In this document: piece after piece, positions 1 through 44,841 of the stretch
Layout of the letters: each line of letters starts with the position of its first letter
Position numbering within the stretch: the first letter of the stretch is position 1
Assembly (NCBI GenBank): GCA_035709005.1
Contig: DASTFB010000063.1
Span: forward strand, 1 to 44,841
DNA from: Candidatus Methylomirabilota bacterium
Lineage (GTDB): Bacteria > Methylomirabilota > Methylomirabilia > Rokubacteriales > CSP1-6
Direction: 5' to 3'
Length of the DNA stretch: 44,841 bases
Notes under the pieces: generated by a model
The model's input: the letters and a program-made list of their open reading frames with translations, nothing else
Told to the model about the DNA's origin: nothing
The model's database searches: none
Translations under genes and position numbers: made by a program

Positions 1-660
1 GGCGTCCTTGATGGCCTCGATCTGGGTGACCAGGCCCCCGATGTCGTCGTAGCCGATGTCGGGCACCTCCTCCAGGGCCAGATCCTCGACCTCGCTCTTG
101 GGCAGCTTCTCGAGCAGGTAGCCGGACTTGGCGTCCATGAGCAGGTGATCGCCCGTCCTCAGGGACAGGGTCCGCAGGGGATCGGCGATGATGCCCACCC
201 TGTCCTCGTCGGCGCGCAGAGTCACGATCGCCCGCTCGGGATCGAGCTGCTCCTTGAGCACGACGACCTCGCCCTGGATCTCGTAGCCGGCGGCCTCGAC
301 GATATTGAGGCCTTCGTTGAGGATGATCTCCTGGCCCGGCTTGAGCGTCTTGATCTCGATGTCCCGGTGCGCGTTGACCTTCACCTTCCGGCCCTGCGAC
401 AGGATCGTGACGGTTCCGTCCAGGTTGGCCGAGAGGTAGACCCCGTAGGTCGCCGGCGGGGCGCAGAGCTTGTCGACCTCCTCCTTGAGCGCGACGATCT
501 GCTCGCGCGCCTCGGAGAGCGCCTGAGCGAGCTTCTGCTTCTGGCTCTGGGTCTCTGTCAGCTCTCGGTAGAGATCGTGCAACGCCCCGTCGACCGTGGC
601 CGTCGCCTTGCGTCGGGTCGTCTCCTTGGCATCCGCGTCGCGCGTTCCGCCGAGATTCAT
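1..660 (-). CDS. mpa: Proteasome-associated AAA ATPase (Mpa/ARC), C-terminal part outside window
   Basis: Reading the minus strand from ATG 660 gives 220 codons, open to the window edge. The protein has a charged, Lys/Glu/Gln-rich coiled coil (about residues 18-66), then two beta-rich OB-like modules (about 70-190) beginning with APPATYGVYLSAN. It ends at the entrance to the AAA domain with EEVPDIGYDDIGGLVTQIEA (about 198-217). That order and the DIGGL sequence before the ATPase core are typical of the hexameric ATPase that captures Pup-tagged proteins and feeds the 20S proteasome. The Walker motifs lie outside the window. AGAGAGG precedes the ATG by about 7 nt. The alternative, another AAA unfoldase such as a Cdc48 type, lacks this coiled-coil/OB arrangement. 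Pup, prcA and prcB are not visible here and would be expected to the left. Confidence 0.88.
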   Translation of the reverse strand, partial: MNLGGTRDADAKETTRRKATATVDGALHDLYRELTETQSQKQKLAQALSEAREQIVALKEEVDKLCAPPATYGVYLSANLDGTVTILSQGRKVKVNAHRDIEIKTLKPGQEIILNEGLNIVEAAGYEIQGEVVVLKEQLDPERAIVTLRADEDRVGIIADPLRTLSLRTGDHLLMDAKSGYLLEKLPKSEVEDLALEEVPDIGYDDIGGLVTQIEAIKDA

Positions 661-868
661 GTGCGACCTCTCTTGTCGGGCGTTAGACCTGCGGGGCCAG
701 GGCTTGGCCCTGGCGCTCGTCGCCCCTCGGCCGGTGCAAGACCAACGCCATACCGCCCAGGACGCCAAATCAATGTGTTAGCCGGCGCCGTCACGGCAAC
801 CAGGTGCTGATTGTAGGTTTTGCAGATCCCAGCGCGTTGCCACCCACGTCCTCGATCACGGTACGCCG

Positions 869-1897
869 TCACCACTGCAGCACGATCCGTCCGATCGGGT
901 CTCCGGCGCGGAGCTGCCGGAAGGCCTCGTTGGCCTCCCGGATGGGCGCGGTGCCGGCGATGACCGCCCTGACGCGGCCGTCGTTCACCAGGCTGGCGGC
1001 ATCGACCACGTCGCGCACGGAGTGGTTGTGCGAGGCGACGATATGGACCCATCGATAGACCAGCCGGGCCGGGTCGATCGGCACGCTCTGGCCGTAGTGG
1101 TAGCCGAGGATCACCAGGCGTCCCCCGGGCCGCAGAAGATCCAGGCACTGCTGGATGACCGGGGGGACCGCCTCGCCGCCTACGATCTCCAGGGCGACGT
1201 CGGCGCCCACGCCGTCGGTGAGGTCGAGGACCCTCTTCACCGGGTCGGCGTGCCGGGCGTCGATGGTGTGCAGCGCGCCCAGCTCACGGGCCTTGGCGAG
1301 CTTGTCTTCCTTGACGTCGACCCCGATGACGTTGGCCCCCAAATGCCGCAGGATCTGCAGCGCGTGGATGCCCAGGCCGCCCAGACCGAACACCACCGCG
1401 GTCTCGCCCAGGTCGACCCGGGCCATGCGGATCGCGTGCAGGGGCGAGCCCAGCGTGCCTCCGATCAGCGAGGCTGCTTCCATCGACACCTGGGGACCGA
1501 CCTTGACGAGATTGCGCTCGGGGACGGCGACGAGCTCTCCGAAGCCGCCGTCCATCTCGAATCCCAACCGGCCCGGCGAGCTCAAACACATCGCCTCGTG
1601 CCCGGCCCGGCACATGCGGCAGCGACCGCAGGTTTGCTTGCAGACCATCACCACCCGGTCGCCCGGCTTGACGCCGGCCACCTCGCTGCCCACGTCGACG
1701 ACCACACCTGCGCTCTCGTGGCCGAGCCGGAGCGGCGTCTTCGCCGACTTCACGAGGCCGTCGACGATCTTGAGATCGGTCGCGCACAGGCCGTTGGCCT
1801 GGGACCGCACCAGCGCTTGCCGCGGGCCGATCTTCGGCTCGGGCACCTCCTGCCAGACCAGCGGCTTGCCGAACTCTTCGAGCACCATCGCCTTCAT
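869..1897 (-). CDS. Zinc-dependent medium-chain alcohol dehydrogenase
   Basis: 342 residues, the usual size for medium-chain (MDR) alcohol dehydrogenases, which oxidise alcohols or polyols with NAD(P). The GroES-like N-terminal domain has the catalytic zinc ligands Cys38 and the GHE motif (His60-Glu61). A structural zinc lobe follows with Cys90, Cys93, Cys96 and Cys104. The Rossmann fold carries GLGGLG at 171-176, and an aspartate soon afterwards (VIGVDV) favours NAD over NADP. ATG 1897 is preceded by AAGGAGG at 1906-1912, a strong ribosome-binding site. The gene is divergent from the class II aldolase at 1971, so the two could serve one sugar or polyol route, but the substrate cannot be told from sequence. 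The proteasome ATPase follows on the same strand after a 208-base gap in which I see no gene. Confidence 0.93.
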   Translation of the reverse strand: MKAMVLEEFGKPLVWQEVPEPKIGPRQALVRSQANGLCATDLKIVDGLVKSAKTPLRLGHESAGVVVDVGSEVAGVKPGDRVVMVCKQTCGRCRMCRAGHEAMCLSSPGRLGFEMDGGFGELVAVPERNLVKVGPQVSMEAASLIGGTLGSPLHAIRMARVDLGETAVVFGLGGLGIHALQILRHLGANVIGVDVKEDKLAKARELGALHTIDARHADPVKRVLDLTDGVGADVALEIVGGEAVPPVIQQCLDLLRPGGRLVILGYHYGQSVPIDPARLVYRWVHIVASHNHSVRDVVDAASLVNDGRVRAVIAGTAPIREANEAFRQLRAGDPIGRIVLQW

Positions 1898-1921
1898 GGC
1901 CGACGCCTCCTTGGCGCGCCC

Positions 1922-1951
1922 ATTCTACGGTCTTGCCGAGCACCGTAGGAT
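1922..1951. promoter_or_regulatory. Back-to-back -10 elements inside an inverted repeat
   Basis: Between the dehydrogenase and the aldolase lies ATTCTACGGT (1922-1931), mirrored by ACCGTAGGAT (1942-1951), 9 of 10 positions symmetric. The outer parts read TAGAAT on the minus strand and TAGGAT on the plus strand, good -10 hexamers for the two divergent genes. The inner 7-bp perfect repeat CTACGGT/ACCGTAG could be an operator. No convincing -35 is seen. Confidence 0.45.
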
Positions 1952-1970
1952 CGCCTATCGTCGCGCCGCT

Positions 1971-2693
1971 ATGCGACCGACCTCGGAGGGCCCAGGAACC
2001 CCGGCGCTCATCGACGACCTCGTCGCCGCTAATCGCATACTCGCCGATCACGGCGTGGTTGACGCCTGGGGCCACGTCAGCGTCCGGCATGACCGGGATC
2101 CCAATCGCTACCTCATGGCACGTTCGCTGGCTCCGCAGTTGGTCACCGCCGACGACATCCTCGAGTACGATCTCGACAGCGTGGCCGTGGACGGGCGAGG
2201 ACGCAGTCTCTATCTGGAGCGCTTCATCCACGGGGAGATCTACCGGGCGCGCCCCGACGTGCAGGCCGTGGTGCACCACCACTCTCCCTCAGTGATCCCC
2301 TTTGGCGTGAGCTCCCAGCCCCTGCGCCCCATCTATCACATGGCGGCCTTCCTCGGCGGCGGGGTTCCGGTCTTCGAGATCCGCAAGTTCGCCGGAATGA
2401 CGGACTTGCTCGTTCGCGACGCCGCGCTCGGCCGCGCGCTGGCCCAGACGCTCGGCCGCCACACTGCAGCCCTCCTGCGCGGTCACGGGGCAGTCGTGGT
2501 GGGTCCGACGATCCAGCACGCCGTCGCCCGCAGCGTCTACATGGAGATGAACGCGCGGCTCCAGCAGCAGGCTATCGCGCTGGGAAGCGTCACCTATCTC
2601 GAGCTGGAGGAGGCGCGGCTGGCCGACGGCACAGTCTCCAGCACCTACGCGCGGCCCTGGGAGTTGTGGAAGCGCCGGGTGATGGAGCGTTGA
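1971..2693 (+). CDS. Class II aldolase/adducin-family protein
   Basis: 240 residues from ATG 1971; the frame stays open upstream, but only this start fits the family length. The fold is that of fuculose/ribulose-phosphate aldolase and epimerase. Visible motifs are an N-terminal RILADHGVVDAWGHVSVR, the catalytic Glu89 in HGEIYRARPDV, the zinc histidines in HHH (102-104), and the third metal histidine in RGHGAVVVG (His172). Such enzymes retro-aldol cleave, epimerise or decarboxylate phosphorylated or acidic sugars with a divalent metal. There is no clear Shine-Dalgarno; a TAGGAT -10 lies 19 nt upstream, giving a short leader. It is divergent from an alcohol dehydrogenase and 58 bp ahead of purM. 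The substrate is not predictable. Confidence 0.9.
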   Translation: MRPTSEGPGTPALIDDLVAANRILADHGVVDAWGHVSVRHDRDPNRYLMARSLAPQLVTADDILEYDLDSVAVDGRGRSLYLERFIHGEIYRARPDVQAVVHHHSPSVIPFGVSSQPLRPIYHMAAFLGGGVPVFEIRKFAGMTDLLVRDAALGRALAQTLGRHTAALLRGHGAVVVGPTIQHAVARSVYMEMNARLQQQAIALGSVTYLELEEARLADGTVSSTYARPWELWKRRVMER

Positions 2694-2739
2694 GCATCCA
2701 GGACACTGCGCCCGGCACCGCCCCGGCCGTGGCGTCGTG

Positions 2740-2745
2740 TAGACT
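2740..2745 (+). promoter_or_regulatory. -10 hexamer for leaderless purM
   Basis: TAGACT lies 6 nt before the GTG start of purM. There is no ribosome-binding site, so transcription probably begins at or next to the start codon. Confidence 0.4.
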
Positions 2746-2751
2746 AGGCGC

Positions 2752-3876
2752 GTGACGAGCAAGGGCGCCGGCGCCGGCGATCGCTCGCTGAGCTATCAGG
2801 CCGCGGGTGTCCTGGACAACACCCAGCTCGGTCTCAACGGCCTGCTTGGCTGGGTAAACCGCACGAAGCAGTTCCGGCCGGCCGGTCGCCCCGGCCATCC
2901 CGTCCTGGACATCGGCTTCTTCGCCAGCGTGGTCGATCTGGGGAACAACCTGGGCCTAGCCCTGTGCACGGACGGCGTCGGTAGCAAAGTGCTGGTCGCC
3001 GAGATGCTCCAGCGCTACGACACGATCGGCATCGACTGCGTGGCGATGAACGTGAACGACGCCCTCTGTGTGGGCGCCGAGCCCATCTCGTTCCTGGACT
3101 ACATCGCCGTCGAGCGGGCGACCCCGCGCGTCCTCGAGGAGATCGCCCGGGGACTTCACCGCGGCGCGGAGCTGGCCGACGTGGCGATCGTCGGCGGCGA
3201 GATCTCGCAGATGCCCGACGTCCTCAAAGGGCGCGCCCCCGGCGGGGGCCTGGACCTGTCGGGGATGTGCGCCGGGATCGTCTCGCTCGATCGGATCATC
3301 GTGGGGCGCGACGTCGCTCCCGGGAACGTCATCGTCGGGGCCCGAAGCAACGGCGTCCACAGCAACGGGCTCACCCTGGCCCGCAAGGTGCTGTTCGAGC
3401 GCGGCGGGCTTGCGCCGGACCAGCACGTCCCCGCGCTGGGTTGTGCGGTCGGCGAGGAGCTGCTTCGGCCGACCCACATCTACGTGCGCCCGGTGGTCGA
3501 GCTGCTCTTCAAGCGCGCCGTGCCCGTCCGGGGCCTGGTCCACATCACGGGGGACGGCCTGCTCAACCTGACCCGCATCGCCGCCAGGGTCGGCTTCCAT
3601 CTGGACAACTTGCCGCCGTCTCCGCCCATCTTCGAGCTCATCCAGACGCTGGGCGGCGTCCCCGCCCACGAGATGTACTACGTCTTCAACATGGGCATCG
3701 GTTTCTGCCTCATCGTGGAGGACGACCCCTCGGTCGTGCGCGCGGTCAGCGATACCTTCGCCGCGCACGGTTTCGAGACGTCCGTAATCGGGAAAGTGGT
3801 CGCCGATGAGCGCAAGCGCGTGTTCCTTCCCAAGCAGAACCTCGTCGGCGAACACGACCGCTTCACCGACCTCTAG
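2752..3876 (+). CDS. purM: Phosphoribosylformylglycinamidine cyclo-ligase (AIR synthetase)
   Basis: 374 residues, GTG start; E. coli PurM has about 345. The protein converts FGAM to AIR with ATP in de novo purine synthesis. Recognisable family blocks are the nucleotide-binding DGVGSK (74-79), GIDCVAMNVND (93-103), the GGE of VGGE (148-150) and the SNGVHSNGLTLARK block near residue 200. The usual glycine-rich N-terminal loop is replaced by a DIGFFASVVDLG-like stretch, as in some divergent PurM proteins, so a PurM paralogue with another substrate is possible. The start lacks a ribosome-binding site but has a -10 hexamer immediately upstream. No other pur genes flank it. It converges on the cupin gene across an inverted repeat that begins at its own TAG stop codon. 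Confidence 0.85.
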   Translation: MTSKGAGAGDRSLSYQAAGVLDNTQLGLNGLLGWVNRTKQFRPAGRPGHPVLDIGFFASVVDLGNNLGLALCTDGVGSKVLVAEMLQRYDTIGIDCVAMNVNDALCVGAEPISFLDYIAVERATPRVLEEIARGLHRGAELADVAIVGGEISQMPDVLKGRAPGGGLDLSGMCAGIVSLDRIIVGRDVAPGNVIVGARSNGVHSNGLTLARKVLFERGGLAPDQHVPALGCAVGEELLRPTHIYVRPVVELLFKRAVPVRGLVHITGDGLLNLTRIAARVGFHLDNLPPSPPIFELIQTLGGVPAHEMYYVFNMGIGFCLIVEDDPSVVRAVSDTFAAHGFETSVIGKVVADERKRVFLPKQNLVGEHDRFTDL

Positions 3877-3988
3877 CCCGTCGTCTTCCTGAATCTCCCC
3901 GCGCTGAATCTCCCCGCGAGCCCGGGCGGGTGGCGCCGGAGTGGGACCGGCCCCGCCGCGCACGGGATTCAGGAAGACGCCGGGCTAG
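3873..3988. repeat. 23-bp inverted repeat between convergent gene ends, with 15-bp tandem repeat
   Basis: The arm at 3873-3895 (overlapping the purM stop) and the arm at 3966-3988 are reverse complements at 22 of 23 positions; the core is CGTCTTCCTGAATC. The arms enclose about 70 bp. The left arm runs into a perfect tandem pair of CTGAATCTCCCCGCG (3889-3903 and 3904-3918). Placement between converging stop codons suits a two-way terminator or an extragenic repeat element. There is no U-tract. Confidence 0.6.
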
Positions 3989-4002
3989 GCGTCGATGCCG
4001 GC

Positions 4003-4530
4003 TTAGCGGGCGGCGATGACGTTGCCGTGCTTGTCGAGCGAGGCGCCGTGCTGGCGGGCCGCCTCGAGGACTTTCGGTGACCACTCGACGTGACCCGAGT
4101 CGGATCCGCCCAGGATCGCCAGCAGGTAAGCGTCCTCGGTCCCCAGGTTCCGAAAGCCCCGCATGACGCCCGGGGGCACGGAGATGACGTCCCACTGCTC
4201 GAGGACGACCTCGTTCTCCGCATCGTCACCCCAGTACACGCCCCAACGTCCGGTCAATGGCATGAACACCTCGACCGTCGGGTGATCGTGCAGACCGACC
4301 CGGTTCCCGGGCACCTTCTTGATCAGCGTCAGGTTGAAATCGCGGGCGTCGGTGATCGCCGGCGCCAGCGAAGCGTCCTCGGTCACGCCCCGGCCGATGA
4401 CGTTGTAGATGAGCCGCTCGTAGCCCGGGATCGCCGTGTCCACGAAGGCGCGGCGGCTGGGCTCGAGGTTGCGGAACCGCGCCACCCGGGTCGCTTCCAT
4501 CTCCGCCACCGAGATCTGCAGCTTTGCCAT
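4003..4530 (-). CDS. Cupin-domain protein
   Basis: 175 residues from ATG 4530, chosen over an in-frame GTG at 4545 because GGGGAGG sits 7-8 nt before the ATG. The central conserved cupin motif 1 is clear: VGLHDHPTVEVFMPLTGRWG has the His-x-His, Glu and Gly of the metal site. In motif 2 (DVISVPPGVMRGFRNLG) the usual metal histidine is replaced by arginine, leaving at most three ligands. Family members are dioxygenases, isomerases or binding proteins. The activity here is unknown and the substitution makes a standard four-ligand metal site doubtful. It has its own promoter and is divergent from the LLM monooxygenase at 4622. Confidence 0.82.
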   Translation of the reverse strand: MAKLQISVAEMEATRVARFRNLEPSRRAFVDTAIPGYERLIYNVIGRGVTEDASLAPAITDARDFNLTLIKKVPGNRVGLHDHPTVEVFMPLTGRWGVYWGDDAENEVVLEQWDVISVPPGVMRGFRNLGTEDAYLLAILGGSDSGHVEWSPKVLEAARQHGASLDKHGNVIAAR

Positions 4531-4557
4531 GGCAGTCCTCCCCACTCCTTACGCTGG

Positions 4558-4587
4558 ACTGTAGGCCGGGGGCGCGGGGGCCGTCAA
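4558..4587 (-). promoter_or_regulatory. Promoter of the cupin gene
   Basis: On the minus strand, TTGACG (4582-4587) and TACAGT (4558-4563) are separated by 18 nt and precede the ribosome-binding site and ATG 4530. Confidence 0.55.
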
Positions 4588-4607
4588 GCCGTGCCCGATC
4601 GCCGTGC

Positions 4608-4613
4608 TACCAT
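4608..4613 (+). promoter_or_regulatory. -10 hexamer for leaderless LLM monooxygenase gene
   Basis: TACCAT lies 8 nt before ATG 4622, and no ribosome-binding site is present. This is the same geometry seen at several other genes in the window. Confidence 0.4.
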
Positions 4614-4621
4614 CTGCCCCT

Positions 4622-5836
4622 ATGGCCCACAAGGGATTGACGTTCGGCATCTTCCTCGCTCCCTTTCACCGACTCGGTGAGAACCCCACCCTGGCCCTCG
4701 GCCGGGACATGGAGCTGATCGAGTGGCTGGACTACCTGGGGTACGACGAGGTGTGGGTGGGTGAGCACCACTCGGCAGGCTGGGAGCTCATCGCCGCGCC
4801 CGAGGTCTTCATCGCGGCGGCCGCCGAGCGGACCCGCCACATCATGCTGGGCTCGGGGGTCACGAGCCTGCCGTATCACCATCCCTTACTGGTGGCCCAG
4901 CGGTTCGTCCTGCTCGACCACATGACGCGGGGCCGCACCATGCTCGGCTGCGGACCGGGGGCGCTGGTCTCGGACGCCTACATGATGGGGATCGAGCCGG
5001 TGACGCAGCGTCCGCGCATGGAGGAGGCCCTCGACGCCATCATGCAGCTCCTCCGCTGCGAAGAGCCCATCACCATGAAGACCGACTGGTTCGAGCTGCG
5101 CGAGGCCCGCCTGCACCTGGCCCCCTACACCGAGCCGCACTTCCCGATCGCCGTGGCCAGCACGATCACGCCCGCCGGCGTGGTGGCGGCGGGCAAGCAC
5201 GGCCTCGGCGTGCTGTCGCTCGGCGCCGGCCTGCCGGAAGGGCCGGCGATGCTGGCCAGCCAGTGGAAACTCGCCGAAGACACCGCCGCCAAGCACGGCA
5301 AGCGGATGGACCGCAAGCAGTGGCGTCTCGTGGTCAACGTGCACGTGGCCGAGGACGACGAGCTGGCTCTGCGCGAAGTCTCCCGGGCCGAACGGCACGA
5401 GACCATCACCTACTTCGAGGAGACGCTGGGCCGACCGCCCGGCCGCGCCGACGACCCGCTGCGCGAGGGCGTGCGCATGGGCACCACGCTGGTGGGCACG
5501 CCCGAGACGGTGATCCGCGGCATCGAGCGCTTGCAGGAGTACAGCCAGGGCGGCTTCGGCGGCCTGCTGTTCCGGGCCCACGAGTGGGCCAACCGGGAGC
5601 AGACCCTGAAGAGCTACGAGCTGTTCGCGCGCTACGTCATGCCGCGCTTCCAGGGCTCGACGGTAATGCCCGAAGCCTCGAACGACTGGGCGCGCGCCAA
5701 CCGCAAGACCATCTTCAGCCCCAACGTGGAGGCGGTTCGCCGGGCGTATCTCGACGCTGGCCGGCCGATTCCGGCCGGGTTCCGGCAGCGCACCTCTGGC
5801 GCCCGGGACGAGGATCCGTCGCCCCAAGCCTCCTGA
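4622..5836 (+). CDS. LLM-class flavin-dependent oxidoreductase (alkanal/limonene monooxygenase type)
   Basis: 404 residues from ATG 4622; a GTG six codons earlier is less likely because it would fall inside the -10 region. The fold is the luciferase-like TIM barrel. It opens with LTFGIFLAPFH, then YDEVWVGEHHSAGWELIAAP (the classical GEHH signature of alkane or limonene monooxygenases), HIMLGSGVTSLPYHHP, and a nonpolar flavin pocket FPIAVASTITPAG. A GTPETV helix near residue 300 is typical of the family end. These enzymes use reduced FMN from a partner reductase to oxidise hydrophobic substrates. The C-terminal 50 residues form an extension seen in the larger members. It lies 177 bp before the ABC operon that itself ends with another LLM gene, hinting at uptake and oxidation of a common compound. 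Confidence 0.9.
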   Translation: MAHKGLTFGIFLAPFHRLGENPTLALGRDMELIEWLDYLGYDEVWVGEHHSAGWELIAAPEVFIAAAAERTRHIMLGSGVTSLPYHHPLLVAQRFVLLDHMTRGRTMLGCGPGALVSDAYMMGIEPVTQRPRMEEALDAIMQLLRCEEPITMKTDWFELREARLHLAPYTEPHFPIAVASTITPAGVVAAGKHGLGVLSLGAGLPEGPAMLASQWKLAEDTAAKHGKRMDRKQWRLVVNVHVAEDDELALREVSRAERHETITYFEETLGRPPGRADDPLREGVRMGTTLVGTPETVIRGIERLQEYSQGGFGGLLFRAHEWANREQTLKSYELFARYVMPRFQGSTVMPEASNDWARANRKTIFSPNVEAVRRAYLDAGRPIPAGFRQRTSGARDEDPSPQAS

Positions 5837-5932
5837 GCCCCGCCCGGGGTCTCGCGGTGGACGCCGTCGCCGCCGCATCGTGGGCCATCTGGAGCGACTG
5901 GTCGCCGAACTCGGCGGTGGACGCCGGATCCC

Positions 5933-5961
5933 TTGACAGGCCCGATGCGGTTGGGATACGC
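5933..5961 (+). promoter_or_regulatory. Probable promoter of the 6014-10053 importer operon
   Basis: A perfect TTGACA (5933-5938) is followed after 16-17 nt by GATACG/ATACGC, a weak -10. Just upstream, GCGGTGGACGCCG occurs twice (5854-5866 and 5914-5926), exactly 60 bp apart, possibly as regulator sites. The remaining 5837-5932 stretch shows no gene. Confidence 0.45.
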
Positions 5962-6013
5962 CCAGACGCGGGACCGTGGGAACCGGGTGACAACGCCCGA
6001 GGGAGGAACCGCC

Positions 6014-7357
6014 ATGAAGCGTGGGAGCTGGTCGCTCATCGGCCTCGTTCTCGTCGTCGCGCTCGCGCTCCCGGCCTGGGCTCAGGAGAAGAAGGTGGTG
6101 AGGATCTGGCACACGGAGACCGAGCCCCAGTCGGTCAAGGCCTTCCAGGAAATCATCAACGCCTTCGAGAAGATTCGCCCGGACATCACCGTGAAGCAAG
6201 AGGCGCTGGCCTGGGGGGATCTGGAGGCCAAGCTGACGACCGCCCTGGCGGCCGGCGCTCCGCCGGACGCGAGCCATGGGCAAGCCATCACCTGCGCTTC
6301 CTTCTACCAGAAAGGGCTCCTGCGCGACCAGGAGGACATCGCTCAGGCGGTGGGGCGAGACAACATCTGGGAGGCCGTGCGGAATCTCTGTCGCTTCGAC
6401 GGCAAGTATTACGGCATCACCCACTCGCCCAACACGAACCTCCTCATCTACCGCAAGGACGTCTTCAAGCAAAAGGAGCTGAAGCCGCCGGCCACCTGGG
6501 ACGACTTTCTCAAGGTCGCCCAGGCCATGATGGAGCGGGACAAGGACGGCCGGGTGACGCGCTACGGCCTGTCCCTGCCCGGCACGCCGCTCTTCATCAA
6601 CATCCTGGTGGCGGAGCTGACCAAGGCCAATGGGGGGCGGCTCTTCGACCCCAAGACGGGGCGGCCCACCTTCACCGAACGGCAGGTCATCGAGATGCTG
6701 GACTTCTACAAGAAGCTCAACGACACCGTCCTGCCTCCGGGGTGGCTGGGCCACGGCTATCTCGACACCTTCACCAACCTGGCGACCGGCAAGGCGGCCA
6801 TGGTCTACCAGGGGCACGGCCGGAGCGCGGGCTACATCGAGAAATACGCGCCCAAGGGGACGGGCGACGTTCAGCACTTCGGGGTGATGCGAAAGCCGCG
6901 CGGGCCCTCGGGCAAGACCACGGCGGCCCAGATCGATGCCGAGCCGTGGATGATCTTCAAGAACGCCCGCTACCCCAACGAGGCGGCCGAATTTCTAAAA
7001 TTCTTCTTCAAGGAAGAGAACTACATCAAGTACCTGCACACCGTACCCATCCACCTGCTGCCCACGCTCAAGTCGGTGCGGAACAGTCCGGCGTACCAGG
7101 CCAACGCGATGTACCAGCGGTGGAAGGACTGGGTGGAGATGGATTACTACTACCTGGAGCGGGACCTGGCGAAGCCGACGCTGATCGTGGAGTGGGACGA
7201 TCTCAAGCTTCCCTTCCTGCTCGAGATCTTCGGATCGAACATCCTCCCCGACATGGTGACCGACGCCGTTCGAGGGATGCCGTCCGCCCAGGCAGCGGCC
7301 AGGGCGCAGGCTCGGGCCGAAGAGCTGATCACGAAGCTGGGGCACAAGCGCTGGTAA
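6014..7357 (+). CDS. ABC transporter substrate-binding protein, carbohydrate type
   Basis: 447 residues from ATG 6014, with GGGAGG about 7 nt upstream. A signal peptide (SLIGLVLVVALALPAWA, cleavage before QEKK near residue 24) exports it to the periplasm. The mature protein begins VVRIWHTETEPQSVKAFQEI, then FEKIRPDITVKQEALAWGDL, the pattern of family 1 extracellular binding proteins (MalE/UgpB type). YGITHSPNTNLLIYRKDVF matches the hinge region of these proteins. It would bind the substrate and deliver it to the permeases encoded 25 and 912 bp downstream. The ligand cannot be called; neither UgpB- nor MalE-specific residues are convincing. Confidence 0.9.
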   Translation: MKRGSWSLIGLVLVVALALPAWAQEKKVVRIWHTETEPQSVKAFQEIINAFEKIRPDITVKQEALAWGDLEAKLTTALAAGAPPDASHGQAITCASFYQKGLLRDQEDIAQAVGRDNIWEAVRNLCRFDGKYYGITHSPNTNLLIYRKDVFKQKELKPPATWDDFLKVAQAMMERDKDGRVTRYGLSLPGTPLFINILVAELTKANGGRLFDPKTGRPTFTERQVIEMLDFYKKLNDTVLPPGWLGHGYLDTFTNLATGKAAMVYQGHGRSAGYIEKYAPKGTGDVQHFGVMRKPRGPSGKTTAAQIDAEPWMIFKNARYPNEAAEFLKFFFKEENYIKYLHTVPIHLLPTLKSVRNSPAYQANAMYQRWKDWVEMDYYYLERDLAKPTLIVEWDDLKLPFLLEIFGSNILPDMVTDAVRGMPSAQAAARAQARAEELITKLGHKRW

Positions 7358-7382
7358 CGCCGGGCTCCCTCGGCCGGGCGTG

Positions 7383-8273
7383 ATGCGCCAGGGGCCGACG
7401 GTCACCCACCAGGTGACTGGTCTCCTGACCATTGCGCCCGGCCTGCTGCTGATCCTCGCCCTCACGATCTACCCCGTCGGCTATTCCCTGTGGCTCAGCC
7501 TGCTCGACAAGCACTCCTTCTTCCCCGAACAGCGATTCATCGGCCTCGACAACTACGTCTACCTGTGGAGCGATCCGGAATTCTGGACCAGCCTCTGGTA
7601 CGGCGTGGTGTACTCGGTCTGGACGATCAGCCTGCAGATCCTGTTGGGCGTCGCCGCGGCCCTGCTCCTCAACGAGTCGTTCCGGGGGCGCAACCTGGCG
7701 CGGGGCATCGTCCTCTTTCCCTACATGATCCCCACGATCGTGGCGGTCATCCTCTGGAAGTGGCTCCTCAACGACACCTACGGGCTCGTGAACTACGCGC
7801 TGATAACGTCGGGGCTCATCCGCGATCCCATCAGCTGGCTGGGCGCCGACCTGATCATGCTCTCGCTCATCGTGGTCAGCGTCTGGCAATTCTTCCCGTT
7901 CGTCCTGCTGGCCGTACTGGCCCGGCTGCAGACCATTCCCAGCGAGCTGTACGAGGCGGCCAAGGTGGACGGCGCCTCCGCCGTCCGGCGATTCGTCCAC
8001 ATCACGCTGCCGCACATCAAGGGCATTCTGTTCGTGGTGATCCTGCTTCGCAGCATCTGGATGTTCACCAAGTTCGACACGGTGTGGCTGATGGGGGAGG
8101 GGGCGGGCGCGGGCCGCTTCATCCGCACCCTGCCCGTGTATGCCTACATGCGAACGCTGACCTATTACCAGGCCGGCCTGGGGGCCGCTCTGGCGGTGGT
8201 CATGTTCGGGATCCTCATGGTCTCCACCATCGTGTACTTCCGCCTGTTCCGGCGGGAGGCGGACATCGGATGA
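7383..8273 (+). CDS. ABC transporter permease (MalF/UgpA type)
   Basis: 296 residues from ATG 7383; a GTG one codon earlier is also possible. It has six membrane segments, the first at about 15-35 (LTIAPGLLLILALTIYPVGY). The ATPase-docking EAA loop, EAAKVDGASAVRRFVHITLP, lies near residue 195. As the first of two permeases it should form the channel heterodimer with the product of the next gene, whose ATG overlaps this stop codon (ATGA). No ATPase gene follows, so energy must come from an ATPase encoded elsewhere, as is common for importers that share an MsmK-type subunit. Confidence 0.92.
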   Translation: MRQGPTVTHQVTGLLTIAPGLLLILALTIYPVGYSLWLSLLDKHSFFPEQRFIGLDNYVYLWSDPEFWTSLWYGVVYSVWTISLQILLGVAAALLLNESFRGRNLARGIVLFPYMIPTIVAVILWKWLLNDTYGLVNYALITSGLIRDPISWLGADLIMLSLIVVSVWQFFPFVLLAVLARLQTIPSELYEAAKVDGASAVRRFVHITLPHIKGILFVVILLRSIWMFTKFDTVWLMGEGAGAGRFIRTLPVYAYMRTLTYYQAGLGAALAVVMFGILMVSTIVYFRLFRREADIG

Positions 8274-9109
8274 CGCCGCGGGCGCGACGGGCGCTGGGGC
8301 GCGGGCTGCTCTACGTCGGGGCGGCGCTGCTCGTCTTCCAGGCGGCGTTCCCGTTCCTCTGGATGGCCTCCACGTCGCTGAAGCCGCCCGTCGAAGTCTT
8401 CGCCCAGCCGCCGTCCTTCATGCCCGAGGCGCCGACGTGGGAGAACTTCGCGCGGCTGTTCACCTCGACCAACTTCCTGATCTACTTCCAGAACAGCGTG
8501 ACGGTCTCGGGTCTGGTGGTCCTGCTGACGATGATGGTGGCGGCGGCCGGGGCCTACAGCCTGACCCGCTACCGCTACCCGGGGCGGGAGCAGATCGCCG
8601 GCCTCATCCTCTGCACCTACATGTTCGCGCCCATCATGATCGTGATCCCCTTCTTCATCCTCGTGAAGCGGATCGGGATCGAGAACACCCACCTGGCGCT
8701 GGTCCTGGCGTTCGCGTCGTTCTGCCTGCCCTTCGCCCTCTGGCTCTTGCGGGCCTTCTTCGCGACGATCCCCGTCGAGCTGGAGGAGGCGGCTCTGGTG
8801 GATGGGGCCGACCGATGGCGCGCGGTGGTCCATGTCGTCCTCCCGCTGGCGCTGCCCGGCCTGATCGCCACGGGGATCTTCACCTTCGTCCTGGCCTGGA
8901 ACGACTACATCTTCGCTCGCATCCTGATCGCCTCCGACGAGCTCAAGACGCTTCCGGTGGGCGTCCAGGACCTCTTCCACTCGGCGCTGATCGACTGGGG
9001 GCTTATCATGGCCGCCGGCATGCTCATCACGATCCCCGCCCTGGCCTTCTTCGTCGGGGTCCAGCGGCATCTAGTCGCGGGCTGGGGGAGCGGAGGGCTC
9101 AAGGGATGA
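8270..9109 (+). CDS. ABC transporter permease (MalG/UgpE type)
   Basis: 279 residues from ATG 8270, translationally coupled through an ATGA overlap with the previous permease. Six hydrophobic segments are visible; the first is at 15-35. PFFILVKRIGIENTHLALVL and the EAA loop EEAALVDGADRWRAVVHVVL (about 165-184) are characteristic of the second permease of sugar-type importers. The gene overlaps the next one by another ATGA, so the four genes 6014-10053 read as one operon. Confidence 0.92.
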   Translation: MTPRARRALGRGLLYVGAALLVFQAAFPFLWMASTSLKPPVEVFAQPPSFMPEAPTWENFARLFTSTNFLIYFQNSVTVSGLVVLLTMMVAAAGAYSLTRYRYPGREQIAGLILCTYMFAPIMIVIPFFILVKRIGIENTHLALVLAFASFCLPFALWLLRAFFATIPVELEEAALVDGADRWRAVVHVVLPLALPGLIATGIFTFVLAWNDYIFARILIASDELKTLPVGVQDLFHSALIDWGLIMAAGMLITIPALAFFVGVQRHLVAGWGSGGLKG

Positions 9110-10053
9110 CCATCGGCTTCGGCTTTTCGCTCACCGGCCGGGGCCCCCTGGCGGATCGCGACGCCATTACGGCGGTCGCCCGGCGCGCCGACGAGCTGGG
9201 CTACGACTCGATCTGGGTGACCGACCGCTTGCTGATCCCCACCGCCAGTACGTCGGCCTACCCGTACTCGCCGACGGGCGCATTCCCGCTGGGCCCCGAC
9301 GAGGCTTGGCTGGAGCCGCTGACCACCGTCATGTACCTGCTGACCACCACGCAGCGCATCGCCGTGGGCACGAGCGTTCTGGTCATCCCCTATCGGAATC
9401 CGGTCCATACGGCCAAGGCGCTCGCCACCGCCGACTATCTCTCCGGCGGGCGCGTGATCCTCGGCGCCGGCATCGGCTGGTGGCGGGAAGAGTTCGAGAG
9501 TCTGGGCGTGCCGTTCGCCGAGCGGGCCGCGCGCACGGTCGAGTATCTGCGGATCATGCAGATGATCTGGACCCAGCCGCGCGTCACGTTCCACGGGCGC
9601 TTCGCCCGGATCGCCCAGGCCGGGGGCGTGCGTCCGCACCCGGCGCGCCCCGGCGGGATCCCCATCTGGATCGGCGGCCACAGCGAAGCCGCCCTCCGGC
9701 GCGTGGTGGAGGTGGCCGACGGCTGGCACCCGCTCGGCCTGCGGCCTCCCGTGGCGCTGCACCCGCCGGAGATGGGGGTCCGGGTCAAGCGGCTTCACGA
9801 GCTGGCCCGAGCCGCCCGGCGCGACCCGGCGACGATCACGGTCTCGTTCAAGGGCCCGCTGAGCTTCGCTGACGCGCCCGGGGCGAATCGCGCTCCCCTG
9901 ACCGGGTCGGCCGCCCAGATCGTCGAGGATCTGCAGGCCTACGTGGCGGCGGGCGTCCAGCACTTCGTCCTGGACTTCTCGGTCTCCACGGTCCCCCAGA
10001 TGGTGTCGGTCCTGGAGCGGTTCGCCGGGGAGGTCCGCCCTCAGGTCGCTTGA
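9106..10053 (+). CDS. LLM-class F420/FMN-dependent oxidoreductase
   Basis: 315 residues from ATG 9106, overlapping the permease stop by ATGA. The luciferase-like barrel is shown by GFGFSLTGRGPLA at the start, ADELGYDSIWVTDRL (30-45), TTQRIAVGTSVLVIPYRNPV, and LGAGIGWWREEFESLGVPF (about 120-138). The last block is typical of the F420-dependent subgroup (TIGR03619-like). The C-terminal PQMVSVLERFAGEV helix completes the fold. Its location as the last gene of an importer operon suggests it oxidises or reduces the imported compound, an inference from context only. The 3' end overlaps the convergent MFS gene by 13 bp. Confidence 0.9.
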   Translation: MTIGFGFSLTGRGPLADRDAITAVARRADELGYDSIWVTDRLLIPTASTSAYPYSPTGAFPLGPDEAWLEPLTTVMYLLTTTQRIAVGTSVLVIPYRNPVHTAKALATADYLSGGRVILGAGIGWWREEFESLGVPFAERAARTVEYLRIMQMIWTQPRVTFHGRFARIAQAGGVRPHPARPGGIPIWIGGHSEAALRRVVEVADGWHPLGLRPPVALHPPEMGVRVKRLHELARAARRDPATITVSFKGPLSFADAPGANRAPLTGSAAQIVEDLQAYVAAGVQHFVLDFSVSTVPQMVSVLERFAGEVRPQVA

Positions 10054-11336
10054 CGCCGGCTTCCGACGCGGCCGGCAACTACACGGACGTGGCGGGGAGC
10101 GGCCAGCCAGATGGCCAGGGCCGAGAGCGCGCTGGCGCCGATGGCGATCCAGAAGGCCAGCGTGTAGCTGCCGGTGGCGTCGTACAGCGCGCCGGTCACC
10201 CAGGGCCCGATCGCTCCGCCCGCGATCGCCGCCAGCATGAGGCTGCCGAAGATGCTGCCGTAGTGCCGGCCCTCGAAGATCTCCGCGGGGATGGCGCCAA
10301 CCACCGAGGTGAGGCCATAGCCGAGCAGACCCTGCGACAGGATCATCAAGTAGAGCAGCGGGAGCGTCGGGGTCTGCCGGAGCAGGAGCAGGGCCAGGTA
10401 GCAGAGCGCGAACCCGAGGCTGCCCACCGTCCAGACCCACTCCCGCCCGATCCGATCGGAGAGGTGGCCCAGCGCGATCTGCCCGGGAACGCCGGCCAGG
10501 CTCACGGCCCCCAAAGCCCAGGCCGCATCGGGGGCGCTGAAGCCGATCTCCACCAGGTACTTCGTCTGGTGGACCTGCACCGCATACCAGCAGAAGAGCC
10601 CGCAGAGGTAGCCTACCGCGATCCACCAGAAGCGGGCCGTGCGCACGGCTCGGCCGAGCGTCCAGTCCACGGCGACCCAGGCCGCGTCGACTACATTCGC
10701 GGTCCGGCCCGTGCCGGCGGCGCCGGGCGAGAGCCGGTCGCCGTCGGGCGCCAGCCCGAGGTCCTCGGGCCGTCGCCTCAACAGGAGGTTGAGCGGCGCC
10801 AGCAGCCCCAGCACCAGCAGGCCCAGCGTCCAGCAGGCGGTGCGCCACCCGGCGCCCGCGATGAGGGCCCCCAGCCAGGGCAGCAGGATGATCGATCCCA
10901 CGCCTACGCCGGAGAAGGCCAGGCTCATGGCCAGGCCGCGGCGACGCACGAACCAGTTGGGCAGGAACAGCGCCTGGCCCGTGTAGCTGAAGCAGACACT
11001 GCCCCCACCCACGAGAACCCCGAGCGTCGCGTAGAGATGCCAGGGCTCGCGCACCAGCGGGGCGAGCAGGAGACCGGCGGCCATGAGGCCCACGCCCATC
11101 TCCATCACGACCCGCGGCCCGCGGCGATCCATCAGTCGGCCGAGCGATGGGCTCAGGACCGCGGAGACGAGGAAGCCGAAGGAGAAGGCGCCGGCCGTGA
11201 CGCCGCGTTCCCACCCGAACTCGTCGAGGATCGGCGGGAAGAGCAGCGAGAAGGCGGTGCGCGCGTTGACGCCGACGCCCATGGTGACGAAGGCGACCGC
11301 CACGATGATCCAGCCGTAGAAGAAAGGCACGCGCAC
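10041..11336 (-). CDS. MFS transporter
   Basis: 431 residues from GTG 11336. This start is preferred because TAGAAT stands exactly 8 nt upstream, as in other leaderless genes here; GTG 11330 is the alternative. The protein begins FFYGWIIVAVAFVTMGVGVN, the usual opening of the oxalate/formate antiporter and monocarboxylate branch of the major facilitator superfamily. It has about 12 hydrophobic segments, an MFS loop motif GRLMDRRGPRVVMEMGVGLM, and a central charged linker (about 190-225) separating the two bundles. The second bundle repeats the loop motif as GHLSDRIGREWVW. It probably moves an organic anion across the inner membrane. It is divergent from the liv-type operon and converges with 13 bp overlap on the LLM gene. 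Confidence 0.9.
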   Translation of the reverse strand: MRVPFFYGWIIVAVAFVTMGVGVNARTAFSLLFPPILDEFGWERGVTAGAFSFGFLVSAVLSPSLGRLMDRRGPRVVMEMGVGLMAAGLLLAPLVREPWHLYATLGVLVGGGSVCFSYTGQALFLPNWFVRRRGLAMSLAFSGVGVGSIILLPWLGALIAGAGWRTACWTLGLLVLGLLAPLNLLLRRRPEDLGLAPDGDRLSPGAAGTGRTANVVDAAWVAVDWTLGRAVRTARFWWIAVGYLCGLFCWYAVQVHQTKYLVEIGFSAPDAAWALGAVSLAGVPGQIALGHLSDRIGREWVWTVGSLGFALCYLALLLLRQTPTLPLLYLMILSQGLLGYGLTSVVGAIPAEIFEGRHYGSIFGSLMLAAIAGGAIGPWVTGALYDATGSYTLAFWIAIGASALSALAIWLAAPRHVRVVAGRVGSRRQAT

Positions 11337-11344
11337 GGGGTTGG

Positions 11345-11350
11345 ATTCTA
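11345..11350 (-). promoter_or_regulatory. -10 hexamer for leaderless MFS gene
   Basis: TAGAAT on the minus strand, 8 nt before GTG 11336, without any purine-rich ribosome-binding site between. Confidence 0.45.
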
Positions 11351-11382
11351 CCGGGACGTCCGGGGGTCCGAGGCTGAGCTTG

Positions 11383-11410
11383 TTGACAACCCTGCCATCT
11401 TGTAAAGTAT
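11383..11410 (+). promoter_or_regulatory. Promoter of the livKHMGF-type operon
   Basis: TTGACA (11383-11388) is followed by an AT-rich TAAAGTAT block (11403-11410). AAGTAT gives a 16-nt spacer, TAAAGT only 14. The leader to ATG 11463 contains the palindrome GACATGTC and a G-rich ribosome-binding region. Confidence 0.45.
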
Positions 11411-11462
11411 GGCCCCGGCTCGTGAGGGGACCTGACATGTCGACCATCTGGGGGGACTGCGT

Positions 11463-12659
11463 ATGACGATGCGGATGCGCGTGCTCATGGCGATTGCGGT
11501 GGCTCTCGCGGTGCTCGGCGTTGATACGGCCAGCGCCAACCACCGCCCCAACAACGAGGTGCTGATCGGCGGCGCGATCTCCCAGACGGGGCGCTACGCC
11601 GAGCCGGCCGGCCGTCAGGTGAACTCGATCAAGATGTGGGTCGAGGACGTCAACCGCCGGGGCGGCCTTCTGGGCCACAAGATCAACCTGATCCTGCTCG
11701 ACGACAAGTCCGACACGCAGACAGCCATCAAGCTCTACGAGAAGCTGATCACCGAAGACAAGGTCGATCTCCTGCTCGCGCCGTATTCCAGCGGGATCAC
11801 CGAGGCCGTGGCCAACGTCAACGAGCGCTACAAGATGCCCTTCGTGGCCTACGGCGCGGCGTCGACCCCGATCTGGGAGAAGGGGCGGAAGTACATCTTC
11901 AACATCGTGCCCGTCGCCGAGGACTACCAGAAGGGGGCCGTCCACCTGGCCAAGCAGATCGGCGTGAAGCGGGCGGCGATCATCGGCGAGGACAGCCTCT
12001 TCCCCCGTCAGTCGGGCAAGGGCGCCAAGCAGTGGTGCCAGAAGCTCGGCATCGACGTCGTCGTCGAAGAGAACTACCCGCTCAAGCAGACAGACTTCAC
12101 CGCGCTGCTCCAGAAGATCAAGGGTTCCGGCGCCGAGGCCATCTTCTCCAACAGCTACTTCGCCGACGCCGCCGCCCAGGTCCGTCAGCTGCGGGAGCTG
12201 AATATAAACCTAAAGCTCTTCTCGGGCACGGTCGGCCCGGGGCTGCCCAAGTTCGCCGAGCAGCTCGGGCCCACCGCCGAGTACGTTCTTGGCTTCACCA
12301 ACTGGGAGCCGCTCCCCGAGGTGCTCAAGTATCCGGGCATGAAGGAGTTCATCGAGGCGTACAAGAAGCGTTACGGTGAGGCGCCCAACTATCACGCCGG
12401 GGCGACCTACGGTTCGCTGCAGGTGACCGAGGCCGCCATCAAGAAGGCCGGCTCCTTCGACAACCAGAAGATCCGGGACGTGCTGGCCACCTTCGAAGCG
12501 ACGTCGATCTTCGGCCACTACAAGGTGGACGCCCGGGGTATGAACTCCCAGGAAGGAATGACCTTCCAGATCCTTCAGGGCAAGCGCCGCATCGTCTGGC
12601 CCGAAAAGTTCGCGGAGACCAAGGCCGAGCTGCCCATGCCGGAGTGGAGCAAGCGGTAG
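11463..12659 (+). CDS. livK: Branched-chain amino acid/amide-type ABC substrate-binding protein (LivK family)
   Basis: 398 residues from ATG 11463, behind GGGGGGACTGCGT. The signal peptide (MAIAVALAVLGVDTASA) is cleaved near residue 26. The mature region starts NNEVLIGGAISQTGRYAEP, then MWVEDVNRRGGLLGHKINLI and DDKSDTQTAIKLYEKLI, the hallmark N-lobe of type I periplasmic binding proteins of the LivJ/LivK/AmiC family. LLAPYSSGITEAVANVNERY and YHAGATYGSLQVTEAAIKKA are further family blocks. It would carry its ligand to the LivHM permease encoded downstream. In this family ligands range from branched amino acids to amides, urea and aromatic acids, so livK is a family label, not a substrate claim. 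A hairpin after the stop probably lowers expression of the permeases. Confidence 0.92.
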   Translation: MTMRMRVLMAIAVALAVLGVDTASANHRPNNEVLIGGAISQTGRYAEPAGRQVNSIKMWVEDVNRRGGLLGHKINLILLDDKSDTQTAIKLYEKLITEDKVDLLLAPYSSGITEAVANVNERYKMPFVAYGAASTPIWEKGRKYIFNIVPVAEDYQKGAVHLAKQIGVKRAAIIGEDSLFPRQSGKGAKQWCQKLGIDVVVEENYPLKQTDFTALLQKIKGSGAEAIFSNSYFADAAAQVRQLRELNINLKLFSGTVGPGLPKFAEQLGPTAEYVLGFTNWEPLPEVLKYPGMKEFIEAYKKRYGEAPNYHAGATYGSLQVTEAAIKKAGSFDNQKIRDVLATFEATSIFGHYKVDARGMNSQEGMTFQILQGKRRIVWPEKFAETKAELPMPEWSKR

Positions 12660-12692
12660 CGACCGCGTGAATCAGCGGGCCGACGACGTCAC

Positions 12693-12723
12693 GGGCCGGG
12701 AGTTGAGTCAGCGCTCCCGGCCC
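12693..12723 (+). terminator. Hairpin between livK and livH (partial terminator/attenuator)
   Basis: GGGCCGGGAG (12693-12702) pairs perfectly with CTCCCGGCCC (12714-12723) around an 11-nt loop, followed by TTCCCT. It lies just after the binding-protein gene, the usual place for a hairpin that protects or terminates the abundant livK message. Its presence argues against translating 12667-12780 as livH. Confidence 0.55.
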
Positions 12724-12780
12724 TTCCCTATCATCTCAGCGGTACCGCTCGCCGCCCGGGCGGTGGTGAGGCGGTGGCGG

Positions 12781-13767
12781 ATGCAGCGGGGCGAGTCCGG
12801 GAGCCTCTTCCTGCTCGCCGCCTTCCTCGTCTGCGCCTACGCGCTGCCCTTCGTGGTGGGCGCCTGGACCGGCAACGTGAGGCTCGATGAGTTCTGGCTC
12901 GCGAACCTGGCGACCGTCGTCGTGGGCGGCTTCATGCAGGGCGGTGTCTATGCGATGTTCGCGGTGGGCCTCACCCTGATCTTCGGCGTCATGCGCATCA
13001 TCAACGCCGCCCACGGCGAGATGGTGATGATGGGCGCCTATCTGACGTGGGTGTCCTTCTTCTATCTCGGCGTAGACCCGCTGCTGTCGATGCTCTTCAC
13101 CCTCCCCATCGCCTTCCTGTTCGGCGTAGCGGTGCAGAAGGTGCTGCTGAACGCTGCGGTCGGAGCCCCCGAGCTGACGGGGCTCCTGATCACCTTCGGG
13201 CTCGGCCTCACCATCATCTACACCGTCGAGCTCATCTTCACCACCGACTTCCGGACGATCCCCTATGCCCCGGAAACGGTCCAGCTCACCAGCGGGATCG
13301 CGGTGGGCCAGAACCGGGTGATCAGCTTCGCGATGGCCCTGGTGATCTCCGTCGGCGTCTATCTGTTCCTGAAGCTGAGCCGGCTGGGCAAGGCCGTCCG
13401 GGCTACCGCGCTGAACGCCGAGGTGGCGATGGTGTGCGGGATCAACGTCCGGCGGATCTACCTGGTCACCACCGGCCTGGCCGCCGCGCTGGCCGTGGCC
13501 GGCGGGGCGCTGGTGTCGATCCAGTTCGGGTTCAACCCGGAAACTGGTGTGCTCTACACGCTGCAGGCCTTCGCCATCATCATCCTGGGCGGCCGCGGGC
13601 ACTACTTGGGCGCCCTCATCGGCGGCTTCATGCTGGCGATCCTCGAGAACCTGGTCTCCCTCATGGTGCCCAACGGCACCGCCATGGTCGAGCTGGCCGC
13701 GTACAGCCTGATGATCTTCGTGCTCCTGATCCGTCCCGGCGGCCTCATGGGCGTCAAAGAGGCCTGA
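12781..13767 (+). CDS. livH: LivH-type ABC transporter permease
   Basis: 328 residues from ATG 12781. A GTG at 12667 would add 38 residues, but that stretch is low in coding character and contains the hairpin, while GAGG lies 9 nt before the ATG. The body has the family signature FMQGGVYAMFAVGLTLIFGVMRIINAAHGEMVMMGAYLTW in pieces: GGVYAMFAVGLTLIFG, then INAAHGEMVMMGAY. Next comes ELTGLLITFGLGLTIIYTVE, and the end is LIRPGGLMGVKEA. About nine hydrophobic segments are visible; an extra one at the N terminus (LFLLAAFLVCAYALPFVVGA) precedes the core. It forms the channel with LivM. Confidence 0.9.
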   Translation: MQRGESGSLFLLAAFLVCAYALPFVVGAWTGNVRLDEFWLANLATVVVGGFMQGGVYAMFAVGLTLIFGVMRIINAAHGEMVMMGAYLTWVSFFYLGVDPLLSMLFTLPIAFLFGVAVQKVLLNAAVGAPELTGLLITFGLGLTIIYTVELIFTTDFRTIPYAPETVQLTSGIAVGQNRVISFAMALVISVGVYLFLKLSRLGKAVRATALNAEVAMVCGINVRRIYLVTTGLAAALAVAGGALVSIQFGFNPETGVLYTLQAFAIIILGGRGHYLGALIGGFMLAILENLVSLMVPNGTAMVELAAYSLMIFVLLIRPGGLMGVKEA

Positions 13768-13776
13768 GGCGGCGCG

Positions 13777-14715
13777 GTGAAGCGGCACGAGCACCTCCGC
13801 AACCTCGCCCTGCTGGCCGTGGTGGGCCTCGCCCTAGCCTTCGCCCCGGACGCCCTCAGTGTCTACCTGCGCTCCTTCGTGCTGTTCACGATGATGTACG
13901 TCGTCCTGGCGCTCTCCTGGAACATCATCAGCGGCTTCACCGGCTACACGTCGTTCGGCCACGTGGCCTTCTACGGCATCGGCGCCTATGCCTGCGCCAT
14001 TCTGGTGGCCGACTACGGCTGGTCCTGGCTCCCCACGCTCGGTGTCGCCGCGGTGGTGGCCGGGGTGGTCGCGGTCGCGATCGGCTATCCGGTCCTGCGG
14101 CTCAAAGGCCCCTACTTCGCCATCGCCATGCTGGGGGCGGCCGAGGGTACGCGAGTCATCGCCACCGTGTGGGACAGCCTGACCCACGGCGGGCTCGGCA
14201 TCAGCCTGCCCAGCGCCGACACCTCGTTCGAGACCTACTACGCGATGCTGGCCCTGATGGTGGTGACGGTCCTGGTGGCGTACGGGGTCGGGCATTCCCG
14301 CTTCGGCGTCCGCCTCAACGCCATCCGTGAGGACGAGGGGGCGGCCGAGGCGCTGGGGGTCAACGCTACGCTCTACAAGCTGGCCGCTTTCGTGCTCTCG
14401 GCCATCTTCCCGGCCATGGCCGGCGGTATCCAGGCCTACAAGGTCCTCTACATCGACCCGCCCTCGGTCTTTTTCGTGCAGATCACGATCGCCATGGCTC
14501 TCATGTCGATGCTCGGCGGCAAGGGCACGGTCATCGGGCCCATCGTGGGCGCGGTGCTGCTCTACACGGTCCAGGAGCTCACCTGGGTCAACTTCCCCAC
14601 CGCTCACCTCATCGCGTACGGGCTCTTCATCGTCGTGGTGGCCCGCTTCATGCCCCGGGGCCTCATGGGCCTGGCCATCGACCGCGGCTGGGTCCGCAAG
14701 GGAATGGTCCACTGA
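13777..14715 (+). CDS. livM: LivM-type ABC transporter permease
   Basis: 312 residues, GTG start 10 nt after the livH stop. Family blocks are LALSWNIISGFTGYTSFGHV (about 46-65), AFYGIGAYACAIL, PVLRLKGPYFAIAMLGAAEG (about 106-125), RFGVRLNAIREDEGAAEALG (about 172-191, the ATPase-docking loop) and the C-terminal FMPRGLMGLAIDRGWV. Eight to nine membrane segments fit the hydrophobic pattern. Its TGA stop overlaps the probable CTG start of livG. Confidence 0.93.
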   Translation: MKRHEHLRNLALLAVVGLALAFAPDALSVYLRSFVLFTMMYVVLALSWNIISGFTGYTSFGHVAFYGIGAYACAILVADYGWSWLPTLGVAAVVAGVVAVAIGYPVLRLKGPYFAIAMLGAAEGTRVIATVWDSLTHGGLGISLPSADTSFETYYAMLALMVVTVLVAYGVGHSRFGVRLNAIREDEGAAEALGVNATLYKLAAFVLSAIFPAMAGGIQAYKVLYIDPPSVFFVQITIAMALMSMLGGKGTVIGPIVGAVLLYTVQELTWVNFPTAHLIAYGLFIVVVARFMPRGLMGLAIDRGWVRKGMVH

Positions 14716-15449
14716 ACCGCCCGGGCCCGAACGGGGTTGCCCTGGAGGTCCGAGACCTCCGCAAGGCGTTCGGCGGGGTCCGGGCGGTGGACGGGTGCAG
14801 CTTCGCCGTCCCCGCCGGCAAGATCTCCGGACTCATCGGCCCCAACGGCTCCGGCAAGACGACGACCTTCAACCTGCTCACCGGGGTCATTCCCCCCGAC
14901 GACGGCCAGGTGATCTACAGGGGCGAAGACCTCGCCGGCCTCAAGCCCCACCAGATCTTCGGCAAAGGCATCACGCGGACGTTCCAGGTGACCCGCATCT
15001 TCCGGGAGATGACCGTCCTCGAGAACATGCTGTCGGTGACCGGGCTCGCCGTCCCCGACCGGATCGCCCGCGAGCGGGCCGAAGAGCTGATCGCATTCGT
15101 CAACCTCGCCCATCTGCGTGCCGAATACGGCGGGCGCCTGTCCTACGGGCAGCAGAAGCTCCTGGAGTTCGCGCGCGCGCTCATGACCGACCCCGACCTG
15201 ATCCTGCTCGACGAGCCGGCGGCCGGCGTCAACCGGACCCTGCTCCAGCACCTGCTCGACCAGATCCACCGACTTCAAGAAATGGGCAAGACGATCCTCA
15301 TCGTCGAGCACGACATGAACGTCATCATGAACCACTGCGAGCGGATCTTCGTCATGGACTACGGCGTGAAGATCGCCGAGGGGCTTCCCGCCGAGATCCA
15401 GCAGAACGAGCGGGTCCTCGACGCCTACTTCGGCCGCCGGCGGGCCTGA
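14712..15449 (+). CDS. livG: LivG-type ABC transporter ATPase, apparent CTG start
   Basis: 245 residues if translation starts at CTG 14712, which overlaps the livM stop as CTGA and has AAGGGA 8 nt upstream. In this frame there is no ATG, GTG or TTG between upstream sequence and GTG 14787. Starting at 14787 would delete VALEVRDLRKAFGGVRA, the first beta strand and A-loop aromatic that every LivG has. Motifs: Walker A GPNGSGKT (43-50), Q-loop FQVTRIFREMTVLEN, signature LSYGQQK (143-149, Tyr replacing the usual Gly), Walker B LILLDEPAAG (163-172) and switch His in IVEHDMN. It hydrolyses ATP with LivF to drive the importer. A start at CTG 14742 is also conceivable. Confidence 0.85.
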   Translation: MNRPGPNGVALEVRDLRKAFGGVRAVDGCSFAVPAGKISGLIGPNGSGKTTTFNLLTGVIPPDDGQVIYRGEDLAGLKPHQIFGKGITRTFQVTRIFREMTVLENMLSVTGLAVPDRIARERAEELIAFVNLAHLRAEYGGRLSYGQQKLLEFARALMTDPDLILLDEPAAGVNRTLLQHLLDQIHRLQEMGKTILIVEHDMNVIMNHCERIFVMDYGVKIAEGLPAEIQQNERVLDAYFGRRRA

Positions 15450-16174
15450 TGGCGCTGCTCGAGCTCCGCGACGTCCACGCCGGCTACGGCTCGATCAAGA
15501 TCCTCCACGGCGTCTCCCTGGAGGTGAACGACGGCGAGATCGTGTCGGTCATCGGGCCCAACGGCGCCGGGAAGTCCACGACCTTCAAGGTGATCATGAA
15601 CCTGATCAATTACCTCGGCGGCGAGGTCGTGTTCGCCGGCAGCAGCCTGGTCGGCCGCCGGCCGGACCGGGTCCTGGGTCTGGGCCTGGGTTACGTCCCC
15701 CAGGGGCGGGTGGTCTTCAGCACTATGACCGTCCGCGAAAATCTGGAGATGGGCGCCTACCTGGAGCGGGACAAGGCGAAGCTGAAGGCCTCCATGGACT
15801 ACGTGTTCTCGATCTTTCCCCGCCTCGCGGAGCGCCAACGACAGCTGGCCGGGTCGATGAGCGGCGGTGAGCAGCAGATGCTGGCCATGGGACGCGGCCT
15901 CATGATGCGCCCGCGGATGCTCATGCTCGACGAGCCCTCGCTCGGGCTCAGCCCTCGCTTCGTCGACGAAGTGTTCGACAAGACCGTGACGATGGCGCGG
16001 GCCGGCCTGACCGTGATGCTGGTGGAGCAGAACGCGGCCCGCGCGCTGGAGGTCTCCGATCGGGGGTACGTCCTCGAGCTCGGCCGCAATCGCTTCGCGG
16101 GAACCGGCCAGGAGCTGCTCCACAACCCGGAGGTCCGGCGCATGTACCTCGGAGGGGCGATGGCTGGCGGCTGA
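15449..16174 (+). CDS. livF: LivF-type ABC transporter ATPase
   Basis: 241 residues; ATG 15449 shares one base with the livG stop (TGATG), so the two ATPases are coupled. Motifs: LELRDVHAGYGSIKILHGVS at the N terminus, Walker A GPNGAGKST (36-44), Q-loop YVPQGRVVFSTMTVREN, signature MSGGEQQM (137-144), Walker B MLMLDEPSLGL (157-167), and VMLVEQNAARALEVSDR with Gln in place of the H-loop histidine region, as in LivF. It completes a five-gene importer in the order K-H-M-G-F. A 6-bp GC hairpin (16185-16200) follows the stop. Confidence 0.94.
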   Translation: MALLELRDVHAGYGSIKILHGVSLEVNDGEIVSVIGPNGAGKSTTFKVIMNLINYLGGEVVFAGSSLVGRRPDRVLGLGLGYVPQGRVVFSTMTVRENLEMGAYLERDKAKLKASMDYVFSIFPRLAERQRQLAGSMSGGEQQMLAMGRGLMMRPRMLMLDEPSLGLSPRFVDEVFDKTVTMARAGLTVMLVEQNAARALEVSDRGYVLELGRNRFAGTGQELLHNPEVRRMYLGGAMAGG

Positions 16175-16184
16175 CCGCCACGAT

Positions 16185-16200
16185 GGGCCGTCTCCGGCCC
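16185..16200 (+). terminator. Short GC hairpin after livF
   Basis: GGGCCG-TCTC-CGGCCC, 11 nt after the livF stop, with no U-tract. It may help end or protect the transcript. The rest of 16201-16303 holds no supported gene. Confidence 0.3.
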
Positions 16201-16303
16201 GAGTGAAGGAGGAGATCGCGAGGGTTCAACCTCCTCAACCCCTACGAGAGCAACGGCTGGGTGACCCGGACCGTCCGGCTCTGAGCGGTGCTGCGCCTGA
16301 CGC

Positions 16304-16471
16304 TCAGAGAGCTCGGGGAGATCGGCCCCGTACGAAGTGGATGACGAGGAGCACCAGCCCGATGATGAACAGGATCCAGGCGATCTGGCCGGCGATCTCC
16401 GCGATCCCGGTCAGGCCCAGAACGCCCGCGATGATTCCCACGACGAGGAATATGAGCGCGTAGTAAAGCAT
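16304..16471 (-). CDS. DUF1328-family small membrane protein
   Basis: 55 residues from ATG 16471 on the minus strand. The sequence opens MLYYALIFLVVGIIAGVLGL, continues TGIAEIAGQIAWILFIIGLV and ends IHFVRGRSPRAL. Two hydrophobic helices are separated by the short TGIAEIAG turn, exactly the layout of DUF1328 (YtjA) proteins of about 50-60 residues, which are inner-membrane proteins of unknown function often linked to stress. AAGGAAAG lies about 9 nt upstream within a doubled CTGAAAGG sequence (16482-16500). It is downstream of, and on the same strand as, the enolase-superfamily gene, 105 bp away. Confidence 0.85.
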   Translation of the reverse strand: MLYYALIFLVVGIIAGVLGLTGIAEIAGQIAWILFIIGLVLLVIHFVRGRSPRAL

Positions 16472-16576
16472 GGCTTTGGCTTTCCTTTCAGTTCCCTTTC
16501 AGTTCGCTGGCACCAGCCCGGTAGGGGTGCACGGGCCATGCCAGATGCCAGGCGAGCTGAGGAAGATTTTGCCGGG

Positions 16577-17677
16577 CTAGCGCTCGATGCGGTAGCGCTT
16601 GAGCGCGTCGGGATCGATCGTGGCGCCGAGGCCGGGTCGATCGGTGAGCCGGATGACGCCCCCGTCGAGCTTGACCGGCTCGGCGACGACGTCGCCCGCC
16701 ATCTTCAACGGCCCCACGGCTTCGCACCCCGGCAGGACCGCCTCGCTGGTGGCGGCCACGGCGGCCTCGGCCAGCGTCGACAGGGTCAGCCCGAAGCCAT
16801 GGCCGATGACGACGCGCAACCCGGCCGCCGCCGCGCACTCGACCATCTGCCGCGTCCGCCCGAGCCCCCCTTGCTTCATGACCTTCACCTTCACGATGTC
16901 GGCGGCCTCCCGGCGGATGATGTCGACGAGGGATGCCGGCCCGGTCACGCTCTCGTCGGCCATGAGGGGGATGTCGATGGCTCGCCGGATTTCGGCCAGT
17001 CCGGCGATGTCGGTCCGCGGGATGGGCTGCTCGACCAGCGTCAGCTTGAAGGGCTGCAGGCGCCGGATGACGGGCACGGACTCCGCCCGCGTGAGGCTCT
17101 CGTTGAAGTCCACGCGCAGCGCCAAGGCGTCGCCGACGGCGGCCCGCACGGCGGCCACCCGCGCGATGCCCTCGTCACCGGCGCCCGCCACCTTGATCTT
17201 CGCCGTGGTGAAGCCTCGGCGCAGCCACTCGGTCGCCTCGCGCGCGGCCTGTTCGGGCGGTACCGTGCCGATCCAGGCGTTGAGGGTGACGTCGCGCGTC
17301 AGCGCCCCGCCCAGCAGCGAGTGCACCGGAACATCCAGCGCCCGCCCCTTCGCGTCCAGCAAGGCCATCTCGATGGCGGCCTTGGCCTCGAAGCCGTCCG
17401 CCGTCAGGCCGTCCATGATCATGAGCGCCCGGTGGAGGTTGAAGGGATCCGCGCCCACCAGCGCGGGCGCCATGCGCGCGACGGTGTCGTGAATGTCGAC
17501 GGCGGTCACGCGCGAGTAGCCCGGGGTGGGATCGACGTTGCCCCACCCTTCCACGCCGGCATCCGTCGTGACCCTGACCAGCACACTGCGCTGCGCGCTG
17601 GTGGTACCGTGAACACCCCGGACGGGCGCCGCCAGCGGGACGTCGACGAGGAACGGCTCGGCGGTGAGGATGCGCAT
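16577..17677 (-). CDS. Enolase-superfamily enzyme (muconate-lactonizing/mandelate racemase or dipeptide epimerase type)
   Basis: 366 residues from ATG 17677. The N-terminal capping domain (about 1-115) is followed by a TIM barrel with the MLE-subgroup catalytic set. It has Lys160 and Lys162 in KIKV, metal ligands Asp190 (DFNE), Glu216 (VEQP) and Asp241 (ADES), and the second acid/base lysine at 265 in KVKVMKQGG. This pattern abstracts the alpha proton of a carboxylate to racemise, epimerise or cycloisomerise it. The Asp-Glu pair and KxMKQGG resemble cis,cis-muconate cycloisomerases and Ala-Glu epimerases; choosing between them needs modelling. The start has no ribosome-binding site but CATAAT lies 9 nt upstream. 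The stop codon is part of a TAGCCCGGC motif shared with the inverted repeat at 3873-3988. Confidence 0.88.
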   Translation of the reverse strand: MRILTAEPFLVDVPLAAPVRGVHGTTSAQRSVLVRVTTDAGVEGWGNVDPTPGYSRVTAVDIHDTVARMAPALVGADPFNLHRALMIMDGLTADGFEAKAAIEMALLDAKGRALDVPVHSLLGGALTRDVTLNAWIGTVPPEQAAREATEWLRRGFTTAKIKVAGAGDEGIARVAAVRAAVGDALALRVDFNESLTRAESVPVIRRLQPFKLTLVEQPIPRTDIAGLAEIRRAIDIPLMADESVTGPASLVDIIRREAADIVKVKVMKQGGLGRTRQMVECAAAAGLRVVIGHGFGLTLSTLAEAAVAATSEAVLPGCEAVGPLKMAGDVVAEPVKLDGGVIRLTDRPGLGATIDPDALKRYRIER

Positions 17678-17686
17678 GGCCCGTCC

Positions 17687-17692
17687 ATTATG
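17687..17692 (-). promoter_or_regulatory. -10 hexamer for leaderless enolase-superfamily gene
   Basis: CATAAT on the minus strand, 9 nt before ATG 17677, with no Shine-Dalgarno sequence. Confidence 0.42.
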
Positions 17693-17722
17693 CCTCGAAA
17701 GCCGGCCGTCCCCGCCCTGCTT

Positions 17723-17932
17723 CTACTTGTTGCGGAACATCTCGCCCACGCGGCCGGCCATGCCGGCGGCTCCGGAGCCCTCACCACCACCCTGGATCAG
17801 GGAATCGATCTGGCCGGACAGCCCCGCGGGGGCACGCTCTTTCAGGAACCCGACGACCGTATCGACGGCCGACCGGGCCTTGTCTTCGCTGATGCCGGCG
17901 CGCTCCACGACCATCTTGACCAACGCATCCAT
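17723..17932 (-). CDS. Small DUF2267/DUF2780-like protein
   Basis: 69 residues from ATG 17932, with AGGAGG about 7 nt upstream; a longer reading to 17986 lacks such a site. The sequence has an N-terminal helix pair, MDALVKMVVERAGISEDKAR then SAVDTVVGFLKERAPAGLSG, followed by a Gly-rich linker (GGGEGSGAAG) and a short basic tail. Helical hairpins of the form ISEDKARxAVxTVxxFLKxRLP occur in DUF2267 and DUF2780 proteins, small soluble or lipid-associated proteins of unknown role. No catalytic residues are visible. The family call is tentative. Confidence 0.65.
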   Translation of the reverse strand: MDALVKMVVERAGISEDKARSAVDTVVGFLKERAPAGLSGQIDSLIQGGGEGSGAAGMAGRVGEMFRNK

Positions 17933-18030
17933 GCCTCTTCCTCCTGCGGTGAGACTTGCGGTCGTCGCCGGAGGTGCAACGCCCATGCCGCTACGGCCTT
18001 TCCTCGAACTCGGTGGGACGGTGCCCTGGA

Positions 18031-18048
18031 TGAGAAAAGTTTTTCTCA
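18031..18048. promoter_or_regulatory. AT-rich 18-bp palindrome, possible operator
   Basis: TGAGAAAA-GT-TTTTCTCA, perfect 8-bp arms, in an otherwise very GC-rich stretch. It lies 17 bp beyond the cytochrome c stop and about 100 bp upstream of the small gene at 17932, both on the minus strand. No U-tract follows, so an operator is more likely than a terminator. Confidence 0.45.
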
Positions 18049-18064
18049 GGAGGGCGGGGCCTGA

Positions 18065-18385
18065 TCAGCGAAGGGACGACAGGTAGCGGGCGAGGGCGCG
18101 AATCTCCTCTTCGGTGAGGGCCAGGCGCGGCATGTGCGCGTTGGGCTTCTGCTGCTTGGGATCGCGCAGCCACGCGCGCAGCTCGGCCTCGGTGTACTTG
18201 CGGCCGATATGCGAGAGATCGTAGGCGATCGGGGTGCCGGCGGCGCCCAATCGATGACACCCGTAGCAACCCTGCGAGAAGAACAGCGCCCGCCCCGGCT
18301 CGCTCTTATCGCCGCCGGGCTGGCCCGCCGCCGAGGTCGTCAGGGCGAGCGCAGCCGCGCCCAACGTCATCGCCACACCCCTCAT
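18065..18385 (-). CDS. Periplasmic monoheme cytochrome c
   Basis: 106 residues from ATG 18385, with GGAGGGAGC about 6 nt upstream. A signal peptide (MTLGAAALALTTSAAG) leads to one haem-binding CYGCH (Cys40, Cys43, His44) directly after the start of the mature domain. Met85 in AHMPRLALTEEEIRALARYL is the expected sixth ligand of a class I cytochrome c. Such proteins shuttle electrons in the periplasm. It is divergent from the BON lipoprotein and 500 bp from a larger cytochrome operon, so it may serve that chain. Confidence 0.88.
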   Translation of the reverse strand: MRGVAMTLGAAALALTTSAAGQPGGDKSEPGRALFFSQGCYGCHRLGAAGTPIAYDLSHIGRKYTEAELRAWLRDPKQQKPNAHMPRLALTEEEIRALARYLSSLR

Positions 18386-18500
18386 CGTCGTGCTCCCTCC
18401 CTTGGAGACGTTCTTGCACCGTGGGTGAGCATACCGTGAATGCCGCGCGACTTCTCGCCTGCCCGTTCCACCACGCGCTGAACAAATCATGGAGGGTTCG

Positions 18501-18830
18501 ATGAAGGCCATGGCCGCCCTATCACTTGTCGTGATGATCGCGAGCCTCGCGACCGGCTGTCAGACGCTCACCGGCCGCTCGGCCAAGGAGCACTTCAACG
18601 ACAAGTGGCTCACCCACGAGACCAAGGCCACGATCGTGGCCAGAAACGCCAGCGCGCTGACGGCGGTGGACGTCGACGTCAATCGCGGCGTCGTCTATCT
18701 CACGGGCACCGTGCCGACCGCCGAGCACAAGGCCCGCGCCGAGCAGGCGGCGCGCGGGGTCAATGGGGTCCGCGATGTCGTGAGCCACCTGGAGGTCAGG
18801 CAGGCGCGGCCGAGCAGCGCGCCGCGTTAA
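18501..18830 (+). CDS. BON-domain lipoprotein
   Basis: 109 residues from ATG 18501, chosen over ATG 18489 because GGAGGG lies just before it. The N terminus is a lipoprotein signal with lipobox LATGC (lipidated Cys20). The rest is one BON domain: ETKATIVARNASALTAVDVD, NRGVVYLTGTVPTAEHKARA and a final GVRDVVSHLEV strand, as in OsmY-like periplasmic proteins that bind phospholipid surfaces. It probably sits on the inner face of the outer membrane. No partner gene is evident. Confidence 0.88.
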   Translation: MKAMAALSLVVMIASLATGCQTLTGRSAKEHFNDKWLTHETKATIVARNASALTAVDVDVNRGVVYLTGTVPTAEHKARAEQAARGVNGVRDVVSHLEVRQARPSSAPR

Positions 18831-18846
18831 GCTGGATCTAGCCGCC

Positions 18847-18877
18847 CTTAAGCGACAGTTAAGGCCGCCGATCTAAT
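18847..18877 (+). promoter_or_regulatory. PmrA-box-like direct repeat and -10 of the cytochrome/two-component operon
   Basis: CTTAAG-N5-GTTAAG (18847-18863) has 11-bp periodicity, like the PmrA/QseB-type site CTTAAG-N5-CTTAAG. TCTAAT (18872-18877, 5 of 6 matches to TATAAT) follows 8 nt later, and there is no proper -35 in its place. An activator of the OmpR/PmrA type binding here would replace the -35. The operon itself encodes such a regulator. Confidence 0.55.
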
Positions 18878-18913
18878 CTTCCTCTCGTCGGAACAACCCG
18901 GCGGGAGGTGGAG

Positions 18914-19333
18914 ATGGGGAAATCGGCACTGGGATGGTTGACTGTCGCGGGGTGGATGCTTGCCCTCAGCGGGCCGGCGGCCGCCGGCTCCCCCCTCGAG
19001 ATCCAGGGCGCGCTGGAAGCCGACGCCCGCCAGGCTACCCCCGGGTTCGCGGGGTTCTCTGCCAAGCGCGGGGAGCAGTTCTTCAACGCCAGGCACGGCG
19101 GGGAGTGGAGCTGTGGCACCTGTCACACGCCCGATCCCCGCCGGCCCGGACGGCACGCGACCACCGGAAAGCCCATCACCCCCCTGGCTCCTGCCGCCAA
19201 CCCGGAGCGGTTCACGAACCCGGCGACCGTCGACAAGTGGTTCCGCCGCAACTGCAAGGACGTGCTCGGTCGGGCCTGCACACCTGTCGAGAAAGGCGAC
19301 GTGCTGGCCTGGCTGCTCTTCCTGGGAAAGTGA
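18914..19333 (+). CDS. SHP-type (DUF1924) monoheme cytochrome c
   Basis: 139 residues from ATG 18914 behind GGGAGG. After a signal peptide (about 1-25) the sequence follows the sphaeroides-haem-protein/DUF1924 pattern throughout. There is one CGTCH haem site (Cys67, Cys70, His71), the LAPAANPERFTNP block (91-103) containing the asparagine that acts as replaceable haem ligand in SHP, WFRRNCKDVLGRACT with two extra cysteines (114, 122) likely to form a disulfide, and EKGDVLAWLLFLGK at the end. SHP binds oxygen, NO and other small ligands and is reduced by a diheme cytochrome. The next two genes are exactly that diheme cytochrome and a b-type membrane cytochrome. Confidence 0.9.
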   Translation: MGKSALGWLTVAGWMLALSGPAAAGSPLEIQGALEADARQATPGFAGFSAKRGEQFFNARHGGEWSCGTCHTPDPRRPGRHATTGKPITPLAPAANPERFTNPATVDKWFRRNCKDVLGRACTPVEKGDVLAWLLFLGK

Positions 19334-19338
19334 CGACC

Positions 19339-19833
19339 ATGCATCCGAGCTCCCTCGGCCGTGCCCTCCTCGCTGCGCTGGCGTGCCTCATCACGATGCT
19401 GGCGCCCCTCGTGCTCGCGCTCGTGGCGACCGGCCCGGCGCGCGCCGATGACCGCTTCGCCCTGCCCGCGAACGAGACCTGGAAGAAAGAGTGCGGAGCG
19501 TGCCACCTGCCCTATCCCCCGCAGCTGCTCCCGGCCCGCTCGTGGCAGGCTGTCGTGGCCGGGCTCGACCGGCACTTCGGCAGCGATGCCTCGCTGGATC
19601 CGAAGGCGGCCGCCGAGGTCGCCGCGGTCCTGGCGCGCCACGCCGGTCGGGATCGCGGCGGACCGACGGCGATCCGGATCACGGAGACCTCGTGGTTCCG
19701 CCGCGAGCACCGGAAGGTCCCGCCGGGGGTGTGGCGTGGCGCCGCGGTCAAGAGCCCGGCCGACTGCGCGGCCTGTCATGCCGGAGCCGAGCGGGGAGAT
19801 TTCGACGAAGACGCCGTCCGGTTGCCCCGATGA
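19339..19833 (+). CDS. Diheme cytochrome c (DHC family)
   Basis: 164 residues from ATG 19339, 5 nt after the previous stop. A signal anchor or peptide covers about 1-36. Two haem sites are seen: CGACH (52-56) and CAACH (143-147). ETWKKECGACHLPYPPQLLP and RSWQAVVAGLDRHFGSDASL are the family signature of DHC, the natural electron donor to SHP. Its stop overlaps a possible ATG of the cytochrome b561 gene. Electrons would flow from quinol through b561 to DHC and SHP. Confidence 0.9.
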   Translation: MHPSSLGRALLAALACLITMLAPLVLALVATGPARADDRFALPANETWKKECGACHLPYPPQLLPARSWQAVVAGLDRHFGSDASLDPKAAAEVAAVLARHAGRDRGGPTAIRITETSWFRREHRKVPPGVWRGAAVKSPADCAACHAGAERGDFDEDAVRLPR

Positions 19834-19844
19834 GGGATGCGCGC

Positions 19845-20528
19845 ATGACCCAGCGAAAGATCCTGGTGTGGGACGTCCCCACGCGAGTGTTCCACTGGCT
19901 GCTGGTCGTCTCGTTCGCCGGCGCGTTCCTGACGGCCGACTCGGAGCGGCACCGTGATTGGCACGTCCTGTTCGGCCTCACCATGCTGGTCCTGATCGGG
20001 TTCCGGCTGCTCTGGGGGATCGCCGGCACCCGGTACGCCCGCTTCACCAGCTTCGCCTTCGGGCCCCGCGCCGTGTTGCACTATCTCGGCGCTGTCGTCA
20101 CACTGAGGGGCGTGCGCTACGTGGGTCACACGCCGGGCGGGAGCTGGGCGATCTGGGCGATGCTCGGCCTCGGCGGCCTGGTCGGCGTCACCGGCTACGT
20201 CGCTTACAACGACGGCCCGGATACCGTCGCCGAGGCCCACGAGGCGGTGGCCTGGACCCTGCTGGCCGTGGTGATCGTGCACGTCGTCGGCGTCGTCCTC
20301 AGCAGCGTTCTCCACCGGGAGAACCTCACCGGAGCGATGATCACGGGCCGCAAGCGCGGCGAGGCGAGCCAGGCCATCCGGGGAGCGCGCTGGCTCGTCG
20401 GGGCCGCGCTGCTGGCCCTGGTGGCGGCGGTCTGGCTGGACGTCGTCTCCATCCCCGGGCTTGCGGTCGTCCCTGACGCGGCGGCGGTCCGTCAGGCCAG
20501 TGGGGACGACGCCGACCAGCGCGACTGA
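19845..20528 (+). CDS. Cytochrome b561-type membrane protein
   Basis: 227 residues from ATG 19845, which has GAGGG at good distance. An ATG at 19830 that overlaps the previous stop (ATGA) would add five residues. The opening VWDVPTRVFHWLLVVSFAGA is typical of the prokaryotic b561 family, with His17 as a haem ligand. Four main hydrophobic segments follow; the second includes WHVLFGLTMLVLIGFRLLWG and the last AHEAVAWTLLAVVIVHVVGV with further haem histidines. A fifth C-terminal helix (WLVGAALLALVAAVWL) precedes a short periplasmic or cytoplasmic tail. It should pass electrons from the quinol pool to the two periplasmic cytochromes encoded upstream. Confidence 0.9.
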   Translation: MTQRKILVWDVPTRVFHWLLVVSFAGAFLTADSERHRDWHVLFGLTMLVLIGFRLLWGIAGTRYARFTSFAFGPRAVLHYLGAVVTLRGVRYVGHTPGGSWAIWAMLGLGGLVGVTGYVAYNDGPDTVAEAHEAVAWTLLAVVIVHVVGVVLSSVLHRENLTGAMITGRKRGEASQAIRGARWLVGAALLALVAAVWLDVVSIPGLAVVPDAAAVRQASGDDADQRD

Positions 20529-20534
20529 GGATCG

Positions 20535-21203
20535 ATGCGAGTGTTGCTGGTCGAGGACGACGCCCTGCTGGGTGAGGGCCTGCGGGCCGGACTCCAGCAG
20601 GCGCGCTTCGCGGTGGACTGGGTGCGGGATGGCGCGGACGCGCTGCACGCGCTCGAGGTGGAGTCCTTCGCCGCCGTCGTGCTCGACCTGGGGCTACCAG
20701 GGCTCAGCGGCCTCACCATGCTGCGCCGGCTGCGCGCCGCCGGCAACAAGACGCCCGTCCTGATCCTCACCGCCCGCGACGCCATAGAAGATCGGGTCAC
20801 CGGGCTCGACGCCGGCGCCGACGACTACGTGGTCAAGCCTGTCGATCTCGCCGAGCTGGCAGCGCGGCTGCGCGCCCTCATCCGTCGGGCCAGCGGCGAG
20901 GCCGCGCCTGCCTTCCGGCGGGGGGCGCTGGAGCTCGATCCCGCCGAGCATCGCGTCCTCTTCCGGGGACGCCCGGTCGAGCTGTCCGCCCGCGAGTTCG
21001 CGCTGCTGCACGAGCTGATGCTCAATGCCGGGCGCGTGCTCTCCCGGGAGCAGCTCGAGGAACGCCTGTACTCCTGGGGGCGGGAGGTCGAGAGCAACGC
21101 GGTCGAGGTCCACGTCCACCATCTGCGCCGCAAGCTGGCGCCGGGACTCATCCGCACGATCCGCGGCGTCGGCTACCTGATGCCCCGGGGCCCCAATGGC
21201 TGA
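20535..21203 (+). CDS. OmpR/PmrA-family response regulator
   Basis: 222 residues, ATG 20535, 6 nt after the b561 stop. The receiver domain (1-115) has the acidic pair Asp8-Asp9, phosphoacceptor Asp51 in VVLDLGLPG and Lys101 in DDYVVKP. A winged-helix DNA-binding domain (about 128-220) shows LSAREFALLHELMLNAGRVL and VEVHVHHLRRKL, the recognition region of QseB/PmrA-type regulators. Its position inside the cytochrome operon, together with the CTTAAG direct repeat upstream of that operon, suggests it controls its own operon. Confidence 0.95.
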   Translation: MRVLLVEDDALLGEGLRAGLQQARFAVDWVRDGADALHALEVESFAAVVLDLGLPGLSGLTMLRRLRAAGNKTPVLILTARDAIEDRVTGLDAGADDYVVKPVDLAELAARLRALIRRASGEAAPAFRRGALELDPAEHRVLFRGRPVELSAREFALLHELMLNAGRVLSREQLEERLYSWGREVESNAVEVHVHHLRRKLAPGLIRTIRGVGYLMPRGPNG

Positions 21204-21212
21204 TCCCTCCCG

Positions 21213-22595
21213 ATGAAGGTCCGGCTGCTCGTCGGCGTGCTCGGCGCCGTCGTGGTCGTCTGGCTGATCACCGCGGCCCTGAGCTACCGCGACGCCCAGC
21301 GGGAGATCGACGAGCTCCTCGACGCGCACCTGGCGCAGGCTGCCGCGCTGCTCGTGGCCCAGGCGAGTCACGAGCTCGACGAGCTGGAAGAGCACGCGCC
21401 GGCCGCCCATCCCTACGGACACAAGGTGGCCTTCCAGGTCTGGGAGCGAGGCCGCGAGCTCCGGGTCCGCTCCGCCGACGCTCCGAACGCCCGGCTGTCG
21501 CCGCAGGTAGAGGGGTTCAGCGACACGGACGTCGACGGACGCCGCTGGCGGGTCTACAGCACGTGGGCGCGCAGGCAGCGCTACCTGATCCAGGTGGGCG
21601 AAGAGCGCGCCGCCCGCGACCGGCTGGCCGCCGCCATCGGCGTCAATCTCCTGACCCCGATGCTGCTCGCCCTGCCGGTCCTGGGCCTGCTCGTCTGGCT
21701 CGGGGTTCGCTGGGGAACGCGACCGCTGGCCATCCTCCGCGCCCAGGTCCGACAGCGCGACCCCGACAATCTGGCTCCGCTAGAGGTCACCGACCCGCCG
21801 GCCGAAGTGGCCCCGCTGGTGGACAGCCTCAATCGCCTGCTCGCGCGCGTGCGAGCGTCGATCGACAACGAGCGGCGGTTCACGGCGGATGCCGCTCACG
21901 AGCTGCGCACGCCCGTCGCCGCGGTCCGCGCTCACGCCGAGGTCGCGCGGGCCGCCGCCACCGACGCCGAGCGGCGCGCCGCGCTCGACAACATCGTGGC
22001 CGGTTGCGACCGGTCGGCGCGGGCGATCGAGCAGCTGCTGACCCTCGCCCGGCTGGACCCGGGTGATGCGGGCGGCCCGCACCAGGAGTGTGACCTGCGC
22101 GACCTCGCCCGGCAGGTGCTCGCCGAGGTGGCGCCGATGGCCCTCGCCAGGGGCGTGGAGGTCGAGCTGGCGATGGGGCCGCCGGTCGTGTTGCGCGGGA
22201 ACCCGGGCTTGCTGACGATCCTGATCCGCAACCTGGTGGACAACGCCGCGCGCTACTGTCCTCCCGGCTCCAGCACCCGCGTCGACGTCGTTCACGACGG
22301 ACCCACGGCCCGCCTCGCCGTCACGGATCAGGGTCCGGGAATCGCGGCGGCCGACCGCCAGACGCTCGGCCAGCGCTTCCATCGGCTGCCCGGCAGCCGC
22401 GAGACGGGCATCGGGCTGGGGCTTTCGATCGTCAACCGCATCGCCGAGCTGCATCGGGCGGCCGTTCGGTTCGAGGACGGTCCGGGCGGACGGGGACTCT
22501 GCGTCATCGTAGAATTTCCCGGCATCGTCGACCGGCAGGCCGTCGGGAACCTGCCCGGGAGATCCGTTGCCGCTGCCACTGTGAAGACAGCCTGA
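21213..22595 (+). CDS. Sensor histidine kinase (QseC/PmrB type)
   Basis: 460 residues from ATG 21213. Membrane helix 1 spans about 5-25 and helix 2 about 146-165. They enclose a sensor region of some 120 residues that is rich in charged residues and has no recognised domain. A HAMP-like linker follows, then the dimerisation helix with phosphorylatable His229 in FTADAAHELRTPVAAV. The ATPase part has NLVDNAARYCPPGS (N box), VTDQGPGI (G1) and GIGLGLSIVNRI (G2). It should phosphorylate the regulator encoded just upstream. Given the genes around it, the signal may be redox, metal or a small gas ligand, but this is inference. Confidence 0.94.
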   Translation: MKVRLLVGVLGAVVVVWLITAALSYRDAQREIDELLDAHLAQAAALLVAQASHELDELEEHAPAAHPYGHKVAFQVWERGRELRVRSADAPNARLSPQVEGFSDTDVDGRRWRVYSTWARRQRYLIQVGEERAARDRLAAAIGVNLLTPMLLALPVLGLLVWLGVRWGTRPLAILRAQVRQRDPDNLAPLEVTDPPAEVAPLVDSLNRLLARVRASIDNERRFTADAAHELRTPVAAVRAHAEVARAAATDAERRAALDNIVAGCDRSARAIEQLLTLARLDPGDAGGPHQECDLRDLARQVLAEVAPMALARGVEVELAMGPPVVLRGNPGLLTILIRNLVDNAARYCPPGSSTRVDVVHDGPTARLAVTDQGPGIAAADRQTLGQRFHRLPGSRETGIGLGLSIVNRIAELHRAAVRFEDGPGGRGLCVIVEFPGIVDRQAVGNLPGRSVAAATVKTA

Positions 22596-22610
22596 GCGGG
22601 AGGCAGTGCC

Positions 22611-23597
22611 ATGGCGACTCGCACGATGGCCCTGGCCACGCTGGTGCTGGCCCTGGCCCTGGGCTCGACGGGCACGCGCGCGCAGCAACCGCGCGAGCGT
22701 CATTACTACCTGGCCGCCGAAGAGACGGTGTGGAACTATGCGCCGACCGGCAAGGAACAGCTCATGCACGGCGGCGCCATCCCCGAGCCCTGGCGCGGCG
22801 CGCTCGCGTGGCCCAAGACGCGGTTCATCGAATACACGGACGACGCCTTCACCGTGAAGAAGCCCCAGCCGTCCTGGCTCGGAGTGCTGGGCCCGGTCCT
22901 GCGCGGAGAGGTCGGGGACACTATCAAGGTTCACTTCCTCAACCGCTCGAAGCGGCCGGCCTCCGTGCACCCCCACGGCGTGCGCTACACGAAGGATTCG
23001 GAAGGCGCCCACTACCAGGCCGGCGGGGCCGGCGGCTCCGTGGCGCCCGGCGGGCGCTTCACCTACACGTGGATCGTGGACGAGGAGAGCGGGCCCGCCA
23101 CAGGCGAGGCCAGCTCGAAAGTGTGGTGGTACCACTCGCACGTGGACGAGCCGGCCGACGTCAACGCGGGTCTGCTCGGGCCCCTGGTCATCACCGGGCG
23201 CGGCCGGTCCCGGCCGGACGGCACGCCGATCGACGTCGACCGCGAGTTCGTCGCGCTCATGATGATCTTCGACGAGGCCGGCGGCCACGAGCGCGGGCTC
23301 ATGCACGCCATCAACGGTTTCGTCTTCGGCAACCTCCCCGGCTTGGTGATGAAAAGCGGCGAGCGCGTCCGCTGGTATCTGCTGGGGATGGGTAACGAGA
23401 AAGACCTCCACACCTTCCACTGGCACGGGAAGACGCTCCAGGCGCCGGCCCGGCGCACCGACGTTATCGAGTTGCTTCCCGGCAGCATGGTGACCGCCGA
23501 CATGCGCGCGGACAACCCGGGCACCTGGATGCTGCACTGCCACGTCGCCGACCACTTCTACGCCGGCATGTACGGAACCTTCACGATCGAGCCCTAG
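22611..23597 (+). CDS. Two-domain multicopper oxidase-like protein
   Basis: 328 residues from ATG 22611 with GGGAGG about 7 nt upstream. A signal peptide (about 1-24) is followed by two cupredoxin domains. Copper ligands are present in both: HPHG (120-123) and WYHSHV (173-178) in the first domain, HTFHWHG (267-273) and LHCHVADHFYAGM (308-320) in the second. Cys310 with His and Met320 make a type 1 site in domain 2 and there is no Cys in domain 1. The total, about 300 residues, is half a classical three-domain laccase, so a trimer with trinuclear sites between subunits is expected. The ceruloplasmin-like WLGVLGPVLRGEVGDTIKVH block favours the ferroxidase/nitrite-reductase-like branch. It is probably the last gene of the cytochrome operon and shares its TAG with the opposing FAH gene. 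Confidence 0.88.
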   Translation: MATRTMALATLVLALALGSTGTRAQQPRERHYYLAAEETVWNYAPTGKEQLMHGGAIPEPWRGALAWPKTRFIEYTDDAFTVKKPQPSWLGVLGPVLRGEVGDTIKVHFLNRSKRPASVHPHGVRYTKDSEGAHYQAGGAGGSVAPGGRFTYTWIVDEESGPATGEASSKVWWYHSHVDEPADVNAGLLGPLVITGRGRSRPDGTPIDVDREFVALMMIFDEAGGHERGLMHAINGFVFGNLPGLVMKSGERVRWYLLGMGNEKDLHTFHWHGKTLQAPARRTDVIELLPGSMVTADMRADNPGTWMLHCHVADHFYAGMYGTFTIEP

Positions 23598-24526
23598 CGC
23601 ATCGTGTGGCTGAGCTCGCCGATGCCCTCGATCCAGAGCCGGAGCCGGTCGCCGGCCTTGAGGAACCGGCCCCGGCCCATCCCCACCCCGGCGGGCGTTC
23701 CCGTCATCACGAGGTCGCCCGGCTGCAGGGTCACGCGGGTGGACAGGTGCGCGATCTGCTCGGCGGTGGTGAAGATCATCTGACTCGTGTTCGAGTCCTG
23801 CATCAGCTCGTCGTTGACCCACAGCTTCATGCCGAGCTTCTGAGGGTCGGCGATCGCGCTCGCCGGAGTGATCCAGGGCCCCAGCGGACAGGAGCCGTCG
23901 AAGCACTTCTGGCTCAGCCAGTCCACCTTGAACGGCGAGGCATCGGGCAGGTGCGGCCGCCGCATCACGTCCCGCGCGGACAGATCGTTGCCGATGGTGT
24001 AGCCGGCGATGCAGTCCAGCGCCCGGTCAATCGTCACGTCCTTCGCCGGACGGCCGATCACCGCGACCAGCTCGACCTCCCAGTCCACCTTCTGCGAATA
24101 GCGCGGCAGCGCGACCCGCGCGCCAGGGCCGACGACCGAGCTGCGCGCGGTCTTGATGAAGTGCCAGGGCGCCAGGCCGATCTCGTGGGGATCCGGGGGC
24201 GGCGGGGCGTTCTGGGCCCGCGCCATCTCGAGGACATGGTCGGCGTAGTTGGCGCCGGCGCAAAAGATCGCCCCCGGGTAGAGCACGGGCGCCAGCAGCC
24301 GGCTGCGGCCGAGCGGCACGCCGCGGGCGCGACGCTTCTCGCTGGTCAGGGCCTTGGCCGTGCGGGCCAGCAGCCGCTCGGCCTTGCTCCAGTCCTCCAG
24401 CACGCGCAGCACGCTGGCGTACGCCGGCGTGCGGGTGATTCCGGCCGCGTCGTACACGGTGTCGCCGACCAGCACGCCGGCGCGCGCCTGGCGGCCCGCC
24501 TGATAGCTCAGCAGCTTGTAGCTCAT
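23594..24526 (-). CDS. Fumarylacetoacetate hydrolase-family protein
   Basis: 310 residues from ATG 24526, with GAGGAG about 8 nt upstream. The catalytic C-terminal fold contains CAGANYADHVLE (His97), WEVELVAVIG with metal ligands Glu150 and Glu152, GYTIGNDLSARDV (Asp181) and TGTPAGVG. The family cleaves C-C bonds or decarboxylates 2-oxo or enol acids, for example in aromatic ring degradation. It follows the CoxL-like gene by 24 bp on the same strand and is probably cotranscribed, which fits a degradation pathway for an aromatic or N-heterocyclic compound. The last four bases (CTAG) serve as stop for both this gene and the opposing copper oxidase. Confidence 0.93.
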   Translation of the reverse strand: MSYKLLSYQAGRQARAGVLVGDTVYDAAGITRTPAYASVLRVLEDWSKAERLLARTAKALTSEKRRARGVPLGRSRLLAPVLYPGAIFCAGANYADHVLEMARAQNAPPPPDPHEIGLAPWHFIKTARSSVVGPGARVALPRYSQKVDWEVELVAVIGRPAKDVTIDRALDCIAGYTIGNDLSARDVMRRPHLPDASPFKVDWLSQKCFDGSCPLGPWITPASAIADPQKLGMKLWVNDELMQDSNTSQMIFTTAEQIAHLSTRVTLQPGDLVMTGTPAGVGMGRGRFLKAGDRLRLWIEGIGELSHTMR

Positions 24527-24550
24527 GGCTCGTGCTCCTCTCTCGCGTTC

Positions 24551-26887
24551 CTAACGTGATCGATCGGGGCCGCCGCGGCGTGCCGCTTCGACCAGGGCGC
24601 GGACGCGGGCGGGTGTCAGCACCGGATCGCGGATATTCAGCAGGCCGTCGAAAGCATCGTCGACGGCGTTCGCGATCACCGTGGCCGGAGAGCAGGTCGG
24701 CCCTTCCCCGACCCCGCGAACGCCGAGCGGGTTGTGGTCGGTGGGGAAGACGAGGTGTTCGGTGACGACATCGGGGACGTCGTCGGCGCGGGGGATGGGG
24801 TAGTCCATCAAGCTGCCGGTGAGGAGCTGTCCCTGATCGTCGTAGACGATGCGCTCGCCCAGGGGCACGCCGAGGCCCTGGACGAACCCGCCCAGCACCT
24901 GCCCGTCGACGATGACCGGATGCAGCTGCCGTCCGCAGTCGTGAACCATGACGTACTTGAGGATGGTGACCCGCCCCGTCTCCGGATCGACCTCGACGAC
25001 GGCCACGTGGACGCCGCTCGCCCACGTGACCGTCGGCAGGGCGTAGAACTTGGTGTCCCACAGGCCAGGGCCGCCGAGCTCGGCGAGCGCGCGGTCGCGC
25101 AGGGCCGCCCGCGCCAGCCGACCGAGGGGGATCGCCCGGGAGGGCACGCCGGCCACGAAGGCCTGACCGTTCTCGATCCGGATGTCCTGTTCGCCGGCCT
25201 CCAGCAGTCGGGCGGCCACCCGACACGCCTTTCGCCGTACGGACTCCGCCGCCATGGCCACGGCATTGCCCGTGTTGATCGCCACGCGACTGGCCCCCGT
25301 GCCGTAGCCGTGAGGAACCAGCGAGGTGTCGCCGCCGCGCACGCGGATGTCCTCGAAGCGCGCGCCCAGGTGCTCCGCGCACACCTGGGCGAACACCGTC
25401 TCGTGACCCTGACCCGAAGCCGACACGCCGATCGACACGGCGACCTGCCCCTGGTCGTCGACCCGCACCCCGGCCCACTCTCCCGGACTGGGACTGCCGC
25501 CGGCCTCCACGTACGCGGCGATGCCGAGCCCGACGTGACGGCCCTGTCGCCGCAGCTCGGCCTGCCGCTTCCGCCAGGTGTCGTAGTCCACCAGATCGAG
25601 CGCCCGCCGCAGCTCGAGGGGGTAGTCCCCGCCGTCGTAGCGGACGGGCACGCCATCGCGGTAGACGAGGTCTGGCGCGTAGGGCATCTCAGCGGGCTGG
25701 ACCAGGTTGCGAAGGCGCACCTCGGCCGGATCCATCCCGAGCCGGCGGGCCAGGCGATCGAGGAGCCGCTCGACGACGAACACGGCCTCGGGCCGGCCGG
25801 CCCCGCGATAGGGCGAGCTGGGGACCTTGTTCGTGACCACCGACAGCCCTTCGGCGCGCAGGGCGGGGATGCGGTACAGGGACGGCAGGTGGTTGATGGT
25901 GTTGGTCGGCTCGTTGATCGAGAAGTAATGGTAGGCGCCGACGTCCTTCACGATCCGCACGTCCAGCGCGAGCAGCCGGCCGTCCACGGTGGCGGCCAGC
26001 CGCGCGTGGTGGTGCTGCTCGCGCGCCTGGTGCGTGCTCTGCATGAACTCCGTGCGCGTCTGGATCCACTTCACGGGCCGGCGCAGGCGGTACGCCAGGG
26101 CGGGGACGAGGACGTCCTCCGGGTACACGGCGATCTTCGGGCCGAAGCCGCCGCCCGTGTCGGGCACGATCACGCGCACCTGCTCGGCGGCCAGGCCCAG
26201 GAACGACGCCACTGCCGCGCGCAGGTTGAAGGGCTGCTGGTGGCCGGCCCACACCGTGAGGACGTCCGCGTGGGCGTCGAACGAAGCGCACACGGCCCGC
26301 GGCTCCAGGGCCATCGAGCTCACGCGGACGTGATCGAGCCGCTCCTCCACCACCACGGCGGCCTCGGCGAAGGCCCGGTCCACGTCGCCGACCACCTTCT
26401 GGATTCGGCCGACCACGTTGCTCTGGCCCTCGTGGACGCGGGCCGCGTCCTCGCGCATCGCCGCCTCGGCGGCGACCACGGCCGGCCACGGCTCGTACTC
26501 CACGACCACCGCCTCGGCGGCGTCGGCGGCGCGGTAGCGGTCGCTGGCCAGGACGGCAGCAACGGCCTCGCCCACGTGCCGGACCTGTCCCCGCGCCAGG
26601 ACGGGCTGGGGCTGTGGCGAATCGAGGACCACGTACGGGTTCGTCGCATCCGCGCTGGCCGCAGGCAGCGGGGCCGCCAACTCGGGGAGGTCGCCGGCGA
26701 CGAAGGCCATCACGCCGGGCTGGGCCCGCGCCGCGCTCACGTCCACGCGTGTCAGGCCCGCGCGCGCATGGGTCGAGCGCACGAGCGCCAGGTGCAGCAG
26801 ATCGGGCGGGCGGATGTCGTCGACGAACCGGCCTCGGCCGACGAGGAGACGCTCGTCCTCCTTGCGGCGAGGCGACTGGCCGATCAT
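24551..26887 (-). CDS. Xanthine dehydrogenase/CoxL-family molybdoenzyme large subunit (form II type)
   Basis: 778 residues from ATG 26887; further upstream frame is low quality. The N-terminal aldehyde oxidase a/b hammerhead domain (15-140) starts with RRKEDERLLVGRGRFVDDI. The Moco-binding domain has GGGFG (245-249), the form II motif PYRGAGR (359-365) instead of the AYxCSFR of true CO dehydrogenase, and the catalytic Glu728 in GVGE. It therefore hydroxylates an aldehyde or N-heterocycle rather than oxidising CO. The usual small iron-sulfur and medium FAD subunits are not encoded next to it; only an FAH hydrolase follows. The start lacks a ribosome-binding site but has TTGCCT-17-GATAGT ending 7 nt before the ATG. 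Confidence 0.92.
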   Translation of the reverse strand: MIGQSPRRKEDERLLVGRGRFVDDIRPPDLLHLALVRSTHARAGLTRVDVSAARAQPGVMAFVAGDLPELAAPLPAASADATNPYVVLDSPQPQPVLARGQVRHVGEAVAAVLASDRYRAADAAEAVVVEYEPWPAVVAAEAAMREDAARVHEGQSNVVGRIQKVVGDVDRAFAEAAVVVEERLDHVRVSSMALEPRAVCASFDAHADVLTVWAGHQQPFNLRAAVASFLGLAAEQVRVIVPDTGGGFGPKIAVYPEDVLVPALAYRLRRPVKWIQTRTEFMQSTHQAREQHHHARLAATVDGRLLALDVRIVKDVGAYHYFSINEPTNTINHLPSLYRIPALRAEGLSVVTNKVPSSPYRGAGRPEAVFVVERLLDRLARRLGMDPAEVRLRNLVQPAEMPYAPDLVYRDGVPVRYDGGDYPLELRRALDLVDYDTWRKRQAELRRQGRHVGLGIAAYVEAGGSPSPGEWAGVRVDDQGQVAVSIGVSASGQGHETVFAQVCAEHLGARFEDIRVRGGDTSLVPHGYGTGASRVAINTGNAVAMAAESVRRKACRVAARLLEAGEQDIRIENGQAFVAGVPSRAIPLGRLARAALRDRALAELGGPGLWDTKFYALPTVTWASGVHVAVVEVDPETGRVTILKYVMVHDCGRQLHPVIVDGQVLGGFVQGLGVPLGERIVYDDQGQLLTGSLMDYPIPRADDVPDVVTEHLVFPTDHNPLGVRGVGEGPTCSPATVIANAVDDAFDGLLNIRDPVLTPARVRALVEAARRGGPDRSR

Positions 26888-26894
26888 GGCGGGG

Positions 26895-26939
26895 ACTATC
26901 CATCCTCGGGCCCCGGAAGGCAAGGGGATCGAGCATAAT
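26895..26939. promoter_or_regulatory. Compact divergent promoters for CoxL-like and TSUP genes
   Basis: Minus strand: TTGCCT (26918-26923), 17-nt spacer, GATAGT (26895-26900), 7 nt, ATG. Plus strand: CATAAT (26934-26939), 8 nt, GTG 26948. Only 60 bp separate the two start codons, so both messages should be leaderless. Confidence 0.5.
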
Positions 26940-26947
26940 GCGCGGCG

Positions 26948-27694
26948 GTGAGCAGCGTGCCGATCTCTCTCGAAGTGGCGATCTTCGCGGCGCTGGTGGT
27001 CTTCGTCGGGTACCTGATCTTCGGGGTCACCGGATTCGGCGCCTCGCCGATCACGATTCCGCTGCTGGCGCACGTCCTGCCGCTCGTGTTCGTGCTACCG
27101 CTGGCCTCGATCCTCGACCTGGGCTCGGCGCTGGCCCTGGCCTTTCACACGCGCCGCCAAGCGGACACCCGCGAGCTCCTGACCCTCGTGCCCTTCACCC
27201 TGGTCGGGCTCACGCTGGGCGTCACCCTGCTCGTCAGCCTGCCCCGCAACGCCACGCTGCTGGCTCTCGGCATGTTCGTGTGCGCCTACGCAGTGTACGT
27301 GCTGGTGCGTCGGCAGGCGCCCCGTCGCCTCACGCGGTGGTGGGCCGCGCCCGCCGGGCTCGCCGGCGGGGTGGTGGGCGCCCTCTTCGGCATGGGCGGG
27401 CCGCCCTACGTGATGTACATCACCGGCCGGGTCCCCGACCCGGCGGCCCAGCGCGCAACGATCTCCCAGATGGTGATTTTGAACGTCGGCCTGCGCGTGG
27501 TAGCCTTCGCGCTCGCCGGTCTCCTGCTCTCCCGCGCGCTCTGGATCGCGGTGACGATCCTGCTCCCGATGGCCTGGATCGGCGTGTGGGTCGGCAACCG
27601 CCTGCACGTGCGGGCGGCTCCGGCCACGGTGGCGCGCGTCGTGGCGGCCGCCCTGCTGCTCACCGGCGTCACCCTGATCGCGCGGACTCTCTAG
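26948..27694 (+). CDS. TSUP-family (TauE/SafE) membrane permease
   Basis: 248 residues, GTG start. Seven to eight hydrophobic helices are arranged as two repeats. Each repeat opens with the family motif: GYLIFGVTGFGASPITIPLL (about 21-40) and LAGGVVGALFGMGGPPYVMY (about 138-157). These mark the sulfite exporter TauE/SafE family, which moves sulfite, sulfoacetate or other small organic anions. It is divergent from the CoxL-like gene. Linked use, such as anion export during catabolism, is only a guess. Confidence 0.9.
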   Translation: MSSVPISLEVAIFAALVVFVGYLIFGVTGFGASPITIPLLAHVLPLVFVLPLASILDLGSALALAFHTRRQADTRELLTLVPFTLVGLTLGVTLLVSLPRNATLLALGMFVCAYAVYVLVRRQAPRRLTRWWAAPAGLAGGVVGALFGMGGPPYVMYITGRVPDPAAQRATISQMVILNVGLRVVAFALAGLLLSRALWIAVTILLPMAWIGVWVGNRLHVRAAPATVARVVAAALLLTGVTLIARTL

Positions 27695-27724
27695 CCGATG
27701 GCCGCCGGCGGCCCGCCGGTGTGG

Positions 27725-27730
27725 CACAAT
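27725..27730 (+). promoter_or_regulatory. -10 hexamer for leaderless DUF6524 gene
   Basis: CACAAT, 8 nt before GTG 27739, with no ribosome-binding site. Confidence 0.38.
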
Positions 27731-27738
27731 GCATCGCT

Positions 27739-28128
27739 GTGAGAAGCCGCGTGACGGTCACCGGGTTCCTCGCACGCTTCGCCTTCGCGTTGCTGGTCGT
27801 GGGGGCGACCTACAACCCTACGCCGTACTCGTTTTACGCGTGGGGGGAGCAGACGGGCTGGCAGTGGCGTCCGCCGATCGTCTTCGTCGGCGTCGTACTG
27901 CTCATCGGCTGGGTCATCTGCCTGAAAGCTACCCTGCGCTCGATCGGCGGCCTCGGCCTGCTCTTGGCCAACGCCTTCCTCGCCGCCTTCTTCTGGCTCA
28001 TCGCCGACTGGGGCTGGCTGCCAATCGACAACGCGGCCGCCATCTCGTGGCTCGGCCTGTTCTGCGTCGCCGGTATCCTGGCCGTCGGCATGTCGTGGTC
28101 GTTGCTGCGTCGTCGCCGGCCGGCCTGA
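27739..28128 (+). CDS. DUF6524-like small membrane protein
   Basis: 129 residues from GTG 27739; GTG 27751 is an alternative. Four hydrophobic stretches alternate with short loops: FLARFAFALLVVGATYNPTP, FVGVVLLIGWVICLKATLRS, LGLLLANAFLAAFFWLIADW and a final helix before an RRRR tail. The YNPTPYSFYAW block after helix 1 and the RSIGGLGLLLA block match what I recall of DUF6524, a small integral membrane family without known function. The basic C terminus is predicted to face the cytoplasm. Confidence 0.78.
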   Translation: MRSRVTVTGFLARFAFALLVVGATYNPTPYSFYAWGEQTGWQWRPPIVFVGVVLLIGWVICLKATLRSIGGLGLLLANAFLAAFFWLIADWGWLPIDNAAAISWLGLFCVAGILAVGMSWSLLRRRRPA

Positions 28129-28138
28129 CCGGTCTGCC

Positions 28139-28363
28139 TCACACCTTCTGCAGGGCCTCCTCGTGTGACTGGTGGACGGGGAACAGGGTCGAAAAGCCGG
28201 CGACGTCGAAGACTTCTCGCACCGGCTCCTTGATGAAGCGTCGGTCCCCGGATTCGATGCGGCCGAGAACCGCCGCCTCGAACGCTTTGGCCGTCGTCGT
28301 GTCCAGCTCGCCCGACAGGCTCAGCGTCACCACGTCAGCTGTTCTGCGCTCGGTGATCTCCAT
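28139..28363 (-). pseudogene. STAS-domain (anti-sigma factor antagonist-like) gene with internal deletion
   Basis: 74 residues from ATG 28363 (GTG 28393 possible). The start MEITERRTADVVTLSLSGEL and the end VREVFDVAGFSTLFPVHQSH both match a STAS domain closely. The roughly 35 residues that should lie between them are absent: the join reads GDRRFIKEPVREVF. The missing part contains the D-S-[SG]-G-L-G loop with the phosphorylatable serine and two core strands. The frame is intact, so this is an in-frame deletion. The product could not work as a normal SpoIIAA/RsbV-like switch. No anti-sigma factor gene is nearby. I treat it as a decayed gene. Confidence 0.65.
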
Positions 28364-28664
28364 GGGCCCGAGCCTGCTCCGACGCTCTGTCACTCCGTAG
28401 GCGTTCGTCTCGGCTCGCGGCCGATCCGCCCGATCCGGCCCCGCGTCCGTGCCATGACCACGCGCTGTCCGGTCGGGACGGACTCAGTATAGTCGGGATC
28501 CCATCGTCAGCGCCGCGCGCAGTGAGGAGGCTTGTGCGCCTTCCGGATGTCGCTTCCCACGCCACCAGGGGTGTGTGACGTGACCTCGATGCGGCGAGGC
28601 GTGCAGGCCTAAGAAGCCGGCCGGTCTCATCTACGGTGTCGACGACAAACCCCCGCTCGCCGCC

Positions 28665-28793
28665 GCGGCCGGGAGCGCGCTAGCCGCTCTCGGCGGCGAC
28701 TCAAACCTTCCAGAGGCCCCGGCTTTTGCCGGGGCGCATGGCCAGAAGAGGGGGAGTAGCAGGCGCGCTGCGCCCACTCCCCCTTAGCATTCC
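28665..28793. repeat. Three-hairpin repeat, copy A
   Basis: 129 bp that align without gaps to 37746-37874 (9 differences, about 93% identical). Hairpin 1: arms 28665-28677 and 28685-28697 around CGCTAGC, with one mismatch and one G-U. Hairpin 2: GCCCCGGC-TTTT-GCCGGGGC (28716-28735). Hairpin 3: AGGGGGAGT (28749-28757) with ACTCCCCCT (28776-28784), enclosing GGCGC-GCT-GCGCC. It lies between the STAS remnant and the ugp promoter. It has no coding sense I can support. The stretch 28394-28664 holds no gene. Confidence 0.75.
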
Positions 28794-28840
28794 TGGACGT
28801 TCCCCATCGCTTTCAGCTCTCTCGCGGAGTCCGCGCGTCG

Positions 28841-28869
28841 TTGCCAGAGGGGAACCCGTACCCTATACT
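28841..28869 (+). promoter_or_regulatory. Promoter of the ugpBAEQ operon
   Basis: TTGCCA (28841-28846), 17-nt spacer, TATACT (28864-28869): the best-formed sigma-70 type promoter in the window. The leader runs about 32 nt to ATG 28908 and includes AGGAGG. No clear Pho box (direct CTGTCA-like repeats) is visible next to it. Confidence 0.65.
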
Positions 28870-28907
28870 CGGCCGGCGGTGGACCGACCCGACAGGAGGT
28901 GCGCGCG

Positions 28908-30233
28908 ATGAAACACGTGCTGGGCCGCTCGATCCTGGCCGCGGCTCTGACGCTGCTCGCGATCACCGGCGGCGGGCTGGCCGCGCCCGCGCTCGCGAAG
29001 ACCGAGATCGTCTGGTGGCATGCTCACACGGGCTTCCTGGGCGAGCGGGTGATGGACCTCGTGAACAAGTTCAACGCGAGCCAGAGCGAGTACCAGGTGG
29101 TCGCGCTGCGGAAGGGGACGTACGCCGAGACCCTGACGGCGGCGGTCGCCGCGTACCGGGCCAAGGCCCCGCCGCACATCGTGCAGGTCTACGAGGTCGG
29201 CACCCAGACCATGCTCTCCTCGGGGGCGGTGTACCCCGTGTACCAGCTCATGGCGGACCAGGGCATCAAGGTCAACTGGGACGAGTATCTCAGCGTCGTG
29301 AAGTCCTACTACTCCAAGGACGGCAAGCTCTACTCGATGCCGTTCAACTCCTCCACGCCGGTGCTCTACTACAACAAGACGATCCTCAAGAAGGCCGGCC
29401 TCGATCCCGGCAAGGCCCCGGCGACGTTCGACGAGATCGAGAAGGCGGCCCGGGCGGTCGTCTCGTCGGGGGCCGCCAAGATCGGCTTCACCGTCGCCTG
29501 GCCTTCCTGGACGCTCGCCGAGAACGCTCATGCCTGGCACGACCAGCCCTTCGCCGACAAGGAAAACGGGTTCGCCGACATGGCGACCCGGCTCCTGATC
29601 AACGGCGAGTTCGGGGTCAAGCTCTGGTCGATGCTCGCCCGCTGGCAGAAGGAGGGGCTCTTCACGTACTCGGGCCGGGGCAGCAAGGGCGACCAGCCGA
29701 TCAAGAACGGCGACGCGGCGATCGGGATCGCCTCGACGGGCGTCATCGGCTCGCTCGTGAAGACGGCGAAATTCGAGTGGGGCACCGGCAGCCTGCCCCG
29801 GCTGGCCGGCTACCCGCAGGGCAACTCGATCATCGGCGGCGCGACGCTCTGGGTCATGAAGGGCCACAAGCCCGCGGAGTACAGGGCGGTCGCGAAGTTC
29901 CTGGAGTTCCTGGGCCAGGTCGAGCAGCAGGCCTGGTGGCACGCGGAGACCGGTTACCTCCCCATCAGCACGCCGGCGCTGAAGCACCTCGAGCGGGTGG
30001 GGCACTTCCGGAAGCAGCCCGCCATGTGGACCGCCTTCGCCCAGATCACCAGTGGCCGGACGACGCCCAACAGCCAGGGCATCCGCCTGGGCGACTTCGT
30101 GGCGATCCGTGCCGTGATCGAGGCCGAGCTGGAGAATGTCCTGGCCGGGAAGAAGACGGCCCAGCAGGGGCTGGACACCGCGGTGGCGAAGGCCAACGAC
30201 ATCCTCAAGGAATTCGCCGCGCTCTACCGGTAG
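28908..30233 (+). CDS. ugpB: Glycerol-3-phosphate-type ABC substrate-binding protein
   Basis: 441 residues from ATG 28908, 8 nt after AGGAGG; a GTG three codons upstream overlaps that site. Signal peptide about 1-27 (ALTLLAITGGGLAAPALA). The mature start TEIVWWHAHTGFLGERVMDL, then FNASQSEYQVVALRKGTYAE and PHIVQVYEVGTQTMLSSGAV, matches UgpB closely, where these loops bind the phosphate and glycerol of sn-glycerol-3-phosphate or glycerophosphodiesters. The following genes ugpA, ugpE and ugpQ support this. The operon lacks ugpC, so the ATPase must be elsewhere. Confidence 0.92.
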   Translation: MKHVLGRSILAAALTLLAITGGGLAAPALAKTEIVWWHAHTGFLGERVMDLVNKFNASQSEYQVVALRKGTYAETLTAAVAAYRAKAPPHIVQVYEVGTQTMLSSGAVYPVYQLMADQGIKVNWDEYLSVVKSYYSKDGKLYSMPFNSSTPVLYYNKTILKKAGLDPGKAPATFDEIEKAARAVVSSGAAKIGFTVAWPSWTLAENAHAWHDQPFADKENGFADMATRLLINGEFGVKLWSMLARWQKEGLFTYSGRGSKGDQPIKNGDAAIGIASTGVIGSLVKTAKFEWGTGSLPRLAGYPQGNSIIGGATLWVMKGHKPAEYRAVAKFLEFLGQVEQQAWWHAETGYLPISTPALKHLERVGHFRKQPAMWTAFAQITSGRTTPNSQGIRLGDFVAIRAVIEAELENVLAGKKTAQQGLDTAVAKANDILKEFAALYR

Positions 30234-30263
30234 CCGGGCACCGGAGCCAGCCGGGCGTCCCGC

Positions 30264-31145
30264 ATGAGGGCGAGGGTCTTCCGCAACCCGTGGCTCCCCT
30301 ATGTCCTGGTGGCGCCGCAGGTCCTGATCACGCTCGTCTTCTTCTTCTGGCCGGCCTTCGAGTCCCTCCGGCTCTCTCTGTTCAGGGTCTCGCCGTTCGG
30401 TGACCGGCAGGTCTTCACGGGCGCCGACAACTTCACCCGCCTCTTCACCTCCGCCGACTACCTCCAGAGCATCCAGGTGTCGTTCGTGTTCGCCCTGGGC
30501 GTCACCTTCCTCACCCTCGCGAGCTCGCTGGCGCTGGCCGTGCTGGCCAGCCAGAAGATCCGCGGCCGCGGCGTCTACCGCTCGGCCATGCTGTGGACCT
30601 ACGGGATCGCGCCGCCCGTGAGCGGGATCATCTGGCTCTTCATCTTTCACCCCTCGTACGGGCTCGTCCCCTACCTCCTCTCGACCGTCACCGCCTACGA
30701 GCTCAACTGGCTCCTCGAGGGCCGAATCGCGATGCTGCTGGTCATCCTCGCGGCAACCTGGGCGCGGCTCGGCTACGGCGTGGCCTTCTACCTGGCCGGC
30801 CTGCAGTCGATCCCGGACTCCGTCCTCGAGGCCGCCAGCGTGGACGGCGCGGGGCCCGTCCGGCGGTTCTGGGCGATCACGTTCCCCCTGCTCTCGCCGG
30901 TGACGTTCTTCCTGTTCATCATCATGATGGTGTTCGCCTTCTTCGAGACCTTCGGCATCATCCACGCGGTCACGCAGGGCGGGCCGGGCAACGCCACGAC
31001 GATCATGGTCTACAAGGTCTACCTGGACGGCTTCGTGAACCTCCGGCTCGGACTGTCCGCGGCCGAGTCCGTGGTTCTGATGACGATGGTCATCGTCCTC
31101 ACGATGCTCCAGTTCCGGTACACGCAGCGGAAGGTCTTCTATTGA
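30264..31145 (+). CDS. ugpA: Glycerol-3-phosphate-type ABC transporter permease
   Basis: 293 residues from ATG 30264, 30 bp after ugpB. It has six membrane helices, beginning with LVAPQVLITLVFFFWPAFES. The EAA docking loop EAASVDGAGPVRRFWAITFP lies near residue 190, and TQGGPGNATTIMVYKVYLDG is the conserved block before the last helix of UgpA. It pairs with UgpE. Its TGA overlaps the TTG start of ugpE. Confidence 0.93.
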   Translation: MRARVFRNPWLPYVLVAPQVLITLVFFFWPAFESLRLSLFRVSPFGDRQVFTGADNFTRLFTSADYLQSIQVSFVFALGVTFLTLASSLALAVLASQKIRGRGVYRSAMLWTYGIAPPVSGIIWLFIFHPSYGLVPYLLSTVTAYELNWLLEGRIAMLLVILAATWARLGYGVAFYLAGLQSIPDSVLEAASVDGAGPVRRFWAITFPLLSPVTFFLFIIMMVFAFFETFGIIHAVTQGGPGNATTIMVYKVYLDGFVNLRLGLSAAESVVLMTMVIVLTMLQFRYTQRKVFY

Positions 31146-32023
31146 GCATCGAGTGGAGCGCCGAGGCGACGCTCACTCGGCCCCGCGTCGGGGCTGCCCG
31201 GCGCCGGCGCGCGTGGGGACGGCTGGCCATACACGCGCTGCTCGTCCTGGCCGTGCTGGCCCTCGGCTTTCCCCTCTATTACGCGTTCGTCATCAGCACC
31301 CAGACCATCGCCGAGGCCACCGCCTCGCCGCCCCGGGTGCTGCCGGGAAGCCACTTCTGGACCAACTACACCGAGGTCTGGCACCGCATCCACATGGGCC
31401 GCCTGCTCCTGAACAGCCTGATCATCGCGCTCACGGTGAGCGTGGGGAAGATCGCGGTCTCGATGCTCTCGGCCTTCGCCATCGTGTACTTCCGGTTCCG
31501 CGGCCGGGAAGTCGTGTTCTGGATGATCTTCGTGACGCTGATGCTCCCGGTGCCCGTCCGCATCATCTCGACGTACAAGGTGATCAGCGACCTCGGCTGG
31601 ATCAACACTTACGCGGGGCTGACCATCCCGCTGATCGCGTCGGCGACCGCGACCTTCCTGTTCCGCCAGTTCTTCCTGACGGTCCCGGACGAGCTGTCGG
31701 ACGCCGCCCAGATCGACGGGGCGGGGCCGATGCGGTTCTTCTGGTCGATCCTGCTGCCGATCTCCTGGGCCAACATCGCCGCCCTCTTCGTCGTCATGTT
31801 CATCTATGGCTGGAACCAGTACCTGTGGCCGTTGATGATCACCAGCTCCGAGGACATGCGCGTGGTGGTGACGGGTATCGCGGCGTTCGTCCCCACGGGG
31901 ACCCAGTTGCCGGAATGGAACCTGGTCATGGCGGCGGCGGTGATGGCGCTGCTGCCCCCGATCGCCGTGGTCGTCGCGATGCAGCGGTGGTTCGTCAAGG
32001 GCCTGACCGAGCCCGAGAAGTAG
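31142..32023 (+). CDS. ugpE: Glycerol-3-phosphate-type ABC transporter permease, TTG start
   Basis: 293 residues from TTG 31142, which overlaps the ugpA stop as TTGA and has GGAAGG about 8 nt upstream. No ATG or GTG gives the full N-terminal helix. The first membrane segment is LLVLAVLALGFPLYYAFVIS. SDAAQIDGAGPMRFFWSILL is the EAA loop and NQYLWPLMITSSEDMRVVVT the UgpE C-terminal signature. It is translationally coupled to ugpA. Confidence 0.92.
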   Translation: MSIEWSAEATLTRPRVGAARRRRAWGRLAIHALLVLAVLALGFPLYYAFVISTQTIAEATASPPRVLPGSHFWTNYTEVWHRIHMGRLLLNSLIIALTVSVGKIAVSMLSAFAIVYFRFRGREVVFWMIFVTLMLPVPVRIISTYKVISDLGWINTYAGLTIPLIASATATFLFRQFFLTVPDELSDAAQIDGAGPMRFFWSILLPISWANIAALFVVMFIYGWNQYLWPLMITSSEDMRVVVTGIAAFVPTGTQLPEWNLVMAAAVMALLPPIAVVVAMQRWFVKGLTEPEK

Positions 32024-32024
32024 C

Positions 32025-32885
32025 ATGGCCGACGCGGAGCGGCACCGTGAGCGCGGGGGGCCCGGAGGCCGGACGGCCACCTGGCTCCTGCTCGGGGTCT
32101 GGGTGGCCGCGCTCCTGGCTGCCGGGTTCGCCGGCCGCGCCCCGGCGGCGTTGCTGGCCGCCCATCGCGGTGGGGCCGGGCTCTGGCCGGAGAACTCGCT
32201 GCTGGCCTTCCGGAGCGCCCTGGCGCTCGGCGTGGACTTCCTGGAGCTCGACGTCCACCTCACCCGGGACGACCGGCTCGTGGTGATCCACGACCCCACG
32301 CTCGAGCGCACGACGACAGGGATCGGGGCGGTCCGCGCGGCCACGCTCGAGGAGCTCCGCGCCCACCGCCTGAGGGACGGCGGCGCCGAGCGGATCCCGA
32401 CGCTCGAGGAGGTCCTGGACCTCGTCCACCCCACCGGGACCGGCCTGCTGCTCGAGATCAAGACCGCGCCGCGCCGGGAACCCTACCCCGGGATCGAGGA
32501 TCGGGTGCTCCGTCTGCTCCGGGCGCGCGGGCTCGTCCCCCGCACCGTCGTCATGTCGTTCGAGCCCTCGATCGTCCGACGCGTGCGGGAGCTCGATCCC
32601 ACGATCCGCACGAGCCTGGTCGTCTCCGCGCGCCGGCTCGGCCGCGAGGGCGCCGTACCGGCGGCGGCCGTCGCCTGGGCCGCCGACGCCGGGGCCACCG
32701 ACATCGGCATCCAGCACACCCTGATCACGCCGGCCCTGGTCGCGGCTGCCCGCGCACGTGGCCTCCGGATCGGCGCCTGGACGGTCAATGACGAAGCGGC
32801 GATGCGCCGGATGATCGACTTCGGCGTGGACGTGCTGATCACCGACCGGCCCGACCTGGCCCGGACGCTGTTGTCCGGCCGCTGA
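32025..32885 (+). CDS. ugpQ: Glycerophosphodiester phosphodiesterase with N-terminal membrane anchor
   Basis: 286 residues, ATG one base after the ugpE stop. The GDPD barrel has all expected catalytic and metal residues: His47-Arg48 in AHRGG, Glu56 in PENS, Glu74 and Asp76 in LELDVHLTRDD, and His89 in VVIHDPTLERTT. It hydrolyses glycerophosphodiesters to glycerol-3-phosphate and an alcohol. Unlike the soluble cytoplasmic UgpQ of E. coli, residues 19-40 (TWLLLGVWVAALLAAGFAG) form a hydrophobic helix, a membrane anchor or uncleaved signal. The enzyme may therefore act outside the cytoplasm and feed the importer. It converges on korB. Confidence 0.93.
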   Translation: MADAERHRERGGPGGRTATWLLLGVWVAALLAAGFAGRAPAALLAAHRGGAGLWPENSLLAFRSALALGVDFLELDVHLTRDDRLVVIHDPTLERTTTGIGAVRAATLEELRAHRLRDGGAERIPTLEEVLDLVHPTGTGLLLEIKTAPRREPYPGIEDRVLRLLRARGLVPRTVVMSFEPSIVRRVRELDPTIRTSLVVSARRLGREGAVPAAAVAWAADAGATDIGIQHTLITPALVAAARARGLRIGAWTVNDEAAMRRMIDFGVDVLITDRPDLARTLLSGR

Positions 32886-32947
32886 CCCAGGCGGCGCCTT
32901 CCCCGCGGCGTCACCCGCGTCACCCCGCCCCCCCGAGTCAAGGGCGG

Positions 32948-33847
32948 TTACATCAACTCTGCGATGAGCGCTCGCGCAATGTCCGGGGCGACCCCCAGTG
33001 GACGATGCGCCAGCGGGCCGCCCGCACCGAGGACCGGTTCTAGCTGATCCAGCGCCGGCAGATCCTGGCGCCTCCAGAAGAGGCCGATCGGGATGACCTC
33101 GCCCCACAGCCAGCCCTTCTCCATGGCGGCGTGAACGTCGGTGGGGTCATGACCCATCTCTTCCAGCTTGCGCGTCCTCTGCTTGAAGAACTCATGGGTG
33201 TTGTCGTGGTTGTACGTCACGCAGGGACTGAAGGTGTCGATCAGGGCGAAGCCTCTGTGCTGCAGGCCCCCCTTGATCAGCTCGACCAGCTGCTTCTGCT
33301 GACCGGTGAATCCCCGAGCCACGTACGTGGCCCCGGCGGCGATGGCCAGGGGAATCGGATTGACGGGGTTCTCGACGCTACCGAAAGGAGTGCTCTTCGT
33401 GTTCATCCCCTTGCTGCTGGTGGGGGAGAGCTGGCCGGTCGTCAGACCATAGATCTGGTTGTTCATGACGATATAGGTCAGGTCGACGTTGCGGCGCATG
33501 GCGTGCACGAAGTGATTGCCCCCGATGCCGTACCCGTCACCGTCTCCGCCCGTCACGACGATCTTCAAGTGGTGATTGCCCAGCTGAGCGCCGGTGGCCA
33601 CCGCCAGGGCGCGGCCATGCAAGGTGTGCATGCCATACGTGTTGAGATACCCGGGCAGGTTCGACGAGCAGCCGATGCCGCTGATGGTGAGGACCGTATG
33701 GGGCTGGAGCCCCAGCTCGGCGATCGCTTGCTTCAGGGCCGCCAGCACGCCGAAGTCGCCACACCCCGGACACCAGTCGGGATCGACCTTGCCCTTGAGA
33801 TCCTTGACCGTCACCTTGACGTGCTCGGTCTGAGCCATGGTGGCCAT
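32948..33847 (-). CDS. korB: 2-oxoacid:ferredoxin oxidoreductase, beta subunit
   Basis: 299 residues from ATG 33847, with AAGGAG 6-7 nt upstream; ATG 33838 is a second choice. Beta subunits bind thiamine diphosphate and one [4Fe-4S] cluster. The four cysteine ligands are Cys26 and Cys29 (WCPGCGDFG), Cys60 (GIGC) and Cys209 (SPCVTYN). The ThDP/Mg site is GGDGDGYGIGGNH (100-112) followed by NNQIYGLTTGQ (129-139). With KorA it decarboxylates a 2-oxoacid, probably 2-oxoglutarate, to the CoA ester and reduces ferredoxin. The gene lies 11 bp after korA. No separate ferredoxin (delta) subunit is present, as in aerobic KorAB enzymes. Confidence 0.94.
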   Translation of the reverse strand: MATMAQTEHVKVTVKDLKGKVDPDWCPGCGDFGVLAALKQAIAELGLQPHTVLTISGIGCSSNLPGYLNTYGMHTLHGRALAVATGAQLGNHHLKIVVTGGDGDGYGIGGNHFVHAMRRNVDLTYIVMNNQIYGLTTGQLSPTSSKGMNTKSTPFGSVENPVNPIPLAIAAGATYVARGFTGQQKQLVELIKGGLQHRGFALIDTFSPCVTYNHDNTHEFFKQRTRKLEEMGHDPTDVHAAMEKGWLWGEVIPIGLFWRRQDLPALDQLEPVLGAGGPLAHRPLGVAPDIARALIAELM

Positions 33848-33858
33848 CGTCGTCTCCT

Positions 33859-35646
33859 TCACACCTGGATCTCGTGCACGGGCACGTAGCGTTTGGTCGA
33901 GCCCGCCAGAATGGCGGTGACACCGTCCACGATGTGGTGCGGCATGAACGGCTCTCCGTCGTATTTTCGGATATGGCCGCCGGCGACGATCCCGGTCTCC
34001 GCTCTCAGGTAGCGCGCGAACTGCCCGCTGTAGTTGTTCTCGACAATGATGACCGCGCGGCATCGGGACAGGATCGACACGATCGCTTCTGCGTGCAGGG
34101 GGACGAGCCATCTGATCTGGAGGTTGTTGGCCACGATGCCGGCTTCGGCCAGCTGTTGCATGGCCTCGCGAATGACGCCTTCGGTCGAACCCCAGCCCAC
34201 CAGGGTGACGTGCGCGTCGGCGGGCCCATGAAGGACCGGCGGGGCCAGGAGCGGAAGGACCCCGTCCATCTTGCGCATCCGCTTCTCGTGGATGGCCTGG
34301 CGCTTGTGCGGGTCCGTGAATTCGTCGCTGATCAGCACGCCGTCCTCGTCGTGCTCGTCGGTGGCCACCACGTGGACGTATCCGGGGGTCCCCGGCAACG
34401 CCCGTGGGGAGACGCCGCTCTCGGTGACGAGGTAGCGCTTGAAGCCACCGTTCACGGGCGGCCCGTCACCGTTGAGGCCGACGACGTCACCGCGGTCGAT
34501 GGGCACGTTGAAATCCAGCTCCGCCGGATCGATGCTGGACCGACCTTCGGACAGCAGCAGATCCGAGAGGATGATGCCGGGACACTGAAACTTGTCGACC
34601 AGGTTGAAGAGCGTGGGGACGACCTTGAAGCAATCCCCGATGTTCGTCGGCGCGACGATGATCCGCGGATAGTCTCCCTGGCCGGCCCCCATCACTTGCC
34701 AGAGATCGCCCTGCTCGGTCTTGGTGGGCACTCCCGTGGCCGGTCCGGCCCGCTGGACGTTGATGCAGACGACCGGGATTTCCATCATGGCCGCCGCGCC
34801 CAGGGCTTCGCTCATGAGGGCAAAGCCGCCGCCGGAGGTCGCGCACATGGCGCGGCACCCCGTGTGGGCCGCTCCGATGGCCATGTTGATCACTCCGATC
34901 TCGTCCTCGACCTGGCGCACCATGATGCCGAGCTGGCGCGCGTGCCGCGCCATCCAGTGCAGCACGCCCGACGACGGGCTCATGGGATAGGCACAGTAAA
35001 AGCGCACGCCGGCGGCCGCGCCGCCCATGGCCAGAGCCTGGTTGCCTTCGAAGAAGGCCAGTCGTTTGCCCGTGTCGGGCAGCGAGAACGGCAAGGCCGT
35101 GAAATGCGTCGCCGCGTAGTCGTACCCCGCGCGCGCGACACCCACGTTTTCGGCCACGGCGGCCGCGCCCTTCCGCCTGAACTGGAGCGTCAAGATCTCC
35201 TCGAGAATCTCGAACTCGACCTTGATCAAGCGCAGGACGGCGGCCAGCGCGAGGGTGTTCTGGACGAGATCGCCCCGGGTGGTGGGCGCCAGCGCTTTGA
35301 CGGAAAACGGGCAGAGCTGCACGCCGTCGGGAACGACACCTGGCTTGATCGTGTCGCTGTTGAACAGCACTGCCGAGCCTGCTCGCATCAGCTTCAGGTG
35401 TCGATTCATCGTGTCCTGGTTCAACGGCATGAGCACGTCGATCTTGTCGCCCTGACTCAGCACAGGCTGGTCACTCGTGCGGAGAGTCAGGAAGATGTGG
35501 CCGCCGCGAATGATGGACTGGTAGGCATTGTAGGCGTTCACGTGAAGCCCGCGGCGCACGAAGATCCGCGCCAGAATGTCGCCCGGAGTGGCGATCCCCT
35601 GGCCCGCCGCGCCGCCGATACCGATGGCAAGGTCGAGTCTGCGCAC
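33859..35646 (-). CDS. korA: 2-oxoacid:ferredoxin oxidoreductase, fused gamma-alpha subunit
   Basis: 595 residues from GTG 35646, 7 nt after AGGAG. GTG 35649 and ATG 35670 are alternatives. The N-terminal gamma domain (about 1-190) begins with the CoA-domain loop GIGGAAGQG and includes AYQSIIRGGH. The alpha domain follows with GNQALAMGGAAAG, FYCAYPMSPSS (pyrimidine-binding region, about 216-226) and QRAGPATGVPTKTEQGDL. A C-terminal transketolase-like domain has VTLVGWGSTEGVIREAM. The gamma-alpha fusion is standard for 2-oxoglutarate- or pyruvate-type KorA in aerobes. The long upstream region has a TTGACC-17-CAGGAT promoter and a palindrome. Confidence 0.94.
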   Translation of the reverse strand: MRRLDLAIGIGGAAGQGIATPGDILARIFVRRGLHVNAYNAYQSIIRGGHIFLTLRTSDQPVLSQGDKIDVLMPLNQDTMNRHLKLMRAGSAVLFNSDTIKPGVVPDGVQLCPFSVKALAPTTRGDLVQNTLALAAVLRLIKVEFEILEEILTLQFRRKGAAAVAENVGVARAGYDYAATHFTALPFSLPDTGKRLAFFEGNQALAMGGAAAGVRFYCAYPMSPSSGVLHWMARHARQLGIMVRQVEDEIGVINMAIGAAHTGCRAMCATSGGGFALMSEALGAAAMMEIPVVCINVQRAGPATGVPTKTEQGDLWQVMGAGQGDYPRIIVAPTNIGDCFKVVPTLFNLVDKFQCPGIILSDLLLSEGRSSIDPAELDFNVPIDRGDVVGLNGDGPPVNGGFKRYLVTESGVSPRALPGTPGYVHVVATDEHDEDGVLISDEFTDPHKRQAIHEKRMRKMDGVLPLLAPPVLHGPADAHVTLVGWGSTEGVIREAMQQLAEAGIVANNLQIRWLVPLHAEAIVSILSRCRAVIIVENNYSGQFARYLRAETGIVAGGHIRKYDGEPFMPHHIVDGVTAILAGSTKRYVPVHEIQV

Positions 35647-35793
35647 CACCGATCTCCTGTCGGAGCGCATAGGTGACTCTTGCGGCGGTCCGCGCCGTGC
35701 GCCCCGCGCGACGGGAACCGGGCTGCCCCGGAAACGCCACCCTGTGGGGTGAGGGCGAGCGCCGGCAGCAGCGATCCCACGATTGCCCCAGCA

Positions 35794-35843
35794 ATCCTGC
35801 GCCGAACAGGGGGCGCGGTCAAGACGTCATCGGAAATCCGATG
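35794..35843 (-). promoter_or_regulatory. korAB promoter with adjacent 16-bp palindrome
   Basis: Minus strand: palindrome CATCGGA-TT-TCCGATG (35828-35843), then TTGACC (35817-35822), 17-nt spacer and CAGGAT (35794-35799). The palindrome also touches the stop codon of the DUF4440 gene, so it could instead be its weak terminator. The leader to korA is about 140 nt. Confidence 0.42.
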
Positions 35844-36209
35844 CTATGCTCCCTTCGCGTTCCAGATGTCTCGATGGAGCCGCCACTGCCCATCAACCTT
35901 CTTCCACACGACGACAAATTTCACGACAGCTGTGCCACTGCTGAGCGTCAGCGTCGCCTCACCTACTTCATAACCAGTGTCGCCCGCCTGTTCGAAGTCC
36001 AGCGTGTTGAGCCGGACGTCCTTCAGCCCCAGCTGCTGCGCAACCGAGGCCCACATCTGCTTGATACTGTCACGACCTTTGACGATCGGTCCGTCAGGCG
36101 GAAACGCCATCGCATCGGGCGTGTAGAGCGCAGCGAGGCGGTCAACGTCTCCCTTGCGGGCGGCCTCCTCGAACTGGCGATTTACGGCGGCGATGTCTGA
36201 TCGGCTCAT
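35844..36209 (-). CDS. DUF4440/SnoaL-like (NTF2 fold) protein
   Basis: 121 residues from ATG 36209 with AAGGAGG 6-7 nt upstream. The NTF2-like fold is indicated by SDIAAVNRQFEEAARKGDVD (helix 1), RLAALYTPDAMAFPPDGPIV, GRDSIKQMWASVA and the closing strands VVKFVVVWKKVDGQWRLHRD IW in order. Many such proteins are small enzymes or ligand-binding proteins, called SgcJ/EcaC or YybH-like. No catalytic pair is obvious. Base composition is less GC-rich than the genes to its left. Confidence 0.85.
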   Translation of the reverse strand: MSRSDIAAVNRQFEEAARKGDVDRLAALYTPDAMAFPPDGPIVKGRDSIKQMWASVAQQLGLKDVRLNTLDFEQAGDTGYEVGEATLTLSSGTAVVKFVVVWKKVDGQWRLHRDIWNAKGA

Positions 36210-36573
36210 CACATCCTCCTTCATAGAGGGCCTTGAGCTGGTGAGGAGGGACTGTCTCGTGCCGGATCGGGGCCACTTCATGCACGACCTCCAAACCGCC
36301 GGGCCGGTGAAGGTCGGAACGGTATCGCGAGCGTAGCCCGCCGTGTCTGGAGCAGTCAAGCAGCGTCCTTGACAGCCGTCGCTAACCGGCGCAGAGTCCT
36401 GCTACCGTCCTGACCCACCCGCTCTCAGGGGAGGCATCAGATGCCCCTGGACCGGCGACTCGAATAATTCTCCAACATCTCATCATGCGTTCTCAGGGCA
36501 GAAGTCCGCCGCGGGCCCACCTCCGACATGCTCCCCATACACGTGAGGACGAGTCGCCCACGGAGGGAATGTG
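36210..36573. other. 364-bp intergenic region between divergent genes
   Basis: No gene is supported. A TTGACA (36369-36374) with a 17-nt spacer to CAGAGT (36392-36397) may drive the downstream plus-strand gene. A bulged hairpin, CAGG(GGA)GGCAT-CAG-ATGCCCCTG, lies at 36426-36449. Confidence 0.35.
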
Positions 36574-36996
36574 ATGGCTGAGAAAGAGAACCTCGAGGTT
36601 GTTCGTAAATCCTTCGACGCATGGAACGCTCACGATCCAGCCCGCTACGCCAAGCTACTGGACGAGAAGTACGTCCAAGAATCCGACACACTCCCACAAG
36701 CGATCAGCGGTCGAGAAGCTGGTCGCGAGGTCCTGCAGATGTACCTGAGGGCATTCCCTGACCTCCACCTCGATGTCGAGCAGCTACTGACGAGCGGGGA
36801 TTATGTCGTCGTGCGGTGGACGGGCACTGGAACACATCGCGGTGAGCTGATGGGGATCCCAGCCACGAATCGATCCGCCGTGGTGCGCGGTTGCAGCATC
36901 GTGGAGGTTCGACGGGGACACCTGGTGCGTGAGTGGGTGTACTGGGACACCGCCCACCTCCTGCGCCAGCTCGGCGTTCTATCGATCGCTGCGTAG
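36574..36996 (+). CDS. SnoaL-like ester cyclase-family protein
   Basis: 140 residues from ATG 36574; GGAGG lies 7 nt before it, while GTG 36571 would be too close. The NTF2-type fold shows ENLEVVRKSFDAWNAHDPAR, YVQESDTLPQAISGREAGRE, LRAFPDLHLDVEQLLTSGDY and VVVRWTGTGTHRGELMGIPA. These are the successive signatures of SnoaL/polyketide-cyclase-like proteins that act on small hydrophobic molecules. GC content is clearly lower than in the core genes (57% over 36601-36660), suggesting recent acquisition. The stop codon lies 2 bp from a truncated CBS-domain remnant on the other strand. Confidence 0.87.
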   Translation: MAEKENLEVVRKSFDAWNAHDPARYAKLLDEKYVQESDTLPQAISGREAGREVLQMYLRAFPDLHLDVEQLLTSGDYVVVRWTGTGTHRGELMGIPATNRSAVVRGCSIVEVRRGHLVREWVYWDTAHLLRQLGVLSIAA

Positions 36997-36998
36997 CC

Positions 36999-37193
36999 GT
37001 CCCCGATGCTGACGATGCCCTTGAGCACGCCGCTCTCCACCACGGGAACGTGCCTCACGCGGTGGTGAGTCATCTGGGCCATGACCCGCGTATCGCTTTC
37101 GTCCGGCACGCAGGTGACAACGCGACGGACCATCAGGTCCGACACGCGCAGATCGGACACCCTGGCCCCGTCCACGGCCAGATGGATGCCTCC
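36999..37193 (-). pseudogene. CBS-domain protein remnant
   Basis: A 65-codon minus-strand stretch reads as the second CBS motif of a CBS-pair protein: RVSDLMVRRVVTCVPDESDT, RVMAQMTHHRVRHVPVVESG and VLKGIVSIGD. CBS pairs bind adenosine nucleotides and normally come as two motifs of about 60 residues. Here motif 1 is missing, no start codon or ribosome-binding site exists, and the frame runs directly into sequence belonging to the SnoaL gene after VSIGD. The fragment looks cut at both ends by recombination. Confidence 0.7.
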
Positions 37194-37290
37194 TTCCGCA
37201 GGTGCGTGGGCCGGGGAACCGGCCGGCGTCGTCAGGGTAGTCCGGGACCTGTAAGCGGTCAAGGAACGCATCGTTGTTGGGAGGTGCCGT

Positions 37291-37611
37291 ATGCCGAAGT
37301 ACATGATCCAAGCGTCATACACGGCCGAAGGCGTTAGAGGTCTCATGAAAGATGGAGGCTCCAAGAGACGCGCCGCGGCGGAATCCGCAGTGAAAGGAGT
37401 GGGCGGCAAGCTCGAGGCCTTCTATTTCGCCTTTGGCGAGACCGACGTGTACGCCATCGCGGACGTACCCGACAATGCCAGCGCCGCCGCCATCTCCCTT
37501 GCCGTCACTGGCAGCGGAGCAGTCAACGCGAGAACGACCGTGCTGATGACACCGGAGGAAATGGACCAGGCCACGAAAAAGACGATCAGCTACGGTCCTC
37601 CTGGCCGCTGA
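37291..37611 (+). CDS. GYD-domain protein
   Basis: 106 residues from ATG 37291 with GGGAGG 6 nt upstream. The sequence PKYMIQASYTAEGVRGLMKD, AESAVKGVGGKLEAFYFAFG and ETDVYAIADVPDNASAAAIS follows the GYD family (about 90-110 residues), a ferredoxin-like alpha/beta fold of unknown function. The G-E-T-D-V-Y segment replaces the name-giving GYD motif. The C terminus ends in a Lys/Gly-rich tail. It stands alone on its strand; the three-hairpin repeat copy B begins 135 bp after it. Confidence 0.85.
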   Translation: MPKYMIQASYTAEGVRGLMKDGGSKRRAAAESAVKGVGGKLEAFYFAFGETDVYAIADVPDNASAAAISLAVTGSGAVNARTTVLMTPEEMDQATKKTISYGPPGR

Positions 37612-37745
37612 TCTCGGCCTCACCCGGTGAAACGGGAACGGAGGGACGATGCCAAGCGCCTTCTCGACGCGCTGGCACTTGACTTCGCCAACGGACGGGG
37701 CTACTCGGGTAGTTCATGGAGGGTACGCCACCCGACGATGGAGCC

Positions 37746-37874
37746 GCCGCCGAGAGCGCGCTAGCCGCTCTCGGCGGCGACTCGAACCTTCCAGAGGCCC
37801 CGACTTTTGCCGGGGCGCATAGCCAGAAGAGGGGGAGTAGCAGGCGCAGCGCGCCCACTCCCCCTTGGCATTCC
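37746..37874. repeat. Three-hairpin repeat, copy B
   Basis: Second copy of the 129-bp element at 28665-28793, in the same orientation. Hairpin 1 is perfect here: GCCGCCGAGAGCG, loop CGCTAGC, CGCTCTCGGCGGC (37746-37778). Hairpin 2 has one mismatch (GCCCCGAC-TTTT-GCCGGGGC). Hairpin 3 keeps its outer 9-bp stem, but the apical triplet is AGC instead of GCT, the reverse complement. It lies 6 bp before the terminator of the tRNA-Lys fragment. Between the GYD stop and this repeat (37612-37745) no gene is supported. Confidence 0.75.
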
Positions 37875-37880
37875 AGTACC

Positions 37881-37924
37881 AAAAGCGGATCGGGGAGCCC
37901 GCCGGCGCTGAGCTCCCCAATCCG
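37881..37924 (-). terminator. Rho-independent terminator of the tRNA-Lys locus
   Basis: On the minus strand, CGGATTGGGGAGC (37912-37924) pairs with GCTCCCCGATCCG (37886-37898), 12 of 13 bp, around a 13-nt loop, followed by CTTTT. It starts 2 nt after the CCA end of the tRNA fragment, exactly where a tRNA gene terminator belongs. Confidence 0.8.
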
Positions 37925-37926
37925 AT

Positions 37927-37971
37927 TGGTGGGCCGTCAAGGACTCGAACCTTGGACCCGCTGATTAAGAG
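37927..37971 (-). tRNA. tRNA-Lys(CUU) 3' fragment, probable integration scar (att site)
   Basis: Read on the minus strand from 37971: anticodon loop CTCTTAA (anticodon CTT), anticodon-stem 3' half TCAGC, variable loop GGGTC, a perfect T arm CAAGG-TTCGAGT-CCTTG, acceptor 3' strand ACGGCCC, discriminator A and encoded CCA. Upstream of the anticodon loop the tRNA is lost: the five bases that should pair with TCAGC are CCTCA (three pairs only), no D arm has the right spacing and no GGGCCGT acceptor strand is found. The tRNA terminator remains intact downstream. This is the typical remainder after integration of a mobile element into a tRNA gene; the intact copy should lie at the far end of the element, to the right. 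Confidence 0.8.
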
Positions 37972-38042
37972 TGAGGTGCACTTCCGCGATGCTACGCACA
38001 GCTACCTACGCGCGTGATTCTACTGGCATATCATCTCCGGCC

Positions 38043-38096
38043 GTCTACTCTGCCGCTCGCCTTGATACGCTCCGAACTGTCTACAAGCTGTCTACA
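38043..38096. other. GTCTAC repeats beside the tRNA scar, possible recombinase arm sites
   Basis: CTGTCTACA occurs at 38077-38085 and 38088-38096, start-to-start 11 bp, and a related CGTCTACT lies at 38042-38049. One-helical-turn direct repeats next to an att core resemble arm-type sites for integrase or excisionase. The second copy also forms GCTGT-CTAC-ACAGC. The remaining 37972-38322 shows no gene and no recognisable integrase remnant. Confidence 0.35.
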
Positions 38097-38322
38097 CAGC
38101 GGAGGCGACTGCGCCGTTACACAAGCCGGGGCTTCGGAGGCCGCTCCCCATTCGCGTCGATTCGGGGATAGGCGGAGCCCGACGGGAAGGTGCTATCGCG
38201 GAGGCCACGTGCTGGTGGCCATCTTGCCATGAGGGAGATGGTCGTCGTGACGGTTCTACGAGCCGGACCTGGTCATCTGGCGAGCGCCGGTCCATAGAGC
38301 CGACGCTGCGTCGCGGCACGCC

Positions 38323-39633
38323 TCACCACCGCTCCTGCTCGACCTTGCAACCGAGCCGTAGGAGCGCATCGACCAGCCCGAGCGCGTCCGCGACGTCCGG
38401 CGCGGTCGCCACCGCCGAGGCCACCAGCTGTGCACGCAGGCGCGCGAGTCCAGCCCGCTCTCCATCGTCGAGGGGTGAACCCCCGCCGGACTGCACAGCC
38501 TGTTCCAGCCAGGCCGCGCTGGTGCGATGGAGCGACACCGGGCGGTCGAGCCGCGTGCGCAGCAACCACCAGATCCTGAGCCCGCCGAGGTCGGCATCGC
38601 CCCAGTGCCGGAAGTCGAGCGCGGGCTTCCGCGCCGCGGCGAGGGCGTCGAGCAGGACCGGAGTCGGGAACCCCGCGGTGTAGACCGCGACCTCGCCCCG
38701 ATCACCGAGGCCCGCCGGCCCACCTGCCTCCTCGACGTAGGCCAGGAACGCCGTCTCGTTCTCGATGGTCGTGATGCGGCTGGTGGGCCCGCTGGCGATC
38801 GCCTCCGCCCACGCCTCGGTCCAGGCCTCCGGCAGGTGCGCCGCCGGCGCGAAGTCCTCCAGCTCGTAGACGCGCGGCGCGATCTTCAGGGTGGCCCGGC
38901 CCGCGCAGCGCAGGAGCCCGGGCTTGCGTCGAACGCCGTACGCCTCGAACAGCTCCGGGACGCGATCGCGGGACAGGCCCTCCCAGCGCGGATCGGCGCG
39001 AAGCAGGATGTCGGCGACGAGCGGCCGCACCACCGCCAGCCGCTTCGAATCGCCGTAGACGCGCTCGCTGACCACGCGCTCCCAGCCCGCCAGGCCCCGG
39101 GCCAGGGCCGCCGCGCCGGTCAGGGCGTCCAGCACGTCGCGACGCTCGCGCTTGAACCGCTCGCGCTGGACGCCGAGGAGCGACACGTCGGCCCTCGGGA
39201 TGCCGGTCGCCAGCTCGGCCAGATACGCCGCGAACCAGCCGGGCCCGGGCTCGACGCGGAGGCCGTCCACCAGGGCCGTGAGCGCCTGCAGATCCTCGCC
39301 CAGTGCCCGGAAGCCGAACGCCGCCGCCAGCTCGTAGGCGCGAGCAAGCTCGTCCGGGCCCACGCGCAGCTCGCGCGCCAGACCGGCGGCGTATCCCCGG
39401 TGCCGGACCACGCGCACGGCGCCCTCGCGCGCGAGCTGCTCCGCGGCCTCGCGGAGATCGGCCAGCATCTCGCGCCCGTCGGGATCGAACGCCTCGGGGA
39501 ACGTCGTGGCGTCGAGTCGGATGATCACGTCCTGCCGCCAGGGTCCCGGCCGCCCGAAGGCGGCGCTGCGCTCGTATTTATCGAGTAGTCGGCGCAGCAG
39601 GTCCCTGCGCGCCGTCGTCGCCGAGGTCGCCAT
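38323..39633 (-). CDS. jetD: Wadjet nuclease subunit JetD (DUF3322/DUF2220)
   Basis: 436 residues from ATG 39633. JetD is the Toprim-like nuclease that cleaves DNA looped by the JetABC motor, removing small circular plasmids. The N-terminal arm domain (1-about 230) includes LLRRLLDKYERSAAF. The C-terminal DUF2220 half has the Toprim-type acidic residues: Glu291 in IENETAFLAYV, then VYTAGFPTPVLLDALAA and WGDADLGG with Asp346 and Asp348 (a DxD motif). The start codon lies 56 bp inside the jetC gene. The conserved LLDKYERS stretch is itself encoded close to that region, so the overlap appears real. It is the last gene of the operon, and 352 bp of gene-free sequence separates it from the tRNA-Lys fragment. 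Confidence 0.88.
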   Translation of the reverse strand: MATSATTARRDLLRRLLDKYERSAAFGRPGPWRQDVIIRLDATTFPEAFDPDGREMLADLREAAEQLAREGAVRVVRHRGYAAGLARELRVGPDELARAYELAAAFGFRALGEDLQALTALVDGLRVEPGPGWFAAYLAELATGIPRADVSLLGVQRERFKRERRDVLDALTGAAALARGLAGWERVVSERVYGDSKRLAVVRPLVADILLRADPRWEGLSRDRVPELFEAYGVRRKPGLLRCAGRATLKIAPRVYELEDFAPAAHLPEAWTEAWAEAIASGPTSRITTIENETAFLAYVEEAGGPAGLGDRGEVAVYTAGFPTPVLLDALAAARKPALDFRHWGDADLGGLRIWWLLRTRLDRPVSLHRTSAAWLEQAVQSGGGSPLDDGERAGLARLRAQLVASAVATAPDVADALGLVDALLRLGCKVEQERW

Positions 39634-42600
39634 CCGGCTTGAACTCCTTGGTGAAGTCGAGAACGGTGGGCAGCCCGCTGACCGCGTCGCGATGGATGTA
39701 GAGGCTCGTCTCTGTCCACGGGGCCACCAGTTCGCTGCGCTCCTTCGGCGTGGCCATCAGGAGCTGCAGCCCGAGGCCGCGCGCGAAGCGCAGGGTCGCC
39801 TGGATGCGCGACTCGTCCATCTTCGAGAAGGCCTCGTCGAGCAGGACGAGGCCGCACCGCGGGCGGCCGTCGGGCGTCAGGCTCCGGTAGAGGCGGTACA
39901 GGGAGGCGAAGATGGCGATGTAGTATGGGTTCTGCGTCTCCCCGCCGGACTTGTCGCCGGCCACGCGGCCGTAGAGCGAGTGGGTGCCGTCGGCGTGCAG
40001 GATGCGCAGGTCGTAGTCGAAGTACTCGCGATAGTCCGCGCGCGAGTCCAGCTCGCTCTTCACCTGGCGTGCCTCGGCCTGGACGAGCCGCCCGAAGAGG
40101 TCCTCCAGCGTGCGCCGGGTGTCGTCACTGCCGAGCGCGCTGGCGCCGAAGAGCGAGTCCTTCTCGAAGCGGCCGGCGTCCATGATGAGGTCGTGGAAGA
40201 GGCGGTGTTCGGGCGCGACCTCGAGCGTGAACTGGTAGCGCTCCGACCCGAAGGGCACGTCCTTCAGCGCGCGGTTCAGCTCGTCGATCTGCCGCCGGAC
40301 GTCGACGAGGTTCTCGCGCAGGCGGAAGATGACGTCCTCGGCCAGCTGCTGGATCGCCTCGTCCTTGGCCCGGACGATGCGCTCGCGGTACTCGGGCAGG
40401 CGGCTGTCGCGCCACAGGTCCCGCTGGGCGCTGAAGTCGTCGTAGCCCTCGCCCTCGACCTCGGCGGCCAGGCCGAAGGTGTTGGCGTACTCGGTCTTGA
40501 GCCTGACGAGGCTCAGCACGAGCCCCTGGACGCGGCTGTCGATGTTCCGGTACTGGCGCTCAAACACCTCGCGGATCTCGGCCGCCTCGCGGTCGGCGCG
40601 CTCGCGGCGGTAGCGCTCCTCGTAGCCGGCGCGGCGCTCGGCGTCCTCGGCAGCACCGGGCACGAGGGCGTCGAGACGGGTCCGCGCCTCCTGCCCGGCC
40701 AGCGCCGCGCGCGCGCGCTCGGCGCCGGCGTGCTCCAGATCGCGGGCGCAGGCGCCGACGCGCTCGCGGAGATCTCCCCGCTCGCGGTCCAGGCGCTGCA
40801 GCTCGGCGTCGGCGGCGTCGCGCTCGCGCTGGAGGTGCTCCACTTCGCGGCGGTCGATCCGGTCGAGCTGCCGCTGGAGCAGCGCCGCGCGGGCGCGCAG
40901 GTCGGGCAGGCGCTGGGCCGCCTCGACGAGGCGGGGCAGCTCGACGGCCTCGCCCAGCGCCCTTCGGCACGCCCCCGCGGCGTTCCGCAGCCACTGCACG
41001 GCCCGGGCGAGGTCGACGACGGCCGCGGAGAGCTCGCCCAGACGCCGGCCGATCTCCTCCTGCCGCCGCAGGCGGGCGGCCTCGCCGACGTAGTGGCGGC
41101 GGAACACCTCGAGCGGCGTCTGCCGCGCCACGTGGTTCTGGTACACCATGACCGTGTCGGTGATGGCCCGGCGGTGGCGGCGCAGCTCCTGCTCGCTCTC
41201 GCAGCAGATGACGTCGCCGAGCAGGAAATCGACGTAGGCGCGGGCCAGGGGGTCGTCGGTGGCGACCTGCTCCGCGAGCGACCGCGCCTCGCGGCGCGGC
41301 GCCATGGCCTGGATGCGCTCGATGTCGACGAGCCCGACGCTCGCGATGAAGATGCGGCCCCGGCCCGGCAGCGTGTAGTCGCGCTTGTGCCGCTCGTAGA
41401 GCGCGAGGGCCCGCGGGAAGTCACCGGGGGCGACGAGCACGTCGAACCGGCGCGTGTTGAGGTAGCCCTCCACCGCGTCGCGCCACCGCGCCGACGCCAC
41501 CTCGATGAGCTCGCAGAGCGGCCGGGGCTCGCGGGCGCCGCCGAGCCGGGCCCGCAGCAGGTGCAGGAGACCCTCGGCGCCGTCCGGATAGCGCTGCCGC
41601 CCGCGCTCGAGGTCGGCCTGCTCCGCCTCCAGCAGATGGCCCTCCCGATTGGTGGCCTCCAGCGCCTCGTCGAGCCGCGCCAGGGCCACGGCGATGGCGT
41701 CGGCGGCCCGCCCGAGGTGGCGGGTCCAGGTGGCGAGGTCGCGGCCGCCCAGGTGTCCGTCGCGCGCGAGCGTCTCGCGCAAGCGCCCGACCACGGCCGG
41801 CTCGTCGGGGGCGCCGAGCAAGGACGGGGACGGGAAGGCGTCGGGCTGGACGCTCCGGATGTCGCGAGCCTCCTGGCCGATGAGCGTGTCGAGCACCGCC
41901 CGCTGGCCGTCGAGGATGCGGCGGGCCCGGGTCTCCGAGTCGGCGGCGTCGCCGATCTCGCGCCGCGTCGTCTCCAGGTCGCGCTCGAGCGCCTGGATCT
42001 CGCGGAAGCCCGGCGTGGCCACCAGGAGCTCGGTCAGGCGGTCGCGCTCGCGCAGAAAGAAGGCCCGCTGATCGTCGGCGCGCGCGAGGTCGGCGGCGAA
42101 CGCGTCGCGGGCGCGCGCGGTCTCCTCCAGATGCCGGTCGATCTCGTGCAGGCGGCCCTCGGCCAGCTCGACGTCGGCCCGCAGCGAGAGGTAGTGGTGG
42201 CTCTCGGCCGTACGGCGCTCCTGGGCGATGCGCTCCCCCTGCGTGCAGATGGCGTCGAGGGCCGCGAGCCGGCGCTCGGCGTCGCGCGCCTGGGCCTCGA
42301 GCCGCTTGTAGTGCTCGAGGTTGGCCTGGAGCGACTCGGTGTCGACGGGCCGCTCGTCCAGGAGGTAGTGAAAGACGAAGTCGCGGACCTCGCCGATCGG
42401 CTTGAAGTCGAGGGCCTTGACGATGAGCCGGTGGAACGCCTCCGGTAGGGCGCCGAGGCGATGGCGCAGCTCGTCGCGATAGGTGGCGGCGTCGGCGAAG
42501 GACCGGGCGTGCGGGACCGCGCGCAGGGCCTGCCGGAAGTCGCGCAGCGGCCGCACGAGGTCGCCGGGGGCGATCGCGGGGACGTCCGCCGCCGCGCTTC

Positions 42601-43006
42601 GCGGGACGACGAAGTGGACCCGGGCGACGTGCGTATCGGTCTCGGCCGCCTCCATGGCCAGGCCGCACGCGAAGTCGCCGGCGGGATCCTGGTAGTCGGT
42701 GAACTGGAGGATCACGTACGACGAGCACGCGCCCCGGCCGAACCGGACCTGGCCGGGGCGCGTCTCGTCCTCGGAGCCCAGCTTGTAGCGCACGTAGCCG
42801 TGCAGGCTCCGACGGCTCTGCTCGTTGGCGGCCTTGTTGAAGCGCACCTGCTGCTGGTCGGCCACCAGCGCCCACTGGACGGCGTCGAGCACCGTCGACT
42901 TGCCGCTGCCGTTGTCGCCGAGCAGCAGGCAGCTGCCGCCGAGCCAGAACGTCTGGTCGGCGAAGTGGTACCAGTTCACGAGGCGGATGGCGGCCAGGTG
43001 AATCAT
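39578..43006 (-). CDS. jetC: Wadjet SMC-like ATPase JetC
   Basis: 1142 residues from ATG 43006, which overlaps the jetB stop by ATGA. The frame stays open upstream, but that is antisense to or out of frame with jetB and jetA. The N-terminal head begins MIHLAAIRLVNWYHFADQTF and has Walker A GDNGSGKST (30-38). Long coiled-coil arms rich in Arg, Glu, Ala and Leu (about 240-480 and 680-930) flank a hinge-like region (about 490-650). The C-terminal head has the SMC signature DKSGGETQ (1018-1025) and Walker B CGLVLLDEAFSKMD (1051-1064). JetC dimers bound by JetA and JetB extrude DNA loops and deliver plasmid DNA to JetD. The head resembles MukB/MksB-type SMCs. Confidence 0.93.
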   Translation of the reverse strand: MIHLAAIRLVNWYHFADQTFWLGGSCLLLGDNGSGKSTVLDAVQWALVADQQQVRFNKAANEQSRRSLHGYVRYKLGSEDETRPGQVRFGRGACSSYVILQFTDYQDPAGDFACGLAMEAAETDTHVARVHFVVPRSAAADVPAIAPGDLVRPLRDFRQALRAVPHARSFADAATYRDELRHRLGALPEAFHRLIVKALDFKPIGEVRDFVFHYLLDERPVDTESLQANLEHYKRLEAQARDAERRLAALDAICTQGERIAQERRTAESHHYLSLRADVELAEGRLHEIDRHLEETARARDAFAADLARADDQRAFFLRERDRLTELLVATPGFREIQALERDLETTRREIGDAADSETRARRILDGQRAVLDTLIGQEARDIRSVQPDAFPSPSLLGAPDEPAVVGRLRETLARDGHLGGRDLATWTRHLGRAADAIAVALARLDEALEATNREGHLLEAEQADLERGRQRYPDGAEGLLHLLRARLGGAREPRPLCELIEVASARWRDAVEGYLNTRRFDVLVAPGDFPRALALYERHKRDYTLPGRGRIFIASVGLVDIERIQAMAPRREARSLAEQVATDDPLARAYVDFLLGDVICCESEQELRRHRRAITDTVMVYQNHVARQTPLEVFRRHYVGEAARLRRQEEIGRRLGELSAAVVDLARAVQWLRNAAGACRRALGEAVELPRLVEAAQRLPDLRARAALLQRQLDRIDRREVEHLQRERDAADAELQRLDRERGDLRERVGACARDLEHAGAERARAALAGQEARTRLDALVPGAAEDAERRAGYEERYRRERADREAAEIREVFERQYRNIDSRVQGLVLSLVRLKTEYANTFGLAAEVEGEGYDDFSAQRDLWRDSRLPEYRERIVRAKDEAIQQLAEDVIFRLRENLVDVRRQIDELNRALKDVPFGSERYQFTLEVAPEHRLFHDLIMDAGRFEKDSLFGASALGSDDTRRTLEDLFGRLVQAEARQVKSELDSRADYREYFDYDLRILHADGTHSLYGRVAGDKSGGETQNPYYIAIFASLYRLYRSLTPDGRPRCGLVLLDEAFSKMDESRIQATLRFARGLGLQLLMATPKERSELVAPWTETSLYIHRDAVSGLPTVLDFTKEFKPDGDLGDDGAQGPAAPTTR

Positions 43007-43650
43007 CGGGACTCCTCGCCGTCCTCGGGGTCGTCGGCGGGGCCGCCGTCGTCGGCCGAGACCAGCGACCCCGTGTAGGCGCGGATCCGCTCGGCCATCT
43101 CGGCGATGCGGTCGGGCGGCAGCACCTTCTCGATGAGCGCGCTCACCTCGAACGTCTCGGTGTCCTCGCCGGCGAACCCGCGCTCGATCACGATCAGGGA
43201 GTGACGACCCAGCCGCCGCAGGGCGTGCTCGAGCGCGCGCCGGGAGAGCTGCACGGCGGGCTTGCCCGACTGGATGAGCCGCTCGCGCAGGGCCCCGACG
43301 GACATCTCGCATCGGAGGTCCTCGCTCGCCTGCTGCATCTGCTCGTGATAGGCCAGCCGGAGCGTGCACAGCACCAGGCTCTCGAGCTTCGAGAGCCGCA
43401 CGCGCTGCTCTCCCGATTCGTGGACCGCCCGGCACAGTCGGAGACCGAGGTCGATCTCGAGCCGCCATCCGCCGATCCGGAGGTAGCCGTCGATGAGCTC
43501 GCGGTGCCGCTCCGCGAAGCGCCAGTCCGGATCGGGCCGCATGGCGGGCCCCGGCGTGAGCACGTGGCCGGACAACAGGCGGGTCACCACCTCGCGAAAG
43601 CGGTCCTGCTGCGCCGGTTCGAGCCCGGCGTAGTCCGCGGTGAAGTCCAC
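43003..43650 (-). CDS. jetB: Wadjet subunit JetB (DUF4194)
   Basis: 215 residues from GTG 43650, 3 bp after the jetA stop. It is predicted mostly helical with two winged-helix-like segments: LSKLESLVLCTLRLAYHEQM and RRALEHALRRLGRHSLIVIE. The tail is acidic (DDGGPADDPEDGEE). The size, the placement between JetA and JetC and the helix pattern fit DUF4194/MukE-like KITE subunits that dimerise and hold the kleisin JetA on the SMC heads. It overlaps jetC by four bases (ATGA), which implies coupled translation. Confidence 0.87.
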   Translation of the reverse strand: MDFTADYAGLEPAQQDRFREVVTRLLSGHVLTPGPAMRPDPDWRFAERHRELIDGYLRIGGWRLEIDLGLRLCRAVHESGEQRVRLSKLESLVLCTLRLAYHEQMQQASEDLRCEMSVGALRERLIQSGKPAVQLSRRALEHALRRLGRHSLIVIERGFAGEDTETFEVSALIEKVLPPDRIAEMAERIRAYTGSLVSADDGGPADDPEDGEESR

Positions 43651-43653
43651 GAC

Positions 43654-44841
43654 TCACGCCCTCCGCCGGCGGCCCACGAAGCCGCGCGGGAAGCCATAGG
43701 GACCATGGCGGGCGAGGCGCTCCTCCGCGGGCGCCGGGTCGCGCTCGAACCGGTAGGGCGAGCGGCCGTCGAGCCCGTAGGCCACGGTGTAGATGAGGCG
43801 GACGTAGTCCGTGTCGGTGTCCGGCGCCACCTCGGCGAGCGGCGCGGCGGCGCGGGCGCCGAGCAGGCCCTCGACGAAGGCCTCGACCCGCGAGCGCGCG
43901 AACGGCCGGCGCAGGCGCGGCGCGATGTCGCGCCGGAGCTCCGCGGTCTCGGGCGCGCGGCGGGCGAGCGGCTGGGCCTCCGGACGCGGCCGCCGCCGCG
44001 GGGGCGTGTATAGGAAGCCGCTGGCGAGCAGCTCGCAGCGATAGACGTCGAAGACGAGGTCGGGCGCCCGATCGCGCGCGAGCACGTCGACGATGCGCTG
44101 CAGCTGCCCTTCGGTCCGGGTGTCCTGCCGGAGGAGATACATGAGCTTGCGGAGGGCGACGCCGCTGAAACGGGCGTTTCGGACGTCGATGTCGTCGACG
44201 AGCCGGGGCAGCGTCTCGAACTGCGTCCTCAGGAGCCGCAGGTCCGCGGTCACGGCGGCGCCGGCGGCCTGCGAGTCGACGGAGAGCTGCTCGGCGTACC
44301 AGCGGCCAGCCGCCTCGAGCGCTCGCCCGTCGGCCTCGATCGCGTCGAGGCGGTGCAGGATCTCGCCGCGCCACTTGTAGAGATTGTCGACGGTCTTGAG
44401 CCGGTGATAGTTCGCCAGCACCGCGTGGCGGTAGTGGTCGAGACCCTCCTCGAGCACGCCGGACGCCGACGTCGCCGCGTCGAGCAATCGCTGGGTCGAT
44501 GCAAAGATGTTGCGGTCGAGGATCTTCAGCTCCCGGATCATGTCCAGCGTGTGCCGGCGCGCCTCGCTGAGCGACACGCCGGGCCGTCCGGCGAAGACGT
44601 CCGCCCGCAGCTGCGAGGCGATGGAGTGCGCGTACCCCTGGAACAGGGGTTGCTCATCGCGGGCGACGCGGACGAGCGCTTCCAGGATGCGCGCCGCGTA
44701 CGGGAAGAAGTTGAGCACCTCACCGACCGCGCTGCGGTACTCGAAGTGGAACCAGCCGGCGGCCTCGAGCCGACCGACGAGCCGGCGCGCCGTCGCGCGC
44801 AGCAGCGCCGCGTCGTCGCTCGCCGGCTCGCCGGCGTCGCC
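43654..44841 (-). CDS. jetA: Wadjet kleisin subunit JetA, N terminus outside window
   Basis: The frame is open from the right window edge to the stop at 43654, 395 residues. An internal ATG at 44718 is not the true start, because coding sequence continues upstream with LRATARRLVGRLEAAGWFHF, which matches the winged-helix start of JetA proteins. Further blocks are EVLNFFPYAARILEALVRVA, ASTQRLLDAATSASGVLEEG and YHRLKTVDNLYKWRGEILHR. The C-terminal part (about 290-395) has a second small domain with FVEGLLGARAAAPLAEVAPD and ends in GRRRRA. The JetA kleisin bridges the JetC heads and binds JetB. The Wadjet subtype is not certain; the JetC and JetA sequences look closer to type II than to the DUF3375 type. 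Confidence 0.85.
   Translation of the reverse strand, partial: GDAGEPASDDAALLRATARRLVGRLEAAGWFHFEYRSAVGEVLNFFPYAARILEALVRVARDEQPLFQGYAHSIASQLRADVFAGRPGVSLSEARRHTLDMIRELKILDRNIFASTQRLLDAATSASGVLEEGLDHYRHAVLANYHRLKTVDNLYKWRGEILHRLDAIEADGRALEAAGRWYAEQLSVDSQAAGAAVTADLRLLRTQFETLPRLVDDIDVRNARFSGVALRKLMYLLRQDTRTEGQLQRIVDVLARDRAPDLVFDVYRCELLASGFLYTPPRRRPRPEAQPLARRAPETAELRRDIAPRLRRPFARSRVEAFVEGLLGARAAAPLAEVAPDTDTDYVRLIYTVAYGLDGRSPYRFERDPAPAEERLARHGPYGFPRGFVGRRRRA

Follow-up and report, generated by a model that had tools for sequence, protein, structure and literature searches.

A type I Wadjet operon, jetABCD, is very probably the cargo of a genomic island of ~8 kb integrated in the 3' half of a tRNA-Lys(CTT) gene. 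The operon lies at the right end of the window (the whole stretch of DNA that was analysed, 44,841 nucleotides), which is the whole of contig C63 in a draft genome of 134 contigs (4.59 Mb, 95% complete, 3.6% contamination). It consists of four minus-strand genes in the order jetA, jetB, jetC, jetD:

38323..39633, minus strand: jetD, Toprim nuclease, 436 aa (PADLOC JetD1, 2.7e-41; Pfam JetD_C, 39.7 bits, cut-off 22)
39578..43006, minus strand: jetC, SMC-type ATPase, 1142 aa (PADLOC JetC1, 7.4e-254; Pfam SbcC_Walker_B and AAA_29)
43003..43650, minus strand: jetB, KITE-type subunit, 215 aa (PADLOC JetB1, 1.7e-26; Pfam DUF4194, 62.2 bits, cut-off 32.7)
43654..44841, minus strand: jetA, kleisin, 395 codons to the contig end (PADLOC JetA1, 2.6e-51; Pfam JetA, 204 bits, cut-off 26.2)

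A preliminary description of this DNA had reported four overlapping genes in this order. The order, strand and coordinates hold, and jetD and jetC overlap by 56 bp and jetC and jetB by 4 bp, but a 3-bp spacer separates jetB from jetA. Judged by their profile matches, with E-values of 1e-26 to 1e-254 that exclude chance, the four genes are real. The jetA gene is incomplete in the window and runs past the contig end.

The same description had noted a tRNA scar beside the operon, guessed at a mobile island anchored in a tRNA gene, and suggested reading further to the right. The scar is real, its 45 nt matching without a difference the 3' half of the genome's intact tRNA-Lys(CTT) gene, and reading to the right led to contig C17, which would carry the remainder of the island (the head of jetA, a Phd/ParE pair and a second scar). 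The guess can now be sharpened: both ends of the island are located, and its integrase has been lost. The elements that define the locus are as follows:

37927..37971, minus strand: outer att core (scar), the tRNA-Lys(CTT) 3' half from the anticodon loop to CCA, 45/45 nt identical to the intact gene
38079..38096, plus strand: arm-type direct repeat GTCTACA-AGCT-GTCTACA, probable integrase arm sites, at the jetD end
C17:190 down to 1, minus strand: N-terminal head of jetA, 63 codons, 58.6% identical to the N-terminus of the JetA of locus L019
C17:292-621: ParE, read in the same direction as the jet genes
C17:618-887: Phd, read in the same direction as the jet genes
C17:1075-1092: second arm repeat, GTCTACA-N4-GTCTACA, at the opposite inner end, in the same orientation as the first
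C17:1140-1184: second att core (scar), 45 nt, 45/45 identical
C17:8202-8277: intact tRNA-Lys(CTT)

The 45-nt 3' half of tRNA-Lys(CTT) is present in three copies in the genome, all in the same orientation. The window contains no complete tRNA, and an Rfam search of it gave no match. The two copies of GTCTACA-N4-GTCTACA are the only ones genome-wide (4.6 Mb), even when one mismatch is allowed, and a reversed control pattern gave 0 matches in the genome. The distance from core to arm is ~106 nt at the jetD end and ~47 nt at the C17 end. On the assumption that C63 is followed by C17, the order from left to right is chromosome, scar, jetD-jetC-jetB-jetA, ParE, Phd, scar, a second unit, and the intact genes for tRNA-Lys, tRNA-Arg and tRNA-His. 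The Jet unit thus ordered spans ~8 kb between its two att cores; jetA starts ~1 kb from the C17 scar, and the Phd/ParE toxin-antitoxin pair lies just upstream of it.

The second unit fills the ~7 kb between the C17 scar and the intact tRNA-Lys, and holds a HigB/HigA pair, cupin-type proteins and a large sigma-54-type regulator. The last of these (locus L008, C17, 3666-7919, plus strand) is a protein of 1417 aa with a sigma-54 activator domain, a Fis-type HTH, an AAA_16 ATPase and TPR repeats, and partial relatives of it adjoin tRNA-Lys or scars in genomes G029 and G026.

Related islands at the same tRNA gene

The GTCTACA-N4-GTCTACA repeat was found in 5 of the 57 genomes of the family, at seven places in all. 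Genome G018 carries it beside the intact tRNA-Lys and, on another contig, beside a scar (~46 and ~119 nt from the core), and at the scar the repeat marks the start of a gene for a tyrosine integrase with Arm-DNA-bind_3 and Phage_integrase domains. This integrase looks intact; the G018 loci are L073, L074 (G018:C41:12000-47036) and L068 (G018:C45). Genome G029 agrees with G018 on the integrase side, having a scar, the repeat and an integrase 72% identical to that of G018, while G009 has the repeat with a broken integrase gene and G030 has the repeat near its tRNA-Lys. The Jet unit shares with the G018 and G029 islands the tRNA-Lys core, the arms and similar core-arm distances, and because its scar, arms and spacing match those of these integrase-bearing loci, its ends are of the integrase type. 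It differs from them in that a tyrosine integrase lies beside the arms there, and in that G018 has Septu and DISARM-like genes and no Wadjet. The core-to-arm DNA of the window (129 nt) also resembles that of G029, with an alignment score of 50 against 9.1 for shuffles (sd 2.7), and of 34 against 8.3 (sd 2.5) after removal of the repeats. Resemblance to G018 outside the repeats was not above chance.

The stretch of G018 from the tRNA-Lys arms to the contig end encodes a Septu pair (PtuA, 6.5e-90; PtuB, 1.3e-26) and a DrmMI-type methylase (6.4e-57) with helicases, and the methylase and helicases look like DISARM. The far end of this island lies on another contig, so that its full extent is presumed. 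Other parts of the locus studied here also have relatives at the same tRNA gene: the Phd/ParE stretch has 88% DNA identity to a copy that adjoins a scar of tRNA-Lys in G015, where jetA is absent, and for the HigB/HigA pair of the second unit there is a relative (79%) near the tRNA-Lys of G033. Further tRNA-Lys scars were found in G015, G017 and G024, which makes tRNA-Lys a recurrent landing site in this bacterial family. The defence systems are probably exchangeable cargo of the islands.

The relatives offered no clean empty site: synteny holds on the tRNA side (His-Arg-Lys tRNAs) but not on the other. The ORFs to the left of the scar (30000-37926 of the window) have no counterpart adjoining tRNA-Lys in relatives, so that this flank of the integration site either lacks conservation or has received further insertions. 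Within this stretch, overlapping ORFs at 32948-35670 on the minus strand read as subunits of a 2-oxoacid:ferredoxin oxidoreductase, and the upstream part of the smaller one (towards 34111) looks spurious, extending over its neighbour.

Absence of an integrase

In the source genome jetD, not an integrase, comes behind the arm repeat. A permissive tblastn search of the Jet unit gave, among the matches listed, no integrase or clear remnant of one and only chance-level scatter. When the genome's own integrase loci were compared with the G018 and G029 integrases (tblastn, E 1e-5), none was close, the best reaching 37.5% over 88 aa. No transfer genes occur among the genes read in the unit, and the gap inside jetA is too small to hide an integrase if its estimated size is right.

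It has been reported that elements termed CIMEs keep attL and attR and have lost their integration genes, by decay and by accretion in tandem at tRNA genes (PMC5704250). From its ends and contents, the Jet unit is a CIME-like island that carries a Wadjet operon and a Phd/ParE pair, and its mobility is predicted. Like CIMEs and tandem accretions at tRNA genes, it has kept both att ends and lost its integration genes, and a neighbouring unit sits at the same tRNA 3' end; unlike those described (PMC5704250), it carries a Wadjet operon and a toxin-antitoxin pair, its host probably belongs to the Rokubacteria, and its mobilisation and any conjugative parent are hypothetical. The island would descend from an integrase-bearing one and would now be movable only with an integrase from another element, which its arm repeats would bind, and the Phd/ParE pair would stabilise it. 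As such, it illustrates with good resolution how CIMEs form and accrete, a known process, in a lineage that has been little studied.

The same operon might instead sit in a dead relic, immobile for good and inherited vertically, with att ends that are fossils. We regard this as possible, though less likely than not, given that the integrase is absent from the unit, that the genome holds no close one elsewhere, and that the adjacent second unit has no arm repeat, a sign of decay. The ends of the Jet unit itself, however, show no visible decay: both cores are identical to the intact tRNA over their full length and both arm repeats are perfect, although gene conversion or a recent insertion could also keep a tRNA copy alike. 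Moreover, such elements can be mobilised together with a neighbour (PMC5704250). We prefer the reading of a CIME-like island that may still move with outside help.

The junction within jetA

The placement of C17 after C63 comes from the jetA gene. The 63-codon product at the end of C17 aligns with full-length JetA proteins of other genomes (58.6% identity, E 2e-23, for L019; 50% for L020), and the source genome has a single jetA. Judged from the L019 and L020 JetA proteins, ~18 codons are absent between the two contigs. We infer that C17 follows C63 directly, with a gap of ~50-56 bp, and that the jetA frame is intact. A direct join of the contigs, with a 1-nt overlap and an open frame, was considered and rejected, as ~18 residues with a conserved WQxRREEL stretch would be missing.

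It is very unlikely that C63 and C17 lie apart in the genome and that the island is wrongly bounded. Their ends share no overlap, and the join comes from reasoning on a draft bin with 3.6% contamination; yet the head on C17 is the missing N-terminus of the only jetA in the genome, cores and arm repeats agree in orientation and spacing between the two contigs, and the C17 flank is syntenic with the tRNA-Lys loci of the family.

The Wadjet subunits and their predicted action

For each of the four proteins the best PADLOC model is one of type I Wadjet (JetA1, JetB1, JetC1 and JetD1); JetC, for example, matches JetC1 at 7.4e-254 against 3.9e-20 for the best JetC2. These profile matches identify the operon as type I Wadjet, JetABCD. 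The preliminary description had read it as Wadjet, which agrees with all four proteins scoring highest with Wadjet models, and had left the subtype unassigned, which is now filled in as type I. The operon is a further representative of a known system type and not a new kind. In Pfam, JetC matched both ends of an SMC-type ATPase (AAA_29 and SbcC_Walker_B), with SMC_hinge below threshold, and it has the Walker A (GDNGSGKST), signature (SGGE) and Walker B (LLDEA) motifs; these, and the WGDAD of JetD, had been quoted correctly. Searched against the PDB, JetC first found the JetC of P. aeruginosa PA14 (8dk1_C, 1.9e-11) and second MukB (7e-7). JetA gave no useful PDB match by sequence, and JetD none by either sequence or profile search, which places both far from the solved proteins.

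A chromosomal condensin of the MukBEF/MksBEF type, serving housekeeping chromosome folding and not defence, is barely credible here: the JetC head does have a marginal Pfam MukB match (25.0 bits, cut-off 23) and MukB is its second PDB match, as expected because Wadjet and Muk/Mks complexes share ancestry, but Pfam JetA and DUF4194 are matched while MukF and MukE gave no match to JetA or JetB at E 0.1, a jetD gene is part of the operon, JetA in 1 of 57 family genomes is ill-suited to housekeeping, and the unit is bounded by att repeats, its presence on an island only having already been seen. A better fit of the subunits to Muk than to Wadjet, which the preliminary description had named as fatal to its reading, was accordingly not what we found.

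The distribution of the operon is scattered. A scan of one genome per GTDB species found three close relatives of JetC, in MAGs assigned to Candidatus Rokuibacteriota (75% in the best segment), Myxococcaceae (57%) and Terriglobia (47%); the nearest of these JetC proteins is the ground for placing the host probably among the Rokubacteria. The presence of JetA in 1 of 57 family genomes fits horizontal gain, and the scatter, together with the island, favours it. A phage carrier was rejected, as a scan of viral contigs gave no relative, and so was a plasmid carrier, the only match covering 22% of JetD. Among the papers searched, none dealt with Wadjet in Rokubacteria beyond a chance co-mention. 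In the nearest relative (L018), a frame downstream of jetD (5612-6909, plus strand) combines a Uma2-type putative endonuclease domain with an addiction-module component, and a small toxin-like gene comes next; the apparent fusion may be an artefact of the draft sequence. A divergent Wadjet-like operon was seen in a relative without a Pfam JetA match (L055, G009:C127, 3700-13134, minus strand). Its SMC protein matches JetC1 at 2.2e-46 and JetC2 at 7e-40, and it has a JetD1-like nuclease (1.5e-31), a JetB2-like protein and a very weakly JetA2-like one, preceded by matches to PDC-M28C and PDC-M28A, candidate families of PADLOC. This operon may stand between types I and II, or it may be a PDC-M28 system that includes Wadjet subunits.

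JetD has a C-terminal Toprim domain, with Pfam JetD_C above its cut-off and invariant E and DxD motifs. The presence of these acidic motifs answers a second doubt raised earlier, that JetD might lack the Toprim fold. In an alignment with three homologues, E291, E293, D346, D348, E432 and E434 are invariant. For MksG/JetD, E236 and D279 have been discussed as metal-site residues, along with the glutamates E349 and E351, and nucleophiles have been proposed (PMC10123090). On our reading of the motifs, by order and context and not by superposition, the acidic residues here would correspond to these four. A fold search with the predicted structure of JetD (mean pLDDT 76.5, the C-terminal half scoring best) put topoisomerase VI first (probability 1.00, E 0.07, above the usual E-value limit) and Toprim domains of RNase M5 among the following matches. 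These matches agree with a Toprim fold and are supportive but weak, short of proof.

It has been reported that in type I Wadjet, JetABC dimers extrude DNA with ATP, and that JetD is activated and cuts when the motors meet on a small circle, whereas linear DNA and the large chromosome escape cutting (PMC10586767). As far as can be read from the sequence, all parts for such action are encoded here, and we infer plasmid cutting. By transfer from the characterised type I systems, JetABC would load on DNA and extrude it with ATP; on small circular DNA two motors would meet and trigger the Toprim nuclease of JetD, so that the circle would be cut and plasmids restricted. The operon is like the type I systems of E. 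coli GF4-3 and P. aeruginosa PA14 and the MksBEFG of C. glutamicum in its gene order A-B-C-D, in every subunit family, in the SMC ATPase motifs and in the Toprim acidic residues, including the C-terminal E432 and E434. It is nevertheless distant from them: JetC reaches the PA14 JetC only at 1.9e-11, and JetD has no solved relative by sequence. The N-terminus of JetB (VDFTADYAGLEPAQQDRFRE) is without the IFDR motif, which has been reported as a JetD contact in one studied type I system (PMC10586767). The JetB homologues of L019 and L020 likewise have no IFDR, and JetD docking may therefore differ.

With this operon, type I Wadjet gains a distant member from a lineage that is apparently uncultured and probably lives in soil; its JetD has diverged from the solved proteins beyond the reach of sequence search. 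The setting of the operon raises the question of how a destroyer of small circles can ride an element that would leave the chromosome as a small circle. The excised island, a circle of ~8 kb, would be the kind of DNA that Wadjet destroys, and this could, as an idea, explain the loss of the integrase. A fuller version of this idea, which we consider rather unlikely, is that the tRNA-Lys(CTT) islands share one att/integrase system and swap whole defence systems, and that the Wadjet island lost its integrase because its own circle would be a substrate of its nuclease, so that the only routes left to it are in trans, in tandem or within larger DNA. The island is of more consequence than the operon: in this family, one tRNA gene with one set of recombination ends is the site of different defence genes.
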